Shown: positions 1-64,000 of the stretch, in pieces | How positions within the stretch are numbered: the first letter of the stretch is position 1 | Layout: each line of letters opens with the position of its first letter | Assembly (NCBI GenBank): GCA_003194525.1 | Contig: NBIV01000127.1 | Coordinates: 62,001 to 126,000 of the forward strand | Direction: 5' to 3' | From: Gracilariopsis chorda | Taxonomy: Eukaryota; Rhodophyta; Florideophyceae; Gracilariales; Gracilariaceae | Length of the DNA stretch: 64,000 nt | Notes under the pieces: generated by a model | What the model saw: only the letters and a program-made list of their open reading frames with translations | Told to the model about the DNA's origin: nothing | Databases searched by the model: none | Translations under genes and position numbers: made by a program

Positions 1-2024
1 GTATCGCAGACACGACTAATGAAGCGCATATTTGGAATGCAGAAGCCTGAGACTTACGTAATCGCCCTCGGTGTGGTCGGAAGTGCCATGATTGGTGTAG
101 CGTGGCCTCTCGCTGCAGCCTGCATTGCTGAGCTCTTGCAGATTGGAGTTGATGCCAACCGTCGATCAGAACTCTTGAAGTGGTCATTACTGCTTCTTGG
201 CTGTGGAATAGGTGCCTTTGTTGGTATTATGATTCAGAATATCTTTTTGACAATGAGCGGGGAAAGACTCACCCGCCGCGCTCGTATCCGCGCTTTCACA
301 TCAATTCTGGGTCAGGATATGACGTTCTTTGACAAGAAAGAGAATAATGCAGGCGCTTTGGCCGTCAAGCTGAATACCCAAGTACCTTTGCTCAGGCAAC
401 TGAGTAGCGACGCAACTGGATGTGCTGCTCTTGGGTTTTCATCCGTGATTACTGGACTGACAATAGCGCTATACTATTGTCCACTCGTCAGTTTGGCGAC
501 AGCGTTGTTTGTTCCTGGCCTTTTGCTCAGCGGCGTAAGTTATTCCATCAAGCCTTTCACGTACTCTAAGTTCTTACTTTGCGTATTATCGAAACCATAA
601 TGATTACTATCGGCAGAACTAACTAACTGTACCATTTTTGAATATGCCTTCGAATTAATATCTTCAGTACTCCGTGTTCAAAGTTGGCGTTGACTACACT
701 AAGGCAAACGTGATAGAATCGGTCAGAGTTGCTGCGGAGGCTGTCTATGCGATTCAAACTGTTTCTTCGTTCGGATTAGAACATGACTACATCAGCCGAT
801 ATGGGAACTTGGTCCTCCGTCAGAAGGAGGAAAAATCGTTCTCGAAGAGCATCTTTCCGTCTATCGTAATGGCCTATATCGCTGCATCTCCCTACTTTCT
901 TTTTGGGGCGTCATTGTAAGTAATAACCTGTTGCTTAAGTGCTTCGAGTATCAAAGCCTGTCTTGCGTATGCTAACAAGAGATTCTTCGTCCGTTTACTA
1001 TCTTTTGACACGACGTTTGGCTTGCGACGCATGCAGCTGGGTTGGAAGTATTGTTCTTCGCAACGAAAAGTGTACCCTGTTGGGCATGAACAAGGCCATA
1101 CTGTGTTTGTTTTTTGGTTCAGTACTTGTCGGTGATGTAACGCATGTTGTACCTAAGCCAAAACGCGCCAAGCTTGCCGCTGCAGAGTATTTCAAACTCA
1201 TTGACTCATACTCACGAGACCCGGACAAGATGAAGCTTCATAGAAGAAAGACGTCCATTAACGTGAATGGAAGTATCGAGGCTAGAAATGTGCGGTTTTC
1301 CTATCCCAATCGCCCTGACGTGCCAGTGCTGCAGGGCCTCAACGTGAGCGTGGAGCCTGGGAAAACACTAGCACTAGTCGGTGAATCAGGATCAGGCAAG
1401 TCGACAATCATCAGTCTCATAGAACGGTTTTATGATTCCAGAAAGGGCTCTATCCTTGTTGATGATATGGATGTCTGTGATATTGAACTATCGGAACTCA
1501 GAAGCAAAATTGGTCTTGTGCATCAAAATCCAGAATTGTTCAATCGAACGGTCAGAGAGAATATCGCTTATGGCCTATCTCATGAGGACGGTACTTTTAT
1601 TCCTCAAGAACAAATAGAAGAGGCTGCACGAATTGCGCAGATTCACGATTTCATTTGCACTCTGCCTCAGGGATATGATACAATCGTTGGTGTTCGAGGG
1701 GAGAAGCTGTCAGGCGGTCAGAGACAACGAGTCGCAATAGCACGGGCCGTCGTTCGCCAGCCGCCTATTTTGTTACTCGACGAAGCGACCAGTGCCCTTG
1801 ATGTGCAGTCAGAAAAGCAGGTACAGGAAGGTCTCGATGCTGCAGCTTATGGGCGAACAACGATTATTGTGGCCCATCGCCTAGTTACGATACGTAATGC
1901 TGACTGCATTGCAGTCCTGCGGAAAGGTCTGATTGTAGAGGAAGGCACTCATGAGGAACTAATACGAAAGCGAGGCGTGTACGCAGAGTTACATAAGTCG
2001 CAACGGAACGAATACGAAACGTAA
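1..2024 (+). CDS. ABCB/MDR-type ABC transporter, C-terminal half (5' end outside window)
   Basis: This is the second half of a full-size B-family exporter: one membrane domain followed by one ATPase domain. Reading is open from base 1, so the gene starts upstream. I infer three exons: 1..534, 668..915 and 1037..2024. Donors are GTAAGT at 535 and at 916; acceptors are TTCAG ending at 667 and TGCAG ending at 1036. The joins keep the frame and restore the usual membrane-domain sequence. The ATPase domain has Walker A GESGSGKST (about 1380), the Q-loop (VHQNPELFN), the signature LSGGQRQR, Walker B ILLLDEATSALD and the H-loop His (AHR). It would couple ATP hydrolysis to export of hydrophobic compounds across a membrane; the substrate is unknown. 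The stop is at 2022-2024. No lesions are seen. Confidence 0.93.
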
Positions 2025-2118
2025 GTTTGGCATGACGGGCCGGGTTACTTTGGACCAAACCCGTCTCTGGATTTGACGTAAGCGAAGTTCTTTGTGAGAA
2101 CAAGTCAGACCTCGAAGT

Positions 2119-2908
2119 TCACTGTCCTTGAAGCTTTTGCCAGGCTTGCATGTAATGTGTAATGTACAACAAAGTCATATTCTCGTCGGAACAATAGGAT
2201 ATCAGAGTTTTTGAGAGGTCCGTCTCCGAAGGTTCATAGATATGAAGCATCTTTGCAACGCGGTCCAGGCGCTGGGCTAGAGGCATCGAGTCTACATTTT
2301 TTGTGGGCGGTGCGGTGTGTATCATCCTGCGAAGTGCTCCGCGGGCTAGTTGATGGTGCCGTATTGGCTTAATAATTGTATGTGAACACTCAATTCGGAC
2401 ACTGTTTTCGTGTGTACAGAGCGAACAAACAATACCAGACGTGCACATAGTAGTAAACTGCTCTTTGTGGAACATAATCATAGATGTTTTCGAAGTGTTG
2501 ACGCTGTTGGACTTTAATGTAGAGCGCAATATGTGTGACATGTCCTCGTTTGAATGAGTGTTGCGGCGCTGAACTTCGGTGGAGGCATTCCTTAAGACTT
2601 GCGTTGGCCAGCACAAAATACGGGATGTGTAACCCCCACCACAGTTTCCCAGCAAGACATCAGATGAGGTTGGTATCCGAGCCGGGAGACAGTGTCGATC
2701 GAACCAAATAGCTCTTTCTGAACCAAATAGCTCTCTCTGTTGTTGTTCTTGGTCTTTGTCATGTTCTCTGGGTGTTTTGCCGTATGAGGCGGCGAACAAA
2801 AAGGGACGCAAATCTGGCTGGTTTCGCAGGTACGTAAGTGCAAATGTAAAGCGCAGGCAACTGACAGATTCACGATATTTGCAGACGATGTTATGACCAA
2901 CGGGAATG
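2119..2908 (-). CDS. Unrecognised ORF, tail-to-tail with the ABC gene
   Basis: The minus-strand frame is open for about 260 codons, from roughly 2908 down to a stop at 2119. No ATG lies at its upper end, so if real it is a 3' exon whose 5' part is spliced in. The C-terminal part reads like real protein (QRLDRVAKMLHIYEPSETDL, then an alternating polar/hydrophobic tail ending AWQKLQGQ). The middle is rich in Ser, Thr, His and Cys and less convincing. I recognise no family. It ends 94 bp from the stop of the transporter gene, the compact spacing seen elsewhere in this island. It could also be chance open frame. Confidence 0.35.
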
Positions 2909-3035
2909 GTTCACATAAACAAGGACAAAGAACAGTGTGTTAGGGGATTAATTGTCGATGGTAGCCGAAGGGTGCGAGCACTCGACTGAAAAGGTTGAGA
3001 GAAGCGATTGGACGCTTTGATAGCCCTTCTGGGTG

Positions 3036-3491
3036 TCATTCATAGGGCATGGCCGGCGTGAATGTATTCTTTGACTGCACGAGGGCAGTGTTTCCTCTGA
3101 AGGCGGAATGCAATCGACCCACAACAAGGGCAACAGGCGTCTTCCCGCGTGGAAGGGGACATGCGTGTTCAGGGTGATCGGGTTGTAGCCACAGGAAGCC
3201 GTTCGGAACGATAGAGTAATGTGGGTCGTCGCGAACGTGGTCGCCGGGAAGGGCGACGAGGCGCCGAAGCGTGAGATGGCCATCGGGTGCCATGACAGCC
3301 AGAATCTCGCCGCGACGAAAGTTGCTTATCTTCGCGCCTCGGGCAATGATGCACGGCGTGTTGCGCGGGACGGCTGGTTCCATGTCGCTCGTGCGTTCGA
3401 CGTAGATGGTGCCGATCTTGTCGTGGAAGACAATTGCCAGCGGTACGTAAGAAAGGAGAGAAACCAAACGTGAGATCTTGGAAGCGGTCAT
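3036..3491 (-). CDS. Mitochondrial inner membrane peptidase-like protein (S26 family), catalytic residues altered
   Basis: A 151-residue protein starting at an ATG (3489-3491). Order: a hydrophobic N-terminal segment (residues ~8-24), then the S26 box as TSDMEPAVP, a GEILAV strand, RRLVALPGD (box C/D) and VPNGFLWLQPDHPEHA (box E-like). Size and layout match IMP1/IMP2 (usual length ~150-180), which remove presequences in the mitochondrial intermembrane space. Family members have S-M-x-P with the nucleophile Ser just before Met; here an Asp stands between Ser and Met. The general-base Lys of the K-R-(I/V)-(I/V)-G-x-x-G-D box is Arg here. Known of the family: Ser and Lys form the catalytic dyad. 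Inference: reduced or lost protease activity, or a regulatory paralogue. It is divergent with the lipase gene starting at 4049. Confidence 0.72.
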   Translation of the reverse strand: MTASKISRLVSLLSYVPLAIVFHDKIGTIYVERTSDMEPAVPRNTPCIIARGAKISNFRRGEILAVMAPDGHLTLRRLVALPGDHVRDDPHYSIVPNGFLWLQPDHPEHACPLPRGKTPVALVVGRLHSAFRGNTALVQSKNTFTPAMPYE

Positions 3492-4048
3492 TGTGGGGAG
3501 GTGCGATGGAAAAGTTTGGCAGGAGGGTGAGGAAGGAGGTGAACGCTAGAGCCTGTGACTGTGCACGTGCAGTTGTGTGCTTTGGAGTTAGGGTTGCAAC
3601 CGGATCCTTGTATCTACCAGCAAGAGGGCCATCTACTCCTCATTCTACATACTATCTACTAGCTAGAGAGGGAGTTTACGCAGTTGCAACTTCGACTGTA
3701 GGCTACGGAGGTGAGACTGCTCTGCGTTAGATCAAAAGGACTGTACACGTATGTTACGACGGTTAATTACACGGCAATTGCGATCACATGAGGCAGATTT
3801 TTGAGGTGGCGCGTGCCAACAAGGTGGTATCCTTGCCGCAACAGTCACCCAGCGCCGTTTTCAATTGGCCGCCCTCGTCGGCTGGGCACCGTACTTGCCG
3901 CCACCAGGAACGGCACATGCACCACACAGCTAAACGTTCAGCTTCACTTGTAAAGCTCGACGGCCACCCTCCCCCAGATCGACGTCTCTTTCCGCCACCT
4001 CCAACCTTCTTCACTGTTTGACGTCCCTCGCCCCCCCCCCCCCCCGAC
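3492..4048. promoter_or_regulatory. Divergent intergenic region with a C15 tract
   Basis: 557 bp separate the two divergent start codons (peptidase-like at 3491, lipase-like at 4049) and must hold both promoters. I see no TATA box that stands out. The stretch just before 4049 is pyrimidine-rich, ending in a run of 15 C at 4031-4045, three bases from the ATG. Such a run is polymorphism- and error-prone. Confidence 0.4.
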
Positions 4049-5137
4049 ATGGAGGCCGCCCTCAGCTGGCTCTTCCCGGCTGGCCACCGCGTCCCGTCCG
4101 GCAGAGCGCCATCCTTCACTCAGCCCTTGTTGCCGCCGTCGGTGGCAACGCGTCCGCAGCCCCCACCAGGCGTGCTGGCGTGCCCTTTACCGCAGGCACG
4201 CTCGCATGCGCGGCACGCTACCGTTGGCTGGCGCGTCGACGACTGGGCTGATCATAATGCCTACTACGTACTCAATTCTCGCGGCCAGCGTATCTTCGTT
4301 CAGACATGGCGCCCGCACCGTCCGCGTCGCGCCTTCTGGCAACGTCTTCTACCCCGTCGCAAAGAGCGTGGCATCATTTACATCATCCACGGACTGAACG
4401 ATCATTCCAACAAGTACACGCGCGTCGCAAAGGCCTGGGTTGACGCTGGCTACGTCGTCATTGCACATGACTTTCACGGTCATGGTCGTTCCGACGGGTA
4501 CAGGGCATATACGTCCTCAATGCAGAACTACGTGGATGATGCTCGACACACAATAGAGCACGCCAAACAACGACTGCCGAGACGATTGAACGGCCTGCCC
4601 AGCTTCATTCTGGCGCATTCATTGGGGGGCGCTGTGGCGATTCACTTGGCACGAGATGCGCCTCACAGTACTTTCAGGGGTGTTATGCTCACCGCACCGG
4701 CAGTACGAGTGTACCCTAAACCGATTTTGAAGTTGTTCGCGCCCTTGTTGGCTACTCTGGCGCCGCTGTTACCCGTGCAGAGACTCAAGTTTGACCGTGA
4801 GAGAAGGCGAGCTCGGAAAGCGGGAGAGGATTGTTATAATGTGAGGGATGACCCGCTGGTCGTGCGCAGCCCGGTGCGCGCGCGCGTCGGGTATGAAGTG
4901 TTGAAGAGTTGTGAGAAGATCATGAGTGAGGCTGAACGATTCCGCGTGCCCGTGTTTGTGGCACATTCTAGAGAAGATCGCGTCACCAATGCGAAGGGTA
5001 CGATTGACTTCCATGATCGCATTGGCAGTGGGGACAAGACGGTTCGCCTCTACGACGGAAGTGTGCATGACTTGCTGGCGGAGAAGCGCGACATGGTTAT
5101 GGATGACATGGTACAGTGGGCGTCAAGCCGACTTTAG
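4049..5137 (+). CDS. Monoglyceride lipase-like alpha/beta hydrolase
   Basis: A 362-residue, intron-less protein. The first ~70 residues are Pro/Arg/Ala-rich and look like a targeting or linker extension; the hydrolase domain follows. Oxyanion region: IIYIIHGLNDHSNKY with HG. Typical strand-turn: AHDFHGHGRSDG. Nucleophile elbow: AHSLGG (the usual form in this family is GHSMGG). The catalytic Asp lies in HSREDRVTNAKG and the catalytic His in DGSVHDLL. This is the arrangement of the MGLL/serine aminopeptidase S33 group, which hydrolyses monoacylglycerols or lysophospholipids. The ATG has a good context (GACATGGAG). A start further downstream would remove the extension. The substrate cannot be told from sequence. 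Confidence 0.88.
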   Translation: MEAALSWLFPAGHRVPSGRAPSFTQPLLPPSVATRPQPPPGVLACPLPQARSHARHATVGWRVDDWADHNAYYVLNSRGQRIFVQTWRPHRPRRAFWQRLLPRRKERGIIYIIHGLNDHSNKYTRVAKAWVDAGYVVIAHDFHGHGRSDGYRAYTSSMQNYVDDARHTIEHAKQRLPRRLNGLPSFILAHSLGGAVAIHLARDAPHSTFRGVMLTAPAVRVYPKPILKLFAPLLATLAPLLPVQRLKFDRERRRARKAGEDCYNVRDDPLVVRSPVRARVGYEVLKSCEKIMSEAERFRVPVFVAHSREDRVTNAKGTIDFHDRIGSGDKTVRLYDGSVHDLLAEKRDMVMDDMVQWASSRL

Positions 5138-5683
5138 TTACTAGCGATGTGTTTTATTCAATCCGTATAGCAGCGTATTCTTGTATGGCCTCCGTCACCT
5201 CCGATATATTTCTGTTCATTCGTAAACACGAAGATCGTTGCGCAGTACAACAACGACATGTACCGAAGGTTCTCGCACAAGAGCGAAAACTTTGCGCCCA
5301 ATTTAGACTATCTTGTCTGCTCTTCGTAGATCGGCGTCTGCGTTGGGCAGATCGTATTGGATGGCGAACAGCGATGAATCTGAAGATTCGTCTTCTGTAA
5401 TTTTATCGCTCCAGCGCTGCTGTCCAACGTTCCCGCGTTACCGAACACGAGATTCTAATCGGATCAAAGATCTAATAAAACTTGTACACGTACTTCGGAC
5501 GCCGACAGCACACCGCAGACCGTCTTCTGCGTGTTATATGATCCTGCGAGCACCATTCCCCATCGTCGTCGCCGAGCGGATGCCCCATCTGTGAAATATC
5601 TCATCAGGTTGGAGGAACCTTGTCTGGTGACAACCTTGATCACTGTCCCTTTTCGCAGAAGCGCACGACCCATCTAACCCGCT
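5138..5683. other. Intergenic, no gene seen
   Basis: 546 bp between the lipase stop and the RPS12 start. Short open frames exist on both strands but none resembles a protein. The last ~100 bp must contain the RPS12 promoter and leader. Confidence 0.5.
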
Positions 5684-6112
5684 ATGTCTGACGAAGTTCC
5701 CGTTGACGCCGTCCCCGAAGATGTCGGAGAAATGGACATCCTCAAGGCCCTGCAAGAGGTGCTCAAAAAGTCTCTCGTGCACGACGGATTGGTCCGTGGT
5801 CTGAACGAAGTCGTAAAGGCTCTGGATCGCGGTCAGGCACAACTGTGCATCCTCGCTTCCGACTGTGACGAGCCGCGATACACGCGTTTGATCGAGGCAC
5901 TTTGTGCTGCGCATGAAGTGGCGCTCGTGCGCGTGCCGGATAAGAAGCAACTTGGTGAATGGGCTGGTCTTTGCAAGATCGACGAGGAGGGTAATGCCAC
6001 TAAGGTGGTCGGTGCCACCAGCTGTGTCATTAAGGAATTCGGTGAGAGCTCACCGGGCTACGAGTTCTTGCTCGAATACCTTAAGGAGAATAAGGAGGAT
6101 GGAGACGAGTAA
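5684..6112 (+). CDS. RPS12: 40S ribosomal protein S12 (eS12)
   Basis: A 142-residue protein with the complete eS12 fold of the L7Ae/L30e/S12e family, a component of the small ribosomal subunit. Recognisable blocks: LQEVLKKSLVHDGLVRGLNE, KALDRGQAQLCILASDCDEP, YTRLIEALCAAHEVALVRVPDKKQLGEWAGLCKID and the acidic C-terminus. The length matches other eukaryotes. The ATG follows a C-rich leader, there is no intron and no lesion. This is the clearest housekeeping gene in the window and a useful reference for host base composition. Confidence 0.97.
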   Translation: MSDEVPVDAVPEDVGEMDILKALQEVLKKSLVHDGLVRGLNEVVKALDRGQAQLCILASDCDEPRYTRLIEALCAAHEVALVRVPDKKQLGEWAGLCKIDEEGNATKVVGATSCVIKEFGESSPGYEFLLEYLKENKEDGDE

Positions 6113-6352
6113 TTGTACAGTCTCAAGCTGCCGCAAATATCGATTGCATTGTCTTTTTTCTCTGCAGTGAGGGAAGGTCACTTCGGTACCTATTACGCTA
6201 CGGTCTTTACATACTCTTAAGGGCGTCCTGATGAGTGTGAGAACAATTGCAAAGGCTGCAATCCATGATTAGCTGGGATAGTCAATGGACCTAAGTAAAA
6301 AACGTCGTACCAAGCGTAGCATGTGCGACGCATGATGCTTTCGTCGACAAGA

Positions 6353-6860
6353 CTACTCTTCTACAATACCCGTGTAACTCGCCCATGCTATGTGCGATTC
6401 AGACATCTTGATTCGAATAGCACCAACAAACTTTCCCTTAAACCGATCCGCCACGCGATCAAATACTTGTCTGCACATGAACTCTGTGGTCGTGTTCTGT
6501 CCCTGAAACTCCTCCAGTTCATCGAGGTTCTTGTAGTTGAATTCTGATAGAACCTCTTTCAAAACTGTGCTTGCTTCGCCAATGTCCACTACCCAGTTCA
6601 GGTGGCTCTCCAATTTGTCTGTAATAAACTCGCAGTCCACCACGTAGGTTGCACCATGCATCTGACATTCACAGCCGATACGATCACCGTTTTCCCGGTT
6701 GCTTGTTAGAACTTTATGTTATCTGATCTAGTCCTTTCTATTTGGAGCCGTTGTTTTCCGGACTCGAGTGATTGCATACCTTTTGTGCTGGGCCGAACTC
6801 ATTTCCAGTGAACGAATGGGCTATCATGATGGAATCTCTTACACACAGCGAATATCCCAT
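6353..6860 (-). CDS. 6-pyruvoyl-tetrahydropterin synthase / QueD-like protein, two exons
   Basis: Exon 1 is 6860..6780 (ATG at 6860-6858, 27 codons); exon 2 is 6661..6353. The 118-bp intron between them has GT at 6779-6778 and CAG at 6664-6662, phase 0. The join gives GPAQK-MHGATYVVD, matching the PTPS-like family pattern in which a GPAQ-x-LHGATYVVD block carries a metal-binding His. Exon 1 supplies IAHSF with another candidate zinc His. Downstream are VVDIGEAS, NLDELEEFQGQNTTTEF (the conserved Thr/Glu region) and a C-terminal strand. It is 129 residues, typical. This subgroup is known from bacteria and algae; its exact reaction (pterin or queuosine precursor chemistry) is uncertain. Starting at 6661 alone would lose the N-terminal His. 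Confidence 0.85.
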
Positions 6861-7053
6861 AGTAGATTCAGTAATGCTGGGAATCTCAAGGATCACTTCT
6901 CCGTGCAAGAGTTGGATTTAAGCTCAACAGCTCACCCAGGTGCTTAGGGTGGTAGAAGAACGTCTCAGAAACCCTCGATGCAGACTATCTGAGTAAATAC
7001 TAACAGTTAGACAAGTTCGAAGGATTGCGGGTAGCGATCGCTAATCCTTAACC

Positions 7054-7152
7054 TTAGGCCCTGTCTACATATGGACATGGACATATTTTTAATTCTTTTC
7101 CCGGTGCAGTGCCAAAAACCCATGTCCATATCCATATGCAGACAGGGCCTTA
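7054..7152. mobile_element. 93-bp Harbinger-type MITE with TTA duplication
   Basis: Element 7057..7149 flanked by TTA (7054-7056 and 7150-7152). The terminal inverted repeats start GGCCCTGTCT and extend about 28 bp with a few mismatches (ACATATGGACATGGACAT on the left against GCATATGGATATGGACAT on the right, read inward). A TTA target duplication with GGCCCTGT-like ends is the PIF/Harbinger signature. There is no coding capacity. Confidence 0.8.
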
Positions 7153-7327
7153 ACAACTATTATGTCTCTGCTGAGGCCCGTTCTAGTAAAGCGTTCATTC
7201 GACGTTAGGATCTGAACAGTCTAGATATCGAGGTGACAGCTGATCACAATCGCTCTTGAGGTTTTGGAGATGTTAAGTTGCGACGGGCAGAAGAACGCAC
7301 GTATTAAACCAAAACAAAGTACGAACC

Positions 7328-7531
7328 ATGGCAGCATGGGAGTGCAAATATGCTTTTCAATATCTGATGGAAAAGATTTTGGAGGCCTTCCCAGATTACG
7401 CCGAAATCGAGCCAGAAACAACATATATTGTTACAATTGATTTCCTGAATTCCACTGCCGAGCAAATTTATGCAAAGGTTCAAGGCTCCCTACTCGGGTT
7501 GACAACTATCTATCCATGGCACGAAATGTAG
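7328..7531 (+). CDS. Small ORF, 67 residues, unknown
   Basis: Starts with ATG in a good context (ACCATGG). The protein has a plausible mixed helix/strand composition (AFQYLMEKILEAFPDYAEIE, then TTYIVTIDFL). It may be a small gene, an exon or a remnant. I recognise no family. Confidence 0.3.
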   Translation: MAAWECKYAFQYLMEKILEAFPDYAEIEPETTYIVTIDFLNSTAEQIYAKVQGSLLGLTTIYPWHEM

Positions 7532-8063
7532 AACGCTAGCTGACCTCTGATGTAAACCCTTGTAACATCCTAGAAACACAGACGTGTTCCAGTTCTATAC
7601 TTGGGCGTGTGCCGTTCACCTTTGGTAGGAGAATTTCACGTGTTTCATGCAAGGCCGAATCCTACTCCCAGCCAAGGGCATCGTCACAGACCACTGACCA
7701 GCTTTAGTTTGCAGAGAACGACACAAGGCCAACGGAGACGATCATTTATTCGTGCGCGAAGAGCGTTAACTTGCCTCGGGCATCCACTCCACTGCACCTC
7801 GGATAACTTTCTCAGGGCTCCTTCACAGCCATATCAAGACTGCAAGCGAGTCCTCTTTGCTGGGTCTTGTTCAACTACAACGGAGAACGCACTTGTAACA
7901 TCCGTAATCGAACTAATACGCGTCTATCGTATTTTTGTCACAAGTCGTGAACTTCGTGAATCTTTGGGTCTTTCTCTAACCTTCTTGCAATCCTTGCCAT
8001 TGCATTTGATACCACTGATTGGGTCAGACCGCCCGTTGTCCAGTCGAACTATCTTTTGAAGGT
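7532..8063. other. Upstream region of PEX13
   Basis: About 530 bp between the small ORF and PEX13. A plus-strand open frame at 7601-8059 looks non-coding in composition. A short 5' exon of PEX13 could lie here, but I cannot place one. Confidence 0.35.
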
Positions 8064-8879
8064 ATGTGTGAGAATACGTCTGCAGACCCATTCACAGAAA
8101 CCCGTTCCCACGGTGAGCATCAAAGAGGATCAAATTCCAATCAGCAACCTAGATCTGGTAGAGCAACCAACGTGGCGCATGCGACCAACGCGTACCCGAC
8201 AAACCAAAATGGTACGACGAATACGGATTTCTTGAATCAAAACATCACCAACCCAATGAACTCAACTCCCTACCAGATGTATAACGGTTCCTACCCTAGC
8301 TCTTACTTTTCGCCTTACAACGCAAACTACGGGAGTTCTTATATGGGTGGGTTTGGGGCTGGCTTTGGCAGCTACGGTGCTGGGTACGCTGGAAATCCAG
8401 CCTTCGGCTTCAACGCGCGCCAGCAATTCTCTGCAGGCCAAGTGCTCAATGATGCACGACAGACCTCTGAGATGGTGATGTCAGGCATGCATGACGCTAT
8501 GGCACGTTTCGCGAGAGTGTCTTCAATGATAGAAGATATACTACGCAATCTTCACATGCTATTTGACGCGTTGTTCGGTTTGGGTTACAGTTTAAGCGCG
8601 TTCAGGCACGAGGCGAAGATGTGGCTCTCCGTTAAGACCGGGCCGTTGGCTGTAGTGGCTAAAATAGTACGAAGAGCGAGCAATGTATGGAGGTTGTTGT
8701 GTTTGTTTTTCATGTCACCGTTGGCGGGACGATTCTCCCCTGTTGCCTTGGTGCTCCGAATACTTGGTTTGGTACCGGAGGATGACCCCTTCGAGATGGC
8801 TCTCGGGCAGTTCCGCAAAAGAAGGGACGAGGCAGCCAGATCTACAGACCAAACTGCAGGAGATTCCTCGAGCTTGTAA
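8064..8879 (+). CDS. PEX13: Peroxin 13, peroxisomal docking complex protein
   Basis: The frame is open from before 8019; the first ATG is 8064. Protein layout fits the Pex13 N-terminal family: an N-terminal Asn/Gln/Ser/Thr-rich stretch, a Tyr/Gly/Phe-rich segment (YGSSYMGGFGAGFGSYGAGY), then the conserved membrane-associated helices (ARFARVSSMIEDILRNLHMLFDALFGLG, followed by VKTGPLAVVAKIVRRASNVW and a hydrophobic stretch). It ends in a charged tail. Known role: with PEX14 it forms the docking and translocation pore for peroxisomal matrix import. The SH3 domain of animal and yeast Pex13 is absent, as in plants. GGTATGTGTG around the ATG resembles a splice donor, so an upstream exon is possible. 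Confidence 0.8.
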   Translation: MCENTSADPFTETRSHGEHQRGSNSNQQPRSGRATNVAHATNAYPTNQNGTTNTDFLNQNITNPMNSTPYQMYNGSYPSSYFSPYNANYGSSYMGGFGAGFGSYGAGYAGNPAFGFNARQQFSAGQVLNDARQTSEMVMSGMHDAMARFARVSSMIEDILRNLHMLFDALFGLGYSLSAFRHEAKMWLSVKTGPLAVVAKIVRRASNVWRLLCLFFMSPLAGRFSPVALVLRILGLVPEDDPFEMALGQFRKRRDEAARSTDQTAGDSSSL

Positions 8880-8970
8880 TATCCGATATGAATCATTTGT
8901 AAGGTTTCCGACACGACGAGGGCAATCACGCGCAGACTCAAGCAGCTCAAGTAACATTCGTATATATTTG

Positions 8971-9429
8971 CTAGTTTCTTCGAGATGCTTTCGACCACTC
9001 ATTTGACCGTTTCTGTCGTTGTCGGGGGGGTGAGCTTGTGCCACTACTAGGTGCAGAAGCAGAGCCTTTCCGACTTCCACATGATGCAGACGGTGAGCTC
9101 TGATACGTCGCAGACGACTCTGTCGGATTACCAGTTAACGCTTCAAGCTGCTTCTGCAGCTCCCTTGCTCTCTTCTCTGCGGCATCTGCCCGATTCTCTG
9201 CGGCATCTACCCGATTCTCTGCGCGATCTGCTCGATTCCCGGCTTGATTTAATTTCGTTCGCAGCACACGAGTTTTGGCACGTTGTTTTGCTTTGTTTTG
9301 GCGTACATTGTGGTCCGGACTTGGGGGATGCATCAACTGCTTTGAAGTGATCTTACGTGCATCACGATCGTTGATGGGGTCATTTGATATTGGTGTAGTT
9401 TCGGTTACAACTTGTCCGTTTTCTTTCTT
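8971..9429 (-). CDS. Coiled-coil protein, 3' exon
   Basis: The minus-strand frame is open from about 9429, where TACAG could be an acceptor, to the stop at 8971. It has a basic region (NVRQNKAKQRAKTRVLRTKL), then a heptad-like run NRADRAENRVDAAENRADAAEKRA encoded by a short ~21-bp tandem repeat (about 9180-9245), then a Ser-rich tail. It resembles a bZIP in outline, but the basic region lacks the canonical N-x7-R spacing, so I do not call it one. The stop lies 92 bp from the PEX13 stop (tail to tail). The segment at 9583-9960 may be its first exon. Confidence 0.5.
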   Translation of the reverse strand, partial: KKENGQVVTETTPISNDPINDRDARKITSKQLMHPPSPDHNVRQNKAKQRAKTRVLRTKLNQAGNRADRAENRVDAAENRADAAEKRARELQKQLEALTGNPTESSATYQSSPSASCGSRKGSASAPSSGTSSPPRQRQKRSNEWSKASRRN

Positions 9430-9582
9430 CTGTATTCTCTAACATGCATTCCTTCCCTTCCCTCTTTTGTCGCGGTGTAAAGTGTGAACGCGACCTACGC
9501 CAGAGTCTAGGTACATTTTCGGTTTAGTGTTCAAATCTTTTGTGGGATTGCAACTTGTACTTTCTAGAGTAGGATCCGGAGG

Positions 9583-9960
9583 CTAACCCTTCGGAAACAT
9601 GATATCCTGTGATTCTTGTGGAACGGTTCTCCTCTGCTTGTCATTAGGTAGCTTTCCAATAGCCATATCCGGGCGCAGAACGATTGGTTTCCTTGAGCCC
9701 TTGTTGCTGTTCCCGGTGCTGTCTGACGAGATTTCAACGCTCGGATTCAACATCGCAACACGCTTGTCTTTTTCTGGCTTCTCATTGTTGAACTTCATGG
9801 CCCAGAATGCTGCACCACGATCTTGTTCTTGGTCTGCCATCTCTTTCATCACCAAAATACCTTCGATGAGATCATACACTCCGTCTTCCGCCGCAATGTT
9901 GAAGTAATCTTCAAGGGAGCAGGGACGAAGATGCAACGACGAAGACCCGAAATCCTCCAT
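9583..9960 (-). CDS. Acidic ORF, probable 5' exon of the coiled-coil gene
   Basis: Starts at an ATG (9960-9958) and encodes 125 residues: LEDYFNIAAEDGVYDLIEGI, a Lys/Glu/Asn-rich middle and a conserved-looking VLRPDMAIGKLPNDKQRRTV near the end. I recognise no family. Orientation and spacing suggest it joins the coiled-coil exon at 9429, but I find no clean GT donor in phase, so the link is inference. Confidence 0.45.
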   Translation of the reverse strand: MEDFGSSSLHLRPCSLEDYFNIAAEDGVYDLIEGILVMKEMADQEQDRGAAFWAMKFNNEKPEKDKRVAMLNPSVEISSDSTGNSNKGSRKPIVLRPDMAIGKLPNDKQRRTVPQESQDIMFPKG

Positions 9961-10173
9961 TCAAGAGCGATTAGTGGTGGCGAAGTGTACCCAAGTTCAC
10001 AAGCATACGCCTCTCGACGCGTTGCAGATGGTAAAGTGCCATGCGTACGGCGCTGTTCGTGCGCTGGTGTGGTCTCTGTGAATGTGTGGCTGTAAGCCTT
10101 ACTTTCACATGAGCTCCGGCACGGGTGGAACCTAACCCCGTTCCCATTGAGACGAAGTGGGTGGCCGGCAGAA

Positions 10174-10265
10174 AGCACAGACTGCGCCGCCGGCCGCCTC
10201 TTCATACTACGCCGCCGGCCGCCTCTTCATACTATGAAGAAGCGGCCGGCGGCGCAGTCTGTGCT
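10174..10265. repeat. GC-rich inverted repeat, 33-bp arms, with a third copy in the loop
   Basis: Left arm 10174-10206 and right arm 10233-10265 are reverse complements with one mismatch; each carries GCGCCGCCGGCCGC. The loop (10208-10232) holds another direct copy of the same GCCGCCGGCCGCCTCTTCATA core. A related string, GAAGCGGCCGGCAGTC, occurs at 31774-31790. This looks like the end of a mobile element or a tandem/inverted rearrangement. Confidence 0.75.
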
Positions 10266-10506
10266 ATGAAGTTCATACACTCTACAGAGGTTTAACGCCG
10301 TAGAAGTTGTCTTATCAGATTTCGTAGCCACGACTTACACGAACGCTGCGAGATTTTGCAGAACAAAACCTTGTATTTGCACCTTACGCAAAATAGCTTA
10401 TACAGTAGCATGGTGCGCAAACTCCTCTGCACTATGTCCGAGTCTCAAAAGCTGTAAAGCAACGCCCTTCTGAGTACTTAACGAATAATGCTCATCATAT
10501 GCTGTT

Positions 10507-11480
10507 GATCCCCCTTGGGTTAGTGCTGCTCACTATATGAGTTTTCCCTAGGAAGGGGTGTGTCAGGACGGCCCCTGAAAGGGGATGGCACCCCGATGGG
10601 TTGGCTAAGACTAGCTCTGAATGGGTGTAACGCGTGGTACGCGTGGGAATTTTTGGCTCCTATTTCGGAATTTTATTACTTAGTTCGTTTTTACTTTGGC
10701 CCTAACACTGAGATCTCCACATGTATGGCCCTTAGAAGGTGTGCACTAAGTTATTTATTTATTTTAGGTAATTTTAGTGAACCCTACTTAAGGGCGAGTG
10801 ACCTCGCGATTGCGAGTCCAAGGTAAACTCAACCAAGTGTGGCTCTAACTACAAATGCCCTCGTCGGGTTACAACTCCTTGCGGAGAGTATCCACGAGTG
10901 GATTCCATTTATTTATCCCCTTGGGAACGCTCAAATTATCTGTATCACACCTCCCGTGGAGCTTCTAACCATATTGGTATTATTGTTTTTGTATCCTTTC
11001 GAGAACAGATTTCCGACCCTGTATAGGGCTATTTCTTCTTTCTTTCCCCTGTTTTCTTCGGGTCTGTTGCCTGCGTGTGCACGACCCTCGTCCCCTTTTT
11101 CTGGTTATTGTTTCCGCTTTCTGACTCTTTACAGTGGACACACCGAATCCGGTACCGAACCCCAATCCCGGACCAAAACCTCTGTAGGTTATTTCTGAAT
11201 CCCCCTGGGAGTTGCGCCCCAACATTGGGTGGAACAGATGGCTCTGCTAGACTGTCTACCTCTCGTGAGGGCAAGGCTTCGAACACCTTGAGGTGCACTT
11301 CCCGCCACCGGGTTTTGCTCTACAAAACCATTGGTTTAAAGGGTTACCTATCCTACACCACAACTTAGCTTCTTTCCCAGTCTTAACCCCGTACCACGAA
11401 ATGCATAATGCTTCAACTAGTTTACTTCCTACGTAATTTTCGTAGCCGTGTCTTTTTACTACACGACTGATACCCACGTC
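10507..11480. repeat. Probable solo LTR or relic related to the gypsy element
   Basis: No credible gene; the open frames on both strands are unrelated to each other and to known proteins. The stretch shares the peculiar texture of the LTRs at 12940 and 23657: many tiny hairpins, e.g. CCCCTGAAAGGGG, ACGCGTGGTACGCGT, CTCGCGATTGCGAG, CCCGCCACCGGG and CCCAACATTGGG. I could not define TG...CA ends or a target duplication, so the solo-LTR reading is inference. Confidence 0.4.
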
Positions 11481-12613
11481 GTCACACAAATCTGATTCCT
11501 AACAAATGTCTCACAAAAGCATTAACTTCTTGGTACTCAAACAGACGGCATGTATTCTGGTGGTTCTTCTAGTACGAAAAGTTTCAGAACCGTAGCAGCC
11601 AAGTTGGCAATACCAGGAAACTTTCATTTTTTGTCCTCTCCTCACTTCAGTGAAGTTTCAATCACATAATTTTCAATTTCATTTCCAATAATCATGCACG
11701 CAATGCGTTGCTTAGTTTGAGACACCTTGGCTTCCCACCTCTCAGGTTGGTTACCAGCCTCTGGCTTTCTGTCGTTTCCGACTTCAGCCATCATATCACA
11801 GTTGCTGTGATCTGCAGTACCTATGACCACCCATCTCGCTTAATGATGGCTATAACAACGCGAGAAAAGCACAGAAGAAGGCATTCCATGGCCAGACAGG
11901 AGGCATCCATATGAGCAGTACGTCCAATTGTATCATTGTTTGCATAACTAACAACCACCAAGTCAGGCTTGGAATTGTCAATTTCGTCAAAACTACTATC
12001 GGATATTTGACTTACTTTCATCCATGGGCTAGTTTGTTATTGTTGCCTGTAAGACAGGATACAATACGGTTTTTGCATGTGTTTTTAAAACTTAGCGGCA
12101 CAGGTACCGTTATAGAAGTAGGTAAAGTAGCCGTACTTCTGTGTTTTCGACATCAAGAAGCACTTCATACTAAATTTTAAGACATAATCGTCAACATTTC
12201 TCACTCGATTTGTAGATGAGAGTCCAATAATCACTTCGGAATACCTGCATTACTGTCTTACTGCATCATACCGGCATAGCGAATTTCCAGGACGCGCTTT
12301 CGGTCCAGGCCATGTACTTCGCCCTCCACAGCCTCATAAACCGTTTAGATCTCAATTGCACGATCAACTCTGAAGTTGCAGAACAGCACAGAGTCGCCAT
12401 CACTGATAGGCTCGACAAGTTTAACATAGTCGTCCACAATTACAAACGGAGGCATGTTCTGATCCATCATATCTTTGTCCTTACAAAATGGTCAACAGCA
12501 TCAATACAGGACTTGAAAGTGGCAAGTGATGTATGACCGCGACAATGTGCTCTCTAGCCATTTTCGACCATGCCCCAGTCGGCTTCGTAGCGATCTCAAA
12601 ACCTCTTAATCTC

Positions 12614-12648
<35 letters not shown>

Positions 12649-12939
12649 TACAATAATGATTTTCACATGTATGATGGAAGGTTTTGTTGATTGACGGCAG
12701 GCATTGCGCCAAAAAAAATTGCTTGCACGCTCCCCTCAGCCCATGCAATTATCACGCCTCCCCGCCAATTAAAAAATTCAGCAGCAGCAAAGCTCGAGGT
12801 TTATTGGCTGCTTCGCTGCTGCTGCATGTTGACTTCCTGCGTGCTGCTCAGTGGTTAGCACTACTGTAATGACTGAAGTGCCATCAACTCATCAGTAACT
12901 GGTGCGCACGACAAATGGCTGCCATTTTTGCACTTTGCG
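11481..12939. other. Decayed sequence with a C32 tract
   Basis: Short minus-strand open pieces (11642-12021) contain a string like PDLVVVSYANND, reminiscent of SGNH-hydrolase block motifs, but too broken to call. A run of 32 C lies at 12616-12647, a likely slippage and assembly trouble spot. The right end is the outer flank of the gypsy element. Confidence 0.4.
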
Positions 12940-13764
12940 TGTGGTGCAATGCCCCAAAGGGGAAAAACACCGAAAGACGTTCGGGATCTTCCTCTCACGA
13001 GGTGAACCCAGTTGGGTAGAGCCCTCCCAGAGGTGTCACGGCGAAGCCGGTTTGTAAGACCAGGGACACCTGTCGCGACTCGCGCAGGGAGGTGAAGGCG
13101 AAGAATCGGTATCCGCGTGAGCGGGGTGTGATCCTCAGTAGAGGTATGTTTCCACGTAAGTGGGGGTGTGTGAGCGGATACGCACACGAGGGCCGCGGAT
13201 AGCGGGAAGTGCTACCCTAAAAAGGGGGAAAAGGAAGGGCGAAGAGGAGGAAGAGAGGACGATGTGAGTCGCGAGAGCGACGGGGACGAACGGCGATGCC
13301 GGTAACAATATCCCTATACAGGGCGAAACACCAATGCAATTGGAACAATTATACTCCCAGTGATGGGTCCCTTTAGATGTGCAAGGGGGTTAGATGTCCC
13401 GTGGTTTACGGCGTTTCCCTCCAAGGAGGAGTAGAGTACGCGCGCAAGCGGCAACAACTAGAGCCAATTCCCCAGGTTGGGGTCCCTTGTTGGGGAAGGT
13501 TTACTGGTGCGACGGCAGTGCGCCGTCGCACTAAGTACTAGCTTCCCAGAAATGGGTGTGAAAATAATAAATAATATTAACTAAAATACTCCACATTTCG
13601 TGGCAACATCCACTACTGTGGCCAACCGCCAAGTGACCCAAAACTGTGTCCCACGTGTCCATATCCACCATAGTGGGGCGTAGTTCATATACACACTACA
13701 CAACCGATAATATCGGGAAAGCGTTCAAGTACCCAGAATCCCTCCCTGAGGGCTTTGCACTTCA
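12940..13764 (-). repeat. 3' LTR (825 bp)
   Basis: Matches 23657..24464 along its full length. The boundaries are where the two copies stop matching: TGTGGTGC at 12940 and TTGCACTTCA at 13764. It contains more than twenty small perfect hairpins (see findings), including a 10-bp-stem hairpin at 13507-13531. Confidence 0.93.
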
Positions 13765-13766
13765 TA

Positions 13767-13777
13767 TCCTCCCCCTT
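13767..13777 (-). other. Polypurine tract
   Basis: On the minus strand AAGGGGGAGGA lies two bases from the TG start of the 3' LTR, where plus-strand priming of reverse transcription is expected. It fixes the element's orientation. Confidence 0.8.
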
Positions 13778-13821
13778 AAGACGGGAAAACGACCGCGGAC
13801 GCGGAGGATTCCCAGACGAAA

Positions 13822-15609
13822 ATGGGTGATAAAAGCGCGTGCTCTGTCCCCGGTTCTCCGGTAAATCCCTCTGCACCAGAGTCATCAAGCACACAAACGA
13901 CCACAACAGCCACCCTTGACAAGGGAGAAATGAACGACGACAACAACATCAACAACCACAGCCAACCTCCGAGACTTCTCGGGCGATACACCACCGCTTT
14001 CCGGTCAGTTCCCCTGCCTCAGGGCGATCGAAATCCGGTACAACCGGGAAATACGGCTGCTGAAGCCGACCATCCCTTCGCACTACCACCTTCGGTGGTG
14101 TCCTCCGGAACCACTCCGGTGTCCAACTGGCCAACCTACAACACCCTGGTGGGGCTCAACCCCATGAATCGGAATCACGCGTCGCGCCTGCGCCTTGCCC
14201 CATGGTTTCACCCGGTCGCTGTCCTCAATGAGGGATTGGTCACCGCTTATGCGGATGGTTCAGAAACCCTTCCGGGGGATCTGCCCAGAGCAGTCACCAC
14301 ATCGTGGGATTGGCGTCACCGGATTGCGATTCCGCGTCACCACCTCCGAAGAAACTCGGGCGAGACCGTCACTGCGGCACAGACCGCGCTGACGCGCATG
14401 GCGTATCAACGGCAGAGCCGGGCTCCATTCGATGTACCGGTCCCACCGGAGTCTGGCTTCGACGTTAGCTACTTCCGCACTCGCGGGGAGATTGGGTACG
14501 GCGAGAACCTGTTCCGCCTCGAGACCCTCGCTTGGAGGAATTTCCCCGCAGCGCGGCAAGAGGCCCTTTGCTGGGAGTGACCGATTATTCGGGCGGAGTT
14601 CAGGTACCTTCCCCGGCAATACCGGTCCAACTTTCTCCAAAACTTCATCCGCTACGAGCGGCGTAGGCGATCCCGATTCGGGTATTTTATCCCGTATCAG
14701 AACGTGGAGATAGAGCGGATTGCGCTGCCTCACTGAATAGGTCGGTATGTAGCACTCCTCGAGTGGTGGTGCTTCCACGAAGCCTGCCGGGGGTGCTACA
14801 TAGAACTCCCGCCGGTACTTACGTACCTCGGTTCGCTGCTCATGCAGGATCCCCGGTCAGGGTTGTGGTCCGTAGTGGTTACGGAGTGGGCGGCCCGCAG
14901 TGCGGCTTATATTCTCAACGAGGCGTACGACCAGTATTGTCTCTGGTTCCTTCAACCGCATGTGCGGGCAGCGATCCGAAACCTGGATCTTCGCATCCCC
15001 CTTGGGGGCCAGGCCAACAATGAAGAGGTCCTCCAATTACTTGGGTACATCGACAGCGTTAGCTGGAGTGAGGTCCCGCTGGAGCAAAGCGGTCGTCTGG
15101 ATGGCGGTAGCGGTAACACCGGTGGTCCGGGACTCGGTAGAAACACCGCCCTTGCGGGGGATTTTATCTACTTCGACCCCTGGGTGTTCCGGGAAATTTC
15201 CTCCGAAGAGGCGCGCGAGCTTCGCGATACGCCCCGGCATGTGCCGGAAGACCACCTGGTGGGGTACGTCGATTCCGACGACTACTACCGCGCATACGGC
15301 GGGGATGACCCAATGGTCGATAACGAACCGGAAGAACCCGGGGAGATGGACGTAGAGGAAACCGGCGCTAGCGCGGAAGCTTTCCCAGAGGGGGCATCTC
15401 CGGCCGAGCCGGCTGCTGACCCTTCGGCGGCAAGTGCCGGACCTTCTATCCCCAGCGGGGTGACGGCGAATGAAAACGAAATCATCGCACGTTTCCTCCG
15501 GGGTGCCGGTCTTAGCGCTGCCGAGGTATCGGGGGGTGTCACCACCATGGCGGACGCGTTGGCCTACCGCCTTGCTGAGGGTTACGCCCCGGACGATGGG
15601 GGTGAGTGA
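13822..15609 (+). pseudogene. Antisense ORF inside the retrotransposon (596 codons, two in-frame TGA)
   Basis: One frame runs from an ATG at 13822 to TGA at 15607-15609, broken only by TGA at 14578-14580 and at about 14734. Both could be CGA changed by CpG deamination. It is opposite to gag-pol and fills the space between pol and the PPT. The N-terminal ~70 residues are Ser/Thr/Asn-rich; the middle is rich in Trp, Tyr and Arg and looks globular (VEIERIALPH, ALLEWWCFHEACRGCYIELPPVLTYL); the C-terminal ~110 residues are acidic and Pro/Ala-rich (EPEEPGEMDVEETGASAEAF). I recognise no family. Its start is 58 bp from the LTR, and AATAAA follows the stop at about 15696, so an LTR-driven antisense mRNA is possible (inference). 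Confidence 0.6.
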
Positions 15610-15800
15610 AACCTCTGGTCCAGTTTCCTGGTTCTTCTTTCCCTGGCTGTGCCAGTTAGTGTAGTGTAGTATTGTGGGGAGCTAGCTGCTCCCCTTAATA
15701 AACTTTCCCGTTTAGAACAGTGCTTCTCGGTTGAGTTCCCCGTCTTCGACGGACTTTGCCTTGTTATCCTTTCCTTTCGCTCTCCGCTCGCGCGGCAACG
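15610..15800. terminator. Convergent 3' ends of pol and the antisense ORF
   Basis: 191 bp separate the stop codons. AATAAA at about 15696 (TTAATAAACTTT) would serve plus-strand transcripts of the antisense ORF as polyadenylation signal. Confidence 0.45.
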
Positions 15801-18800
15801 TTACCCAACTTGGGCATTAACCAGCGTGGCTGGGGCTGCGGTTCCCGTTTGACGGTGGTATCGCAGGACCTGCGACCGCGGGAGGTGTTCAATTGGCTCC
15901 CACGTATCCCCACTGGGGTCGTACCCGTACCAGCGGACGCGGTATTGTAGAATACCATCCTGGTCCCAGGTGTGTCCGACAAGTCGGTCTACTACGAACT
16001 CTCGTTTGTAGACCTGCCGGCCGTGCCGGTTGGTGGTTGTACTTCCCTGCGGGGGCTGCCCGCTGTGCGGTATAATGTCCCTTAGCAGGGTGTTCGGCGA
16101 TAACTCCGACGTTGCCGTGCGCTGCCCTAGTGGCCGCTGCTCATGCGGGAAAATATCCCTCAAGAGGGTGTGTGGTGTCACGGTTTTCCCCGGCAAGTCA
16201 TTCCCCATTGGGGTGTCGTTGTTCCCGTCTTCACGGTAGGCCGGGCGAACCGCCAGTCGGCGGGGGACTTGGGCTCCGCCTTCGCGGTTGAGCTCACGAA
16301 CCGCGAGTTTGCGGGAAGATGACCGCTCCTGCGGGATCGGCATTTCCACAATCCCCTTGGGGGTCCTGTGCGACACGGTGATTGGGTGGCAAACCGCCTC
16401 CCTGCCAGGCGCACGAGCGCTCTGCACCATACGTTCCGGCGACGCCGTGGTGTCCCCGGCTACTGACGGGTTGCCTGGGGCTAACTCCGGTACACCGGTA
16501 TTTTGGTCAAAATTCCCCTTTGGGGGGTTCTGGGCAGGTGCCGATGACACCCTTTTCAGGGGAATTGCCGCTAAGCGCAGTGCACCATCTCCGTGAGGAG
16601 GAGCAGCGTCCGGTACGACCGGTTTCGAGCGTGCGATGGCGCGCGTTATTCCCGAGTTCCTCGGTTCTTCGACGCAGCGATGCGGGGGTTGGCGCAAATT
16701 ATTCCCCGTAGCGGGGGCTTTGATTCCGTCAACGACGGGAGGCGTTTCCGGTGCTTGCGAGCCAGGGCTTAAATCTTCGACTGCAGCTTGGCCGCCTTTT
16801 TCCCCAAGAAGGCTGTGGGTATTCCCCTGTGAGGCCGGCGTATCTGGGCGCCCCTTCTCCGCAGGGCGCGGGTCTGATCGACCTGATTGAACCGCTTCCG
16901 CGGGGACTTCCGCCAACGGCGGCTTCGAGGCATCGGGCGATTGCCTTTCCGCTGCTGCGGTATTGGAGTGAGGCTTCTCGTTTTCCCGTGACAAACGGTG
17001 TATTTGCCGCTTTTGCGGGGCCTGCGCGTCTGGGTCCTGTTGCAAAGCACTGCCCAGGAACGGGGGATTAGTGTCGCGTGACATACTCCGTGCTCCACGG
17101 TCAGTGTTCCGTATGTTACGGTGTGTCTCCCGTTGCGACGGTGATATCGTTCCTCGAAAACGAGTGTTCTCCTCCCCCTCCTTAGACGGAGCGGCGGGAT
17201 AAGGGATAACATTCCCCGGCTGGCGGGTATAGATGCGCGCCAGTGGGGCAGACGTGGTAGGGGCGGGCGCTGAGGGGCCCGAATTACCCGGCTGAGCCAG
17301 TGAGTCCGACAGAGTCGGTAGGTCTGAGAGTCCCCGGCTGGGGTGTGGTAGTACGGTAGGTCTAGTACTCCCGGATTGTTCCGGTGTAGCGGAGTCCGTA
17401 GAAACGGGGTTGCCTGGATCCAGGACTACCTCTGACGAGGGAGGAGGGGCAAGGACAACACGATCACGGGAAATCCGTTCGTGCGTGTCCCCCATCTCTA
17501 CCACGACAGTGTCGGTGTTAACAGAGATCACCTTGAAGGGTCCATCCGCCACAGGCGAGAGTTTGTGACGCTTCTCCCGTTCCGGGTTGTAGTATTCCTT
17601 CCTGATGAAGACGTAGTTATTTGCCCGAATCGGGGACGGTTTTCCTCGCACGCGAGCGTCAAAATCCCGCTTGTAAGCGGCTTGGGCCCGTGCCATAGAC
17701 TTCCGCGCAGCGGGGACCAGCTTGGAAAGCCATTGCTTCCATTGCTGCCGGTAGATACCCACAGATGGGAAATTGTCCAAGGTAGCTTGGGGTTCCAGCG
17801 CCACAAGCGGGGGTGTTCTAGATAGAACTAACTCGAATGGCGAAACTCCGGTAGTCCGGTGTACCTGCGTATTGTACGCGTAGGTTACCGCATCAGCGTA
17901 GAGATCCCAATTCGTTGGGTGGTCAGCGACGTAGGAACGTAACGCCGCGAGTAACGTCCGGTTAAACCGTTCAACTTGCCCATTACAATGGGGGTGGTAG
18001 GTAGTCGTGAACAAGTTCTTGACATCCAGGATGCGACAAACATCCTGGAAGAACTTGCTCACGAACTGCTTCCCGTTGTCAGAGAGCACCTCTACAGGGG
18101 GACCGTAGACAAAAATCCAGTGTGTCACCAGAGCCTGGGCCACCGTGAGAGCGGTTATCCTCCGAAGAGGGACAGTCCGTACCAGCTTAGAAAAGCGGTC
18201 GGTAATGACAAGTAGAAACTTGTTTCCACATTTCGTGGTGAGTAATGGTCCGAGAATATCGATCGCGATAAACTCGAGCGGCGCCCTTGCGGGGAATAGT
18301 TTCACCTTCTTCGCATTTTTGCGGAGTTTGACGCGATTCTTCGCGCATTCGCTACAAAACCGCACAGTTGCGTAGCAATCCACCGCCATTGCGGGCCAAT
18401 AGAAATCCCTTCGCAGGGTTAGGTAGAGTTTCCTCCCACCTGGGTGACCTCCAATGGGGGCGTAGTGTGATAGATGTAACACCCGCGATTGCAGGGAATG
18501 TGGTACCACAATCTGTGGGCGGGCTTCGACCTTTCTTACGAGGTAGCCTTTGTCGTTTACCCCGAAAGGGAGATCTTCACCACCGTTGATACGGGCACGA
18601 ATTCTCTTACAGAATGGGTCGCCGAATTGTTCTCGGATCATTTCTTCCGGTGATACCGGTACAAAGTTTCCCGGTAACAGGTTCTCAGATTTATATCGCG
18701 ATGCAAGTAGTTCGTCAAAATCAGCATCCTCGTCCCAGGTTTCTGGCCTAGCCTCTACGGCATGTTCGGGATCATCCGGGTCTATAGCCATGAAGCATGG

Positions 18801-19202
18801 GACTTCATCATCCTCCGTTGGGAGTGCTTCCCCACTTGTGGGTAACCGCGATAAAGCGTCGGCCTGGGTGTTCTGCGCACCCTTTTTATAAATGACTTGA
18901 AAGTCATATTCCGCGAGGCGGAGTCTCCAGCGCATGAGGCGTCCCGACGGGTCGGAGATATTCATCAACCACCTCAATGAGGAATGATCCCTGTACACGG
19001 TGAAGTGAATTCCCATAAGGTAGGGGCGCAGAGTGGTCATCGCCCATACGACGGCGAGGCACTCTTTCTCCGATACGGAGTAGTTCCGCTCATGAACATT
19101 GAGCGAACGTGACCAATAACCAATTGGATGTCGTTCCCCCTCGGGGGTGGTTTGAAAAAGAGCAGACCCGACTTGGTAGTCGCTCGAGTCCGTATCTACG
19201 GA
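15801..19202 (-). CDS. pol: pol, second part: RNase H, integrase, Pro-rich linker, chromodomain
   Basis: Continues in the same frame as 19203-21362 after a TAA at 19205-19203. RNase H starts with VDTDSSDYQVGSAL and includes the DHSSLRWL block. Integrase has the HHCC zinc region (HYAPIGGHPGGRKLY ... FCSECAKNR), core acids in FIAIDILGPL, VLSDNGKQFV and CNGQVERFNRTL (D, D, E) and a GPY/F-like region. A ~450-residue Pro/Ser/Arg-rich, probably disordered linker follows. The C-terminus is a chromodomain (FVVDRLVGHTWDQDG ... YRVRWYGYDPSGDTWEP), which in chromoviruses directs insertion to particular histone marks. The linker is unusually long and has a duplicated motif (TLLRDIFPH / TLLRDIIPH). Confidence 0.93.
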   Translation of the reverse strand, partial: SVDTDSSDYQVGSALFQTTPEGERHPIGYWSRSLNVHERNYSVSEKECLAVVWAMTTLRPYLMGIHFTVYRDHSSLRWLMNISDPSGRLMRWRLRLAEYDFQVIYKKGAQNTQADALSRLPTSGEALPTEDDEVPCFMAIDPDDPEHAVEARPETWDEDADFDELLASRYKSENLLPGNFVPVSPEEMIREQFGDPFCKRIRARINGGEDLPFGVNDKGYLVRKVEARPQIVVPHSLQSRVLHLSHYAPIGGHPGGRKLYLTLRRDFYWPAMAVDCYATVRFCSECAKNRVKLRKNAKKVKLFPARAPLEFIAIDILGPLLTTKCGNKFLLVITDRFSKLVRTVPLRRITALTVAQALVTHWIFVYGPPVEVLSDNGKQFVSKFFQDVCRILDVKNLFTTTYHPHCNGQVERFNRTLLAALRSYVADHPTNWDLYADAVTYAYNTQVHRTTGVSPFELVLSRTPPLVALEPQATLDNFPSVGIYRQQWKQWLSKLVPAARKSMARAQAAYKRDFDARVRGKPSPIRANNYVFIRKEYYNPEREKRHKLSPVADGPFKVISVNTDTVVVEMGDTHERISRDRVVLAPPPSSEVVLDPGNPVSTDSATPEQSGSTRPTVLPHPSRGLSDLPTLSDSLAQPGNSGPSAPAPTTSAPLARIYTRQPGNVIPYPAAPSKEGEENTRFRGTISPSQRETHRNIRNTDRGARSMSRDTNPPFLGSALQQDPDAQAPQKRQIHRLSRENEKPHSNTAAAERQSPDASKPPLAEVPAEAVQSGRSDPRPAEKGRPDTPASQGNTHSLLGEKGGQAAVEDLSPGSQAPETPPVVDGIKAPATGNNLRQPPHRCVEEPRNSGITRAIARSKPVVPDAAPPHGDGALRLAAIPLKRVSSAPAQNPPKGNFDQNTGVPELAPGNPSVAGDTTASPERMVQSARAPGREAVCHPITVSHRTPKGIVEMPIPQERSSSRKLAVRELNREGGAQVPRRLAVRPAYREDGNNDTPMGNDLPGKTVTPHTLLRDIFPHEQRPLGQRTATSELSPNTLLRDIIPHSGQPPQGSTTTNRHGRQVYKREFVVDRLVGHTWDQDGILQYRVRWYGYDPSGDTWEPIEHLPRSQVLRYHRQTGTAAPATLVNAQVG

Positions 19203-21390
19203 TTATGGCAACCCAAGTTTTGGGAGATGTAGGATTGGTGCTGATGTGATAGCCTCCTTTAAGGAGTTAAAAGCTTCCGATTGCTCGGGCGTAAATGTTC
19301 CCAGTTTTGGGGGGTTCCCCTTTCGCAACAACGCGTTCAGGGGCGCTGCAGTATCCGAAAAGTTCGGGATAAACCGTCGATAGACGTTGACCAGCCCTAG
19401 AAAGGAGCGCAGTTCCGTTTGAGTACGGGGTTCTTTCGCCTCAACGAGGGATTTGACTCGAGCTTTCTCGATCGCTAACCGTCCAGGACGGATAATGTGA
19501 CCCAGATACTTCACAGTATCTGTGAAAAACTCGCATTTCCTCAACTTGAGCGTAATTCCCGCATCGCGGAGTACGGTCAGCACGTCTCGGACGTGAGTGA
19601 GATGGTCGTCCAAAGAGTTGGAGAAGATGATAATATCATCAAGGTAGACCAGACAACTCCGCCACTTAAAGCGGTTGAGTAGAATGTCTACTGCACGCTG
19701 AAAGGTGGCGGGAGCGTTGGTTAACCCAAATGGCATCCGCTTGAAGCGGTACGTTCCTGCATGGCAGGTGAATGCGGTTTTGTCGCGATCCTCCTGTCTG
19801 ACAGGTACTTGCCAATATCCCCAATTGGCATCAAGGGCCGTGAACACGGTGGCGTCTCCAAGGGAGTCAATGCACTCGTCCATACGAGGGATGAGGTACG
19901 TGTCCCTAACAGTCACGGCATTGAGCCGGCGGTAGTCGACACAGAACCTCCAGGTTCCGTCAGCCTTTAAAGCCAGTACAACTGGGGATGCCCAGGGTGA
20001 TTGAACGGGCTCAATCACACCTGTGCGGAGCTTCTTGTCCACCTGGGACTGCTCCTCTTCCCGAGCTTTCGGACCTGCCCTGTAAGGGGGTTGTGCAACC
20101 GGTCGCGCTCCGGGGATTAAATCGATCCGGTGTTCCGTTGCATCAATCTCGCCAAGCGAGCCATCCCACATTGTGGTGAATTCACGTAACATAGTACGGA
20201 GTTTGTCGCGGTGCGACTCTGGCACGTGGCTGAAGTCCAGCGCTTCAAGTGCTTTTTCCGGATCAATCCGGTCATTGCTCGATGGAGCATTGTCCGGTGG
20301 AACAGGTGTGGTTCGCAATTCCGAGTTACTCGGTATGTTCGGCGCTGAAGTAGCGGTTTCCTCACCCTCCTTAGACTTGACGTCTTCGGAAGGCGGGGCG
20401 AACTCCTCATAAGAGGTGGTAACTCCGAGTACATCGGCGGCTGTCATCTTTGTTGGCAGCATTCCCATAGGATAGGGGGTTACACTCCCAATTACTTGGT
20501 GTTTGACCAGATACTGGGGGTGTTTGCCAAGGTTGGCAACCAATATCCGGAAAGGGACATCCGGGGAAATGGAGACAATTCCATTAGCCAGCGCCAGCTG
20601 GGATTTCTCGTACAACGAGGCGAGGGGTTGTATAACCCGAAGACCGTGTTGACGGGAATTTACCTGCACCCAGACTTGGGAGTCAGCCGGTATAGAAACC
20701 GAGGCAGCGACGCGGAGCTTGGTGGACTCGCGGGACGCGGGCGGTGGTTCCTGCGCAGCAGGGAGCGGAACTTGTTTCCGAGAGGACCGCTTTAGCGGGC
20801 GGCGAACAATCGGAACCGACGATCCGTCGTCAAGTTCTACACGCCTGAGGCGGGGCCTGATTGCGTCGACAAATCTGTCGCAGTAATCACATCCCAGTAT
20901 GACTGGTGCTGCCAATGAACGGCAAACGATGAAGTCCAACTTCACCACAGAGGTACCAAGTCTCACGACGAGGTCCACTGTGCCCACCGTTTGTAACGGA
21001 TTGTTGTTCGCATCCGAAATGTCGGGGACCGCATCAGAGCGGATACGCGACCGCACAAGCGGGGGTAACAATGATTCCACAACAAAGTTGGGGCCTGCAC
21101 CTGTATCCAGGACGGTGAGAAACCTCACCATAAACTGGGGGTCAAGGCCAAGGTCGGCATAGACCTTATAAATGCGCTTGGCCAAGACCAAGACTCTACC
21201 GGGAATCCGGGGATTTTTACTCCGTATCCACGGGCGACGCAACACACCGAGGTGCGCAGAGTCCGCGTCAGCGGTGTCTTTCCTCGAGAGGACTTTCACC
21301 GGGGAGAGAGGCAAGGACGCCTTGGGCGCCAACAGCCTCGTTCTTGAGGACGCCTCTCCCAAAGGGGAGACTCCCTCAGTTAGTTTTCCG
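19203..21390 (-). CDS. pol: pol, first part: aspartic protease and reverse transcriptase (ends at premature TAA)
   Basis: Frame -1 relative to gag. Aspartic protease with the active-site DTGAG (LTVLDTGAGPNFV) and the ILGCDYCDRF flap/second block. Reverse transcriptase carries the expected blocks: FCVDYRRLN, FTALDANWGYWQV, FKRMPFGLTNAPATFQ, the catalytic LVYLDDIIIFS (Y-x-D-D), and KYLGH. It then stops at TAA (19205-19203) exactly where RNase H should begin; the next codons resume homologous sequence, so the stop is a substitution in a continuous polyprotein. There is no obvious own start; expression by -1 frameshift from gag is likely. Confidence 0.9.
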
Positions 21391-23551
21391 CCTTCGGCGG
21401 TGGGTTGGTTTCCTCGACAACGAGTGCTTCATCCCGTTGACGGGGGTTTCTATCCGCATAAGCGGGGGTTGCAACGGATGGTTGCGTGATCTCCCGAATC
21501 GGGGTGTATGAAGCTTGCCGCGCACGCGGGGTCTGTGGTAGGGCGTGGGAAAAGTCCGTTTTAGCACGGAGGTAGGAAGCCGTCGGGACGGAACGTTTCT
21601 CCTCTGGAGTGAGGGCCTCATAATTTGCCACCACCTTGGCCATATCCTTCAGTGAACAAATACACTGAGGAGAGGTATGGCCATGGGCATAGCACAGGTG
21701 GCAAATGAGAGCCAGCACCGCGACACGCGGATTATTATTCCAAGTATCGGAGAAGCGAACCGCAGGGCGGGTTTCAGTCCATCCAGGCCGTTGATAACGG
21801 GATTGACTGTTTGAAAACGGGAGTCGTTGGGGTTGAACCCGACTGTTACCACCGTATAGAACGGGATCTTCTGTTCCCGTATCATGGGTCATCTTCGTCG
21901 TTGACGGTAACTCACTGGTGGGTATCGACACACCATCCCCCTGCGCTAAATGCACGGTATCAAATCCCTGTCCAGGGTTCCCATCTGCGGTGAGCGGGAG
22001 AGAGGAAGCTTCGCTTTCCAGCAACAACGCCTTGGCGGATTTAGACCGATTGTTCGGAGTTCTTGCACGAAGTGCATCCCCTTCCGCTCGAGCGTGTTGG
22101 ACCAGCTCGAGGTAGGTGATCCTCCGCCTGTCCTCCCGATAACGGGTAACTAAACTCCGGATTGCCGGGTCAAGACCATCAATGAACATGGTACTGCGCT
22201 CCCCAGCGGGGTATACGTTACCACATCTGTGGAAAGCCTTGTTAAGGCGCACCGAGTAATCGGTCTCGGTCTCTCCAGCACGCTGGCGTGTATCTCGCAA
22301 AGCGAGGATAGCCTGCTGAATAGCGGTGTTGGTGGCGTAGGAGCGCAGAAGATACTGCACAGCCTCCGGCCAGCAAGTAACTCCTCCCTCGGAGGCGCGA
22401 GAAGATCCTCTGACAGAGGTGTATTGGTCCTCTGCCACTCCCCGTAAGAAATACGGTAAAGCCAAATAGGCTTGTCCCTCATTCATACCGAGGATATCGG
22501 CCTCTGCTACAAAGCGGGATAGGAAATCCAGTACTAGGACTGGGTCCTCTCCAGTAAAATACTGGTTGCGGAGCGAGAGCTGCATTCGCTTAATGCATTC
22601 TCGCACCTTTCCCGTACCACGGGGCGTACGTCCTAGTGACGAATCTTCAAGCCGGTAGTACCGGTATGATAAAAGCTTCCGGTAATCCGGGTTTGTCGGT
22701 TTCAATTCCCGGAGACCGGGGTGTCTTCTCCCCTTCTGGCGGGTTCGGACCACACCTTCAGTGGCCGATGACCGCTTCGAGCGGGAGGAGTAGCCTCGCT
22801 TCTCGTCCTCCGAGTCGGAGTCCGAGGAGCTAGAGCTAACCGAATGGTTTCGGGATGAGTCCGACGATGTCGAAGAATCGGAGTCCGAATATTTTCGGTG
22901 GTGTTTCCGTCGGTGACGGCGTTTCTTCTTCCCAGCAAGCTGGTCGTTGTGCGATGCCTCGTTTACCGGATCATCCGGGGATGGTTTGTCCATGAGGACG
23001 AACTGCTCCAGCGTCTCCAGGCGGGCACCAATCCGATCAAATCGGGCTTCAACTCCTTCGATGAAGGTGGCGGGTTGTCCCAAACTCTCCAACACGGAGT
23101 TGACGTCAGACCGTAAAATACGGAGTTCCTCGGCGACCTCCTTTACGGGGGTTGCCGAGACCACCTCTTGGAGGGATTTTAGTTCCCCTACAAGGGTGTC
23201 ATGGGCGGTCCACAGAGCGCGGACCTGGGATTCCAGGGAAGTCCCCTGGGGTGTTATCGCCCGTTCCACGGGGGCTTGAAGCCGCGACAGCGGGAGCAGG
23301 CCGGGGTGCCTGGGGCACTGCGGCAACAGCCGGAGTCGATGCTGCATTCCGCTGCGGGGGTGATAACGAGGCCAAAAGGAGGTTCCGGGGTTCCCGGTCG
23401 GGGGTATCATTCCGCGATGAAGCGGCGCCAGCACGCTGGAACTTGTCCGTATAGGGATACGGGGTACGAACCGAACTTCGGAAGTGTCCGCGTTGTCGCG
23501 GAAGCGACTACGCGTAACCACTGGCTCCGCGTCGGAGGGATTTCTCGACAT
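21380..23551 (-). CDS. gag: gag polyprotein
   Basis: Starts at an ATG (23551-23549) 102 bases inside the PBS. 723 residues: a Pro/Arg-rich N-terminus, a coiled-coil-like middle, a Lys/Arg then Ser/Asp-rich segment (SDSDSSTSSDSSRNHSVSSS), then the capsid-like retrotransposon gag region (GEDPVLVLDFLSRFVAEADIL ... TETDYSVRLNKAFHRCGNVYP), and a nucleocapsid zinc knuckle CHLCYAHGHTSPQC (C-x2-C-x4-H-x4-C). It packages the element RNA in virus-like particles. The frame is intact. The stop at 21382-21380 overlaps the candidate slip site for pol. Confidence 0.9.
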   Translation of the reverse strand: MSRNPSDAEPVVTRSRFRDNADTSEVRFVPRIPIRTSSSVLAPLHRGMIPPTGNPGTSFWPRYHPRSGMQHRLRLLPQCPRHPGLLPLSRLQAPVERAITPQGTSLESQVRALWTAHDTLVGELKSLQEVVSATPVKEVAEELRILRSDVNSVLESLGQPATFIEGVEARFDRIGARLETLEQFVLMDKPSPDDPVNEASHNDQLAGKKKRRHRRKHHRKYSDSDSSTSSDSSRNHSVSSSSSDSDSEDEKRGYSSRSKRSSATEGVVRTRQKGRRHPGLRELKPTNPDYRKLLSYRYYRLEDSSLGRTPRGTGKVRECIKRMQLSLRNQYFTGEDPVLVLDFLSRFVAEADILGMNEGQAYLALPYFLRGVAEDQYTSVRGSSRASEGGVTCWPEAVQYLLRSYATNTAIQQAILALRDTRQRAGETETDYSVRLNKAFHRCGNVYPAGERSTMFIDGLDPAIRSLVTRYREDRRRITYLELVQHARAEGDALRARTPNNRSKSAKALLLESEASSLPLTADGNPGQGFDTVHLAQGDGVSIPTSELPSTTKMTHDTGTEDPVLYGGNSRVQPQRLPFSNSQSRYQRPGWTETRPAVRFSDTWNNNPRVAVLALICHLCYAHGHTSPQCICSLKDMAKVVANYEALTPEEKRSVPTASYLRAKTDFSHALPQTPRARQASYTPIREITQPSVATPAYADRNPRQRDEALVVEETNPPPKAEN
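21383..21389 (-). promoter_or_regulatory. Candidate -1 frameshift site between gag and pol
   Basis: On the minus strand the last gag codons are GCG GAA AAC TAA. Slipping back one base on G GAA AAC gives GGA AAA CTA, entering the pol frame, which is open from there onward. GGAAAAC is close to a canonical X-XXY-YYZ heptamer. The 13-bp palindrome CCGCCTTCGGCGG (21388-21400) lies on the wrong (upstream) side to be the usual downstream stimulator. Confidence 0.5.
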
Positions 23552-23635
23552 GAGAAAATACCGTTACGACGGGAAACGATCACAGAACTTCCGGTGAATG
23601 AAAACAAACCTCGTAAGAGGGAAAACAAAAACCGA

Positions 23636-23653
23636 TTCTAGGTCGGGAGACCA
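23636..23653 (-). other. Primer binding site
   Basis: On the minus strand TGGTCTCCCGACCTAGAA starts three bases inside the 5' LTR end. Its complement ends in CCA and reads like a tRNA 3' end (acceptor strand plus part of the T arm). I cannot name the tRNA. Confidence 0.7.
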
Positions 23654-23656
23654 CTT

Positions 23657-24464
23657 TGTGGTGCAATGCCCCAAAGGGGAAAAACCCCGAAAGACGTCCG
23701 GGATCTTCCTCTCACGAGGTGAACCCAGTTGGGTAGAGCCCTCCCAGAGGTGTCACGGCGAAGCCGGTTTGTAAGACCAGGGACACCTGTCGTGACTCGC
23801 GCAGGGAGGTGAAGGCGAAGAATCGGTATCCGCGTGAGCGGGGTGTGATCCTCAGTAGAGGTATGTTTCCACGTAAGTGGGGGTGTGTGAGCGGATACGC
23901 ACACGAGGGCCGCGGATAGCGGGAGGTGCTACCCTAAAAAGGGGAAAGAGGAAGGGCGAAGTGGGTCGCGAGAGCGACGAGTAGATACGGCAATGCCGGT
24001 GGACAGGACTCCCTATACAGGGCGAAACACCAATATGATTGGAACAATTAGTACTCCCATTGATGGGTCTCCTTTAGATGTGCAAGGGGGGTGAACTTCC
24101 GTACACTACGGTGCTTCCCTCCAAGGAGGAGTTGAGAACACGCGGAGGCGGTAAAGCTCAAAGCCAATTCCCCAGGTTGGGGTCCCTTGTTGGGGAAGGT
24201 TTACTGGTGCGACGGCAGTGCGCCGTCGCACTAAGTACTAGCTTCCCAGAAATGGGTGTGAAAATAATAAATAAAATTAACTAAAATACTCCACATTTCG
24301 TGGCAACATCCACTACTGTGGCCAACCGCCAATTGACCCAAAACCGTGTCCCACGTGTCCATTGCCACCATTGTGGGGCGTAGTTCATATACACACTACA
24401 CAACCGATAATATCGGGAAAGCGTTCAAGTACCCAGAATCCCTCCCTGAGGGCGTTGCACTTCA
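23657..24464 (-). repeat. 5' LTR (808 bp)
   Basis: Direct copy of 12940..13764, with TGTGG at its inner edge and TTGCACTTCA at its outer edge. The main differences from the 3' LTR cluster in two short stretches (about 23945-24010 and 24090-24165). Confidence 0.92.
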
Positions 24465-26961
24465 GAATGTGAGCCTGAAGAGCCGGGGGTGCTATTTCAG
24501 AGTTGATAAGGCTGGGCGCAGCCCCTGTATTTAGGACAGATAACTGGCGAACCATATATTGGTTGGACAGGCCAAGATCGACATACAATTTGTAGTTTCT
24601 GTTGGCCATCACCAGAGCTCTTTCCGGAATACGGAAATTACGAGAACTTTTCCACGGATGACGTAGAACCGAAATGATCTCCGAGCTCACGTTGGTTGCA
24701 GCCAATTTCCTAGTAAGGATCTTGACAACGGGGAGCGAAGCTGTACTGCTTTAGTCGTCAACTTCGGATCAGAAGACGCCCTTCCCATACAGGACACTCT
24801 GGAATCTAGTTTTTCGAGGAGGGATTCACCGAACTCGGGGTCACCATCCCATGGTGAGAACCAGACTAAATCCCATTCGTGGGTACGGTCGCGTTCTCCG
24901 CTTGATCAGGGATTGGTTCAACCACAGGAATTTCCGTTCGTGCCAGTGCGGCGTTAGTGAGTAATGCTTTTACGTCTTCATATAAAGTACTCTGCACTCG
25001 GGTCCGATAAGCTGGGGTCAGCGTTTCGTAGTTCACGCTAACTTTGGGCACCTCCCGGAATGTCAACTCATGTTTCGGTTCGATATGACCATGATGGTAA
25101 TATCTATGACAGAAACCCAGTGCCGCTTTATCATATTGACGATGGTTATCCGTTTGACGTTGCAGTTTCGGTACGATCCATTTAGGGCGGGTAAGAGGAG
25201 ATCCGTTTGACGCGTGAAAGAGTGGAGTGGCCTGCATCCGTGCTGCACTGGCGTAGAAAACGGGTTCCTTATCGGAAATCGGGGCCGATGTGGACGGCAA
25301 GTCCGTAGTCCCAAACGATTCAGGGTGACTTCCAGCGTACTGGACGTTGTCCATATCCGCGTTCGTGCTTCTGCCCTGGGTCAAAGAAATCGATTGTGAT
25401 GATTCCTTCAATAAGAGAGCTCTCGCTGACTGGCGTTTCGGTTGAATCCGTGCACGGTGAGTTTCTCCCTCAACCTGGGCACACTCGACCACTTCAAGGT
25501 ATGAAATGTTCCGTTTATCCTCAATTTGTCACACGACGAGGGCTAGTAATGCGGGATCCAATCCATCCACGAACATCGTACACCGCTCCTGCGCGGATTG
25601 AAAATTACCACAAGGGTAAAACGCTTTTTTCAAGTGGGTTGAATAGACCGTTTCAGTTACACCAGGCTTCTGTTTCGTATTGCGATTATCGCCGTGTGGA
25701 TGGCATTTCCCGTAGCGTATGACCTGAGAAGGTAATGAACTGCTTCTGGCCAGCAAGTTACTCCTCTTTCCGAGGCTTGCGGTGTTTCTCCAACAGAATT
25801 GAACTGATCTTCAGCTGTACCCATTAGGAAATACCGTAACGAGGGATACGCTTGGGCTTCACTCATGCAGAGTATGTCAGCCTCCTGAAAGAACCTAGCG
25901 AGGAAGTAAAGCACCAGAATTGGATCTTCTCCTGAGAAACAACTCGATTGAAGAGTAATATTCATGAGTTCGATGCAATCCTTAACCTTGCCGGTACCTC
26001 TTGCAGATCGAGTAGATGAGGAATCATCCAATCGATAATAACGATACGAAAACTATTTCCGGTAAAGCGAATTCGTAGGATTTAAATCCTTGAGTCCCAG
26101 GTGACGTCTACCTTTCTCGCAAGAGTGAATGACTCCCTGAGTAGTATAAGTTGCCATCGACTTCGTTGCACTGTAATTTCTGCGTTCGTTATCAGAATCC
26201 AATGAGTCCAATGAGGAATCCACTGAGCGGTGATCAGAGTCAGAATCTGACAAACCCGAATCAAGGTAGTGAACATCTTTTTTGGGTTTACAAGCCTGAC
26301 GTTTCTTCGAGCAGCGAATTGAATCTATAGAGACGACCTCGTTTTCCGCTTCTCCGGACGCTTCTGTATCCATATAGATGGTCGCTTCCAAGGTATCCTA
26401 ACGAACGTGCACACGTTCCAAGGCCACCTGAATTTCGTTGACAAACTTTTTGTAGTACTTTAGGAAAGTACGTGGGGCACCCAGACATTCCGAAATGGAG
26501 TTTACGTCTAGACGTAAGAGTCGGGTATCTCCCGAGACATCCCAAACTGGGGCAATTTCAACTTTTTGACGAAATTCGTTTACCTCATCGAGGAGAGACA
26601 CATGAGCCACCTTAGAGATGTGAATCATCACCTCCAGTCGAGCAAACCCCGCTGAGTCCATACGAGGGTAAGCCACAGACGGCGTTTTGACCACTGGGGG
26701 TGGCACCGCCTGGGTTATATCCTGTGGAGCAGTCGCAATCGAGGGCGTTCTTCGGGAATTCCGACCAACTTCATTGTTGTCCAAACGTTCCGGAATGGAT
26801 GTCCGTGTGCGCGGGGCACCCTGCGGGGGTATATCAATTGCATCAGTAGAACTAGCTCGAGAATTGAGGGCCGGTGGCGGCATACTGCATAGCAGTGAAC
26901 CAAGTGTTCGGAACTTCAATGAACCGTAATCAGAGGTTTTCGAAGAACTAAGGCAACACAA
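24465..26961 (-). pseudogene. Relic of an older related gypsy element (gag and protease)
   Basis: Fragments in several frames match the intact gag and protease of the element beside it in the same order. Examples: GEDPILVLYFLARFFQEADIL and GVTCWPEAVHYLLRSYATGN (25657-26031), RRHLGLKDLNPTN (26053-26130), NYETLTPAYRTRVQSTLY (about 25000). The zinc knuckle is decayed (CHRYYHHGHIEPKH, two ligands changed) and the protease reads LNTGAA (catalytic Asp to Asn, about 24560). It has many stops and frameshifts. The younger element inserted into its protease; the RT-integrase part does not reappear left of 12940, so the rest was deleted or the insertion was followed by rearrangement. Confidence 0.85.
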
Positions 26962-28833
26962 GGATCTTGATAGATTCTACCAAAGAACTGGAACAGCACA
27001 GAAATGCAAAAAGTGATCAAACTAAATATAGATGAACCAATTATACGTCGGGAAATCACTTGTTTGGAAATAACTTATGGTGAAGCCATGCTCTCTGGTG
27101 AGGTAGGCACAGCAACAAGGCCCTCTGCATCATACCATGTTCGACTGTGAAACCGAGAGGGCTTCCAGCTATACCGACATAGATGATACCGAGAATCGGG
27201 CTACCAGCTGTTCAACGTAGTGCACAGGTCCGTGTGAGCGGGATTCCGGTCCAAGAGGACTCCAGAAAGGGGAAAGGGGAAAAAGGGGAGAAACCAGAAG
27301 GAAAGGTACAACCCCGCGGGTCGTGTGGAAAGCCAAAATAGGCCCAGTGGTGGGGGGTGTGTCTGGTTCAGCCAGCACGGCAAAACTCAATGCTGAGTCG
27401 AACGGCTATCTGTTCCGCAATAGAAAGTAACCAAAACAGTAAAATCAGTGAACACTGGGCGAACCCATGGGGTACGGCAGATCATTGGTCCTTGGTGATA
27501 CTGTGCAGATGAGTATAATGAGACCGAACGCGGTGAAACCCCAGCGGGAGTTGGTCACTTCGGACAGGTGATAAAACCAAAGGCAATTCACAGCTTGTCT
27601 TAACTTCAGGGTGAAATGCCAAGGCTGTCTTACCTTAAGTACTGTTGGGTCACATTAAACTAAGAATACTACTGCTGTAGTATGCCACACTGTGGTCCAC
27701 ATTCTTGTGTCACCTAGCGACACTGCTGGCCACAGCGTAATACGAGACGTATGAATCATGCCAGCCATGAATAATATCCTTACGCTTGCCACGCGTCCAT
27801 CTGTTCCAAATACCGCGGAAATCACCCACGAGGGCCCCAAAAATACCAATTAAAATTCATCTCGAATTTCACCCAATATTTCCGAGGGTCCTCTCACACC
27901 TGAGTTGAACCGATGCCACGTCAGTATTGAATAATTTATGATCCATCTCGCCTAAAGGTATGCGTGCACGCATTGCTCTACATAAAAAACTTCTTAAACA
28001 GGTCCACATCCTGTTCTGGTATGTTTTTTCCTCTTTCCATTGTATGAAGTCGATACTTTTTTGATCATTGATCCAAAAAATAGAGGCAAAAGCCACCCCA
28101 ACTGAAGTTGCCAGGTTCAACACAGCTGTTTATATCAAATCGCTATTTATTTTCCAATCAGGTCTTGAAATATGTACCAAAGAAATCGGTGATGTTTCTT
28201 TGGCTTCTACGATCAATGTTTTAGATATACTGCCCTTCAAAAACGCGAAAATAATTATCGAACTCTCAGTGCCATTGCTGATGTGCAGTTGCGTATTAAT
28301 TTCACGATTCGTCCAGAAAGACTTAAAGATGTCATATATTTCATTTTCTAGGAGTATGTCGCCGGAATCAGACGCTTATTTTGATTTGGTTTTACTTCTC
28401 AAAGCAATATGAACGGCAGAGATAGCGGTCAGGAAACCAGATTGTAAAGTGAAGATAGTCACCAACGTTTAACCAAATCTTCGAATATGCGAAGTAGGAA
28501 ATACTTCCTGATGTATTTGCCATTCCTACACATGGTAACGACGCCGGACGGTAACCTCCTCTCTTTGTACATTACATTTACGTTGTGCTGACTTGGCGGC
28601 CAGAGAGAGAAAGAATAGAGGGAACCTCCTGACTCTGCGGATCTACTGGTCGAAATCCAAAATAGGGGCATATAATTGGCTACAGTACGATCTCAACTGG
28701 CGTGGACCCATGTGCCGCCCACCGTGGCAAGTTCCCGCTAACTCTCTCTTTTTATTGGTGCAAATGCGCGCTGAATCGGCCTACACTATCTACGTCGTGT
28801 AGCTTAGCCCTTTCCCGTTTTAGAGGCACAATA
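26962..28833. other. No gene recognised
   Basis: Presumably contains the rest of the relic's 5' end. A plus-strand open frame at 28068-28412 has protein-like composition (LPFKNAKIIIELSVPLLMCS) but no ATG at its start and no family I know. Confidence 0.4.
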
Positions 28834-28963
28834 GGGGTTTTTAATTAGCACCAAACGTCCTTATTTTTAAGCCTGTGATTTTGGGCCATTCCTTATCTCG
28901 AACAAGTGTCCGTTTTCTACCACATCCACAAAGACGTCCTTTCTGCCTCACCACTAGCTCATA

Positions 28964-30184
28964 ATGAGCGATGACGGCGATGACGATCTCAGCACTGCGG
29001 TATCGTTTTTGTCGCAATTTTTAGCGCAGCAACAGCATACCTTTCAGATGCTGGCTGCAGCAAACTATACAGCGTTTACGTATCGCAATCGACACAATCC
29101 TGAAAGCAGCGAAGAAGAAGAACTGCAAACAAAGCCCGGTCGCGGTAACACTTTGTTCACAAAGAAAGCTACGTATGTCCGTAGAGACCAGTCAAAGTTC
29201 TACACAAAAGTGGGGTATCACGACGCGGATACATATTTGTTCAAGAAGATTACTCACTTAACTGCATCAGAATTCGACGCTCTCCATGATCTAGTGGCAG
29301 AAGAACTTAGCACACTATTTAACATAAGAAAGAGCTTTCCACAAGACAATCGTGTCCCAAAGAAGAGGAAATTAGATACGCGAGAACTGCTGTTTTTTCT
29401 GTTCGATGTCTTAGGAGGATCAAATGAAGGAGGCCGAAGTTTGGAACATATGGCCGTAAAGTATGATTGTTCTACTGTGACTGTTTCGAACCACTTTAGA
29501 CATGCTCTCTTTGCTTTGCGCAAAAGTCTTGACGCTGCAATACCTAAGCCTGTACGGTGGCCGAACGCCGAAGAAAGATTAAATATGGGGGGCTTGGTGA
29601 TTGGGTTCCCATCGTGTGTCTTCTTTGTAGATGGAACCAAGAACAAACGATCGAGAACAGGCGATAACGATGAGCAAGAAAGATCGTATGATGGATACAA
29701 GAAGTCTCATTGTTTCTCGATCCTTGTGTTTTGCGATATATTCGAAAGTTTTATCACCGTAGAGACCACGGATCATGGTGAAGAATCTGATCATTTTCTG
29801 TACACAAGCTCTGATGTGTACCGTAACCCTAAGGCTTATCTATCACACGGGCAACATGGGATGGCAGACCTGGCGTTCGCCGGTGACGGGAAATTGGTCG
29901 TACCGTATGAAAGCACTGAGAGCACCTTACGGCTCTATAGAACAGATCATAATAGAGACATACGTAAGCAGCAAATAGTGAGCGAATGGGGGATTGGCTT
30001 TATCAACAACCGCTTTGGGCTTTTCTTGGGCTGTTGGCCTTTTGAAATGGAGCTGCTCTCTATCGCCTACTATACCGCAGCTATGATCTCCAATTGGCCG
30101 TTTGATCGCCACGGATATTCGCTACAGACGCGAAAGTGCTATTGTGCGACGCCCGAGATTATGGAGCGTCCTGAGGATGCTTGA
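28964..30184 (+). CDS. Harbinger-type DDE transposase (DDE_Tnp_4 / HARBI1-like), intact
   Basis: 406 residues from an ATG at 28964. The N-terminal ~110 residues are acidic and Gln-rich. A helix-turn-helix-like region follows (RELLFFLFDVLGGSNEGGRSLEHMAVKYDCSTVTVSNHFRHAL). The catalytic core has D in CVFFVDGTK, D in LAFAGDGKLVVPY and E in QQIVSEWGIGFINNRFG, matching the D-D-E order and spacing of HARBI1-like transposases. No stop or frameshift is seen. It would cut and paste elements with GGGGTTTTTAATTA ends, so it may still be active or recently so. Confidence 0.87.
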   Translation: MSDDGDDDLSTAVSFLSQFLAQQQHTFQMLAAANYTAFTYRNRHNPESSEEEELQTKPGRGNTLFTKKATYVRRDQSKFYTKVGYHDADTYLFKKITHLTASEFDALHDLVAEELSTLFNIRKSFPQDNRVPKKRKLDTRELLFFLFDVLGGSNEGGRSLEHMAVKYDCSTVTVSNHFRHALFALRKSLDAAIPKPVRWPNAEERLNMGGLVIGFPSCVFFVDGTKNKRSRTGDNDEQERSYDGYKKSHCFSILVFCDIFESFITVETTDHGEESDHFLYTSSDVYRNPKAYLSHGQHGMADLAFAGDGKLVVPYESTESTLRLYRTDHNRDIRKQQIVSEWGIGFINNRFGLFLGCWPFEMELLSIAYYTAAMISNWPFDRHGYSLQTRKCYCATPEIMERPEDA

Positions 30185-30193
30185 TTTCTCTTT

Positions 30194-30233
30194 GTGCCTT
30201 GCGTGCTCTGTGAGCGCAGAGCGCGCAAGGCAC
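30194..30233. terminator. Hairpin just downstream of the transposase stop
   Basis: 17-bp arms (30194-30210 and 30217-30233; GTGCCTTGCGTGCTCTG against its complement with one G-T type mismatch) and a 6-base loop, 10 bp after the stop codon. It could form an RNA stem in the 3' UTR. Confidence 0.6.
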
Positions 30234-30358
30234 ATCCATCTAGTTCTGTGATCTCTCGCTAGTTCCTTAAAGAGAGAAAATAGCCCCCAACAGTTCTGCT
30301 TGTCAAGCTGCTACTGCAAAAATTGCTGCTTTCGCGTTTGCGCTCATATTCTGCGCCT

Positions 30359-31097
30359 TTAACAGATGATGATCGGCGTTTCCACGTTTTTGCAAGCGCG
30401 TTTTCTTCTCATTTGCCATTTGCTTCTTCTCCGACTTGTAATCTCCATTTCGCTTAGCAAAACGCATGGTGTCTCTCTTGCTGACTCAATCTTTCGTACC
30501 AGAGTTTTAGCTGCACTATCTTCCGGCGCCACAAACCTTTCTTCTGCCTCCAATATGTATTCAAAAAGCGCTTGATCCGAGAAATGTTATGCGTCCCATT
30601 TTTTCCCACCAGGTCTAACAAGAGCAAAGAAAAGTTCTTTATCGTCATCTGATTCTCTTTTTACTATGGAATTCGCTTGCTGCAGGGCTGTAAAGGCTAT
30701 TTATTGTACATTTAACGGTTGTTATTGCTGCCATTTATGAGCGTTGCCAACAGAACCCATGTAGAGATTGCTCTTGAAGAATTGTTTGAACCGTTTTGTT
30801 TCTGTGCTTCACGAATGTTTCTACAGTATCACAGGGGTTTTCCAACGTTTTTTATTTCTGTGTGGTAGCACCCAAAGTTGTTAGCTGCTGAAGGATCCAC
30901 AATTTTTCCACTTTGTTTGGAACAAACTGCTTTGGCATTGTACGCGCAATGACTGCTTTGTTTGGCTGTGTGATTCTTGTGTCATTTTTGGTTGGTATTG
31001 TTGCGGCAGGGGCCGGTGCTGGTGCGGCCGCAAAGACTGATGCTGGTGCTGTTCTGGCAGCATCTTGGACTTTGGGAGAGACGGAGTGAGTATTCAT
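30359..31097 (-). CDS. Second protein of the Harbinger-like element (two open pieces, unknown)
   Basis: Piece A, 31097..30852, begins with ATG and encodes 81 residues (Ala/Pro-rich, then PNKAVIARTMPKQFVPNKVE). Piece B, about 30593..30359, encodes an acidic then very basic sequence (FEYILEAEERFVAPEDSAAK ... SRRRSKWQMRRKRACKNVE) ending at TAA. They lie in different frames and would need an intron between; I did not find a clean donor-acceptor pair. By position this should be the Myb-like DNA-binding partner, but I see no clear Myb repeat. Confidence 0.4.
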
Positions 31098-31319
31098 GAT
31101 GGATATGGTCTGGTGCGCTTTGGAGATGGACCGTGTAAAAATTAGTGGAAGGGATAGTGGAAGGGTGGGAGTCCGGGTGACTATATTAACACGATTGTGG
31201 ACTATCCCAAAAGAGCTAGAGATCTTAACCAAACTCTTGGTTCCTAATTAAAACATCTTTCGTTGAAGATTACTAAAATCTGCTTGATCTAGCTGTCGTT
31301 TTCCTTAATTAAAAACCCC

Positions 31320-32363
31320 TACTAGATAGGCTCTTAGTTTGTATAGTACTGTTTTCTGTAGAGATTTCTGCAAGCTGTGAGAAGATGATCGTAGTTTTTA
31401 ATTTTTTCTTTTTGTTGTGCAACGCGTTCTGAGAGTATTTCGCTCAAACCCATGCCGCCTTCTTCTAAGATCTCTTGGTTCCCAACTTCTGAAGGAGCGA
31501 TCGGATTGCAGCACGTATATGCTCTGCGGCTGCTCTGTGTGCTTACCTCAAAAGACTGCACAAGCTTCAAGATTCCCTGCCTAACAAAAGACTGACTCTC
31601 TCCGTATTAGCTTGCTGCATGGGGATTTCGCCAGGGTGGAGAAAGATCGCTGTTCATGCTAATCGTCTCTCCTGGGCTCAAAACTGTCTGAGGGACTTCT
31701 AACATGCGTTTCAGGCCCATCGCAAATATGTGTTGCAGTGAAAGGACTGTATCAGAACAAAGAAGTCGAAAAAAGAAGCGGCCGGCAGTCTTTGTGTGCT
31801 CCAGAAGATGAACTGAGTTTATGTGGAGGTTGCGACCTTTGGGACAACGGAGTGTTTTGACACGTCCGCAAGTGCTGACGTACGCACGGAGATGTGTCAG
31901 TCATAGTCGTGTTAGCTTTGCTCCCCCTCTCACAACTGTATGACCTCGAATCGAACATTGCCGAACCACTACCCTTGCTACAGCAAAGGAGGTCTCGACT
32001 TTTGCAGCCAGATTCGCTCAACTGGCCACTCTTGCTCTGCCCAGCGACCGTGCGGACTAGCCTTCTCGAACAGGGCTCCCATCGTCTTCAAACGAAGGCT
32101 CTTTCCTCGTGTACGTTTGCGTGAGTCACAGGCTGTTAAAAAGCAGGTAGAAAGGCCGAGCGAATCGTCAAGTAGCATACACAAGATTACGGTACTTATA
32201 AGTTACTGAAGTTACAGACGGCACAAGCATGTGCATTGCTCAACCCCAACCAGACCGATAATCGCATTGGCTAATGTACACATCACACTGACTTCCTACG
32301 CTAGTCTTGTCCTCCGACCAGTAATTCTGTTCTTTCCAAGTTTTCTGGAACGAGGACTAGTCG
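31320..32363. other. No gene recognised
   Basis: About 1 kb. A minus-strand open piece (31334-31570) contains a helical stretch but no start. GAAGCGGCCGGCAGTC at 31774 echoes the inverted repeat at 10174-10265. Confidence 0.4.
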
Positions 32364-33443
32364 TTACCCAGAGCAATCTGAGTATATTAGTCGCTTCTCT
32401 TTGGCTCGCTGTATGACTTCGGAAACGGCTCGAGCAACAATGTGCGGTTTCTCTATTTGCACAAAGTGGCCGCAGTCTTTGATCCCGATCAAGGCTGACT
32501 CGGCTGAATAGGAGGCGACATCGCTTTGTAACAACGATATGTACGCTTTCCCGCTTGTTCTCTCATACACATCCGGGACGAGCACTTGAATAGGTGTCTC
32601 GCCTAACCATCCTGGGGGGAAATGCAACAGGCCTTCACTTGCTTGTTTGCTTTCACGAAGGGCAGCTGCCCACTCCGCTGTGTAAGCCATTAGCCAATCA
32701 CCGCGTGCCCATGTTGATGTGGCAGCCTTCTTCAGACTCCCTTGGAACGCTAATGTGTACGGTCGCAATGCGAGTGGGGCGAGTACACGCAGCAGACCTA
32801 AATACCCGAGTGATCGCGCCAGCCATTCAGGAGGTGTTTGCTTCGGAACAATGTCCTCGAGCATTGTTACAGTCTGTGGGGAAGCGGCGTCCACATAAAC
32901 TAACCCACATACATCGGACGGTTTCAGGAGCTTTACGAGCACGTTGGTATACAATGCACCAAGCGAATGGGCAACGAGCACATACGGAGGGTTCGCACCG
33001 ACTGTAGATAATGCCATTTGGAGATCCTTTGCAATGCTAGAAATAGATCTTTCCTTCGGATGCTTGACGGCGTCTGAGAACCCAAAGCCGGCACGGTCGT
33101 AGCGGAAGACTCGTGCTACTTGGCCGACGTGCCGGGACACATCTTCCCAAACGGGTGACCATGAGTTTGCGCCGGCTTCCATGACGACACATGGAGCGTC
33201 AACCAGCTCAGGCGGGGCGTGGTATACGACGTGAACGCGACGTCCACCATTTCGGACTGCAACCAGCTGCCCGGCAGGCTGGCGATGTTCTGAGCGGCGA
33301 GCGATGGCCTCAACACCGGCAGCCACAGTTGCTAGTACTGCGGGCGTGAGGAGTGGGAGGGCGAATGCCGGCGGTGACGAAAGCGGCGCTGTCAAGTGCC
33401 ACTGAATCGTATGCGGAGTGATAGCGGTCGGGTATCGAAACAT
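32364..33443 (-). CDS. Alpha/beta hydrolase, possibly membrane-anchored
   Basis: 359 residues from an ATG (33443-33441), intron-less. The N-terminus has a hydrophobic stretch (FALPLLTPAVLATVAAGV, residues ~28-45) that may anchor it. The domain then shows CVVMEAGANSWSPVW (oxyanion region), RVFRYDRAGFGFSD, the nucleophile elbow VAHSLGA (Ser), a candidate acid in IQVLVPDVYE and the catalytic His in IKDCGHFVQIEKP. It belongs to the broad alpha/beta hydrolase fold family (Abhydrolase_1/6); the substrate cannot be inferred. No lesions. Confidence 0.85.
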   Translation of the reverse strand: MFRYPTAITPHTIQWHLTAPLSSPPAFALPLLTPAVLATVAAGVEAIARRSEHRQPAGQLVAVRNGGRRVHVVYHAPPELVDAPCVVMEAGANSWSPVWEDVSRHVGQVARVFRYDRAGFGFSDAVKHPKERSISSIAKDLQMALSTVGANPPYVLVAHSLGALYTNVLVKLLKPSDVCGLVYVDAASPQTVTMLEDIVPKQTPPEWLARSLGYLGLLRVLAPLALRPYTLAFQGSLKKAATSTWARGDWLMAYTAEWAAALRESKQASEGLLHFPPGWLGETPIQVLVPDVYERTSGKAYISLLQSDVASYSAESALIGIKDCGHFVQIEKPHIVARAVSEVIQRAKEKRLIYSDCSG

Positions 33444-35699
33444 ATTGAAAGGCTTGCAGACAAACTGGTGCGGTTCGCAATCTCATGGTGGGGGGATAGA
33501 CTTGGCAGGACAGACGGAAGCGGTGCCTTTTCTGAAGTTTGAAGTGGACGCAGCGTAGGTTTTTCATTGCACCGATAGAGCCATGATAGCGGATCGAATT
33601 GGAGCACTGGCATGAAACGGTGCAGATATTTTTCGGAGGCGGATCTCCGTGCAAAGGTGAGGTGCCAAGTGTCCCACCTCAGAACCCCACCAGAGCGCGG
33701 GCCATTTACAGCATTCAAACCGAGCGGTCGGGGTCCTGTTTTGTGGTGTCTGTAGCCGAATCCGCTCCGCTAGCTCTGCTCCATCAACGACCCACGCGCC
33801 AGGTGAGATAACAAGTTCGCCCAGATGATTTGCAGATCCTCTACAGCTGTATCATACACTACCGGTAGCTTGGCCATCCATTTCCCCAGCAGCGCCCGTA
33901 TCAACATTGCGCTTCTGATAAATCTCATGCCCGGCAACGAACGCCGTTGTGGATACAGTGTCATCATGGTATTGCGAGTTCGTCGCTATCCTACAAGGGC
34001 AAACGGTTAAAGCGCTTGCCTCCCGTCGGTAGCAGCGCTCTGCAAACTACTGCTTCAAGCAGGTTGCTTGAACAAAACAGCCAGATTCTTAGACAGCGCA
34101 GGTGGCTGCAGATTCTTCTAGAGAACTAGAAATATCTATATAAAACCGACGGGGCACCCAAGACTCAGGGAAGAGAGCACGGATCATCAGGTCTACTAGT
34201 GTTTCAGGGACGCAGGAGGTTCTTTATGCGGAGCAGAGAATGTGACGGGAGTGACACGTTTCGGCTCTCGGCGGTGTGCTGGTACTGGTGCGTGTGGGGG
34301 AGCAGTCGAGCGTCGACGCCGAGAGCCGAGGAAGGCGGACAACAAGGTCACTCACAGAGCGCATTCCTTTGCTCTGCTGCTTCTAAGCATGACCACTGAT
34401 CATTAACTCCCTTTGGGAGCTAGGATAAGCGCAACACTTTGTCAAATCAACAATCCAAGACGAGTACGCCGAACAAAGCGCAAGAAACGCTCTAACAGTA
34501 GCCAACATATCTCTCCCTTTCTGATTGAACTCAAACTTCAAGCTTCATGCAAGCGATCCCAAACTTTTACACTCACCTTTACGGACACTGACCATATTGC
34601 ATCTCTACCTAATCGCAATGCATTCATAACTTCATGTGCACAAGTGCAACAATCCCAAAACTCTGAGCCCCGACATTCAAACTAGTCACTGCATACGCAG
34701 AAGGTTTCACAGCCACTCGTTACAGGCAAACATTCAGAAAAACAGAACTACCAATCTTTGAGTCCCCATTCTTGTGCCCTATTTCCATCACCTACTCAAA
34801 GATCCAACCTTTTATTTCTTACTTTTGCTGACCAGTTCGTCGAAGAGTTTCTCCTGATTTCCTTCACAATCAACCACAGCACACAAAGCAAGTATTCTCT
34901 TGCCCTCGAAAAATTTGGAGCGTCCCGTACTGCGAATCTAGACCTACTAATTCCGTTTGACGTCCGTCTTTCCATGTGAATAAAATCATGCCTTTTGCAA
35001 GACTTCAAGCCTGAGAATCGACTGGAAATGTCTTATCTTATTTTAATGCTTGTTTTGATGTATCCTGCTCTCCAGAATCAACTAGAAATGGCACAGAAAC
35101 GCCTCAACGGCTGGAATCACCTTACGTTATCGCAGTCTGCGATACCAATGAGCAAGCAATTTTCTATGGCCTCTACGTGGAGATTGCTCAACGCCAGCCC
35201 GCCTCGACTTCGGAGAGTTAATACCGTTGCCTCGAAATCAGAGACACTTGACCAAAAAAACTCACGCACACGTTCAAGAGGGTTAGAAAGAGGTTCCTCA
35301 TAACTATCACATTTACACAAAAGAAACTTCATGAGATATATCTAGGCAACAGTGGCCCTTAATGTTTGTTCTGTTCCTCTCCCCCTCCAGTGTCCTTGCC
35401 AACAAGGGCGCAACCACCCTGATTTGAAGATTTACTACAAGATAGATATTTCATTTCTGGGCACTAAAAGCACGTCAAGCCAAGTTAACCAGAGGGCTGT
35501 TTAGTCACGATCTTTTTGAACAACTGCAAGCTGCTGAGGTTCGCAAGAGACCGAAATAAAACTTTGCTCTGGTGGAGTTACACGTTTTTGGGTTCATGGT
35601 TTCGAAAGGTTATGTGGTTTCTTATATCGTACAGACACGATTCTCAGCGCACTGATGTCAAGGCCGCACCTACTTAGATTGAACATTCTCGGTACAATT
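33444..35699. other. 2.3 kb without a recognised gene
   Basis: Only short, composition-poor open frames on both strands. The bases just above 33443 must hold the hydrolase promoter. Confidence 0.45.
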
Positions 35700-36626
35700 T
35701 CAGAAGAACGCGCCATTTATTTCCCAGTGTTGAAATATCGAGCAACATTGGCAAGGTAAATCACAGCCACAACTCTTCACTGGGTGCCATTGTTCGTCTT
35801 CACGAGGATCGTTTAAGCCTTCGATCACGTTATTCTCCGTTTCAATAATAAGAGAGTCTGGAATGGCGGTGTTGGTCGTATCTTCTCGAACACGAGCAAT
35901 ACGAGAAGATGCATCGGCATTTCTTGTTGGAGCTCTTTTACTCACAAAAGGGCAATGTGAATTCTGGACAAGCTTGGGCGAGGTTCCATGTACCACTAGC
36001 CCTTTCTGATAGATCTCAAACATATGTAAGTCATTGCTTCGTGAAACGCTGTTGTCAGCTGAAATGGAAACACCCTGCTGCCTCCCTTCCGAGGAGAAAG
36101 CCGTAGAGAGATCCGTCTCCGGACCTTCTGGGAAATTAGTATCCATGGAAATGAGCTCCATGCTCCTAACATCGGTGAAAGTGTTTTCCCCAAAGACCTC
36201 TTGGATGTTAACAGCTTTGGCAATTCTTCGAAGCGGACACTTGTTGGCTTGATGGTTTTTCTTCGAGCTTCCCCACTTAAAGCATTCACCGCAGCCCAAA
36301 GAGCACATGAAAGGTTTTTCATCAGTATGAACTCGTAAATGTGCTTTAGCATTATACTTTGTGGAGAAGGAACGCTGGCACAACGCATACGGACACGGAT
36401 GTGATCCTTTGCCTTCTAGCTTCGTTCGACGATTTTTCCCAATTGACGCCATCGGCCTTGAGATATCACTGAAATTAAGAGCGCCACTACCTCTCTGCTG
36501 CGAACTTGAAGCTTTGGATGTGACATCGGCTACCGGTGGGTAAAAATGCTGCTGCATTTGAAATAGTCCTGTTCCGTCTTCAAAAACGAGGGGAGGCTCA
36601 CATGCGCTGTGATCCGCGACATCCAT
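35700..36626 (-). CDS. C2H2 zinc-finger protein (two fingers)
   Basis: 308 residues from an ATG (36626-36624). Two adjacent C2H2-type fingers at residues ~75-130: finger 1 CPYALCQRSFSTKYNAKAHLRVH (C-x4-C, H-x3-H), linker TDEKPFM, finger 2 CSLGCGECFKWGSSKKNHQANKC (final ligand Cys, C2HC). The rest is acidic, Ser/Asn-rich and probably disordered, with CGCDLPCQCC near the C-terminus as a possible extra metal site. It is probably a nuclear DNA-binding regulator; the target is unknown. Confidence 0.8.
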   Translation of the reverse strand: MDVADHSACEPPLVFEDGTGLFQMQQHFYPPVADVTSKASSSQQRGSGALNFSDISRPMASIGKNRRTKLEGKGSHPCPYALCQRSFSTKYNAKAHLRVHTDEKPFMCSLGCGECFKWGSSKKNHQANKCPLRRIAKAVNIQEVFGENTFTDVRSMELISMDTNFPEGPETDLSTAFSSEGRQQGVSISADNSVSRSNDLHMFEIYQKGLVVHGTSPKLVQNSHCPFVSKRAPTRNADASSRIARVREDTTNTAIPDSLIIETENNVIEGLNDPREDEQWHPVKSCGCDLPCQCCSIFQHWEINGAFF

Positions 36627-38006
36627 GGCAGATGTTCGAAAGTGAAGAGAAAGCGAAGGAAGGCGCGGCGGACAAAATGGGACCTTGATACCGTCTCATT
36701 GTCAATGCAGTATATTGATTTCTGAAGGAAAGGAACATTTAACGGCCTTATATAGACAGTCCCGCGAGCATGAAGCAAAGGAAGTGGTACGGAAAATGAG
36801 GCAAACACAAGCGAGTGCGGCAGAGATCCCATGACTGCAGCTCATGTTGGCCTCAACAAGAACTCACGGGATAAGGACTCGGTGAAAAACAGACATATGT
36901 ATCCAATAATGTGGGGACTTGCTCTTTAAGAGCCCTCAAAGGGTGGAACTGTGCAATAGCTACCAAATATCACCAAACGTGCGACATCTGAAACTATTGG
37001 CTGATAGACAAGTGGTGGAACCGGCAGGCACTAGCAGAAACGTCAGAATCTCGAGCAACTCAACCACCCATCGCAACTACCGAAACAGGAACGTCGATGA
37101 TGGTCACGAACATTAGATGCTTCCTCTGACGCATATCTTGCGAAACCCATGTCCCTCCTCTTTGTCTTCGTATTCGTGACCAGAGAAAAAAACTTGTTTG
37201 TTTTGCTCTTTTTGTTTGAATACGACTTCGAAATTCCTTGGATTGTCAGTAGAAGCTTTGCAGATAGTGTGCACTTCTTAAAGTTAGCAAAGGTGCTGAA
37301 CTTACAATTTCTCAAGAAGCATAGTAGCCTTCGTAATGGGTTCTGGAATTGGGATTGCCTCCATTCCGTTGGGGTACATTATGTAGAGAGCATTGCAATT
37401 CAATCTAACGTGAGACAGGGGAGGGATCCGTGGTGTAAGGTCCATCTTGTTTTTAACTGAAATTCATAGAACTAACACCTCTTTATACTGTTTGTTGTGG
37501 TTCTTTTGGCATATTCAGAGGCTTCTGGGGACTCCGTACTCTTAAAATGGAAAAGAAAGAACTGATCAAAGCAGACTTTTCTGCTGTGCGTGAAAACCCG
37601 TCCGAAAAGGGATGTATGAACAATACAACTGGCTGCGAACCGTAACGCCAATGCTTCGAGTAAGTGCAGAATGACGTTTTTGGAGCTTTGTATAATATTG
37701 ATATTATCTACAGAAGAAGCGCCATGTTGATACTCGATATCATCACGTTCTTACGTGCAAAAGAACTGGCAAAGTACTTGAGAGCAATGAAAGGCACGGT
37801 AGTTCTTTACCCTTTCCTTCTAAAAGAAAATTGCTGGAAAGGTGCTTTGTCTTTATTGGCTTCCTATTCGCTTTGGCAAGCAGGGAGAGGTGTCAGAGGT
37901 ATATGGTACCAGGATTGTTCTCATAATTCTAGGCCTTCATGCATTACAATTATGCTACGCGCGGCATAGTGAGGAGAGCCTCACAGGTTGAGCTGAGATC
38001 TCATTC
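36627..38006. other. No gene recognised
   Basis: About 1.4 kb; short open frames only. Confidence 0.45.
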
Positions 38007-38205
38007 TTATATACCAGGGGCGTATTTGTGACTGACTATTTTGCCATAATGGGGAATATGACTGACTGCCTCGGCAAAAGAAGTAGTCATCATCCTAATT
38101 TTTGATTATTATTGAAGGTTTTTGACTACCAATTTTGGAAAAGTATTGACTAATGCCTACTTCATGTGGCAAAATAGTTAGTCACAAATACGCCCTGTTA
38201 TATAC
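38007..38205. mobile_element. 183-bp hAT-type MITE with perfect 8-bp target duplication
   Basis: Element 38015..38197 with ends CAGGGGCGTATTTGTGACT... and ...AGTCACAAATACGCCCTG, inverted over about 31 bp with one indel and one mismatch. Flanks TTATATAC (38007-38014) and TTATATAC (38198-38205) are identical. CAGGGGCG-like ends and 8-bp duplications are hAT hallmarks. It is non-coding. The perfect duplication suggests a fairly recent insertion. Confidence 0.92.
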
Positions 38206-41200
38206 ATGAGATGAAGAGGGTCATTGCAAGGTGTGAATTTCCTACAGCTATTCCACCAGGAAAAGTGGGCAGATAGAAAGACCCAAGTCTTCATAAGTGA
38301 GACTCCCCATTTCCTTCTGAGACATGTGCGAAATTAGCGACGGTAGCCTTCCATTGCAGCACTAACTGGAGTGGAATCTAAGCCGTACATGAAAAAGAGG
38401 CCTGTTCTGAAATGTGCGAAGGTACAGGCGTTCGATCTACCAGTAATATTCTCGAAATAAGCCTCGAGTTCTTTTTTGAGGAACCAGACCGTGCGGTCCT
38501 CCCGCCGTTTGGGAACATACACCTCAGCAACTATTCTCTTTGAGACATATTTCATGGAACTCGAACTTTTCCGTTTCAAACGAAGTCATGCACATCGTTT
38601 GCGTTCTGATGGAAGTATCATTCTACCCCCTATTACAAGTAATCTAGTCGTCCAGTCTAATTAGCTTGCATGAGTCCGAATACACGTCTGGCATTCTGTA
38701 ATTTGGATAGAGGAACTTTCTAAGAACGCTGAGACCCCTAACACCACGAAAAGGTCCGCCATAATTGACTCCAATTGATGGCACGATTTTGAGCATTTGG
38801 AAGTTCTATGTTTCGACTGAGCCACGAAAGCATAGATCCAACAGTTGACCCTATAATCACGTTTGCTCGAACGAGGAAGCACTGGCCCCAGAAAATGATA
38901 AACATTAATTCCGAATGCTTTGAGGGAAAGAAGCAAGGAATCAGAAAGAACATCTTGCTTCTTTGTAGCAGGTTTCGTTCACGTGATTATCCTTGCTTCG
39001 CTCATTCTTGTTCACTTGCGGCACATTGTTGCTTATTTGGTCGTCATACACAAATAATCGTTATGTATAATTTGATGGGAAAATGAGATATGTATGTTTC
39101 ATGGATATTGTTCTTGTTTCTTCATATGTAAGCTTGTGCCTGTGTGGACTAGATACATTGGCTTGTACGGAGCCCGGAGAGTAGACATGCCTTGAGAGGT
39201 TTCAGAACAGATTTCTCCTGGGTGAGCAGTTCTGCATGGTCAACAAGACGTTCAAAACTTAGCTATCTCCCCACGTACCGGGAAAGGTATTTGTTTAGGT
39301 GATTGGTTGAACGGTTGGTGAGGGCGAATGGTTGATGCTTACATTATCGTTATCACCACTCAAATGTTTAATTTGTGCTGCCGCGAAGAGTCTTAAGACC
39401 ACGTCCGGAGAACCGATGTACACTTCCATGCTTGAGATGGTTGTAAGGGGCGCAACTTGATGTATTGCCAATTTTAGTTCAGAAACCAGTCGACTCAAAG
39501 ACATAGTATGCATCGGAAGGCTTGGGGCATCTTACCTTTCATTTCGTTCGGTTTCTCTAACCTTGCACCACACGCTCTTTTCGGCGAGCATTTGCGGTTC
39601 TTCAGCTTGTTTATGATTGGTCTTAGATTACACGAATATCCCCCAGACTGCAAGAAAATGATTTTACGTCTGTATCAGTCTCGAGCCTTGGGCAGAACAA
39701 TGCCTACTCCTTCCGAGGAGTATGAGTCCTTGTTTACACTGACTACGAAGACCTACGAAGGGTGGACTTGGAAGCGCCGCTGGTCGGTAAACACTTCGCC
39801 GCTTCATTGGATGAGTCCAACTCCACAACCCACGTCAGATCGTTAACTTTTCAGAAAGCGACTTGTTAGGCCAAAGGGCACAGGGGGTAGTTCAGTGTGT
39901 GGTCCGGGATCACTCTCCTCACTTCTCTCTGAACGGTGGGAGACATAATCGTTCAAGATCTTGACAAATTCGGCGTCTGATTCTCATTCTCTATCTATCG
40001 ATACCAGTATGGATGCACCGCTGTGACATCAAGCGTTTTCCTTTTTAGTTAGCACGTGACCCTATCTCTTCGAAGTAGTTTCCGAAACGATCCTTATATT
40101 CCTTGCAGTCTTCAGTAGAATAACTGGACGAATGAGATAATCTCGAGTCGTACTGAAGTGCAAAGATTCATGAGTCTCATACCGAAATGTCTACTCGTTT
40201 CAGTCAAGGTTTCAACTCGCTCCTGCGTTCCATTTAAGGCGGAGAAACTGTACGTACTGATCTACAATGATAGAACACAACGCTGACCTTTGGGCCTCGT
40301 CGACGTCTTGACCCCACAACTGCCCGTCATCTGATAAATAATTATTGAAGAGTTTATTTTTATTCTACCAGAGAGCGTGCCGGCATTACGACGGAATTCT
40401 GAGGCGGTCGCGAGTTTCGGTCTTGTTTGTGTGGGTGATACCACACTCAATGATATCGAAAAAGAAAACTTGTCATCTTCGAATGCGGTGTACGCTTTGC
40501 GTGAACTGCACGAGGGGTCTGAATATCAGATGAGTCACAACGTTTATTTGCATTTACTTAGTGGTTCATGTTTGCAACACGGGGCTTCTACAGCAGTATC
40601 ATTCTAGGTATAGAGGGACGTGATTTGACAACACACCCCAGCATAGTCGGCATTAAAGCCCAGAATTCGAAATTATGACCCTTGACCCTGCGCCGTTGCG
40701 AATTGAGTTTCCGATCTCTTGAAAGCAAACTTCAAGCGGGAATGATTGCCTTCTAAGATCTATTGAAAATCAATAGTCACATGACATTCAAGAATGACTG
40801 GGAGAAGACTTGCGCAGAAAAACTTAGGAAATCGGTGAAAAAAAAACTCATGTTTTGTTCTAAAAGTTTAAATGGTAGCAATGTGTGACGTAGGAAACTT
40901 CAAAGCTAAAGCCGGACCCGGGATGTCATTAAACTCGCCCAGGCGATCGGCGGACTGGTCGCCTTCGTCGACCTGGGATGTCTCTAAAAGCGACCAGGCA
41001 GTCGGCAGACCGACGGCCCCAAGCGACCTGGGTGGCACTGTCCAGAAAAGGCCCCCGCTAAGCTGTGCGAAACGGTAGGCACGACGCACGCGCTTCCCGG
41101 AAGATCTTGCCAGCCTTTCCCTGAGTTTTCCCGGAAGGGTCAGGAGTTTCCTACGGAAACTGAGGCGGCAGTCTTACCTCACGCAGCATAGCATCGCGTG

Positions 41201-42576
41201 GATAATGGAAGAAAACAGGCCCGCCCGTACAAGGATCTGAATGGTTTTACAGGGTTTTTACGGAACTTGCGCCAGGATTGAAGAAAAGCACGTGTGTTAG
41301 GTCGGTTCAACTACCCGAAATCGCCAAGGGTAAAGAGGAAAGGGTGGGTAGAACGTCGTTAGTGCTTCTAGACGACGAAAACGAGGCACATTGGAATCCG
41401 CCTTGTCGTGGTGTGCCCCTTAGCTGACGTCCTCTGGTGGAAAGGGAAGGAATAGCAGAGAAAAGAATGGAAAAGGCGAGTCGCGTCAGAACGAAATGGA
41501 TCCGATCTCGGGTCTTCCCGTAGAAGCTTGGTACTAATCTTTCCATGTTCCGAGATAGTAGCTAGTGAGCGCAACACGGCTGCTGCAAGGTGAGAGCAAG
41601 CAGCAGTCATCGGCTACATTCCGGGGACATGAATAGAGATTGGTACTACGGGACAGAGAAAATCTTTCTTTCCGAGGAGCTTTACGTACATAGAGTTTAG
41701 CATGCTAGACGAAGAAAAGCTCCCCTGTAGAGTTAGATTCTACCACAATGCCGTAATCAGGTAATGTGTGCCCATAAAAAAGAAGAAGAACAAAGCTAAA
41801 GCCCACGATACAGGACCCTCCTAATAAGGGCTAAGTTACCTTCGTTTCAACACTTCTGCTTATGCGTGAAATTCACAGCCTGCAGTTGGTGCAACAGTAG
41901 CTATTCTTAGAATAACAAGGATAGCGGACCGCTAGCCAGCCTCCCTTGTTGTGCTTTGTTTCTGCAGTAGCCATGCACAGAGAACTTGCTGGTGACGAAG
42001 TAAGCTAACCCTTACCATCGGTACAAGGGTAAGAAGGGCCTTCGGCCCTAGCACTCTTTCCTGCAGTGGTGACGTCTGCATCTTGCCTGCAGGAAAGAGT
42101 GATAGGGCCGGAGCTTGAGAGATCACAAACCTGAGAATGAAACGTTTTGGTTGTCCAAAACGTTTGATTATCATTGGTGCAAAGAGCTGGCGTACCAAAA
42201 GGCTCAAAAAATGAGCGTGAAGCACGATTTTGGGTGCTGGCGCAGTTTGCGCCAAAAAAACGAAATCGTGCATTTTACTTATTTTCTAAGGGGTGCGAAG
42301 GTCGTTGTCGCACAAATCCTTAGAGAGAGAGAAGAGAGAGAGAAGAGAGAGAGACTGTTGGTACCTTGGTAGCCCCAGTTTCGTACTGTACGTTCGCTTC
42401 CCTGCTATCATAGTTTGCACTTTTGTACCGAACGAATCAACTCAGTAGGATGCGGTGAAGTATTGTTGTTGCTCTTTGTGCCACTTGAAGCAGTTGTTTC
42501 CCGTTGGCTCCGTTATAGATGCGACAATCGGAAGCATCCATTAATAGAGTTTCAAAGCTTACCGGACTGGAAGACT
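38206..42576. other. 4.4 kb with only scattered open pieces
   Basis: Possible coding remnants, none with a recognised family: minus 38334-38579 (EDRTVWFLKKELEAYFENIT), plus 39508-39846 (PSEEYESLFTLTTKTYEGW) and plus 40377-40607 (NDIEKENLSSSNAVYALREL). The right end holds clustered inverted repeats and an AG microsatellite at 42322-42354. Confidence 0.4.
42043..42271. repeat. Cluster of inverted repeats
   Basis: Three hairpins in 230 bp: arms 42043-42066 / 42087-42110 (24 bp, one mismatch, containing CACTCTTTCCTGCAG), 42140-42150 / 42155-42165 (AAACGTTTTGG, perfect) and 42222-42230 / 42263-42271 (GCACGATTT), the last enclosing TGGCGCAGTTTGCGCCA. Possibly a MITE or nested insertion ends. Confidence 0.7.
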
Positions 42577-45500
42577 CTAGGCTTGCATGCGGATATCTCT
42601 TGGAGTCCTTGGATTTGAGTACGCACGAAACAGGCGGAGCGAGTTCAGCTGAGATAAGAAAGAAAAGCCGGGAAGGTCGATGTTTTCAGTTTCAGGGGAG
42701 ATTGTCGGGGATATCGATGCCATAACGGGTCCGTATGTTTTTGATGGCGTGGGAGCTATAGTACGCTGAACGTCCGTTATAACCGGTGGGGTCGATGCAA
42801 TGCCTGGAAACGTTATACCTTCTGGACCAAAACCCAGATTAACTAGGTATTCTATATCAGCAGAGATTGTTGGAAATGTAGGCGCCATAATTGATTCATA
42901 AGGCTCAGATGGGAAGATGGGCATAGAGGGCTGAAAATCAGTGTTCGTTGAGTCTGGTGATGATACCAGGTTGGAGACCCATGGAGTTTCTTTAGACTCA
43001 CCCAGATCATCCACATACTCTACACCAGGATAGGTCGTTGGTAGTATGGATGCCAGAATTGGTTCGTAAGTTTCCATTGAAATGAACACTATAGAAGGCT
43101 GAACAATATCCGTCGCGACTGGTGGGACCGAGAAAAAGTCTGAAACCCATGGAGATTCACTAGCATCTATGAGCGATGTCTCAGGTTCAGCAACCGTTTT
43201 CTGGGTGGGCATGACATCCGTTGAAGAGGTCCATGTAGATGACTGTAACTTGTCCTTACTTCGAATAGGCAAAGCGGACGGAGTGCCGCTGCTTGTTGCA
43301 CCGAGTGAGTCTTCTGTTTGGGAGTCAATTGATTCGTACCCCGAGGGAGATAATAACAGCGGAGCACTGAAATAGGTATTTCCGTCTGACCAAGCAAAGT
43401 AGCCTGTTGGATTTGGATATGGCGAAAAGATTAAACCCGGGTTGTTTGCAGTAGAGGAGGAAGTTGTTGATTGTGCTGTGGGGTTAAGGCTTAGCACAGA
43501 AGTGGGAGACTGAGTCGGTTGGGAATGAGTAAGTAAGGGACTGGATGACGGAGTCGGCATAGCCGAGGCACTGAGTACAGGTGACCGCGAAATGGACGAT
43601 GAATGAGTTAGTGTGAGTGAAGCCGTTTCCAAAGGTGCAGTGGGAGAGATCGAATGAGTAACAGTATGTGATACTTCTGGAGAAGAGGTTGGAGTTGGTG
43701 CCGCCGAATTTGGTGGAGAATATGATGATATTGTTGAGCGTGAGGGAAAAGGGATGATCGAAGACGTAGAAGACTGCAACGGTGTTGTTGGCAGTGTCGG
43801 GGTCGGCGTAATGGAAGGTGAAGCACTCTGCAACGGTGTTGTTGGCAGTGTCGGGGTCGGCGTAATGGAAGGTGAAGCACTCTGCGACAGTGTTCTTAAG
43901 GGAGTCCGGGTTGGAGTGACCGAAGGCGAAGCAGTCTGTGAAGGTGTGTTTGAGGGAGTCGGAGTTGGAGTGACCGAAGGCGAAGCAGTCTGTGAAGGTG
44001 TGTTTGAGGGAGTCGGGGTTGGAGTGACCGAAGGCGAAGCAGTCTGTGAAGGTGTGTTTGAGGGAGTCGGAGTTGGAGTGACCGAAGGCGAAGCAGTCTG
44101 TGAAGGTGTGTTTGAGGGAGTTGGGGTTGGAGTGACCGAAGGCGAAGCAGTCTGTGAAGGTGTGTTTGAGGGAGTCGGAGTTGGAGTGACCGAAGGCGAA
44201 GCAGTCTGTGAAGGTGTGTTTGAGGGAGTCGGAGTTGGAGTGACCGAAGGCGAAGCAGTCTGTGAAGGTGTGTTTGAGGGAGTTGGGGTTGGAGTGACCG
44301 AAAGCGAAGCAGTCTGTGAAGGTGTGTTTGAGGGAGTTGGGGTTGGAGTGACCGAAGTCGAAGCAGTCTGTGAAGGTGTGTTTGAGGGAGTTGGGGTTGG
44401 AGTGACCGAAAGCGAAGCAGTCTGTGAAGGTGTGTTTGAGGGAGTTGGGGTTGGAGTGACCGAAGTCGAAGCAGTCTGTGAAGGTGTGTTTGAGGGAGTC
44501 GGAGTTGGAGTGACCGAAGGCGAAGCAGTCTGTGAAGGTGTGTTTGAGGGAGTCGGAGTTGGAGTGACCGAAGGCGAAGCAGTCTGTGAAGGTGTGTTTG
44601 AGGGAGTCGGGGTTGGAGTGACCGAAGGCGAAGCAGTCTGTGAAGGTGTGTTTGAGGGAGTTGGGGTTGGAGTGACCGAAGGCGAAGCAGTCTGTGAAGG
44701 TGTGTTTGAGGGAGTCGGAGTTGGAGTGACCGAAGGCGAAGCAGTCTGTGAAGGTGTGTTTGAGGGAGTCGGAGTTGGAGTGACCGAAGGCGAAGCAGTC
44801 TGTGAAGGTGTGTTTGAGGGAGTCGGAGTTGGAGTGACCGAAGGCGAAGCAGTCTGTGAAGGTGTGTTTGAGGGAGTTGGGGTTGGAGTGACCGAAGGCG
44901 AAGCAGTCTGTGAAGGTGTGTTTGAGGGAGTTGGGGTTGGAGTGACCGAAGGCGAAGCAGTCTGTGAAGGTGTGTTTGAGGGAGTTGGGGTTGGAGTGAC
45001 CGAAGCGAAGCAGTCTGTGAAGGTGTGTTTGAGGGAGTTGGGGTTGGAGTGACCGAAGGCGAAGCAGTCTGTGAAGGTGTGTTTGAGGGAGTCGGAGTTG
45101 GAGTGACCGAAGGCGAAGCAGTCTGTGAAGGTGTGTTTGAGGGAGTCGGAGTTGGAGTGACCGAAGGCGAAGCAGTCTGTGAAGGTGTGTTTGAGGGAGT
45201 CGGAGTTGGAGTGACCGAAGGCGAAGCAGTCTGTGAAGGTGTGTTTGAGGGAGTCGGGGTTGGAGTGACCGAAGGCGAAGCAGTCTGTGAAGGTGTGTTT
45301 GAGGGAGTTGGGGTTGGAGTGACCGAAGGCGAAGCAGTCTGTGAAGGTGTGTTTGAGGGAGTCGGAGTTGGAGTGACCGAAGGCGAAGCAGTCTGTGAAG
45401 GTGTGTTTGAGGGAGTCGGAGTTGGAGTGACCGAAGGCGAAGCAGTCTGTGAAGGTGTGTTTGAGGGAGTCGGAGTTGGAGTGACCGAAGGCGAAGCAGT

Positions 45501-47208
45501 CTGTGAAGGTGTGTTTGAGGGAGTCGGAGTTGGAGTGACCGAAGGCGAAGCAGTCTGTGAAGGTGTGTTTGAGGGAGTCGGGGTTGGAGTGACCGAAGGC
45601 GTGGGCGAAGCCGAGGATGTGGGAGAAGCGGATTGTTTTGCTGGAGATGTTAGAGAAACCGATGCACTAATTGTTGGAGAGGGCGTACTGGTTGACGAAG
45701 GCGTGGTTATAGGAGAGGTGGAAGGTGTAGGAGCAGGCGGGGGAGGTGCCGCATAGAGAAGAGGAGCCGGAATCTGTGCCGATTCAACGTAGTATCCGCT
45801 AGTGTGATACTGAGGTTCTGCGTGATACACTGCACAGTCGTCTTGTTTGAGTCGAAGTAGGTTGTAGTATCGGTTTCGTGTCCCATCAAAGACTGAGGCG
45901 GAGTTGAGGACTAACATCTTCTTCAGCTTCCAAATGTCGAAGTTTGGGTTTTCCCCAAGAATGAGCGCAACAGCACCTGCTACGTGAGGTGCGGCCATCG
46001 ACGTACCAGACATGGTTCTGCTCCCAATGTCAGAGAGGTGTGATGCTGATTCGATGTACTGCCCTGGTGCAGCAATGTCTATGCATCTCCCCCATTACTG
46101 GACCAGCGGGTGAGATCATGACTCGTAGAAGCTGCAACCGTGATCACGTTTTCAGATCTTGCTGGAGTCCACGCACATGCATCATCTTTCCCATTACCTG
46201 CCGCTACCACGGGAATTATGTTGGCATTCAGTAGATCTTTCATAGCCAAATCCAAAAGGTCTGTCTCCGCTCTTGCTCCAAGAGAAAGAACGGCCACAGC
46301 GGAGTTGGCGGGATGAGCTTGTCTATGATGAATAACCCAGTCTACTGAGTTAAGCACGTCCGTAAGTGACCCCCTGTTGTCTTCGTCAAGAGTCTTCACA
46401 CAGAAAACTGTACATTTCTTACAAAGGCCATAGGTGTTTCCTGCAGCGGTACCTGAAACGTGCGTGCCATGTCCGTGACCGTCTTCGAATGTTGTGTACC
46501 TTCCAACTCTGACACCCTTCACTCGACCATTGAACTCAATGTGAGATATGCGACATCCTGAATCTAGTACATACAGGAAGACACCACCTCCGAGTCGTGG
46601 GAAGCACGATAGATCAAGCTTTTTGTCAAGAGATGTAGCGACCTGATCGATCCTATCCAGATTCCATATGACATTTTTGTATTGCAGGATTCTTTCCGTT
46701 GAATGGTTGAAGGAATTGCTGTCTGTATATGCTTCAGAATCCTCCTCTACCATTTCTTCAGGCATCAATCCAGGATCATCAATAGTCTCTCCAATACTAA
46801 CAGGGGGAGCAATACGTTGTCATACTGCCTGCGGATTCGCTTCTCATGACGAACGACGTACTGACCAATACTGTGAGCAGACACATGATCATATCCATCA
46901 CAACGGGCCTCAACAATTTTAAGGGAAGCGAGGAGTGAGACATTTGTGCATTTGGTCTTGCTTAGGAGGGCCATGACATGTCCGATACATTTGCTATCGC
47001 ATTTAGGGTCTAAGCGAAAGAGCTGATATTCATTGATGTGATCTTGCAAACGAATTGCAGCATGAGGTCTGTAGGAGAGTATTCGGCTGTCGAGATATTC
47101 CATGTCACTGGTAATGGGCAGAGGAAAGCCAATTGTAAAGGGTCCAGAACGACAGAGCAGAAAGAGAACAACTACGATCACCATAACTCGGGCACACATG
47201 TTGCTCAT
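42577..47208 (-). pseudogene. Secreted subtilisin-like serine protease with Ser/Thr/Pro repeat region; three single-base frameshifts
   Basis: ATG at 47208 with a signal peptide (MVIVVVLFLLCRSG core), a propeptide-like region, then a peptidase S8 domain: Asp in YVLDSGCR, His in GHGTHVSGT, Asn in VVAAGNGKD, Ser in [13 protein letters not shown]. After ~70 residues comes an 18-residue repeat ([18 protein letters not shown]) in about 31 copies, then a Ser/Thr/Pro-rich C-terminus ending at 42577. Reading it needs three +1-base corrections: near a C5 run at about 46795, at a G5 run (46089-46093) and in one repeat unit at about 45004. All catalytic residues are present. It is probably a cell-wall or secreted proteinase-K-like enzyme; the gene may be intact if the indels are assembly errors. 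Confidence 0.82.
43790..45600 (-). repeat. 54-bp minisatellite inside the protease gene
   Basis: About 31 tandem units of 54 bp (18 codons), highly uniform with a few alternating variants (GTCGGAG / GTTGGGG and GAAGGC / GAAAGC / GAAGTC). The units at 43790-43900 are more diverged. Because the unit is a multiple of three, other frames, including an antisense one, also stay open. One unit (about 45004) lacks a base. Confidence 0.95.
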
Positions 47209-48657
47209 CGATTGCGTTCACTTGTGTTTCTGCACCTTTTTGCAAATGGAAGTGAGCCGTAAAGGTTCTTCTTCAAGTGTTTCACTGGTTATGAAGAGAT
47301 TTGTACGATGTTGGGACGGTGGTTATTGGAGTGTTTAAGAAGTTCGAGGAAGGTGGAAAAGAGTCGATAATGCTCATGCATCTTTCTGATGACATCGAAA
47401 CAAGGCAGCATGTATACACAGAAGAAGTGTTTGCATTGCGTACAGTTGGTTGCCTTCAATAGCGTAAAAGGAGAGCTTCAGAATGACTGTTAGTCGTACT
47501 ATGATCGAGTATTTGTCTTCTTCAATACATAGAGATGCCGGAAATGGTGGTTATCACGGTAACTGACTATCTCAAATGCAACTGTGACGATAGTTTAGGG
47601 GAGGGCAGTAAGGTTCTATGACACTAATAACAGCAAAAGCAGTGAAATGCATTTTCTCAACTTGAGACACCATGAATGTTTCATTATTGGGTTCCCTCGT
47701 TTGGTTTGGACGGTTGCTGTTCAATGAATGGGGATGTGTTCATATGGCTATGCTTGTGTTGCTTCTCGGGATTACATCCAGTGATGGCAAAACTCAGCAG
47801 CTCTCTTCAGAAGTATATGCAGAATCTCACTAATGCTCATGAGGGAAGGAAGGTTGCTGGTCTCCGTGAGAGACGAATCGCTTGTCTATTTCGCTTTACT
47901 CGTTAGTGGAGGGAAGACGGGTACACCTCGTGAAGGCCGAACGGCTTGTACCCGCTCATGAAGGAATCTTGCTAGTGGCTCACTGTAATTATGCTTCGTA
48001 GATCTTCTTTCCCGGTGGTTGGTCAGTTCGTGAGAATGGAGGAGTGCAGCGAGTCGCCGCAGAGCCGTAAGAAAGCTATGTGCAGCTCATTTGCACGCAT
48101 GCACTGCTACTTTGAGAAGCAGTTTCTTAACTAGAGCAAACATGATACCGTAACTGTAGATCGAGTGTTGAAAACGATGCAGGGCACTATATACTACGCT
48201 ACTCAAACCGAAAGGAATCCAAGAGGCTAGAGCTTCGGTGATGTTCTTCTCAGATGGTACGGAAGCATATATCATACATTGTCCTGAAATAGTCAAGAAA
48301 TTCTTCTGGCTTTCTAGGTAGAAGGGAATTCTTTGCCTCAGGTTTCTCTGGACGGGTCGCCATCAGGCATCAAGAGCCCATAGAGAACAAGAAAGACAGC
48401 GACAATGGTGCAAACACTTGCCACTTGAAGTAAAACATAGCAAGAAGTGATGCGAGCTGACATAACAATAAAACCAAGAGAAGCAGAGACCAGACGCACT
48501 ATGGAAAGGGTCATTGAAACTTCAAGTGTCGATATAGATTCCTGTTATCAGGCACCGACGTCATTGCCAGGACAGCCCAGTAGCATGGCGTCAGACTAGC
48601 TTGTCAGATCCGAATTAGACATTACTTGTACGTTTAATACTAATGGTATGTAGCTTA
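47209..48657. other. No gene recognised
   Basis: 1.45 kb between the protease start and the Harbinger element; contains the protease promoter. Open frames are short and unconvincing. Confidence 0.45.
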
Positions 48658-48698
48658 GGGGCGTTCCATGAATTGACGAAACTCTGAACTCGAAATCA
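48658..48698 (+). repeat. Left terminal inverted repeat of the 8.3-kb element
   Basis: GGGGCGTTCCATGAATTGAC and onward to ...CTCGAAATC, preceded by TTA. Confidence 0.9.
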
Positions 48699-48784
48699 CA
48701 GCCGAATTTAACTGTCAGCTTCTTGAACAGTAATGCTCCTGGTCAACGACGCCTGTATATCAACCTGATGAGGTTGCAGAGAGC

Positions 48785-50191
48785 ATGCAACTCTGTTGGC
48801 TTCACGTTGTCACCACTTGCGGCGACTACAAACCTCACACTCCCTTGGCCTTATCTACATTTTCCATACCATACGGCTGCTTGCTTCCTCTACAGCAAAT
48901 GCCGCGACCTATAACACTTTATCTGGATGTACTCCAGTCCCACCAAACACTCTATGACACCATCAAGGGCCGTCATAGACGACGACAACATGAACATATC
49001 AAACGTTTTGTACTTTTGTATCTCTTACACTTATGGGATGCAGAGCATTCTATTAGAAGTATCCGAACAGTCATTTGTCGTCCACCATTTTCCCCAATTC
49101 AACACAATGGAAGCATTTCCAACTTTGCTTTCAAGCGAATGTACCGCGTCTCAAAGTTTCAGTTCAGGCTACTTTCGTCGAGTTTGCGTCAGCAATTGCA
49201 AAGAAAGCAACGCAAAAATTGTCATGTAGCTGCTGCAGTAAGCATCGAAGTGATTCTTTTCGTCACTCTACGAATCCTGGCCGGAGGAAGCTATTTTGAC
49301 ATTGGATGGCCGTACGGCATAGGAACTACAACTCTTTATTCCTTATTTCAGGAATCAATGTTCGCTCTCAAGAACTGTCTACCTCCAGTACGCTTCCCAC
49401 AATCCGAAAGAGAATTCAAAGTGAATGCTTACATGTTTTGCAAACTGCGAAATAGTCCTCTTTGTGGCGTTATTGCAGCGTTAGATGGAATTGCCATCGA
49501 AGTTCAGAAACCTCGTCTATGTGACGCTCTTGATTCACGCAAGTTCTACAATCGAAAAGGATTTTTTTCGTTATGCGTACAGGCCGCCGTACAGGGAGAC
49601 TATCGGTTTTGCTTTGTTTCAGCCACGCATTCTGGAGGCACTCATGATGCGACAGCTTTTTCCGCAACGAAACTTTACCAACTGCTGAAAGGTTGTACTC
49701 TGCCGGACTGGGCCGCAGTCGTCGCTGATGATGCGTACAGCAACGAGGGTTGAGTGCTTTCACCGTACGCTGGAAAGCGGTTGACGCAGAAGGAAGACAA
49801 TTTTAACGCGTACCATTCCTCTTGTCGCACAATAGTGGTACAGGCTTTCGGTATGCTTGTCAGCAGATTCGGTATCTTTTGGTCTGCAATAAGGTATCCC
49901 TTGAGAAAAGTACCTTTGATCATCTTAGTGGCTTGCCAGCTGCATAATTTCATTATTGATAATGCAGATGATACTCTGTTTGAATACATCTCAAGCCACG
50001 AAGAAAACCATGTACACGGGTCTCCGGCTGTCAATTTTCAAGACGCGCTTCACATGGAACGTGACAGCTTGAGGTCCCGAAATCGGTCTCGTCAATCTTC
50101 AACGCTTCGCGAGAATGTCGCTGAACAACTGCACAGAATGGGGTTCTTACGACGAAGAACCGGCGGGAGAGCAGCGTGCAGGGAGACATAG
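48785..50191 (+). pseudogene. Harbinger transposase with an internal TGA and altered catalytic Glu
   Basis: One frame from ATG 48785 (or 48899) to 50191, broken by TGA at 49751-49753. It has the HARBI1-like order: an HTH-type region (SIEVILFVTLRILAGGSYFDIGWPYGIGTTTLY), catalytic D in VIAALDGIAIEV, the FYNRKGFFSLCVQAAV block, second D in VVADDAYSNEG, then after the stop the C-terminal block YHSSCRTIVVQAFGMLVSRFG. In this block the family's catalytic Glu is Gln. The TGA could be a CGA changed by CpG deamination. Stop plus lost Glu make it inactive; the element would need help from a sister copy. The C-terminus overlaps the first codons of the next fragment. Confidence 0.83.
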
Positions 50192-50646
50192 CGCACTTCC
50201 ATTTGCACGACAGAAGCGTGATGCTGCTCAAACAAAGCACGTTTATGAACGCCTCCGGTTGCGCAGTACGCGCCGCTCTTAAGTACATGGACGCTCTTGT
50301 CGCAGCTCTGCTGGCTGTGACAGACGATATATCGCTTGATCTGGGAGAAATTAGACTACGAGCGAAAGGCAGCGCCGGTCGGCATAATGGGCTGAACAGT
50401 ACACAACAATTTGTTGGCGGTATGAATTACGCTAGGCTACGAATTGGCGTTGATTCTCCGGGTGGTAGAGCAGAAGATTGGACGCACTTCGTTCTTGGAT
50501 CCTTTTCGCAATTAGAGAAGCAGGTTTTGGAAAAAGTGGAATGGGATGTGATGGAAGCCGTTGACTACGGGGTAGACGAAGCAAGCATCCAAAAAGTTCA
50601 GACTCAGATTGCGTTGGCCAAGCAAGGGAGACGAAATCATTGCTGA
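50176..50646 (+). pseudogene. Peptidyl-tRNA hydrolase fragment (cargo), N-terminus missing
   Basis: Clear Pth family sequence: LLKQSTFMNASGCAV, VTDDISLDLGEIRLRAKGSAGRHNGLNST (with the catalytic-site Asp), ARLRIGVDSPGG and the C-terminal FVLGSFSQLEKQVLE helix. Pth recycles peptidyl-tRNA that drops off ribosomes. The first ~70 residues, with the GLGNPG and RHNVG blocks that hold the essential Asn and His, are absent. A possible splice acceptor (GTGCAG) lies just before the homology, but upstream is transposase. It probably entered the element as a 3' gene fragment. If translated it should be inactive. Confidence 0.8.
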
Positions 50647-50853
50647 CAACGAGTGGTTTTTGTCACTGCTTTAGTGGACATGTGTTCTTATTCAACGTTA
50701 CAGCTGAAGGGGGAGGCTCTAAATCAATACTTGAAGCGTTAATGTGTCAGCGACATAAAATCTTCAGAGACAAGGATAAAAAAATGAAACGCGGGTTAAA
50801 GGAGTTGTACCAGCGCTTCAAGAATTGTTCTTCTTGGCATGGTTGAAATGAAT

Positions 50854-51753
50854 TTACGAACAGTCGCGAAGTCGGGCTGCAGCTTGTTCCGCGGTAAGAT
50901 CTCTCTGCGACTCACCAAGCATCTCAAATCCAACCATGAAATTTCCAACGGTAGCGCTTCGAAGAAGTGGGCGATAAAAGTGCGTATGGAAATGCGCATA
51001 TTCATTCTTACTTGGGTCTGTACCATTGTAGGTAGGCGCTTGATGAATACCCATTGAATACGGGAACAAAGTGGTGAAAAGATTGTCATAGCGTGCACAC
51101 ACGGGACCGTAGATGTTGGCCAAATCCAGTTGCATGGCGCCGGTAAAGTTGACGAGGCAGGGTACTCTCACTTTGCTTATGACCATGACCTCGAAGGGCC
51201 AAGTAGCCCAGAATGGTACGACGGCGAGGAAAGTTTCATTCTGACATACGATACGTTCCTTTGCTTCCATTTCGAGTTTGACATAGTCCTCCAACATTTG
51301 GATTCCCTTCTTAGTCTGATAGGCTTTGATATTAGCGAGTGCGATGCGCGGCTCTTCCGGAACGAACTCAGATGCCTAGATCTGACCGTGAGGATGAGGG
51401 TTGGAGCATCCCATCATCTGTCCCTTGTTATAGGATATCTGCACGTGCCCGATGTAATCGAGCTTGGAGAGGCTGTCATACTCCTCAACCCAGGCATCAA
51501 AAACGGCTTTGATCTCCTTGACGGTCATTTCAGCGACAGTTAGGTTGACCTTCGAGGAGAAGCAGACAACGCAACATTTTCCACGCACAGCTTTGGCTGC
51601 GAGAGGATCGTTGTTCTCAACGCTGCCAACCTCACCGCATGGGGTGTCCGCCAATAAAGCCTGGAAATCATTGTCGAAGACAAAGGTAGAGTCGTACTCG
51701 GGGTTCGCGCATTCACTAAACGGCTGGGTGGACATCGAGAAAAAAGCCCTCAA
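50854..51753 (-). pseudogene. Galactose-1-phosphate uridylyltransferase fragment (cargo), in-frame TAG
   Basis: One frame from 51753 to 50854 matches GALT from QPFSECANPEYDSTFVFDND through CVVCFSSKVNLTVAEM, the active-site SNPHPHGQ, and then, beyond a TAG at 51378-51376, DYVKLEMEAKERI, FLAVVPFWATWPFE, FPYSMGIHQAP, HTHFYRPLLRSATVGNFMVG to EQAAARLRD. The TAG replaces the invariant Trp after HPHGQI (TGG to TAG). The N-terminal ~60-90 residues with the HRR-NPLTG-W and zinc CxxC blocks are missing. GALT converts galactose-1-phosphate and UDP-glucose in the Leloir pathway. Two separate defects make this copy non-functional. Confidence 0.88.
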
Positions 51754-52263
51754 ATCTCACGCACAAAACGTACGAAAGAAACAGCAAGAAGAACTCAGTG
51801 AAATGCGCTTGGGGAGAGTGATCTCTGGAAATGTAGAAAACCGAAACTGCATGCAAGAGAACAAGTGGTGACAGTGTTTACGGCTTGAGCGCCATCACAT
51901 CTTCACATGAGTACATGTATGTGAAGCAGTTGATCCAGACTGAGAGAACCCCCCCCCCGAAGACCCGAAGAGAACAGACGATGGTTATACAGAAAACGAG
52001 AAATGTATTTGCTAGTGGGTATATTATTACGGAAAAAGAAACAGATAACGCGACAGCCAGAGGTGTATAGTGCTGGAGGCAGATGATGAAAGGATGTAGA
52101 TATGGAAGGTACAAAAGCCCACCATACCCATGCGAGCAATCGACATGGAGGCGGTAAGAACAGGCAAAAGAGACAAAAGCTGAGACGGTGGTAAGAGGTA
52201 AATTAAACAATACGCTGGTAAATTCTGGTGCGAGTAAGAGTGGACTCCAAAACATCCTTCAGA
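51754..52263. other. Spacer between cargo fragments
   Basis: No GALT N-terminus could be found here on the minus strand. A short C10 run lies near 51950. Confidence 0.4.
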
Positions 52264-52674
52264 CTAACCAGAAATGCATCGAGTTCGGTGACAATAATAA
52301 CAGACCACTTGAGCCAGTTCGAAGCCGGTCGAAGAGACGCAACCATGTTCGCTCTTGTGCGTGCAGTTGTTTCTCCCACGATGTGTGGAACAAAGGTCTC
52401 TTGCTTCAGTTTCAGCGTGGACGTATCCATTCCAAGCATCGCCGCCACAAGCAGAGATGCGAGCTTCAACAAGGCTCTTGAGTGCAAAATTAACCGGAAG
52501 ACGATCGAGCTGGGCCCTGATCCTTTTGTGACACACGGGACGGGGGGTATGTCTCTCATGCTCGAATAGTGAGGCGGGACAGGAGGTGCACAACGTGTGG
52601 CCGCACGGTGCAACGCGGGGTATGATGAATTCGGTGAGACATACAGGACAATCCAAGGGTAAGGAGGGATTCAA
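52264..52674 (-). pseudogene. RING-finger protein fragment (cargo)
   Basis: Open from TTG at 52674 (no ATG). RING pattern LDCPVCLTEFIIPRVAPCGHTLCTSCPASLFEHERHTPRPVCHK: C-x2-C ... C-G-H-x2-C-x2-C is present, but the last pair reads R-P-V-C instead of C-P-x-C, losing one zinc ligand. It is followed by LDRLPVNFALKSLVEA, typical after E3-ligase RINGs. After this the frame becomes Cys/His-rich and odd, while the overlapping frame (to 52203) continues more naturally (SVIIVTELDAFLVSLKDVLE), suggesting a frameshift near 52455. RING proteins are ubiquitin ligases; this copy lacks a start. Confidence 0.6.
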
Positions 52675-52963
52675 TGCTTAGTGAGAGGTGGGTGGATATT
52701 GTGGTTTTAGGTCGCTGTTGCAAACGTTGACATTGCGACGAAGACGTCTTCTGGCGCGTCAGGCACCGAGAGTTGCGTCCAATGCAAAGCAGCCGGGTGA
52801 AGCCAGGGCGGGCGCTACGGCGTTGCGCTTTCCCATGATGAAGTGCCAATGGACTTGGGGAAGAAACTCTAATGTCGAAAGGGCAGCAGCGGAAAGCTGC
52901 CTGCCGAAGCAAGCCGGCCGGGTCGAGCGCGCTGCACATGGTGGCTGCTTTTTGTCTGCATAG

Positions 52964-54633
52964 ATGATATTACACAGCTCAAAACCCCAGCTTGTTCTGC
53001 TATTGCAGAGGTACTTGGTCATGTTGTATTGGCCGAATCAGCATGACGCGTACACGTGTCCACAGCACGCTTACACACCAATGAACTCGAAAGCCCTTCG
53101 TCGTCTTCTTCGTCTATTCGCTTTCTTCGTCTTCTTCTTCCGCCAGTCTTTGTTCGTGGGCCCGTCTGCAGTTGGATATATGAAGCACTCTAGCACAATA
53201 CGCGCAGCTCTCAGCGTGCTTCTCTCCATCTGCGCATTGCTCCAGTACCGGATCATTCGCCTGCAGCTCCCTGCGTTACAGTCAGCCCCCCTCGCAGATG
53301 CAATATCGTTTCTAGCACCTCCACTCGTCCTGGCACTCGGTGCCATTCTGCACCGCAGCCTGCCACCAATTTGTTTCATTCCGCTGGTCATTTATCCCTC
53401 GCTCAGTGCATGTGTGCTTGCAGTTGCTCAACTGCTTTGCCTGTTCCTGCTAACTGCTCTTGTCATATGCTCCTCCAAAACCGACTTTGTTTGTGCTTGC
53501 ATTACATCACTGTTCTTGTTCATACTGGATGCTGCTTTACACTCTCGTTTATCACATGTTTTGTTGTTTAAAGTACTCAAAACTACGCTTCCCTCACTAA
53601 CATTTGCGATTGCAATGACGCACTTTGCGATAAGATCTGTAGCTCTAAACACATTACGTCTTTCACGGGACAAGCGCACTCGTCGGAAAAAGAAACCCCT
53701 CCTCATCATGTACAGTTTGGTCATGGCTTTCCTGGCATCACTACTTGTAGGACAGCTCCCCCCATTCATGCCACCACCACCACTTTCTAAACATTATACC
53801 CTCCTTGCACAGTCTCGTGGTACGACGGGCTTGATCAGAGTTGTTGAGAAACGAGGGGAGTATCGAATGCTACTTGAGGATCTGTCCGTCTTGGGTGGTT
53901 ATTTCGATGCCAGCAAGTACTACCCGGATTCCATATTCTCCCAATTCTATGTTCAGGAGGCAGTACGGCTTGTCGGACAGCGCAAGGAAAACGCAACTGC
54001 ACTATGTATTGGTCTGGGTATTGGAGTTGCTGCGAACGCCCTTTCGAAACATGGCGTCAAAGTAACTACTGTTGATATTGACCCGATCGTTGCACTTTAC
54101 GCCCGCAAGTACTTCGGGCTCCAGATCCCTGTTCAAGTGGAGGACGCCGGGTCATATGTCACAAAACGTCCCATTCATTCTTTTGATTACGTGATCCATG
54201 AAGTTTTCACGGGGGGCACAATGCCGTCCGCGCTGTTCTCAGTTCAGATGTTTGAACACCCCTTTTTTAACCAGAAGGCGTGTTGGCTGTCAATTTTGTT
54301 GGAGCTACGGAGCTCCCACTAACACCTGCGTCACAAGCTTTGTCACTTGTTTCCCAAAGGATGACGAAGGTATTTGCGAAAGTGCGTGCGTTTTCAGATG
54401 GTTTAGACGCTCGAATGCACAACATTGTACTGTTCACATCAACAGGGAAAGGCGCTGTGGTGTTCAGGGAACCGGATGAACAGTACTTCCTCAACTCTTC
54501 GATGAGACGCACTGCGCTAACCAGCTTTCATAAGCACGAACTAGGTGAGGAACAGCTAAAGGGTTGCAGTGATTCGTCGAGTGTGGCTTGGGTGATGTAC
54601 CGGGGACTACTCGATATAGCTGAGGCACACTGA
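52964..54633 (+). pseudogene. Membrane-bound spermidine synthase-like protein (cargo), one frameshift
   Basis: ATG at 52964 or, more likely, 53081. The N-terminal ~250 residues form several hydrophobic helices (e.g. RAALSVLLSICALLQYRIIRL, LVLALGAILHRSL, SLVMAFLASLLVGQL). The C-terminal half is an aminopropyltransferase-type domain: ALCIGLGIGVAANAL (SAM-type glycine loop), KVTTVDIDPIVALYARKYF (acidic residue of strand 2) and DYVIHEVF. The frame breaks at about 54269-54271 beside a T6A2 run; one extra A restores GVLAVNFVGAT and the rest to TGA at 54633. It resembles bacterial and algal fused membrane/spermidine-synthase proteins; whether it makes polyamines is unknown. This is the least damaged cargo. 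Confidence 0.72.
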
Positions 54634-55370
54634 AACCTCATGAATAATATTCACCCCAAGCAATCATGGCCTGCTATATTGGCAGCTGAGAAGTGGAAGT
54701 AAAGTACACATATCAGACGCAGGTCGCTGCACATTAAGACTACGGCAAAGCTTAGAAGAGGAGGATAAATTTGTATCCATTGTTAGGAGTTCCGTATGAG
54801 TCATGGGAACACGACGACGGAACATGTGCTCTAATCTCCGCCTGACAATGCAGGAGAATTTTTGTGAACAATGCTCTGCTCGGGTGTCTTGATTGAGCTT
54901 GGCGCGGCGGGCGTCGCGAATGCAAGAAATAGATGGTTGTGGCGACAGTGGCACTTCTGCAAGCAGGTCATCCTCCGGTGCAAAAAGGCGGGGCAGCCTG
55001 GTAGTAAGCGAGCGTGCAAGATGTTCCCGGGTGACGGAATCGTGCGTGGCATCCTCCGAACGGTGCGGTGGCAGTTCCTCAGAAGCAGCAGCAGTACACA
55101 AAGCGGACATAGACTTAATTCGATTTGAAACGCGTTCTACGACGGCGAAAGCGGAGTCTAGAGCGGCGACTTTGGTCTCCGGGTCCGGAGTGGATGAGTC
55201 TATGATGTTTAGTAGAGCGTTTGCGTGGGAGTAGGCGTCGGCGATGTTGGCGTCGAAATGCGTTGCATCGGGGTCCAGATTGACGTTGGCGGAGGAGTAG
55301 TGTGCTCCGGGGGAGCGTTTATCGGAGAGTGTGGCGGAGATTGAGGCGATTGGTGCGTTGGGTGCGATGT
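54634..55370. other. Spacer inside the Harbinger element
   Basis: Open pieces on both strands, none recognised. Confidence 0.4.
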
Positions 55371-56739
55371 TTAACCATCCAGATTACGCATCAATCGTTC
55401 TAAACTTCCATGCAACACCTTCTTCTCCTGTTCACATGAAATATTTTTTAGCATGTCCTTAACTTTCAGAATAGCCTCCAACGTAGCCTTGGTGCTGCGA
55501 TCATGGGCTTCAACCGCTTCAAACCTAACTTTATCACGCTCCGCCTTCTCCATTTCCCGCGCGACATGTTCGTCACGCGGCTTAAGCGCAGCAGCCAAAG
55601 ATTCCAATTCCGAAGAAGCAATGCGACTGTTGTCAGGTCTTGCGCGTTTCGATCTAGACTGTGACACTGCGGGAGATCCAAAACCATACTGTGACACCCT
55701 TTACACCAACTCCAGCTTCCTGTTTGAAATTACTTCGCAGCGCTCGAGTACAAAGCGGTTCCATAATTGGATGTAAACGAAGAAAACAAAAAGCATACAT
55801 AATATAGATCTTACCGTCTGCGTAGCTAACAAAAGCTTCAGGATCTCCCTGACCTGATGCTTCGTACCTTGTTACACATGTTCCGTATAGACTTTTGAAC
55901 TCCGCAAACTTGCGTTTAAGAATACAACCATCTCGTAAATGACTACGATTTGCCGGATTGATTGAACATATATCATCGCGCGTCACCCCTCCACTTACTA
56001 CGGAGATCGGCTCTGGCCGAAAATCAGGATCGTTGAATAGTGGGGCAGTTGCTTCGGACCATCTTTCTTCCCTTTGCTTGTCGAGCTCTACTCTTTTCAT
56101 GCAATCCATGAGCTTTTCCCGAACGGAAACCATCCGAGCATCCACTAAAACATGCAGTAGTCGACAGAACTCTACCGCCTCAAACGGTGGTCTACGCTGA
56201 AGTTGAGAAACAGAAGCGGACTTTTCAGCACCAAGCTGAGGTTCTCCAATAACGATTTCACCATCAACGAAAACAGGTTTATCGCCCTTCACACATATCA
56301 CTTCCTCATGTTCGCGAGCATTGCGCTTGATTCGTACAGTTGTGTTTCGTAGTCCATTAACCAATGCGCAATCCAAGCTACTAGTGTCTCCACAACTATC
56401 AATTAGCTTACAAATTGTCGATAAGCTTACCTTTCGTTGTACCATTTTCTTTGCTAGAACTTTGCGCTTAGTAGCCAGTTTTGCGTTTTGTGCGCCTACA
56501 ATATTCAAAGATTTGAGGGAAAGCTTGCAGTGGACGCTATCAAAGTGGCATTGGTCTAGAATTTGGATGCCATGCTCTACACTTTTCGGTATCGTTAGCG
56601 ATTGTTCTGCGATGTCGGTTTTCTTTCCAGTAGTTGCTGTCTTGTCATAACTCGCTTGCTTTGGTGGGTCTTTATCGCCGTCATTTTGAGCGTCAGTTGT
56701 AGATAAGCGCGCGTGCGCTGGTGGGGAAAACGAGTTCAT
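55371..56739 (-). CDS. Second protein of the 8.3-kb Harbinger element (two exons, coiled-coil C-terminus)
   Basis: Exon 1 is 56739..55815 (ATG at 56739; the frame is open to 56784), exon 2 is 55666..55371; the 148-bp intron has GGTAAG at 55815-55810 and CCGCAG ending at 55667, phase 1. About 400 residues: a Lys/Thr-rich N-terminus, a central region, then ICSINPANRSHLRDGCILKRKFAEFKSLYG resembling the C-terminal part of a Myb/SANT-like DNA-binding domain in transposon proteins, then SKRARPDNSRIASSELESLA and a long charged helix (EHVAREMEKAERDKVRFEAVEAH). By position it should be the DNA-binding partner that Harbinger transposases need. No stop or frameshift is seen, unlike its transposase. Confidence 0.65.
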
Positions 56740-56903
56740 GTTCTTGAATGTCACGAAGAACGTGGCATTCACTATGGAAGACAATTCGGAACACGGTTTC
56801 CGTTTTGTGGGGACTGCAGGCGCCGGTGGGTTACAGTCGGAAGTGGAAACTGGAAACGAACGTATGCAATGTGTGATCTTCTGATTGGGTATCTACTGAT
56901 TAC

Positions 56904-56944
56904 CGATTTCGAGTTCAGAGTTTCATCAACTCATGGAACGCCCC
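56904..56944 (-). repeat. Right terminal inverted repeat of the 8.3-kb element
   Basis: Ends ...TCATGGAACGCCCC, followed by TTA. Inverted match to 48658-48698 with two mismatches. Confidence 0.9.
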
Positions 56945-56947
56945 TTA

Positions 56948-58341
56948 GCAAAGCCACTGACCAAGGGGCGTGTAGCTTAGCACAGCTGCGTACTTAAGCG
57001 CCTAAATAAAGGCAAGACTCTGATGAACGAGCAGATCATCAGAGTTTATTGTGCCGTCCTCTTTTGTTGCGCTACGCTACGCTGTGAGTTGTTACATTCC
57101 TGTTTCTGCTCTTGGCACAAGGAAGAGTAGTCTACTTCTGTGAAGTTGATGAGCACTGAGTGCTTAGTCATGAAAACATGATTTTTAAAGTTTGCTGTGC
57201 TAACCCCATGCCTCCCGCGTGAAGGTTTTTGGTCACGCGGAGCACGGCAAGAAAAAATGTGATTTGGCATGAAACACGCCAGCGCGCGTGCTCTGCGTGA
57301 AACCGGCGTGCGTATGCACACCAGCTCGAGTGATTTCACGTTTCCCGGGCACACTGTGCACTACGCCTCACACTGTTTGCCTCCGATCACGCGACGAGGT
57401 TTACCGCTCCGTACGGTGGTGATAGAGACAACACTTCGTCTGGTTTTGACTCCCCTACCTTTCTGGCTGCTGATACTCCGGCTGGTCGAGCTTCTGCCTT
57501 TTTTGGTGCTCTGGCTGCCATCTCATTTGCCGATGAAAACACCCTGGTTTTGAAACCAAAGCCTTCTCTTTTCAGTGTTCTTGAAAGTATTGCTTCCTTT
57601 GCATGGGTACTCTTGACTTTTAATGTACGCTACGGCTAACAAGAAAATGGTTCAATCCAAAAAAACTTTGTTATATCACAGAGCTAACACAGTTAGTTTT
57701 CTCTAATGTCTAGCGCTTCTCTGCTCTGCCTTATCCATTAACTTACTCAGTTCTTCGGACGGTATTTGAGCACGTCTTAAAACGGCAACTTGATGCCATG
57801 TAGGCTAACAAAAGCTACAAACTGGCTGCGAACACTTCGTACACCATTGAAATGTTTTCTGACCTCCGTTTTTCTTACAATATTTGTCTTTCACACAAAT
57901 GCTATGGTTGTATGAATAAAGAGAGCAATACATGGCCTCGGAGCTCACGCGTCTATGTGTGTCAATCAAGGAAAGTCTCATCTTCATGTCACTTTCCCTG
58001 TTGAAAATGGATACTGCATTAACTCTATACCGTGGCTTCATGTTCATCGTTGTGGTTAAAACCAGAGATTGGGGCCTTGGGTGGTGCTCTTGCTGCCTAT
58101 GAGATGAGATAAAATGCTTTTTTGCTAAAGCTCTCGCAATGTTTGAAAAGATAAACTCTTTCGATGTACCCTGTCAACGTCTTTGATATCCCCCCATTCT
58201 ACCCTCATCATTTCCAATTTCTGGCAATTGTGCGTTTCTCTTTGCAACGCTCAACCTGTATTTCACCACTGAATTGCTTATTTGGGCACAAAGCAAATGG
58301 CCAAGAACGCTTACTATAGGATTCCCAGAAACTTTCGTATA
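56948..58341. other. No gene recognised
   Basis: 1.4 kb of short open frames on both strands. Confidence 0.45.
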
Positions 58342-60102
58342 TTACAAGCTCTTCAAAGCGTCACTAAGCTCATCTAAACCTCCCTTCAATAGATCCCTGT
58401 ACACCAAACTTGACTGATGGATCATTCGTGCTGTAGGAAGGGGACCTTGGCTCATGGACAACACCTTGTACGCACGGTTGAGACTATGAAAAGAGATAAA
58501 GGAGTAAACTTCTGGCGCATGGGTACTGGCAAGCAAATCATCGTAGAACTTTAGTATTGAGGACGGTGTTTTTCCAATCTACGTGAACGCAGATTCTCTC
58601 AAACATGATAAACAATGTATGTATTCTGCAATAAGTTGCTCTGAAAAGTGAATAACAACAGCGTAAATGATCCCGCCTACGCCCAATTGGCTTCTATGTG
58701 CCCCACCAAAAACCACAAGAGGTTTTTTCATTAGTTCAGAATGGTGTAGAACTTGCAAACCATAGGCTGTTCTAGGAACCAGTTCGTGAAACGCTGGCAG
58801 TACCGAAGCATCTTTCCCTATCTTATGCACGTATGTCAATGAACTGTAGTCCTTCTTTAAATCCATAGCCTTCTGAACAGTGCGTACTGCAGTCACCGTT
58901 TTAACCACGAAGAAACCGCGAGACACATCTGCTTTATCATCTGAAACTGCGCATATGGAATCAGGGCTCCCTGAAAGCAATAATACCGGTTTCGATTCTA
59001 CAGACCTCATAGTTCAAAGACGCTCAATACGTTGCCTATTTGTTGATGCTTACCGTTCATCAATTGCCTGTCTTGGAATATTAGGCACACCGTTGTTACT
59101 AAAACAGTCCGGCAGAAATCTTAGAATGAATTCCTCGTTCTGTGAGCGTTCTTTCATTCCTCGGCTTGCTGTTCGAGGCTCCATAAAACACGACGTTAAC
59201 GATGCTTCATATAAGCTCTTAATTAATTTACCCAGTTGCTGCTCTTGCCTTTGTGAGGGCGAAACTGCATCATTCGTTGTCGCATGCAGCCGAATTGTTC
59301 CGTTCCATACACCCTCTTGCACGGAAACTACTTTTTCAATGAGTTGTTGTTTTTGAAGCGCTGCCGACTGCCTATGGTCCACACTCTGGATCAAACGAAG
59401 TGACTATTCTTTCTATAGAGTACCAAGGGTCTATGGCGTCTGTGTAAGAAACGAGGAGACTGAATCGGAAGATATTTTGCCGTCTGCATTAGTACATCGC
59501 CTGTCTACATTCAGCCAATGCATTAACCCTTCCCAAATTTCTTTTAGAGTCGAAAACACTTTGCTGTAAACATACGACAGCGCAACAGAACTTCGAACCA
59601 CGCGAAAGCCTTTGAGTATATCGGATAGAGCACTTAGATTGTTCTCAAAATCAGAACAGAACTTCAAAATGAAGACATGTGTAGATCTCGACGTAAACTG
59701 AAACGACCGGGTAAGGAACCAACAGGGATCTTCGAAGTGCAGCACTTTCCACTGATTCAGATCACTCAATAGCAAGTTAGCTTTCGTGAGCGGTAGAGAG
59801 CACTCTGCTTTCTTATATCGTTGCCGTCTGGTATTCATACATGTAACTTGCTCGTCATCAGATCTGTATACCTCATGAAATTTGTGTTGAGGTTCGTTAC
59901 TAAAACCGGTCAGAAATGTTTCCTTGGGAACCAAAGTAAAAAAATGTGCACCGAATTTGGAAGAGTCATTGTGGTATACGGCAGCAATTCTTCCAGCAAA
60001 ACTTTCGCGGTATAAAATAGCTTGTATAGATCTAGTACTGTTTCTTGAAACCTTCTTAGTTGCGCTATACACAGCACGACATCCGTGCTGTTTTACTCTC
60101 AT
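58342..60102 (-). pseudogene. Long ORF relic with several in-frame stops, unknown
   Basis: Starting at an ATG (60102-60100), one frame stays readable down to 58342 with no frameshift but six stops: three TAG between 59433 and 59406, TAA at 59052, TGA near 59020 and TAG at 58581. Composition is protein-like throughout. The segment SGSPDSICAVSDDKADVSRG then FFVVKT recalls the D ... (D/E)-x-K layout of PD-(D/E)XK nucleases found in some transposons, but the match is weak. It could be a decayed transposon protein of ~587 codons. Two stops sit next to GTAAGC-like donors, so very short introns are an alternative for part of it. Confidence 0.5.
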
Positions 60103-62833
60103 ACCTTTGTGTTTCTTTGTGATTGGGCCCTCTCAGAATTTAAAACGAAAATCCAGGCTTTGTTGTGTGTACCAAGAGCTTTTGCGTCTAATCCGTCAAT
60201 AAACTCCACAGATTCTTTCCCGTTATATCCAGGGTCCGACAAAAACGATGCATCTGTCAACTTTCGTCTGGTCTCAACAGATTTCTATATCTCTGTCGGA
60301 CAATATCTAGTCGTGGTTGTACGAGATGGTATACCTTCGAAAATAAGTATCAAATATTTGGGTTAGATACAATTATTCTAGTGAAAGTAGAATAATAATC
60401 CAGCGAAATATGACTGGGAAGACCTTTCGACCACAAATATGTATAGCACACGTCCTGATCTTGAACAGAAAGAGACAAATTGCCTTGAATTCGAATAAAT
60501 TATGGACCTCCACCTCGAAAGTACTTCATATCCCTGAATGTGACAAAGGTGGCAAATAACACATTTAAGTGTGTTGATAGCGTTCGAAACAACGTAAGTG
60601 AGATATGTATTCAAGTTTCGAATTGATATGCACTCGTCTGAAAGAAACCCAGAGCAATCTGGAGCTTTTATATCCACAGCATGTTTCTTCAGTCTCTGCG
60701 CCAACCACAACCGCGCCACAATACTTCCACATACGAATACTTAGCACCCTCCTCAAATCTTTGAGAGGACATCGAGGTGCTCGATGGTCGTTTGCACCGC
60801 ACGTCCTAAACCACGCTGGAAGTGTGCCAGTGCTTGGTTGGTATCCCGGATATAAAGAGCTTGGAAATGCCAGGACTTGACGAATATTTTCTGCCCTTGC
60901 ATCCCAGACATATTTCGCTTCATAGTGAATGCCTTGACGAGGTCACCCAGCAAACCGCATAACCGTCCTATCTCGTTCCCGTTGAATTCCCAAAGAATGA
61001 GAGCAGTTCAAGTAAATCTCTTCAGGGTTATGAGGTTCCATAATAATTTGGACAAGCTCAGTTCTAGTACGGAAGTCCACTTGCGCAATGTCATCGGTTA
61101 TGTCTCGATGATGCAATGGTTGTATATTCTCTCTTGGGCAATGGCTTGCGCCTGAGTGGCGTCCACCACGTCGTAGTGGTGGTCAATGCGATGAATAACT
61201 CATGTCGGACTGAGAGAACGGGAGAGAGATTGAGAGATTTGGTGATCACCTTTCGATGGAACATGTACCGCCTCTGCCCCTTAAGTAGAGAAATGGTGTT
61301 GCACCATGGTTTCCCACGTGATATATACGTATACATATTGTCTCCATTGTCTCCAGATGTTCTTGATGCCAGCCGTACATTGATATTTTACATACGTAGT
61401 ACTTTACTCAGTACATATGCATTGCATTCTTATTCAGTCTTGGTTTCTGACGTCAATAAATATCGAGTACGATTTACCTACGTATGCAACGTATAGTTAG
61501 TTTCTATTCTTGTTAGAGAGCTGTACGTTTGTAGAACTGTGTGGACTATGTATGCACTACATAGATTAAAACTATTTTTGTTAGAAGGGTATTCGTTTGC
61601 AGTACTGCGCAGCCTACGTATGCACTACATAAACTATAACTATTTTTGTTAGAAGGGTGGACGCAGCAAGGATTTGCCTGTTCGTTGGCCGTCAGAGATA
61701 TCCACGGGTAAGACGGGTTCGATGGGGCTGATAGAAGTGGAGGCTGTGGAGAGTGACAGATCTTACACGTGTTCGACTGATTCATGCCAGTAGCGCAAAT
61801 CCTTTGATTACCATTGGCTAGTCGTTTGGAGAGAAATAAATGTGCGTTTATTGATGTATTCGAAGGGGTCAACTTGCTCGTTGTCAGAGCTTTCCTTAGG
61901 TAGGCTACACGTACTTACTAACCACACATTTGTTCTAATTTATATGCGTTTACTGCCCAATCAGCATATAACTACAGTGCCTCGTAAATGGCTGGGTACT
62001 TTTTTTTTTAATATATCGATGTATCCTACGGTAACTGTAGAGCACCCAGGCTTCCTGCATCGTCACCATCATGCTGTCCTACCAGCGCCATCAACCAATC
62101 AACAAATACCGCGCATATTGGACCTTCAGTGAATCAGAACAAGGCCACCACTAAACTGCATCCAGCCGCAAGGCGTCCAGAGTCATTGACGTGGAAGCCG
62201 AATACGTACCCGTGTCTCGCCATCCCGAGCCATCACCAGTGCCAGTGCAACCAAGCGCCAGTGGCATTCGAAAGCTCGGCAAAAAACACCCCAAGTGATA
62301 CGCAGACAAAATTACGACGCCCCGAAGAAAATCACTGCACATGCCAAACGGTTTTGCACGTTGCGCAAAATTTAATACAACTGCAAAGATGTTTTCTGAC
62401 CACTGTCAGTCAAAAACGCATCGCCACCGTGTGCAGTGCAAGCGTATTGCACCTTACTGTGCCACTTGTAAGTGCTCATTTGGGTTCCATCATCACTTTC
62501 ACCGTCACAAAAACAGCGACGCACAAAACAAGGTGCTTTGCAATCAAAATTAAAATAAATAAGTACCCTTGTTTCTGCGTGTTATAGCCCGTCTACTTGA
62601 TAAGATTAATAGGTTATTATCGTAAAAGTGAAGTATAGATTAACACAAATATATAGTACTTTAGCATACTTAACACTGTAGTAATTGACATAGTTCATCA
62701 TGCCGCCCTTTAACGGAAATTTTTCTAGCCACATAAGGTATGCCAGTCAGCAACCATGACAATTCATCGAATTAATTAAGAACATTCACGAAAACAGTAC
62801 CTAAGCAGACTCTGTTCAAATAATCGAACTCTT
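60103..62833. other. 2.7 kb without a recognised gene
   Basis: Only short open frames. Contains a 68-bp direct repeat at 61505-61659. Confidence 0.45.
61505..61659. repeat. 68-bp direct tandem repeat, 2.3 copies
   Basis: Copies 61505-61572 and 61573-61640 plus a partial third to 61659. Shared strings include TGTTAGA and TATGCACTACATA. The copies are diverged. Confidence 0.75.
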
Positions 62834-63100
62834 TTGAGATCTGAATATCCTTCAGAAAACCTACTTTCTTTTATAATTTTGAGTAATGGGTTGCCTACGC
62901 GCAAGTTCGCAAAGTTTTCAGAAGATCGTGGAATTAACCTCGCAGAACATGAAACCGGTAATCTCTTAAAAAGAACTGCCAAGACTATTTTTGAGAAGTC
63001 CAATCTAGAGGATGCTTTCACTGCTATAGATTTATTCGAAAAACGCCAGTGCCTGCCCGACCTGCACGACAGCAAGCCCCTAGATATGCTGAAGGTGTAG
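62834..63100 (+). CDS. Possible exon or relic, unknown
   Basis: An open frame with good protein composition (NLLKRTAKTIFEKSNLEDAF, then TAIDLFEKRQCLPDLHDSK). It has no ATG at its start and no known family. It may belong with the open piece reaching the right window edge. Confidence 0.3.
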   Translation: MRSEYPSENLLSFIILSNGLPTRKFAKFSEDRGINLAEHETGNLLKRTAKTIFEKSNLEDAFTAIDLFEKRQCLPDLHDSKPLDMLKV

Positions 63101-63696
63101 AAGACACCAAGGATGAGCAGCAACGTGAGCTCCCACCCCCAAAGCGTGTGAATGAACAAAATCACCAAGCCCAGCCGTGGCGTCCTCAAACCCTTAGCAT
63201 TGAGCCACAGAATAACTTCGAATACAACAGAGATAAACTTGGGCATTAAATGTCGTCTCGCTTCAAACATGACTCTTCGAAGTTTTCTGGACCTCTTCGT
63301 AAGTGCTGGGATGAGTTTCTAAGAGAGTAAAAGTACGCTTCCTTGGAGTTTACCCTATCCAATCATCAGAAACTCTATTATATACACCACACCATGTTTT
63401 GCGTGGTAATGCAAAATGATTTTACATAAGACATATTGATGGCAGAGTGCGAAGCTTCAGAGAAGCTTCAGCAATCATGGAAAAACAGTAAAATTCGCTC
63501 TTTCGTCAGAACCGCATTGCTGCCTACCTTAGTACTTTAGAAATACAGAAAGTCGTGTCGGAGAGTTCCTCATTAAGTGATGCTTTGGAGAGACTCCATG
63601 AAGAAGTTTCAAAACTTGCCCCACAAGGTCCCATGCACTGCCTCAGAACGCAATCACCTTGAGTACTTACCGAACGTTGTAATTGGAAATTCGTGA

Positions 63697-64000
63697 GCCC
63701 AAGATGCCTGTAGCAGAGTAAATGCGGGACTGATAAGCTATCAAGAACTCTATGGACAGTTGGAAGCAGCAACTGAACTTGATCAAAAGGAGAAAATCGA
63801 TCATATGCGAGATCAAAAGATTCTTCAGTTAGACTCACTCTCCACCGATGAATTCCAAAATCCGGGCACAAGTGAAGCCTTTTATGATGGCCAATCTCGA
63901 TACACATGCCCCCTGAGTTCCTCAAAACGGACAAACTTTCGTCAATCAAAAAGCAGACGAAATGTTACCTGTTGGAATTTTTGTAAATGTAGAGCAGTGC
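63697..64000 (+). CDS. Possible partial gene running off the right edge, unknown
   Basis: The frame is open from 63697 to the window end (about 100 codons), hydrophilic (ISYQELYGQLEAATELDQKE, then KIDHMRDQKILQLDSLSTDE). No start and no family recognised. Between 63101 and 63696 I see no gene. Confidence 0.3.

Follow-up and report, generated by a model that had tools for sequence, protein, structure and literature searches.

Dispersed CC-capped mini-hairpins throughout a Gypsy retrotransposon of Gracilariopsis chorda: a possible family-specific recognition lattice

The window, i.e., the whole stretch analysed here, comprises 64,000 nucleotides of the red alga Gracilariopsis chorda (contig NBIV01000127.1, positions 62,001 to 126,000). 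It carries a chromodomain-type Gypsy element studded with short hairpins (Table 1). The traits of Ty3/Gypsy chromoviruses were found in this element: the order gag-PR-RT-RH-IN, two LTRs, and a C-terminal chromodomain. Besides the reverse transcriptase, domain matches were obtained for RNase H, integrase and Chromo (4e-10). Gag was assigned via its relatives, some of which contain PF03732. The sequence-only reading had correctly drawn the lattice through gag and pol, but its layout has to be corrected, as gag-pol is coded on the minus strand. The two LTRs belong to different subfamilies and share 91.3% identity, and a target-site duplication was looked for at the 12939/24465 flanks without a match. 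Because of the unmatched flanks and the mixed LTRs, this copy looks recombinant. The plus-strand ORFs matched no Pfam family. Five relatives were found for the second one, two of them named Gracilariaceae proteins. Structure prediction of the antisense ORF, considered as a reader protein, gave no fold (mean pLDDT 37.6). A single scan of a 366-aa RT piece against viral_contigs returned no relative.

Table 1 Coordinates of the element, its parts, neighbouring relics and example hairpins in the window
Feature	Positions	Strand	Remarks
Whole element with hairpin lattice	12940..24464	-	229 non-overlapping CCNN..NNGG hairpins, total length 11-14
5' LTR (gag-pol sense), subfamily A	23657..24464	-	20 hairpins, 24.8 per kb
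3' LTR (gag-pol sense), subfamily B	12940..13764	-	20 hairpins, 24.2 per kb
gag ORF	21380..23563	-	48 hairpins without overlap (22.0 per kb); CCHC-type motif recognised by eye and shared by relatives
Protease-reverse transcriptase ORF	19203..21428	-	RVT_1 3.1e-36; 17.5 hairpins per kb (12.6 in the RT core)
RNase H-integrase-chromodomain ORF	15801..19202	-	19.1 hairpins per kb
Two antisense ORFs (266 and 290 aa) carrying the lattice	13780..15609	+	
Degenerate gag-like relic outside the element	24866..26976	-	Lattice mostly lost, 8 sites vs 1.7 by chance
Relic stretch, perhaps LTR-derived	10401..11700		Remnant lattice, 8 vs 1.3
Example hairpin CCCCAAAGGGG	12952..12962		
Example hairpin CCCTATACAGGG	13312..13323		4 bp, 4-nt loop
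Example hairpin CCACCTTCGGTGG	14086..14098		5 bp, 3-nt loop
Example hairpin CCGCCTTCGGCGG	21388..21400		5 bp, 3-nt loop

The hairpin excess proved real and stronger than first claimed. Over the whole element, 433 perfect stems of at least 4 bp with loops of 3-5 nt were counted, compared to 137.4 in dinucleotide and 134.2 in trinucleotide shuffles. For CC-capped stems of the same dimensions, the count was 234 versus 20.5 and 20.8, respectively. The left LTR contains 34 stems (8.2 by shuffle), 21 of them CC-capped where 0.9 are expected, so that the earlier count of over 20 in one LTR against about one by chance was exact. All eight hairpins quoted by the sequence-only reading were found at their positions, and its stem-10 hairpin is legible in the printed sequence at 13507-13531. 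The suggested spacing of one hairpin every 25-40 bases was too dense, the average being one per 50 bp. The excess was counted in each part, i.e., LTRs, gag, pol and antisense ORFs, as had been proposed. Within the RNase H-integrase-chromodomain ORF, the density is 11.6 per kb in the integrase zinc and core regions and 21.6 per kb in the C-terminal part with the linker. The lattice starts and ends with the LTRs, with 249 sites in the 11.5-kb element and 42 in the remaining 52.5 kb.

In coding sequence, the excess persisted under synonymous-codon shuffles in all seven element ORFs tested. CC-capped hairpins numbered 50 versus 5.7 in gag, 40 versus 5.8 in the protease-reverse transcriptase ORF, 73 versus 12.5 in the RNase H-integrase-chromodomain ORF, and 17 versus 3.4 and 16 versus 4.2 in the plus-strand ORFs. 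Six non-element ORFs of the window, picked and named by eye, together held one hairpin (5.6 expected). The lattice also reveals that synonymous and non-coding sites are strongly constrained in a way invisible to ordinary annotation.

The hairpins obey a tight design rule. CC faces GG at the foot of the stem, 4-5 Watson-Crick pairs enclose a loop no shorter than 3 nt, and further pairing outside the CC is avoided. At a total length of 12, CC..GG occurs 101 times (5.7 by chance) and the reversed cap GG..CC six times (5.5 by chance). GG..CC stays near chance at lengths 11-13, and its sole excess lies at length 9 (16 vs 5.0). Loop lengths of about 1-8 nt are enriched, with a maximum at 3-4 nt. In the window's element, the next pair outside the CC matches 5/90 times at length 12, 1/65 times at length 13 and 2/24 times at length 14, where chance would give about 1/4. 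A fifth pair, by contrast, is frequent where 3 nt or more are left for the loop (53/65 at length 13 and 14/24 at length 14) and close to chance at shorter lengths (25/90 at length 12 and 13/48 at length 11). Since the fifth pair is favoured solely under this condition, the hairpins are taken to fold for real. Loop preferences are modest, with A at the third place in 52 of 115 4-nt loops, and no strong shared loop motif, a trait of dispersed packaging signals, was detected. The proposal of a structural rather than a sequence repeat held insofar as the repeat is structural and not copied sequence, but the fixed cap is also part of it. Centre-to-centre distances near 21 nt are in excess (36 pairs vs 18.5 under hard-core random placement). 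A strict long-range 21-nt lattice found no support, as permuting the observed gaps accounts for the surplus seen at 42 nt (p 0.92) and 63 nt (p 0.11). The short-range preference stands.

Two further Gypsy families of the same genome, here F2 and F3, also carry the lattice, which makes three of the three families examined. Extension beyond the CC is avoided in F2 as well. F3 shows no such avoidance (4/20 at lengths 12-14, near chance). Part of its additional outer pairing may come from the T-A of F3's own cap, TCCN..NGGA, which occurs in 22 stems of the F3 ORF versus 2.3 in synonymous shuffles. A few TCC stems occur in F2 too (5 vs 1.85); the cap difference is therefore a matter of degree. The fifth pair of F2 resembles that of the window's element at length 13 (11/20) but not at length 14 (2/8), and the F3 numbers (3/7 and 2/5) are too small. 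F2 gives no clear sign of the 21-nt spacing. The flank preferences of the hairpins also set the window's element apart from F2 and F3. Outside these families, hairpins in pieces of two Copia elements from this genome were not in excess (23 vs 22.3 in one, 25 vs 24.2 in the other), and two transposase-like ORFs contained no site each. A mutational process acting host-wide was rejected on the basis of these Copia pieces and transposase-like ORFs together with the six non-element ORFs.

Conservation between copies had been named as decisive, and the stems did remain constant while the loops vary between the LTR subfamilies. In the diverged LTR block, 0/40 stem sites differ, compared to 8/22 loop sites and 45/138 other sites (p 1.3e-6 against the latter two pooled). 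Among 30 cleaned copies, with stems defined as present in at least 15 of them, variants shared by at least two copies occur at 4/624 stem sites and 49/2861 other sites (p 0.047). Singletons are not fewer in stems (46/624 vs 155/2861). Taken together, stems seem to be constrained in those copies that replicate, and within-family purifying selection is weakly significant after cleaning. The uncleaned alignments gave 35/829 versus 294/3809 (p 2e-4) but included non-homologous stretches, and the cleaned figures are preferred. Compensatory stem change, the other expectation, is borne out thinly between families and not within the family. Well-aligned copies contain 65 one-sided and no two-sided stem-pair changes, although these copies are young, which limits the comparison. 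In the unfiltered alignment, 24 two-sided cells (10 Watson-Crick, 14 not) all lie at local identities of 0.3-0.7. Of 28 same-centre matches between families, 19 agree fully in their stems, with one hairpin entering twice; a one-pair compensation in clean register turned up a single time (CCGCTTCAAGCGG / CCGATTCAATCGG).

More than 200 hairpins of strict design, with constant stems and changing loops, point to a further layer of information, so far unrecognised, that is read as folded shapes. The preferred reading, to which a probability of roughly 40% is assigned, sees them as dispersed recognition hairpins, on genomic RNA or cDNA, for a nucleic-acid-binding protein that the element itself encodes, Gag being the likeliest candidate. 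The element sequence would overlay its protein code with family-specific hairpins. Each would offer a CC/GG base, 4-5 Watson-Crick pairs and an unconstrained loop no shorter than 3 nt; the family of the window's element would also leave the junction outside the CC unpaired. Gag would bind them through its CCHC-type motif on a folded single strand, either genomic RNA or minus-strand cDNA, and would thus pick out and compact the genome of its own element. The strict CC..GG cap, the reversed cap near chance, and the avoided extension argue for recognition rather than stability. The F3 cap and the differing flank preferences suggest a co-evolving reader, and the Copia pieces at chance level indicate that the lattice is lineage specific. 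The CCHC-type motif was seen by eye in 15 of 16 aligned Gag sequences, namely the window's Gag and 15 of its 62 matches; the Pfam search of the window's Gag did not call a zinc knuckle. The counts and alignments establish the hairpins, their rule, their occurrence in three Gypsy families but not in the Copia pieces, their constancy between LTR subfamilies and the family-specific cap; a protein reader, its identity as Gag and a role in packaging or condensation are inferred. Among the causes suggested by the sequence-only reading, the best fit is a putative binding lattice, whether for Gag or for some other protein of the element. Two features count against a packaging signal on RNA: the scarcity of G.U would be unusual, and coat-protein packaging signals are usually read at their loops, while the lattice loops lack a strong motif.

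A broader formulation, which is tentative and rather doubtful, sees two codes in one retrotransposon. One specifies proteins; the other would be a Watson-Crick hairpin code peculiar to each family, with the CC cap in two of them and TCC stems in addition in the third, which the element's own protein would read on a folded single strand. This code might act at the cDNA stage and not on RNA alone. If true, it could let each family distinguish its own genome from those of its neighbours. How LTR retrotransposons choose their own RNA over host transcripts and other families is poorly understood, and a countable family-specific code makes this choice directly testable. Moreover, the signature can be used to look for similar lattices in other genomes.

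Integron attC sites are known to be read as folded single-stranded DNA, largely independently of stem sequence, and the proposed reading resembles them in this respect. However, an attC site is far longer and occurs once per cassette, whereas the lattice consists of hundreds of mini-hairpins with no known recombinase role. Rickettsia palindromic elements and organellar hairpin repeats are mobile palindromes, inserted as copies of related sequence. Like them, the lattice palindromes lie within genes and spacers, but each hairpin within an ORF has its own sequence. Published systems were compared through excerpts of the open PMC literature, subscription papers being outside the scope, and these excerpts contain no description of such a lattice. 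In RNA viruses, dispersed packaging signals are described as many degenerate stem-loops across the genome, with a particle protein as the proposed reader (PMC6281560, in excerpt). The lattice likewise repeats stem-loops beyond chance over the whole element. In contrast to the viral signals as excerpted, its fixed part is the stem base, its loops are nearly free, its density is about 20 per kb, its pairing is Watson-Crick only, its cap is family specific, its host is an LTR retrotransposon, and its binding is putative.

A rather unlikely alternative is that the hairpins act in single-stranded cDNA, where they would organise or protect the minus strand or be of use to an enzyme, be it reverse transcriptase, RNase H or integrase. 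Pairing in the element is indeed of the Watson-Crick type (264 vs 20.1), and the enrichment of A-T pairs comes close to that of G-C. G.U pairs, at about the level of other mismatches, reach 35 versus 19.4 on the sense and 48 versus 21.2 on the antisense strand. The folding excess is also without strand preference (sense vs antisense p 0.54, 0.40 and 0.59), and identifying a sense-strand RNA by G.U or folding energy was consequently dropped. Pure DNA pairing does not predict, however, that the C..A class on the sense strand (antisense U.G) is 3.4-fold enriched (37 vs 11.0).

Reverse-transcriptase template switching, reported to create and repair hairpins (PMC8794818, in excerpt), could perfect quasi-palindromes in each cycle and leave the lattice as a mutational by-product kept clean by correction. 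The lattice inverted repeats, like those described in the excerpt, are short and perfect with little G.U; their sequences are diverse, and their positions have partly turned over between families. This origin is nevertheless improbable and, as a proposed cause, fits poorly. Stems stop at a fixed CC with extension avoided in two families, shared stems are mostly identical and the same across LTR subfamilies, and the cap differs by family. Furthermore, the copies display neither two-arm changes nor inverted loops (0/36 loop variants), both limited tests in copies so young.

The third proposed cause, a generally folded genomic RNA that evades small-RNA silencing or decay, fares no better and has a low probability. 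As in viral genome-scale ordered RNA structure, described as excess folding over the entire genome (PMC7642675 and PMC3950689, in excerpt), the folding energy lies below shuffled controls: the mean z is -1.21 in the window's element, -0.68 and -0.54 in the other two families, and -0.01 and -0.21 in two flanks. Short stems would also be expected if long dsRNA is avoided. Stability alone would, however, favour GG..CC and GC caps about equally, which was not observed, and would admit G.U, which is hardly enriched. The near equality of A-T and G-C and the like folding of both strands are further points against it. In contrast to the excerpted viral cases, the lattice obeys one rigid mini-hairpin rule of limited stem length, with little G.U and without strand preference, and G.U tolerance on the genomic strand, a trait of ordered RNA structure, was not found.

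That the hairpins act as insertion targets, guiding fresh insertions into existing copies, is very improbable. Palindrome targeting and nesting have been reported for LTR elements (PMC6911290, in excerpt), but targets need no perfect folding hairpins, and the target copy would gain only indirectly. Chance, base composition or codon bias is refuted, as it finds no support after dinucleotide, trinucleotide and synonymous-codon shuffles and is contradicted by the reversed caps, mirror repeats (0.8-1.3 of chance), non-element ORFs and Copia pieces.

Traces of the lattice also occur around the element. The gag likeness of the relic at 24866..26976 was judged by eye from ORF translations and from a 173-bp DNA match of 69% (25712-25884). 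The relic at 10401..11700 has the LTR hairpin CCCTGTATAGGG in common with the element, and at least partly because of this relic, the flank at 1-12939 holds 16 CC-capped hairpins versus 8.2 (matched by 0/40 shuffles). CC-capped counts are 6 versus 9.6 at 44001-64000 and 16 versus 11.4 at 24465-44000. The latter flank also has a slight overall hairpin excess (282 vs 221.6).

The window's Gypsy element W, of the chromodomain type, carries a dense lattice of short perfect hairpins. Stems of at least 4 bp with loops of 3-5 bases numbered 433, compared to 137.4 and 134.2 in dinucleotide and trinucleotide shuffles (40 each), and stems starting with CC and ending with GG (CC-capped) numbered 234 versus 20.5 and 20.8. 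This bears out the excess over shuffled controls proposed in the sequence-only reading. In a 500-base map, bins wholly inside W held 5 to 15 sites and bins outside 0 to 4. Per kb, there were 24.2 and 24.8 non-overlapping hairpins in the two LTRs, 17.5-22.0 in the coding zones and 21.6 in the C-terminal part of the integrase. The catalytic cores were sparser (RT core, 12.6 per kb; IN zinc and core, 11.6 per kb), as expected from a pressure acting against protein constraint.

Codon usage was controlled by permuting synonymous codons in ORFs. The five ORFs of W contained 50, 40, 73, 17 and 16 hairpins, versus 5.7, 5.8, 12.5, 3.4 and 4.2 after permutation. Two other Gypsy families of the same genome, F2 (35 vs 3.9) and F3 (28 vs 4.6), behaved alike. 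The excess thus persisted under the codon shuffle and was absent from six non-element ORFs (1 hairpin altogether vs 5.6 expected). No lattice was found in 1.7 kb of each of two Copia elements (L071, 23 vs 22.3; L072, 25 vs 24.2), and in the window's relics most of it is gone.

The hairpins follow a narrow design. With CC..GG fixed, a match of both inner pairs occurred 52, 101 and 72 times for total lengths (arms plus loop) of 11, 12 and 13, where chance gives about 6. The GG..CC control gave 9, 6 and 10, with an exception at length 9 (16 vs 5.0), and mirror repeats were near chance. Enrichment was maximal at loops of 3 and 4 and was lost by about 9. In the internal part and right LTR of W, a fifth pair was present in 53/65 hairpins of length 13 and 14/24 of length 14, where a loop of at least 3 is left, but was not favoured at lengths 12 (25/90) and 11 (13/48). 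This dependence of the fifth pair on such a loop shows that folding of the strands is real. Outside CC, the next pair was so seldom matched (5/90, 1/65 and 2/24 at lengths 12, 13 and 14) that longer stems are evidently avoided; at length 11 it was at chance (12/48). F2 showed the same avoidance at lengths 12-14 (2/17, 0/20, 1/8); F3 did not (2/8, 2/7, 0/5). Centres about 21 nt apart were preferred in W (36 vs 18.5).

Pooled over the three families, the third pair was enriched 9.8-15.5 fold for all four Watson-Crick pairs, and the fourth 16.4 (C-G), 14.6 (T-A), 12.8 (A-T) and 7.2 fold (G-C). Cap-intact hairpins numbered 264 vs 20.1 when fully Watson-Crick, and with a single defect 35 vs 19.4 for sense G.U, 48 vs 21.2 for antisense G.U (mostly C..A, 37 vs 11.0) and 126 vs 81.9 for the eight other mismatches. 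The folding excess over shuffles was alike on both strands (p 0.54, 0.40, 0.59). Therefore, the lattice concerns Watson-Crick identity, not graded stability. Sense-strand C..A (antisense U.G) was the most enriched non-Watson-Crick class across the three families (13765-24464, L003 and L006). This excess is confined to one arm of near-hairpins.

Stems are also preserved. Between the LTRs of W, 0/164 stem sites, 9/81 loop sites and 57/560 other sites differ; in the diverged LTR block, the figures are 0/40, 8/22 and 45/138 (stems vs rest, p 1.3e-6). Stem conservation therefore holds between the LTRs. Compensatory change, looked for among sister copies, did not appear: well-aligned stretches showed 65 one-sided and 0 two-sided stem-pair changes. 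Polymorphism was scored in 30 of the 40 listed copies, with badly aligned stretches masked. Variants common to at least two copies fell on 4/624 stem, 7/344 loop and 49/2861 other sites (stems vs elsewhere, p 0.047), while singletons showed no stem avoidance (46/624 vs 155/2861; p 0.07, opposite direction); the shared-to-single ratio differed (p 0.011). Because shared variants are scarce in stems and singletons are not, the constraint seems to act on multiplying lineages, not on resident copies.

From the genome (91.3 Mb, 1081 contigs), the analysis covered three families of Gypsy (W, F2, F3) and the two Copia stretches. F2 consists of L003 with five almost identical copies, and F3 of L006, L007, L069 and L070; they share 63-67% PR-RT DNA identity with W or one another. 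Across PR-RT, W has 39 CC hairpins, F2 35 and F3 17. Same-centre matches numbered 14 for W-F2 (one hairpin counted twice), 9 for W-F3 and 5 for F2-F3, versus 1.5, 0.7 and 0.6 by shifted chance. Positions are thus in part inherited and in part replaced, while the lattice itself persists. The CC-hairpin deficit of F3 is partly made good by TCCN..NGGA stems (22 vs 2.3 in synonymous shuffles of its ORF; F2, 5 vs 1.85), which raise its density to 13.2 per kb. W hairpins are often followed by A after GG (48% of 216), and pooled F2/F3 hairpins by C in the first place (35% of 77) and T in the second (42%).

The cap is fixed, the stem limited in length and the loop almost unconstrained; details vary by family, and the constraint seems to act at transmission. 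Together, these traits suggest that the folded hairpin may be recognised by a factor co-evolving with its element family. Gag would be the first candidate, as it must select its own genome and a CCHC-type motif is kept in relatives (15/16 aligned Gag sequences, by eye; no Pfam call). The 21-nt spacing is one that a single bound unit on each hairpin, together with a linker, could produce. The folded strand could be RNA or cDNA, and the scarcity of G.U leans towards DNA or a wobble-rejecting reader.

Coordinates of W and of other features in the window
Feature	Position	Strand	Remarks
Element W	12940-24464		LTRs at both ends, 91.3% identical to each other
Gag, PR-RT and RH-IN-chromodomain ORFs of W		minus	
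Two unrelated ORFs of W	near 13780-15609	plus	Between pol and 3' LTR
Perfect 10-bp LTR hairpin without CC base	13507-13531		Counterpart in right LTR
Flank of W	24465-44000		Short perfect hairpins slightly in excess overall (282 vs 221.6), no clear CC-cap excess
Transposase-like ORFs (named by eye)	28958-30184, 48734-49753		No hairpin lattice
Reading frames of a subtilisin-like protease (identified by eye)	42577-46819	minus	Followed by long tandem repeat

The W copy seems to have arisen by recombination between elements, as it has no target-site duplication at its ends (12925-12951 vs 24452-24480) and its LTRs come from different subfamilies: the right LTR is 98-99% identical to 39 other scored copies, the left 91% to the right. 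The 10-bp hairpin has the same sequence in both LTR subfamilies and no CC base, and hence may have a role of its own, e.g. in 3' end formation. Protein matches were named from Agarophyton chilense, Gracilariopsis chorda and Gracilaria domingensis, which makes a red alga of the Gracilariaceae the probable host. The second antisense ORF belongs to no known family, but five relatives were found, among them G. chorda BWQ96_05177 and G. domingensis FGB62_50g12; the antisense ORF's fold was not predictable. At the subtilisin-like protease locus, the tandem repeat has units of 18 protein letters, open in several frames, and GC skew is strong.
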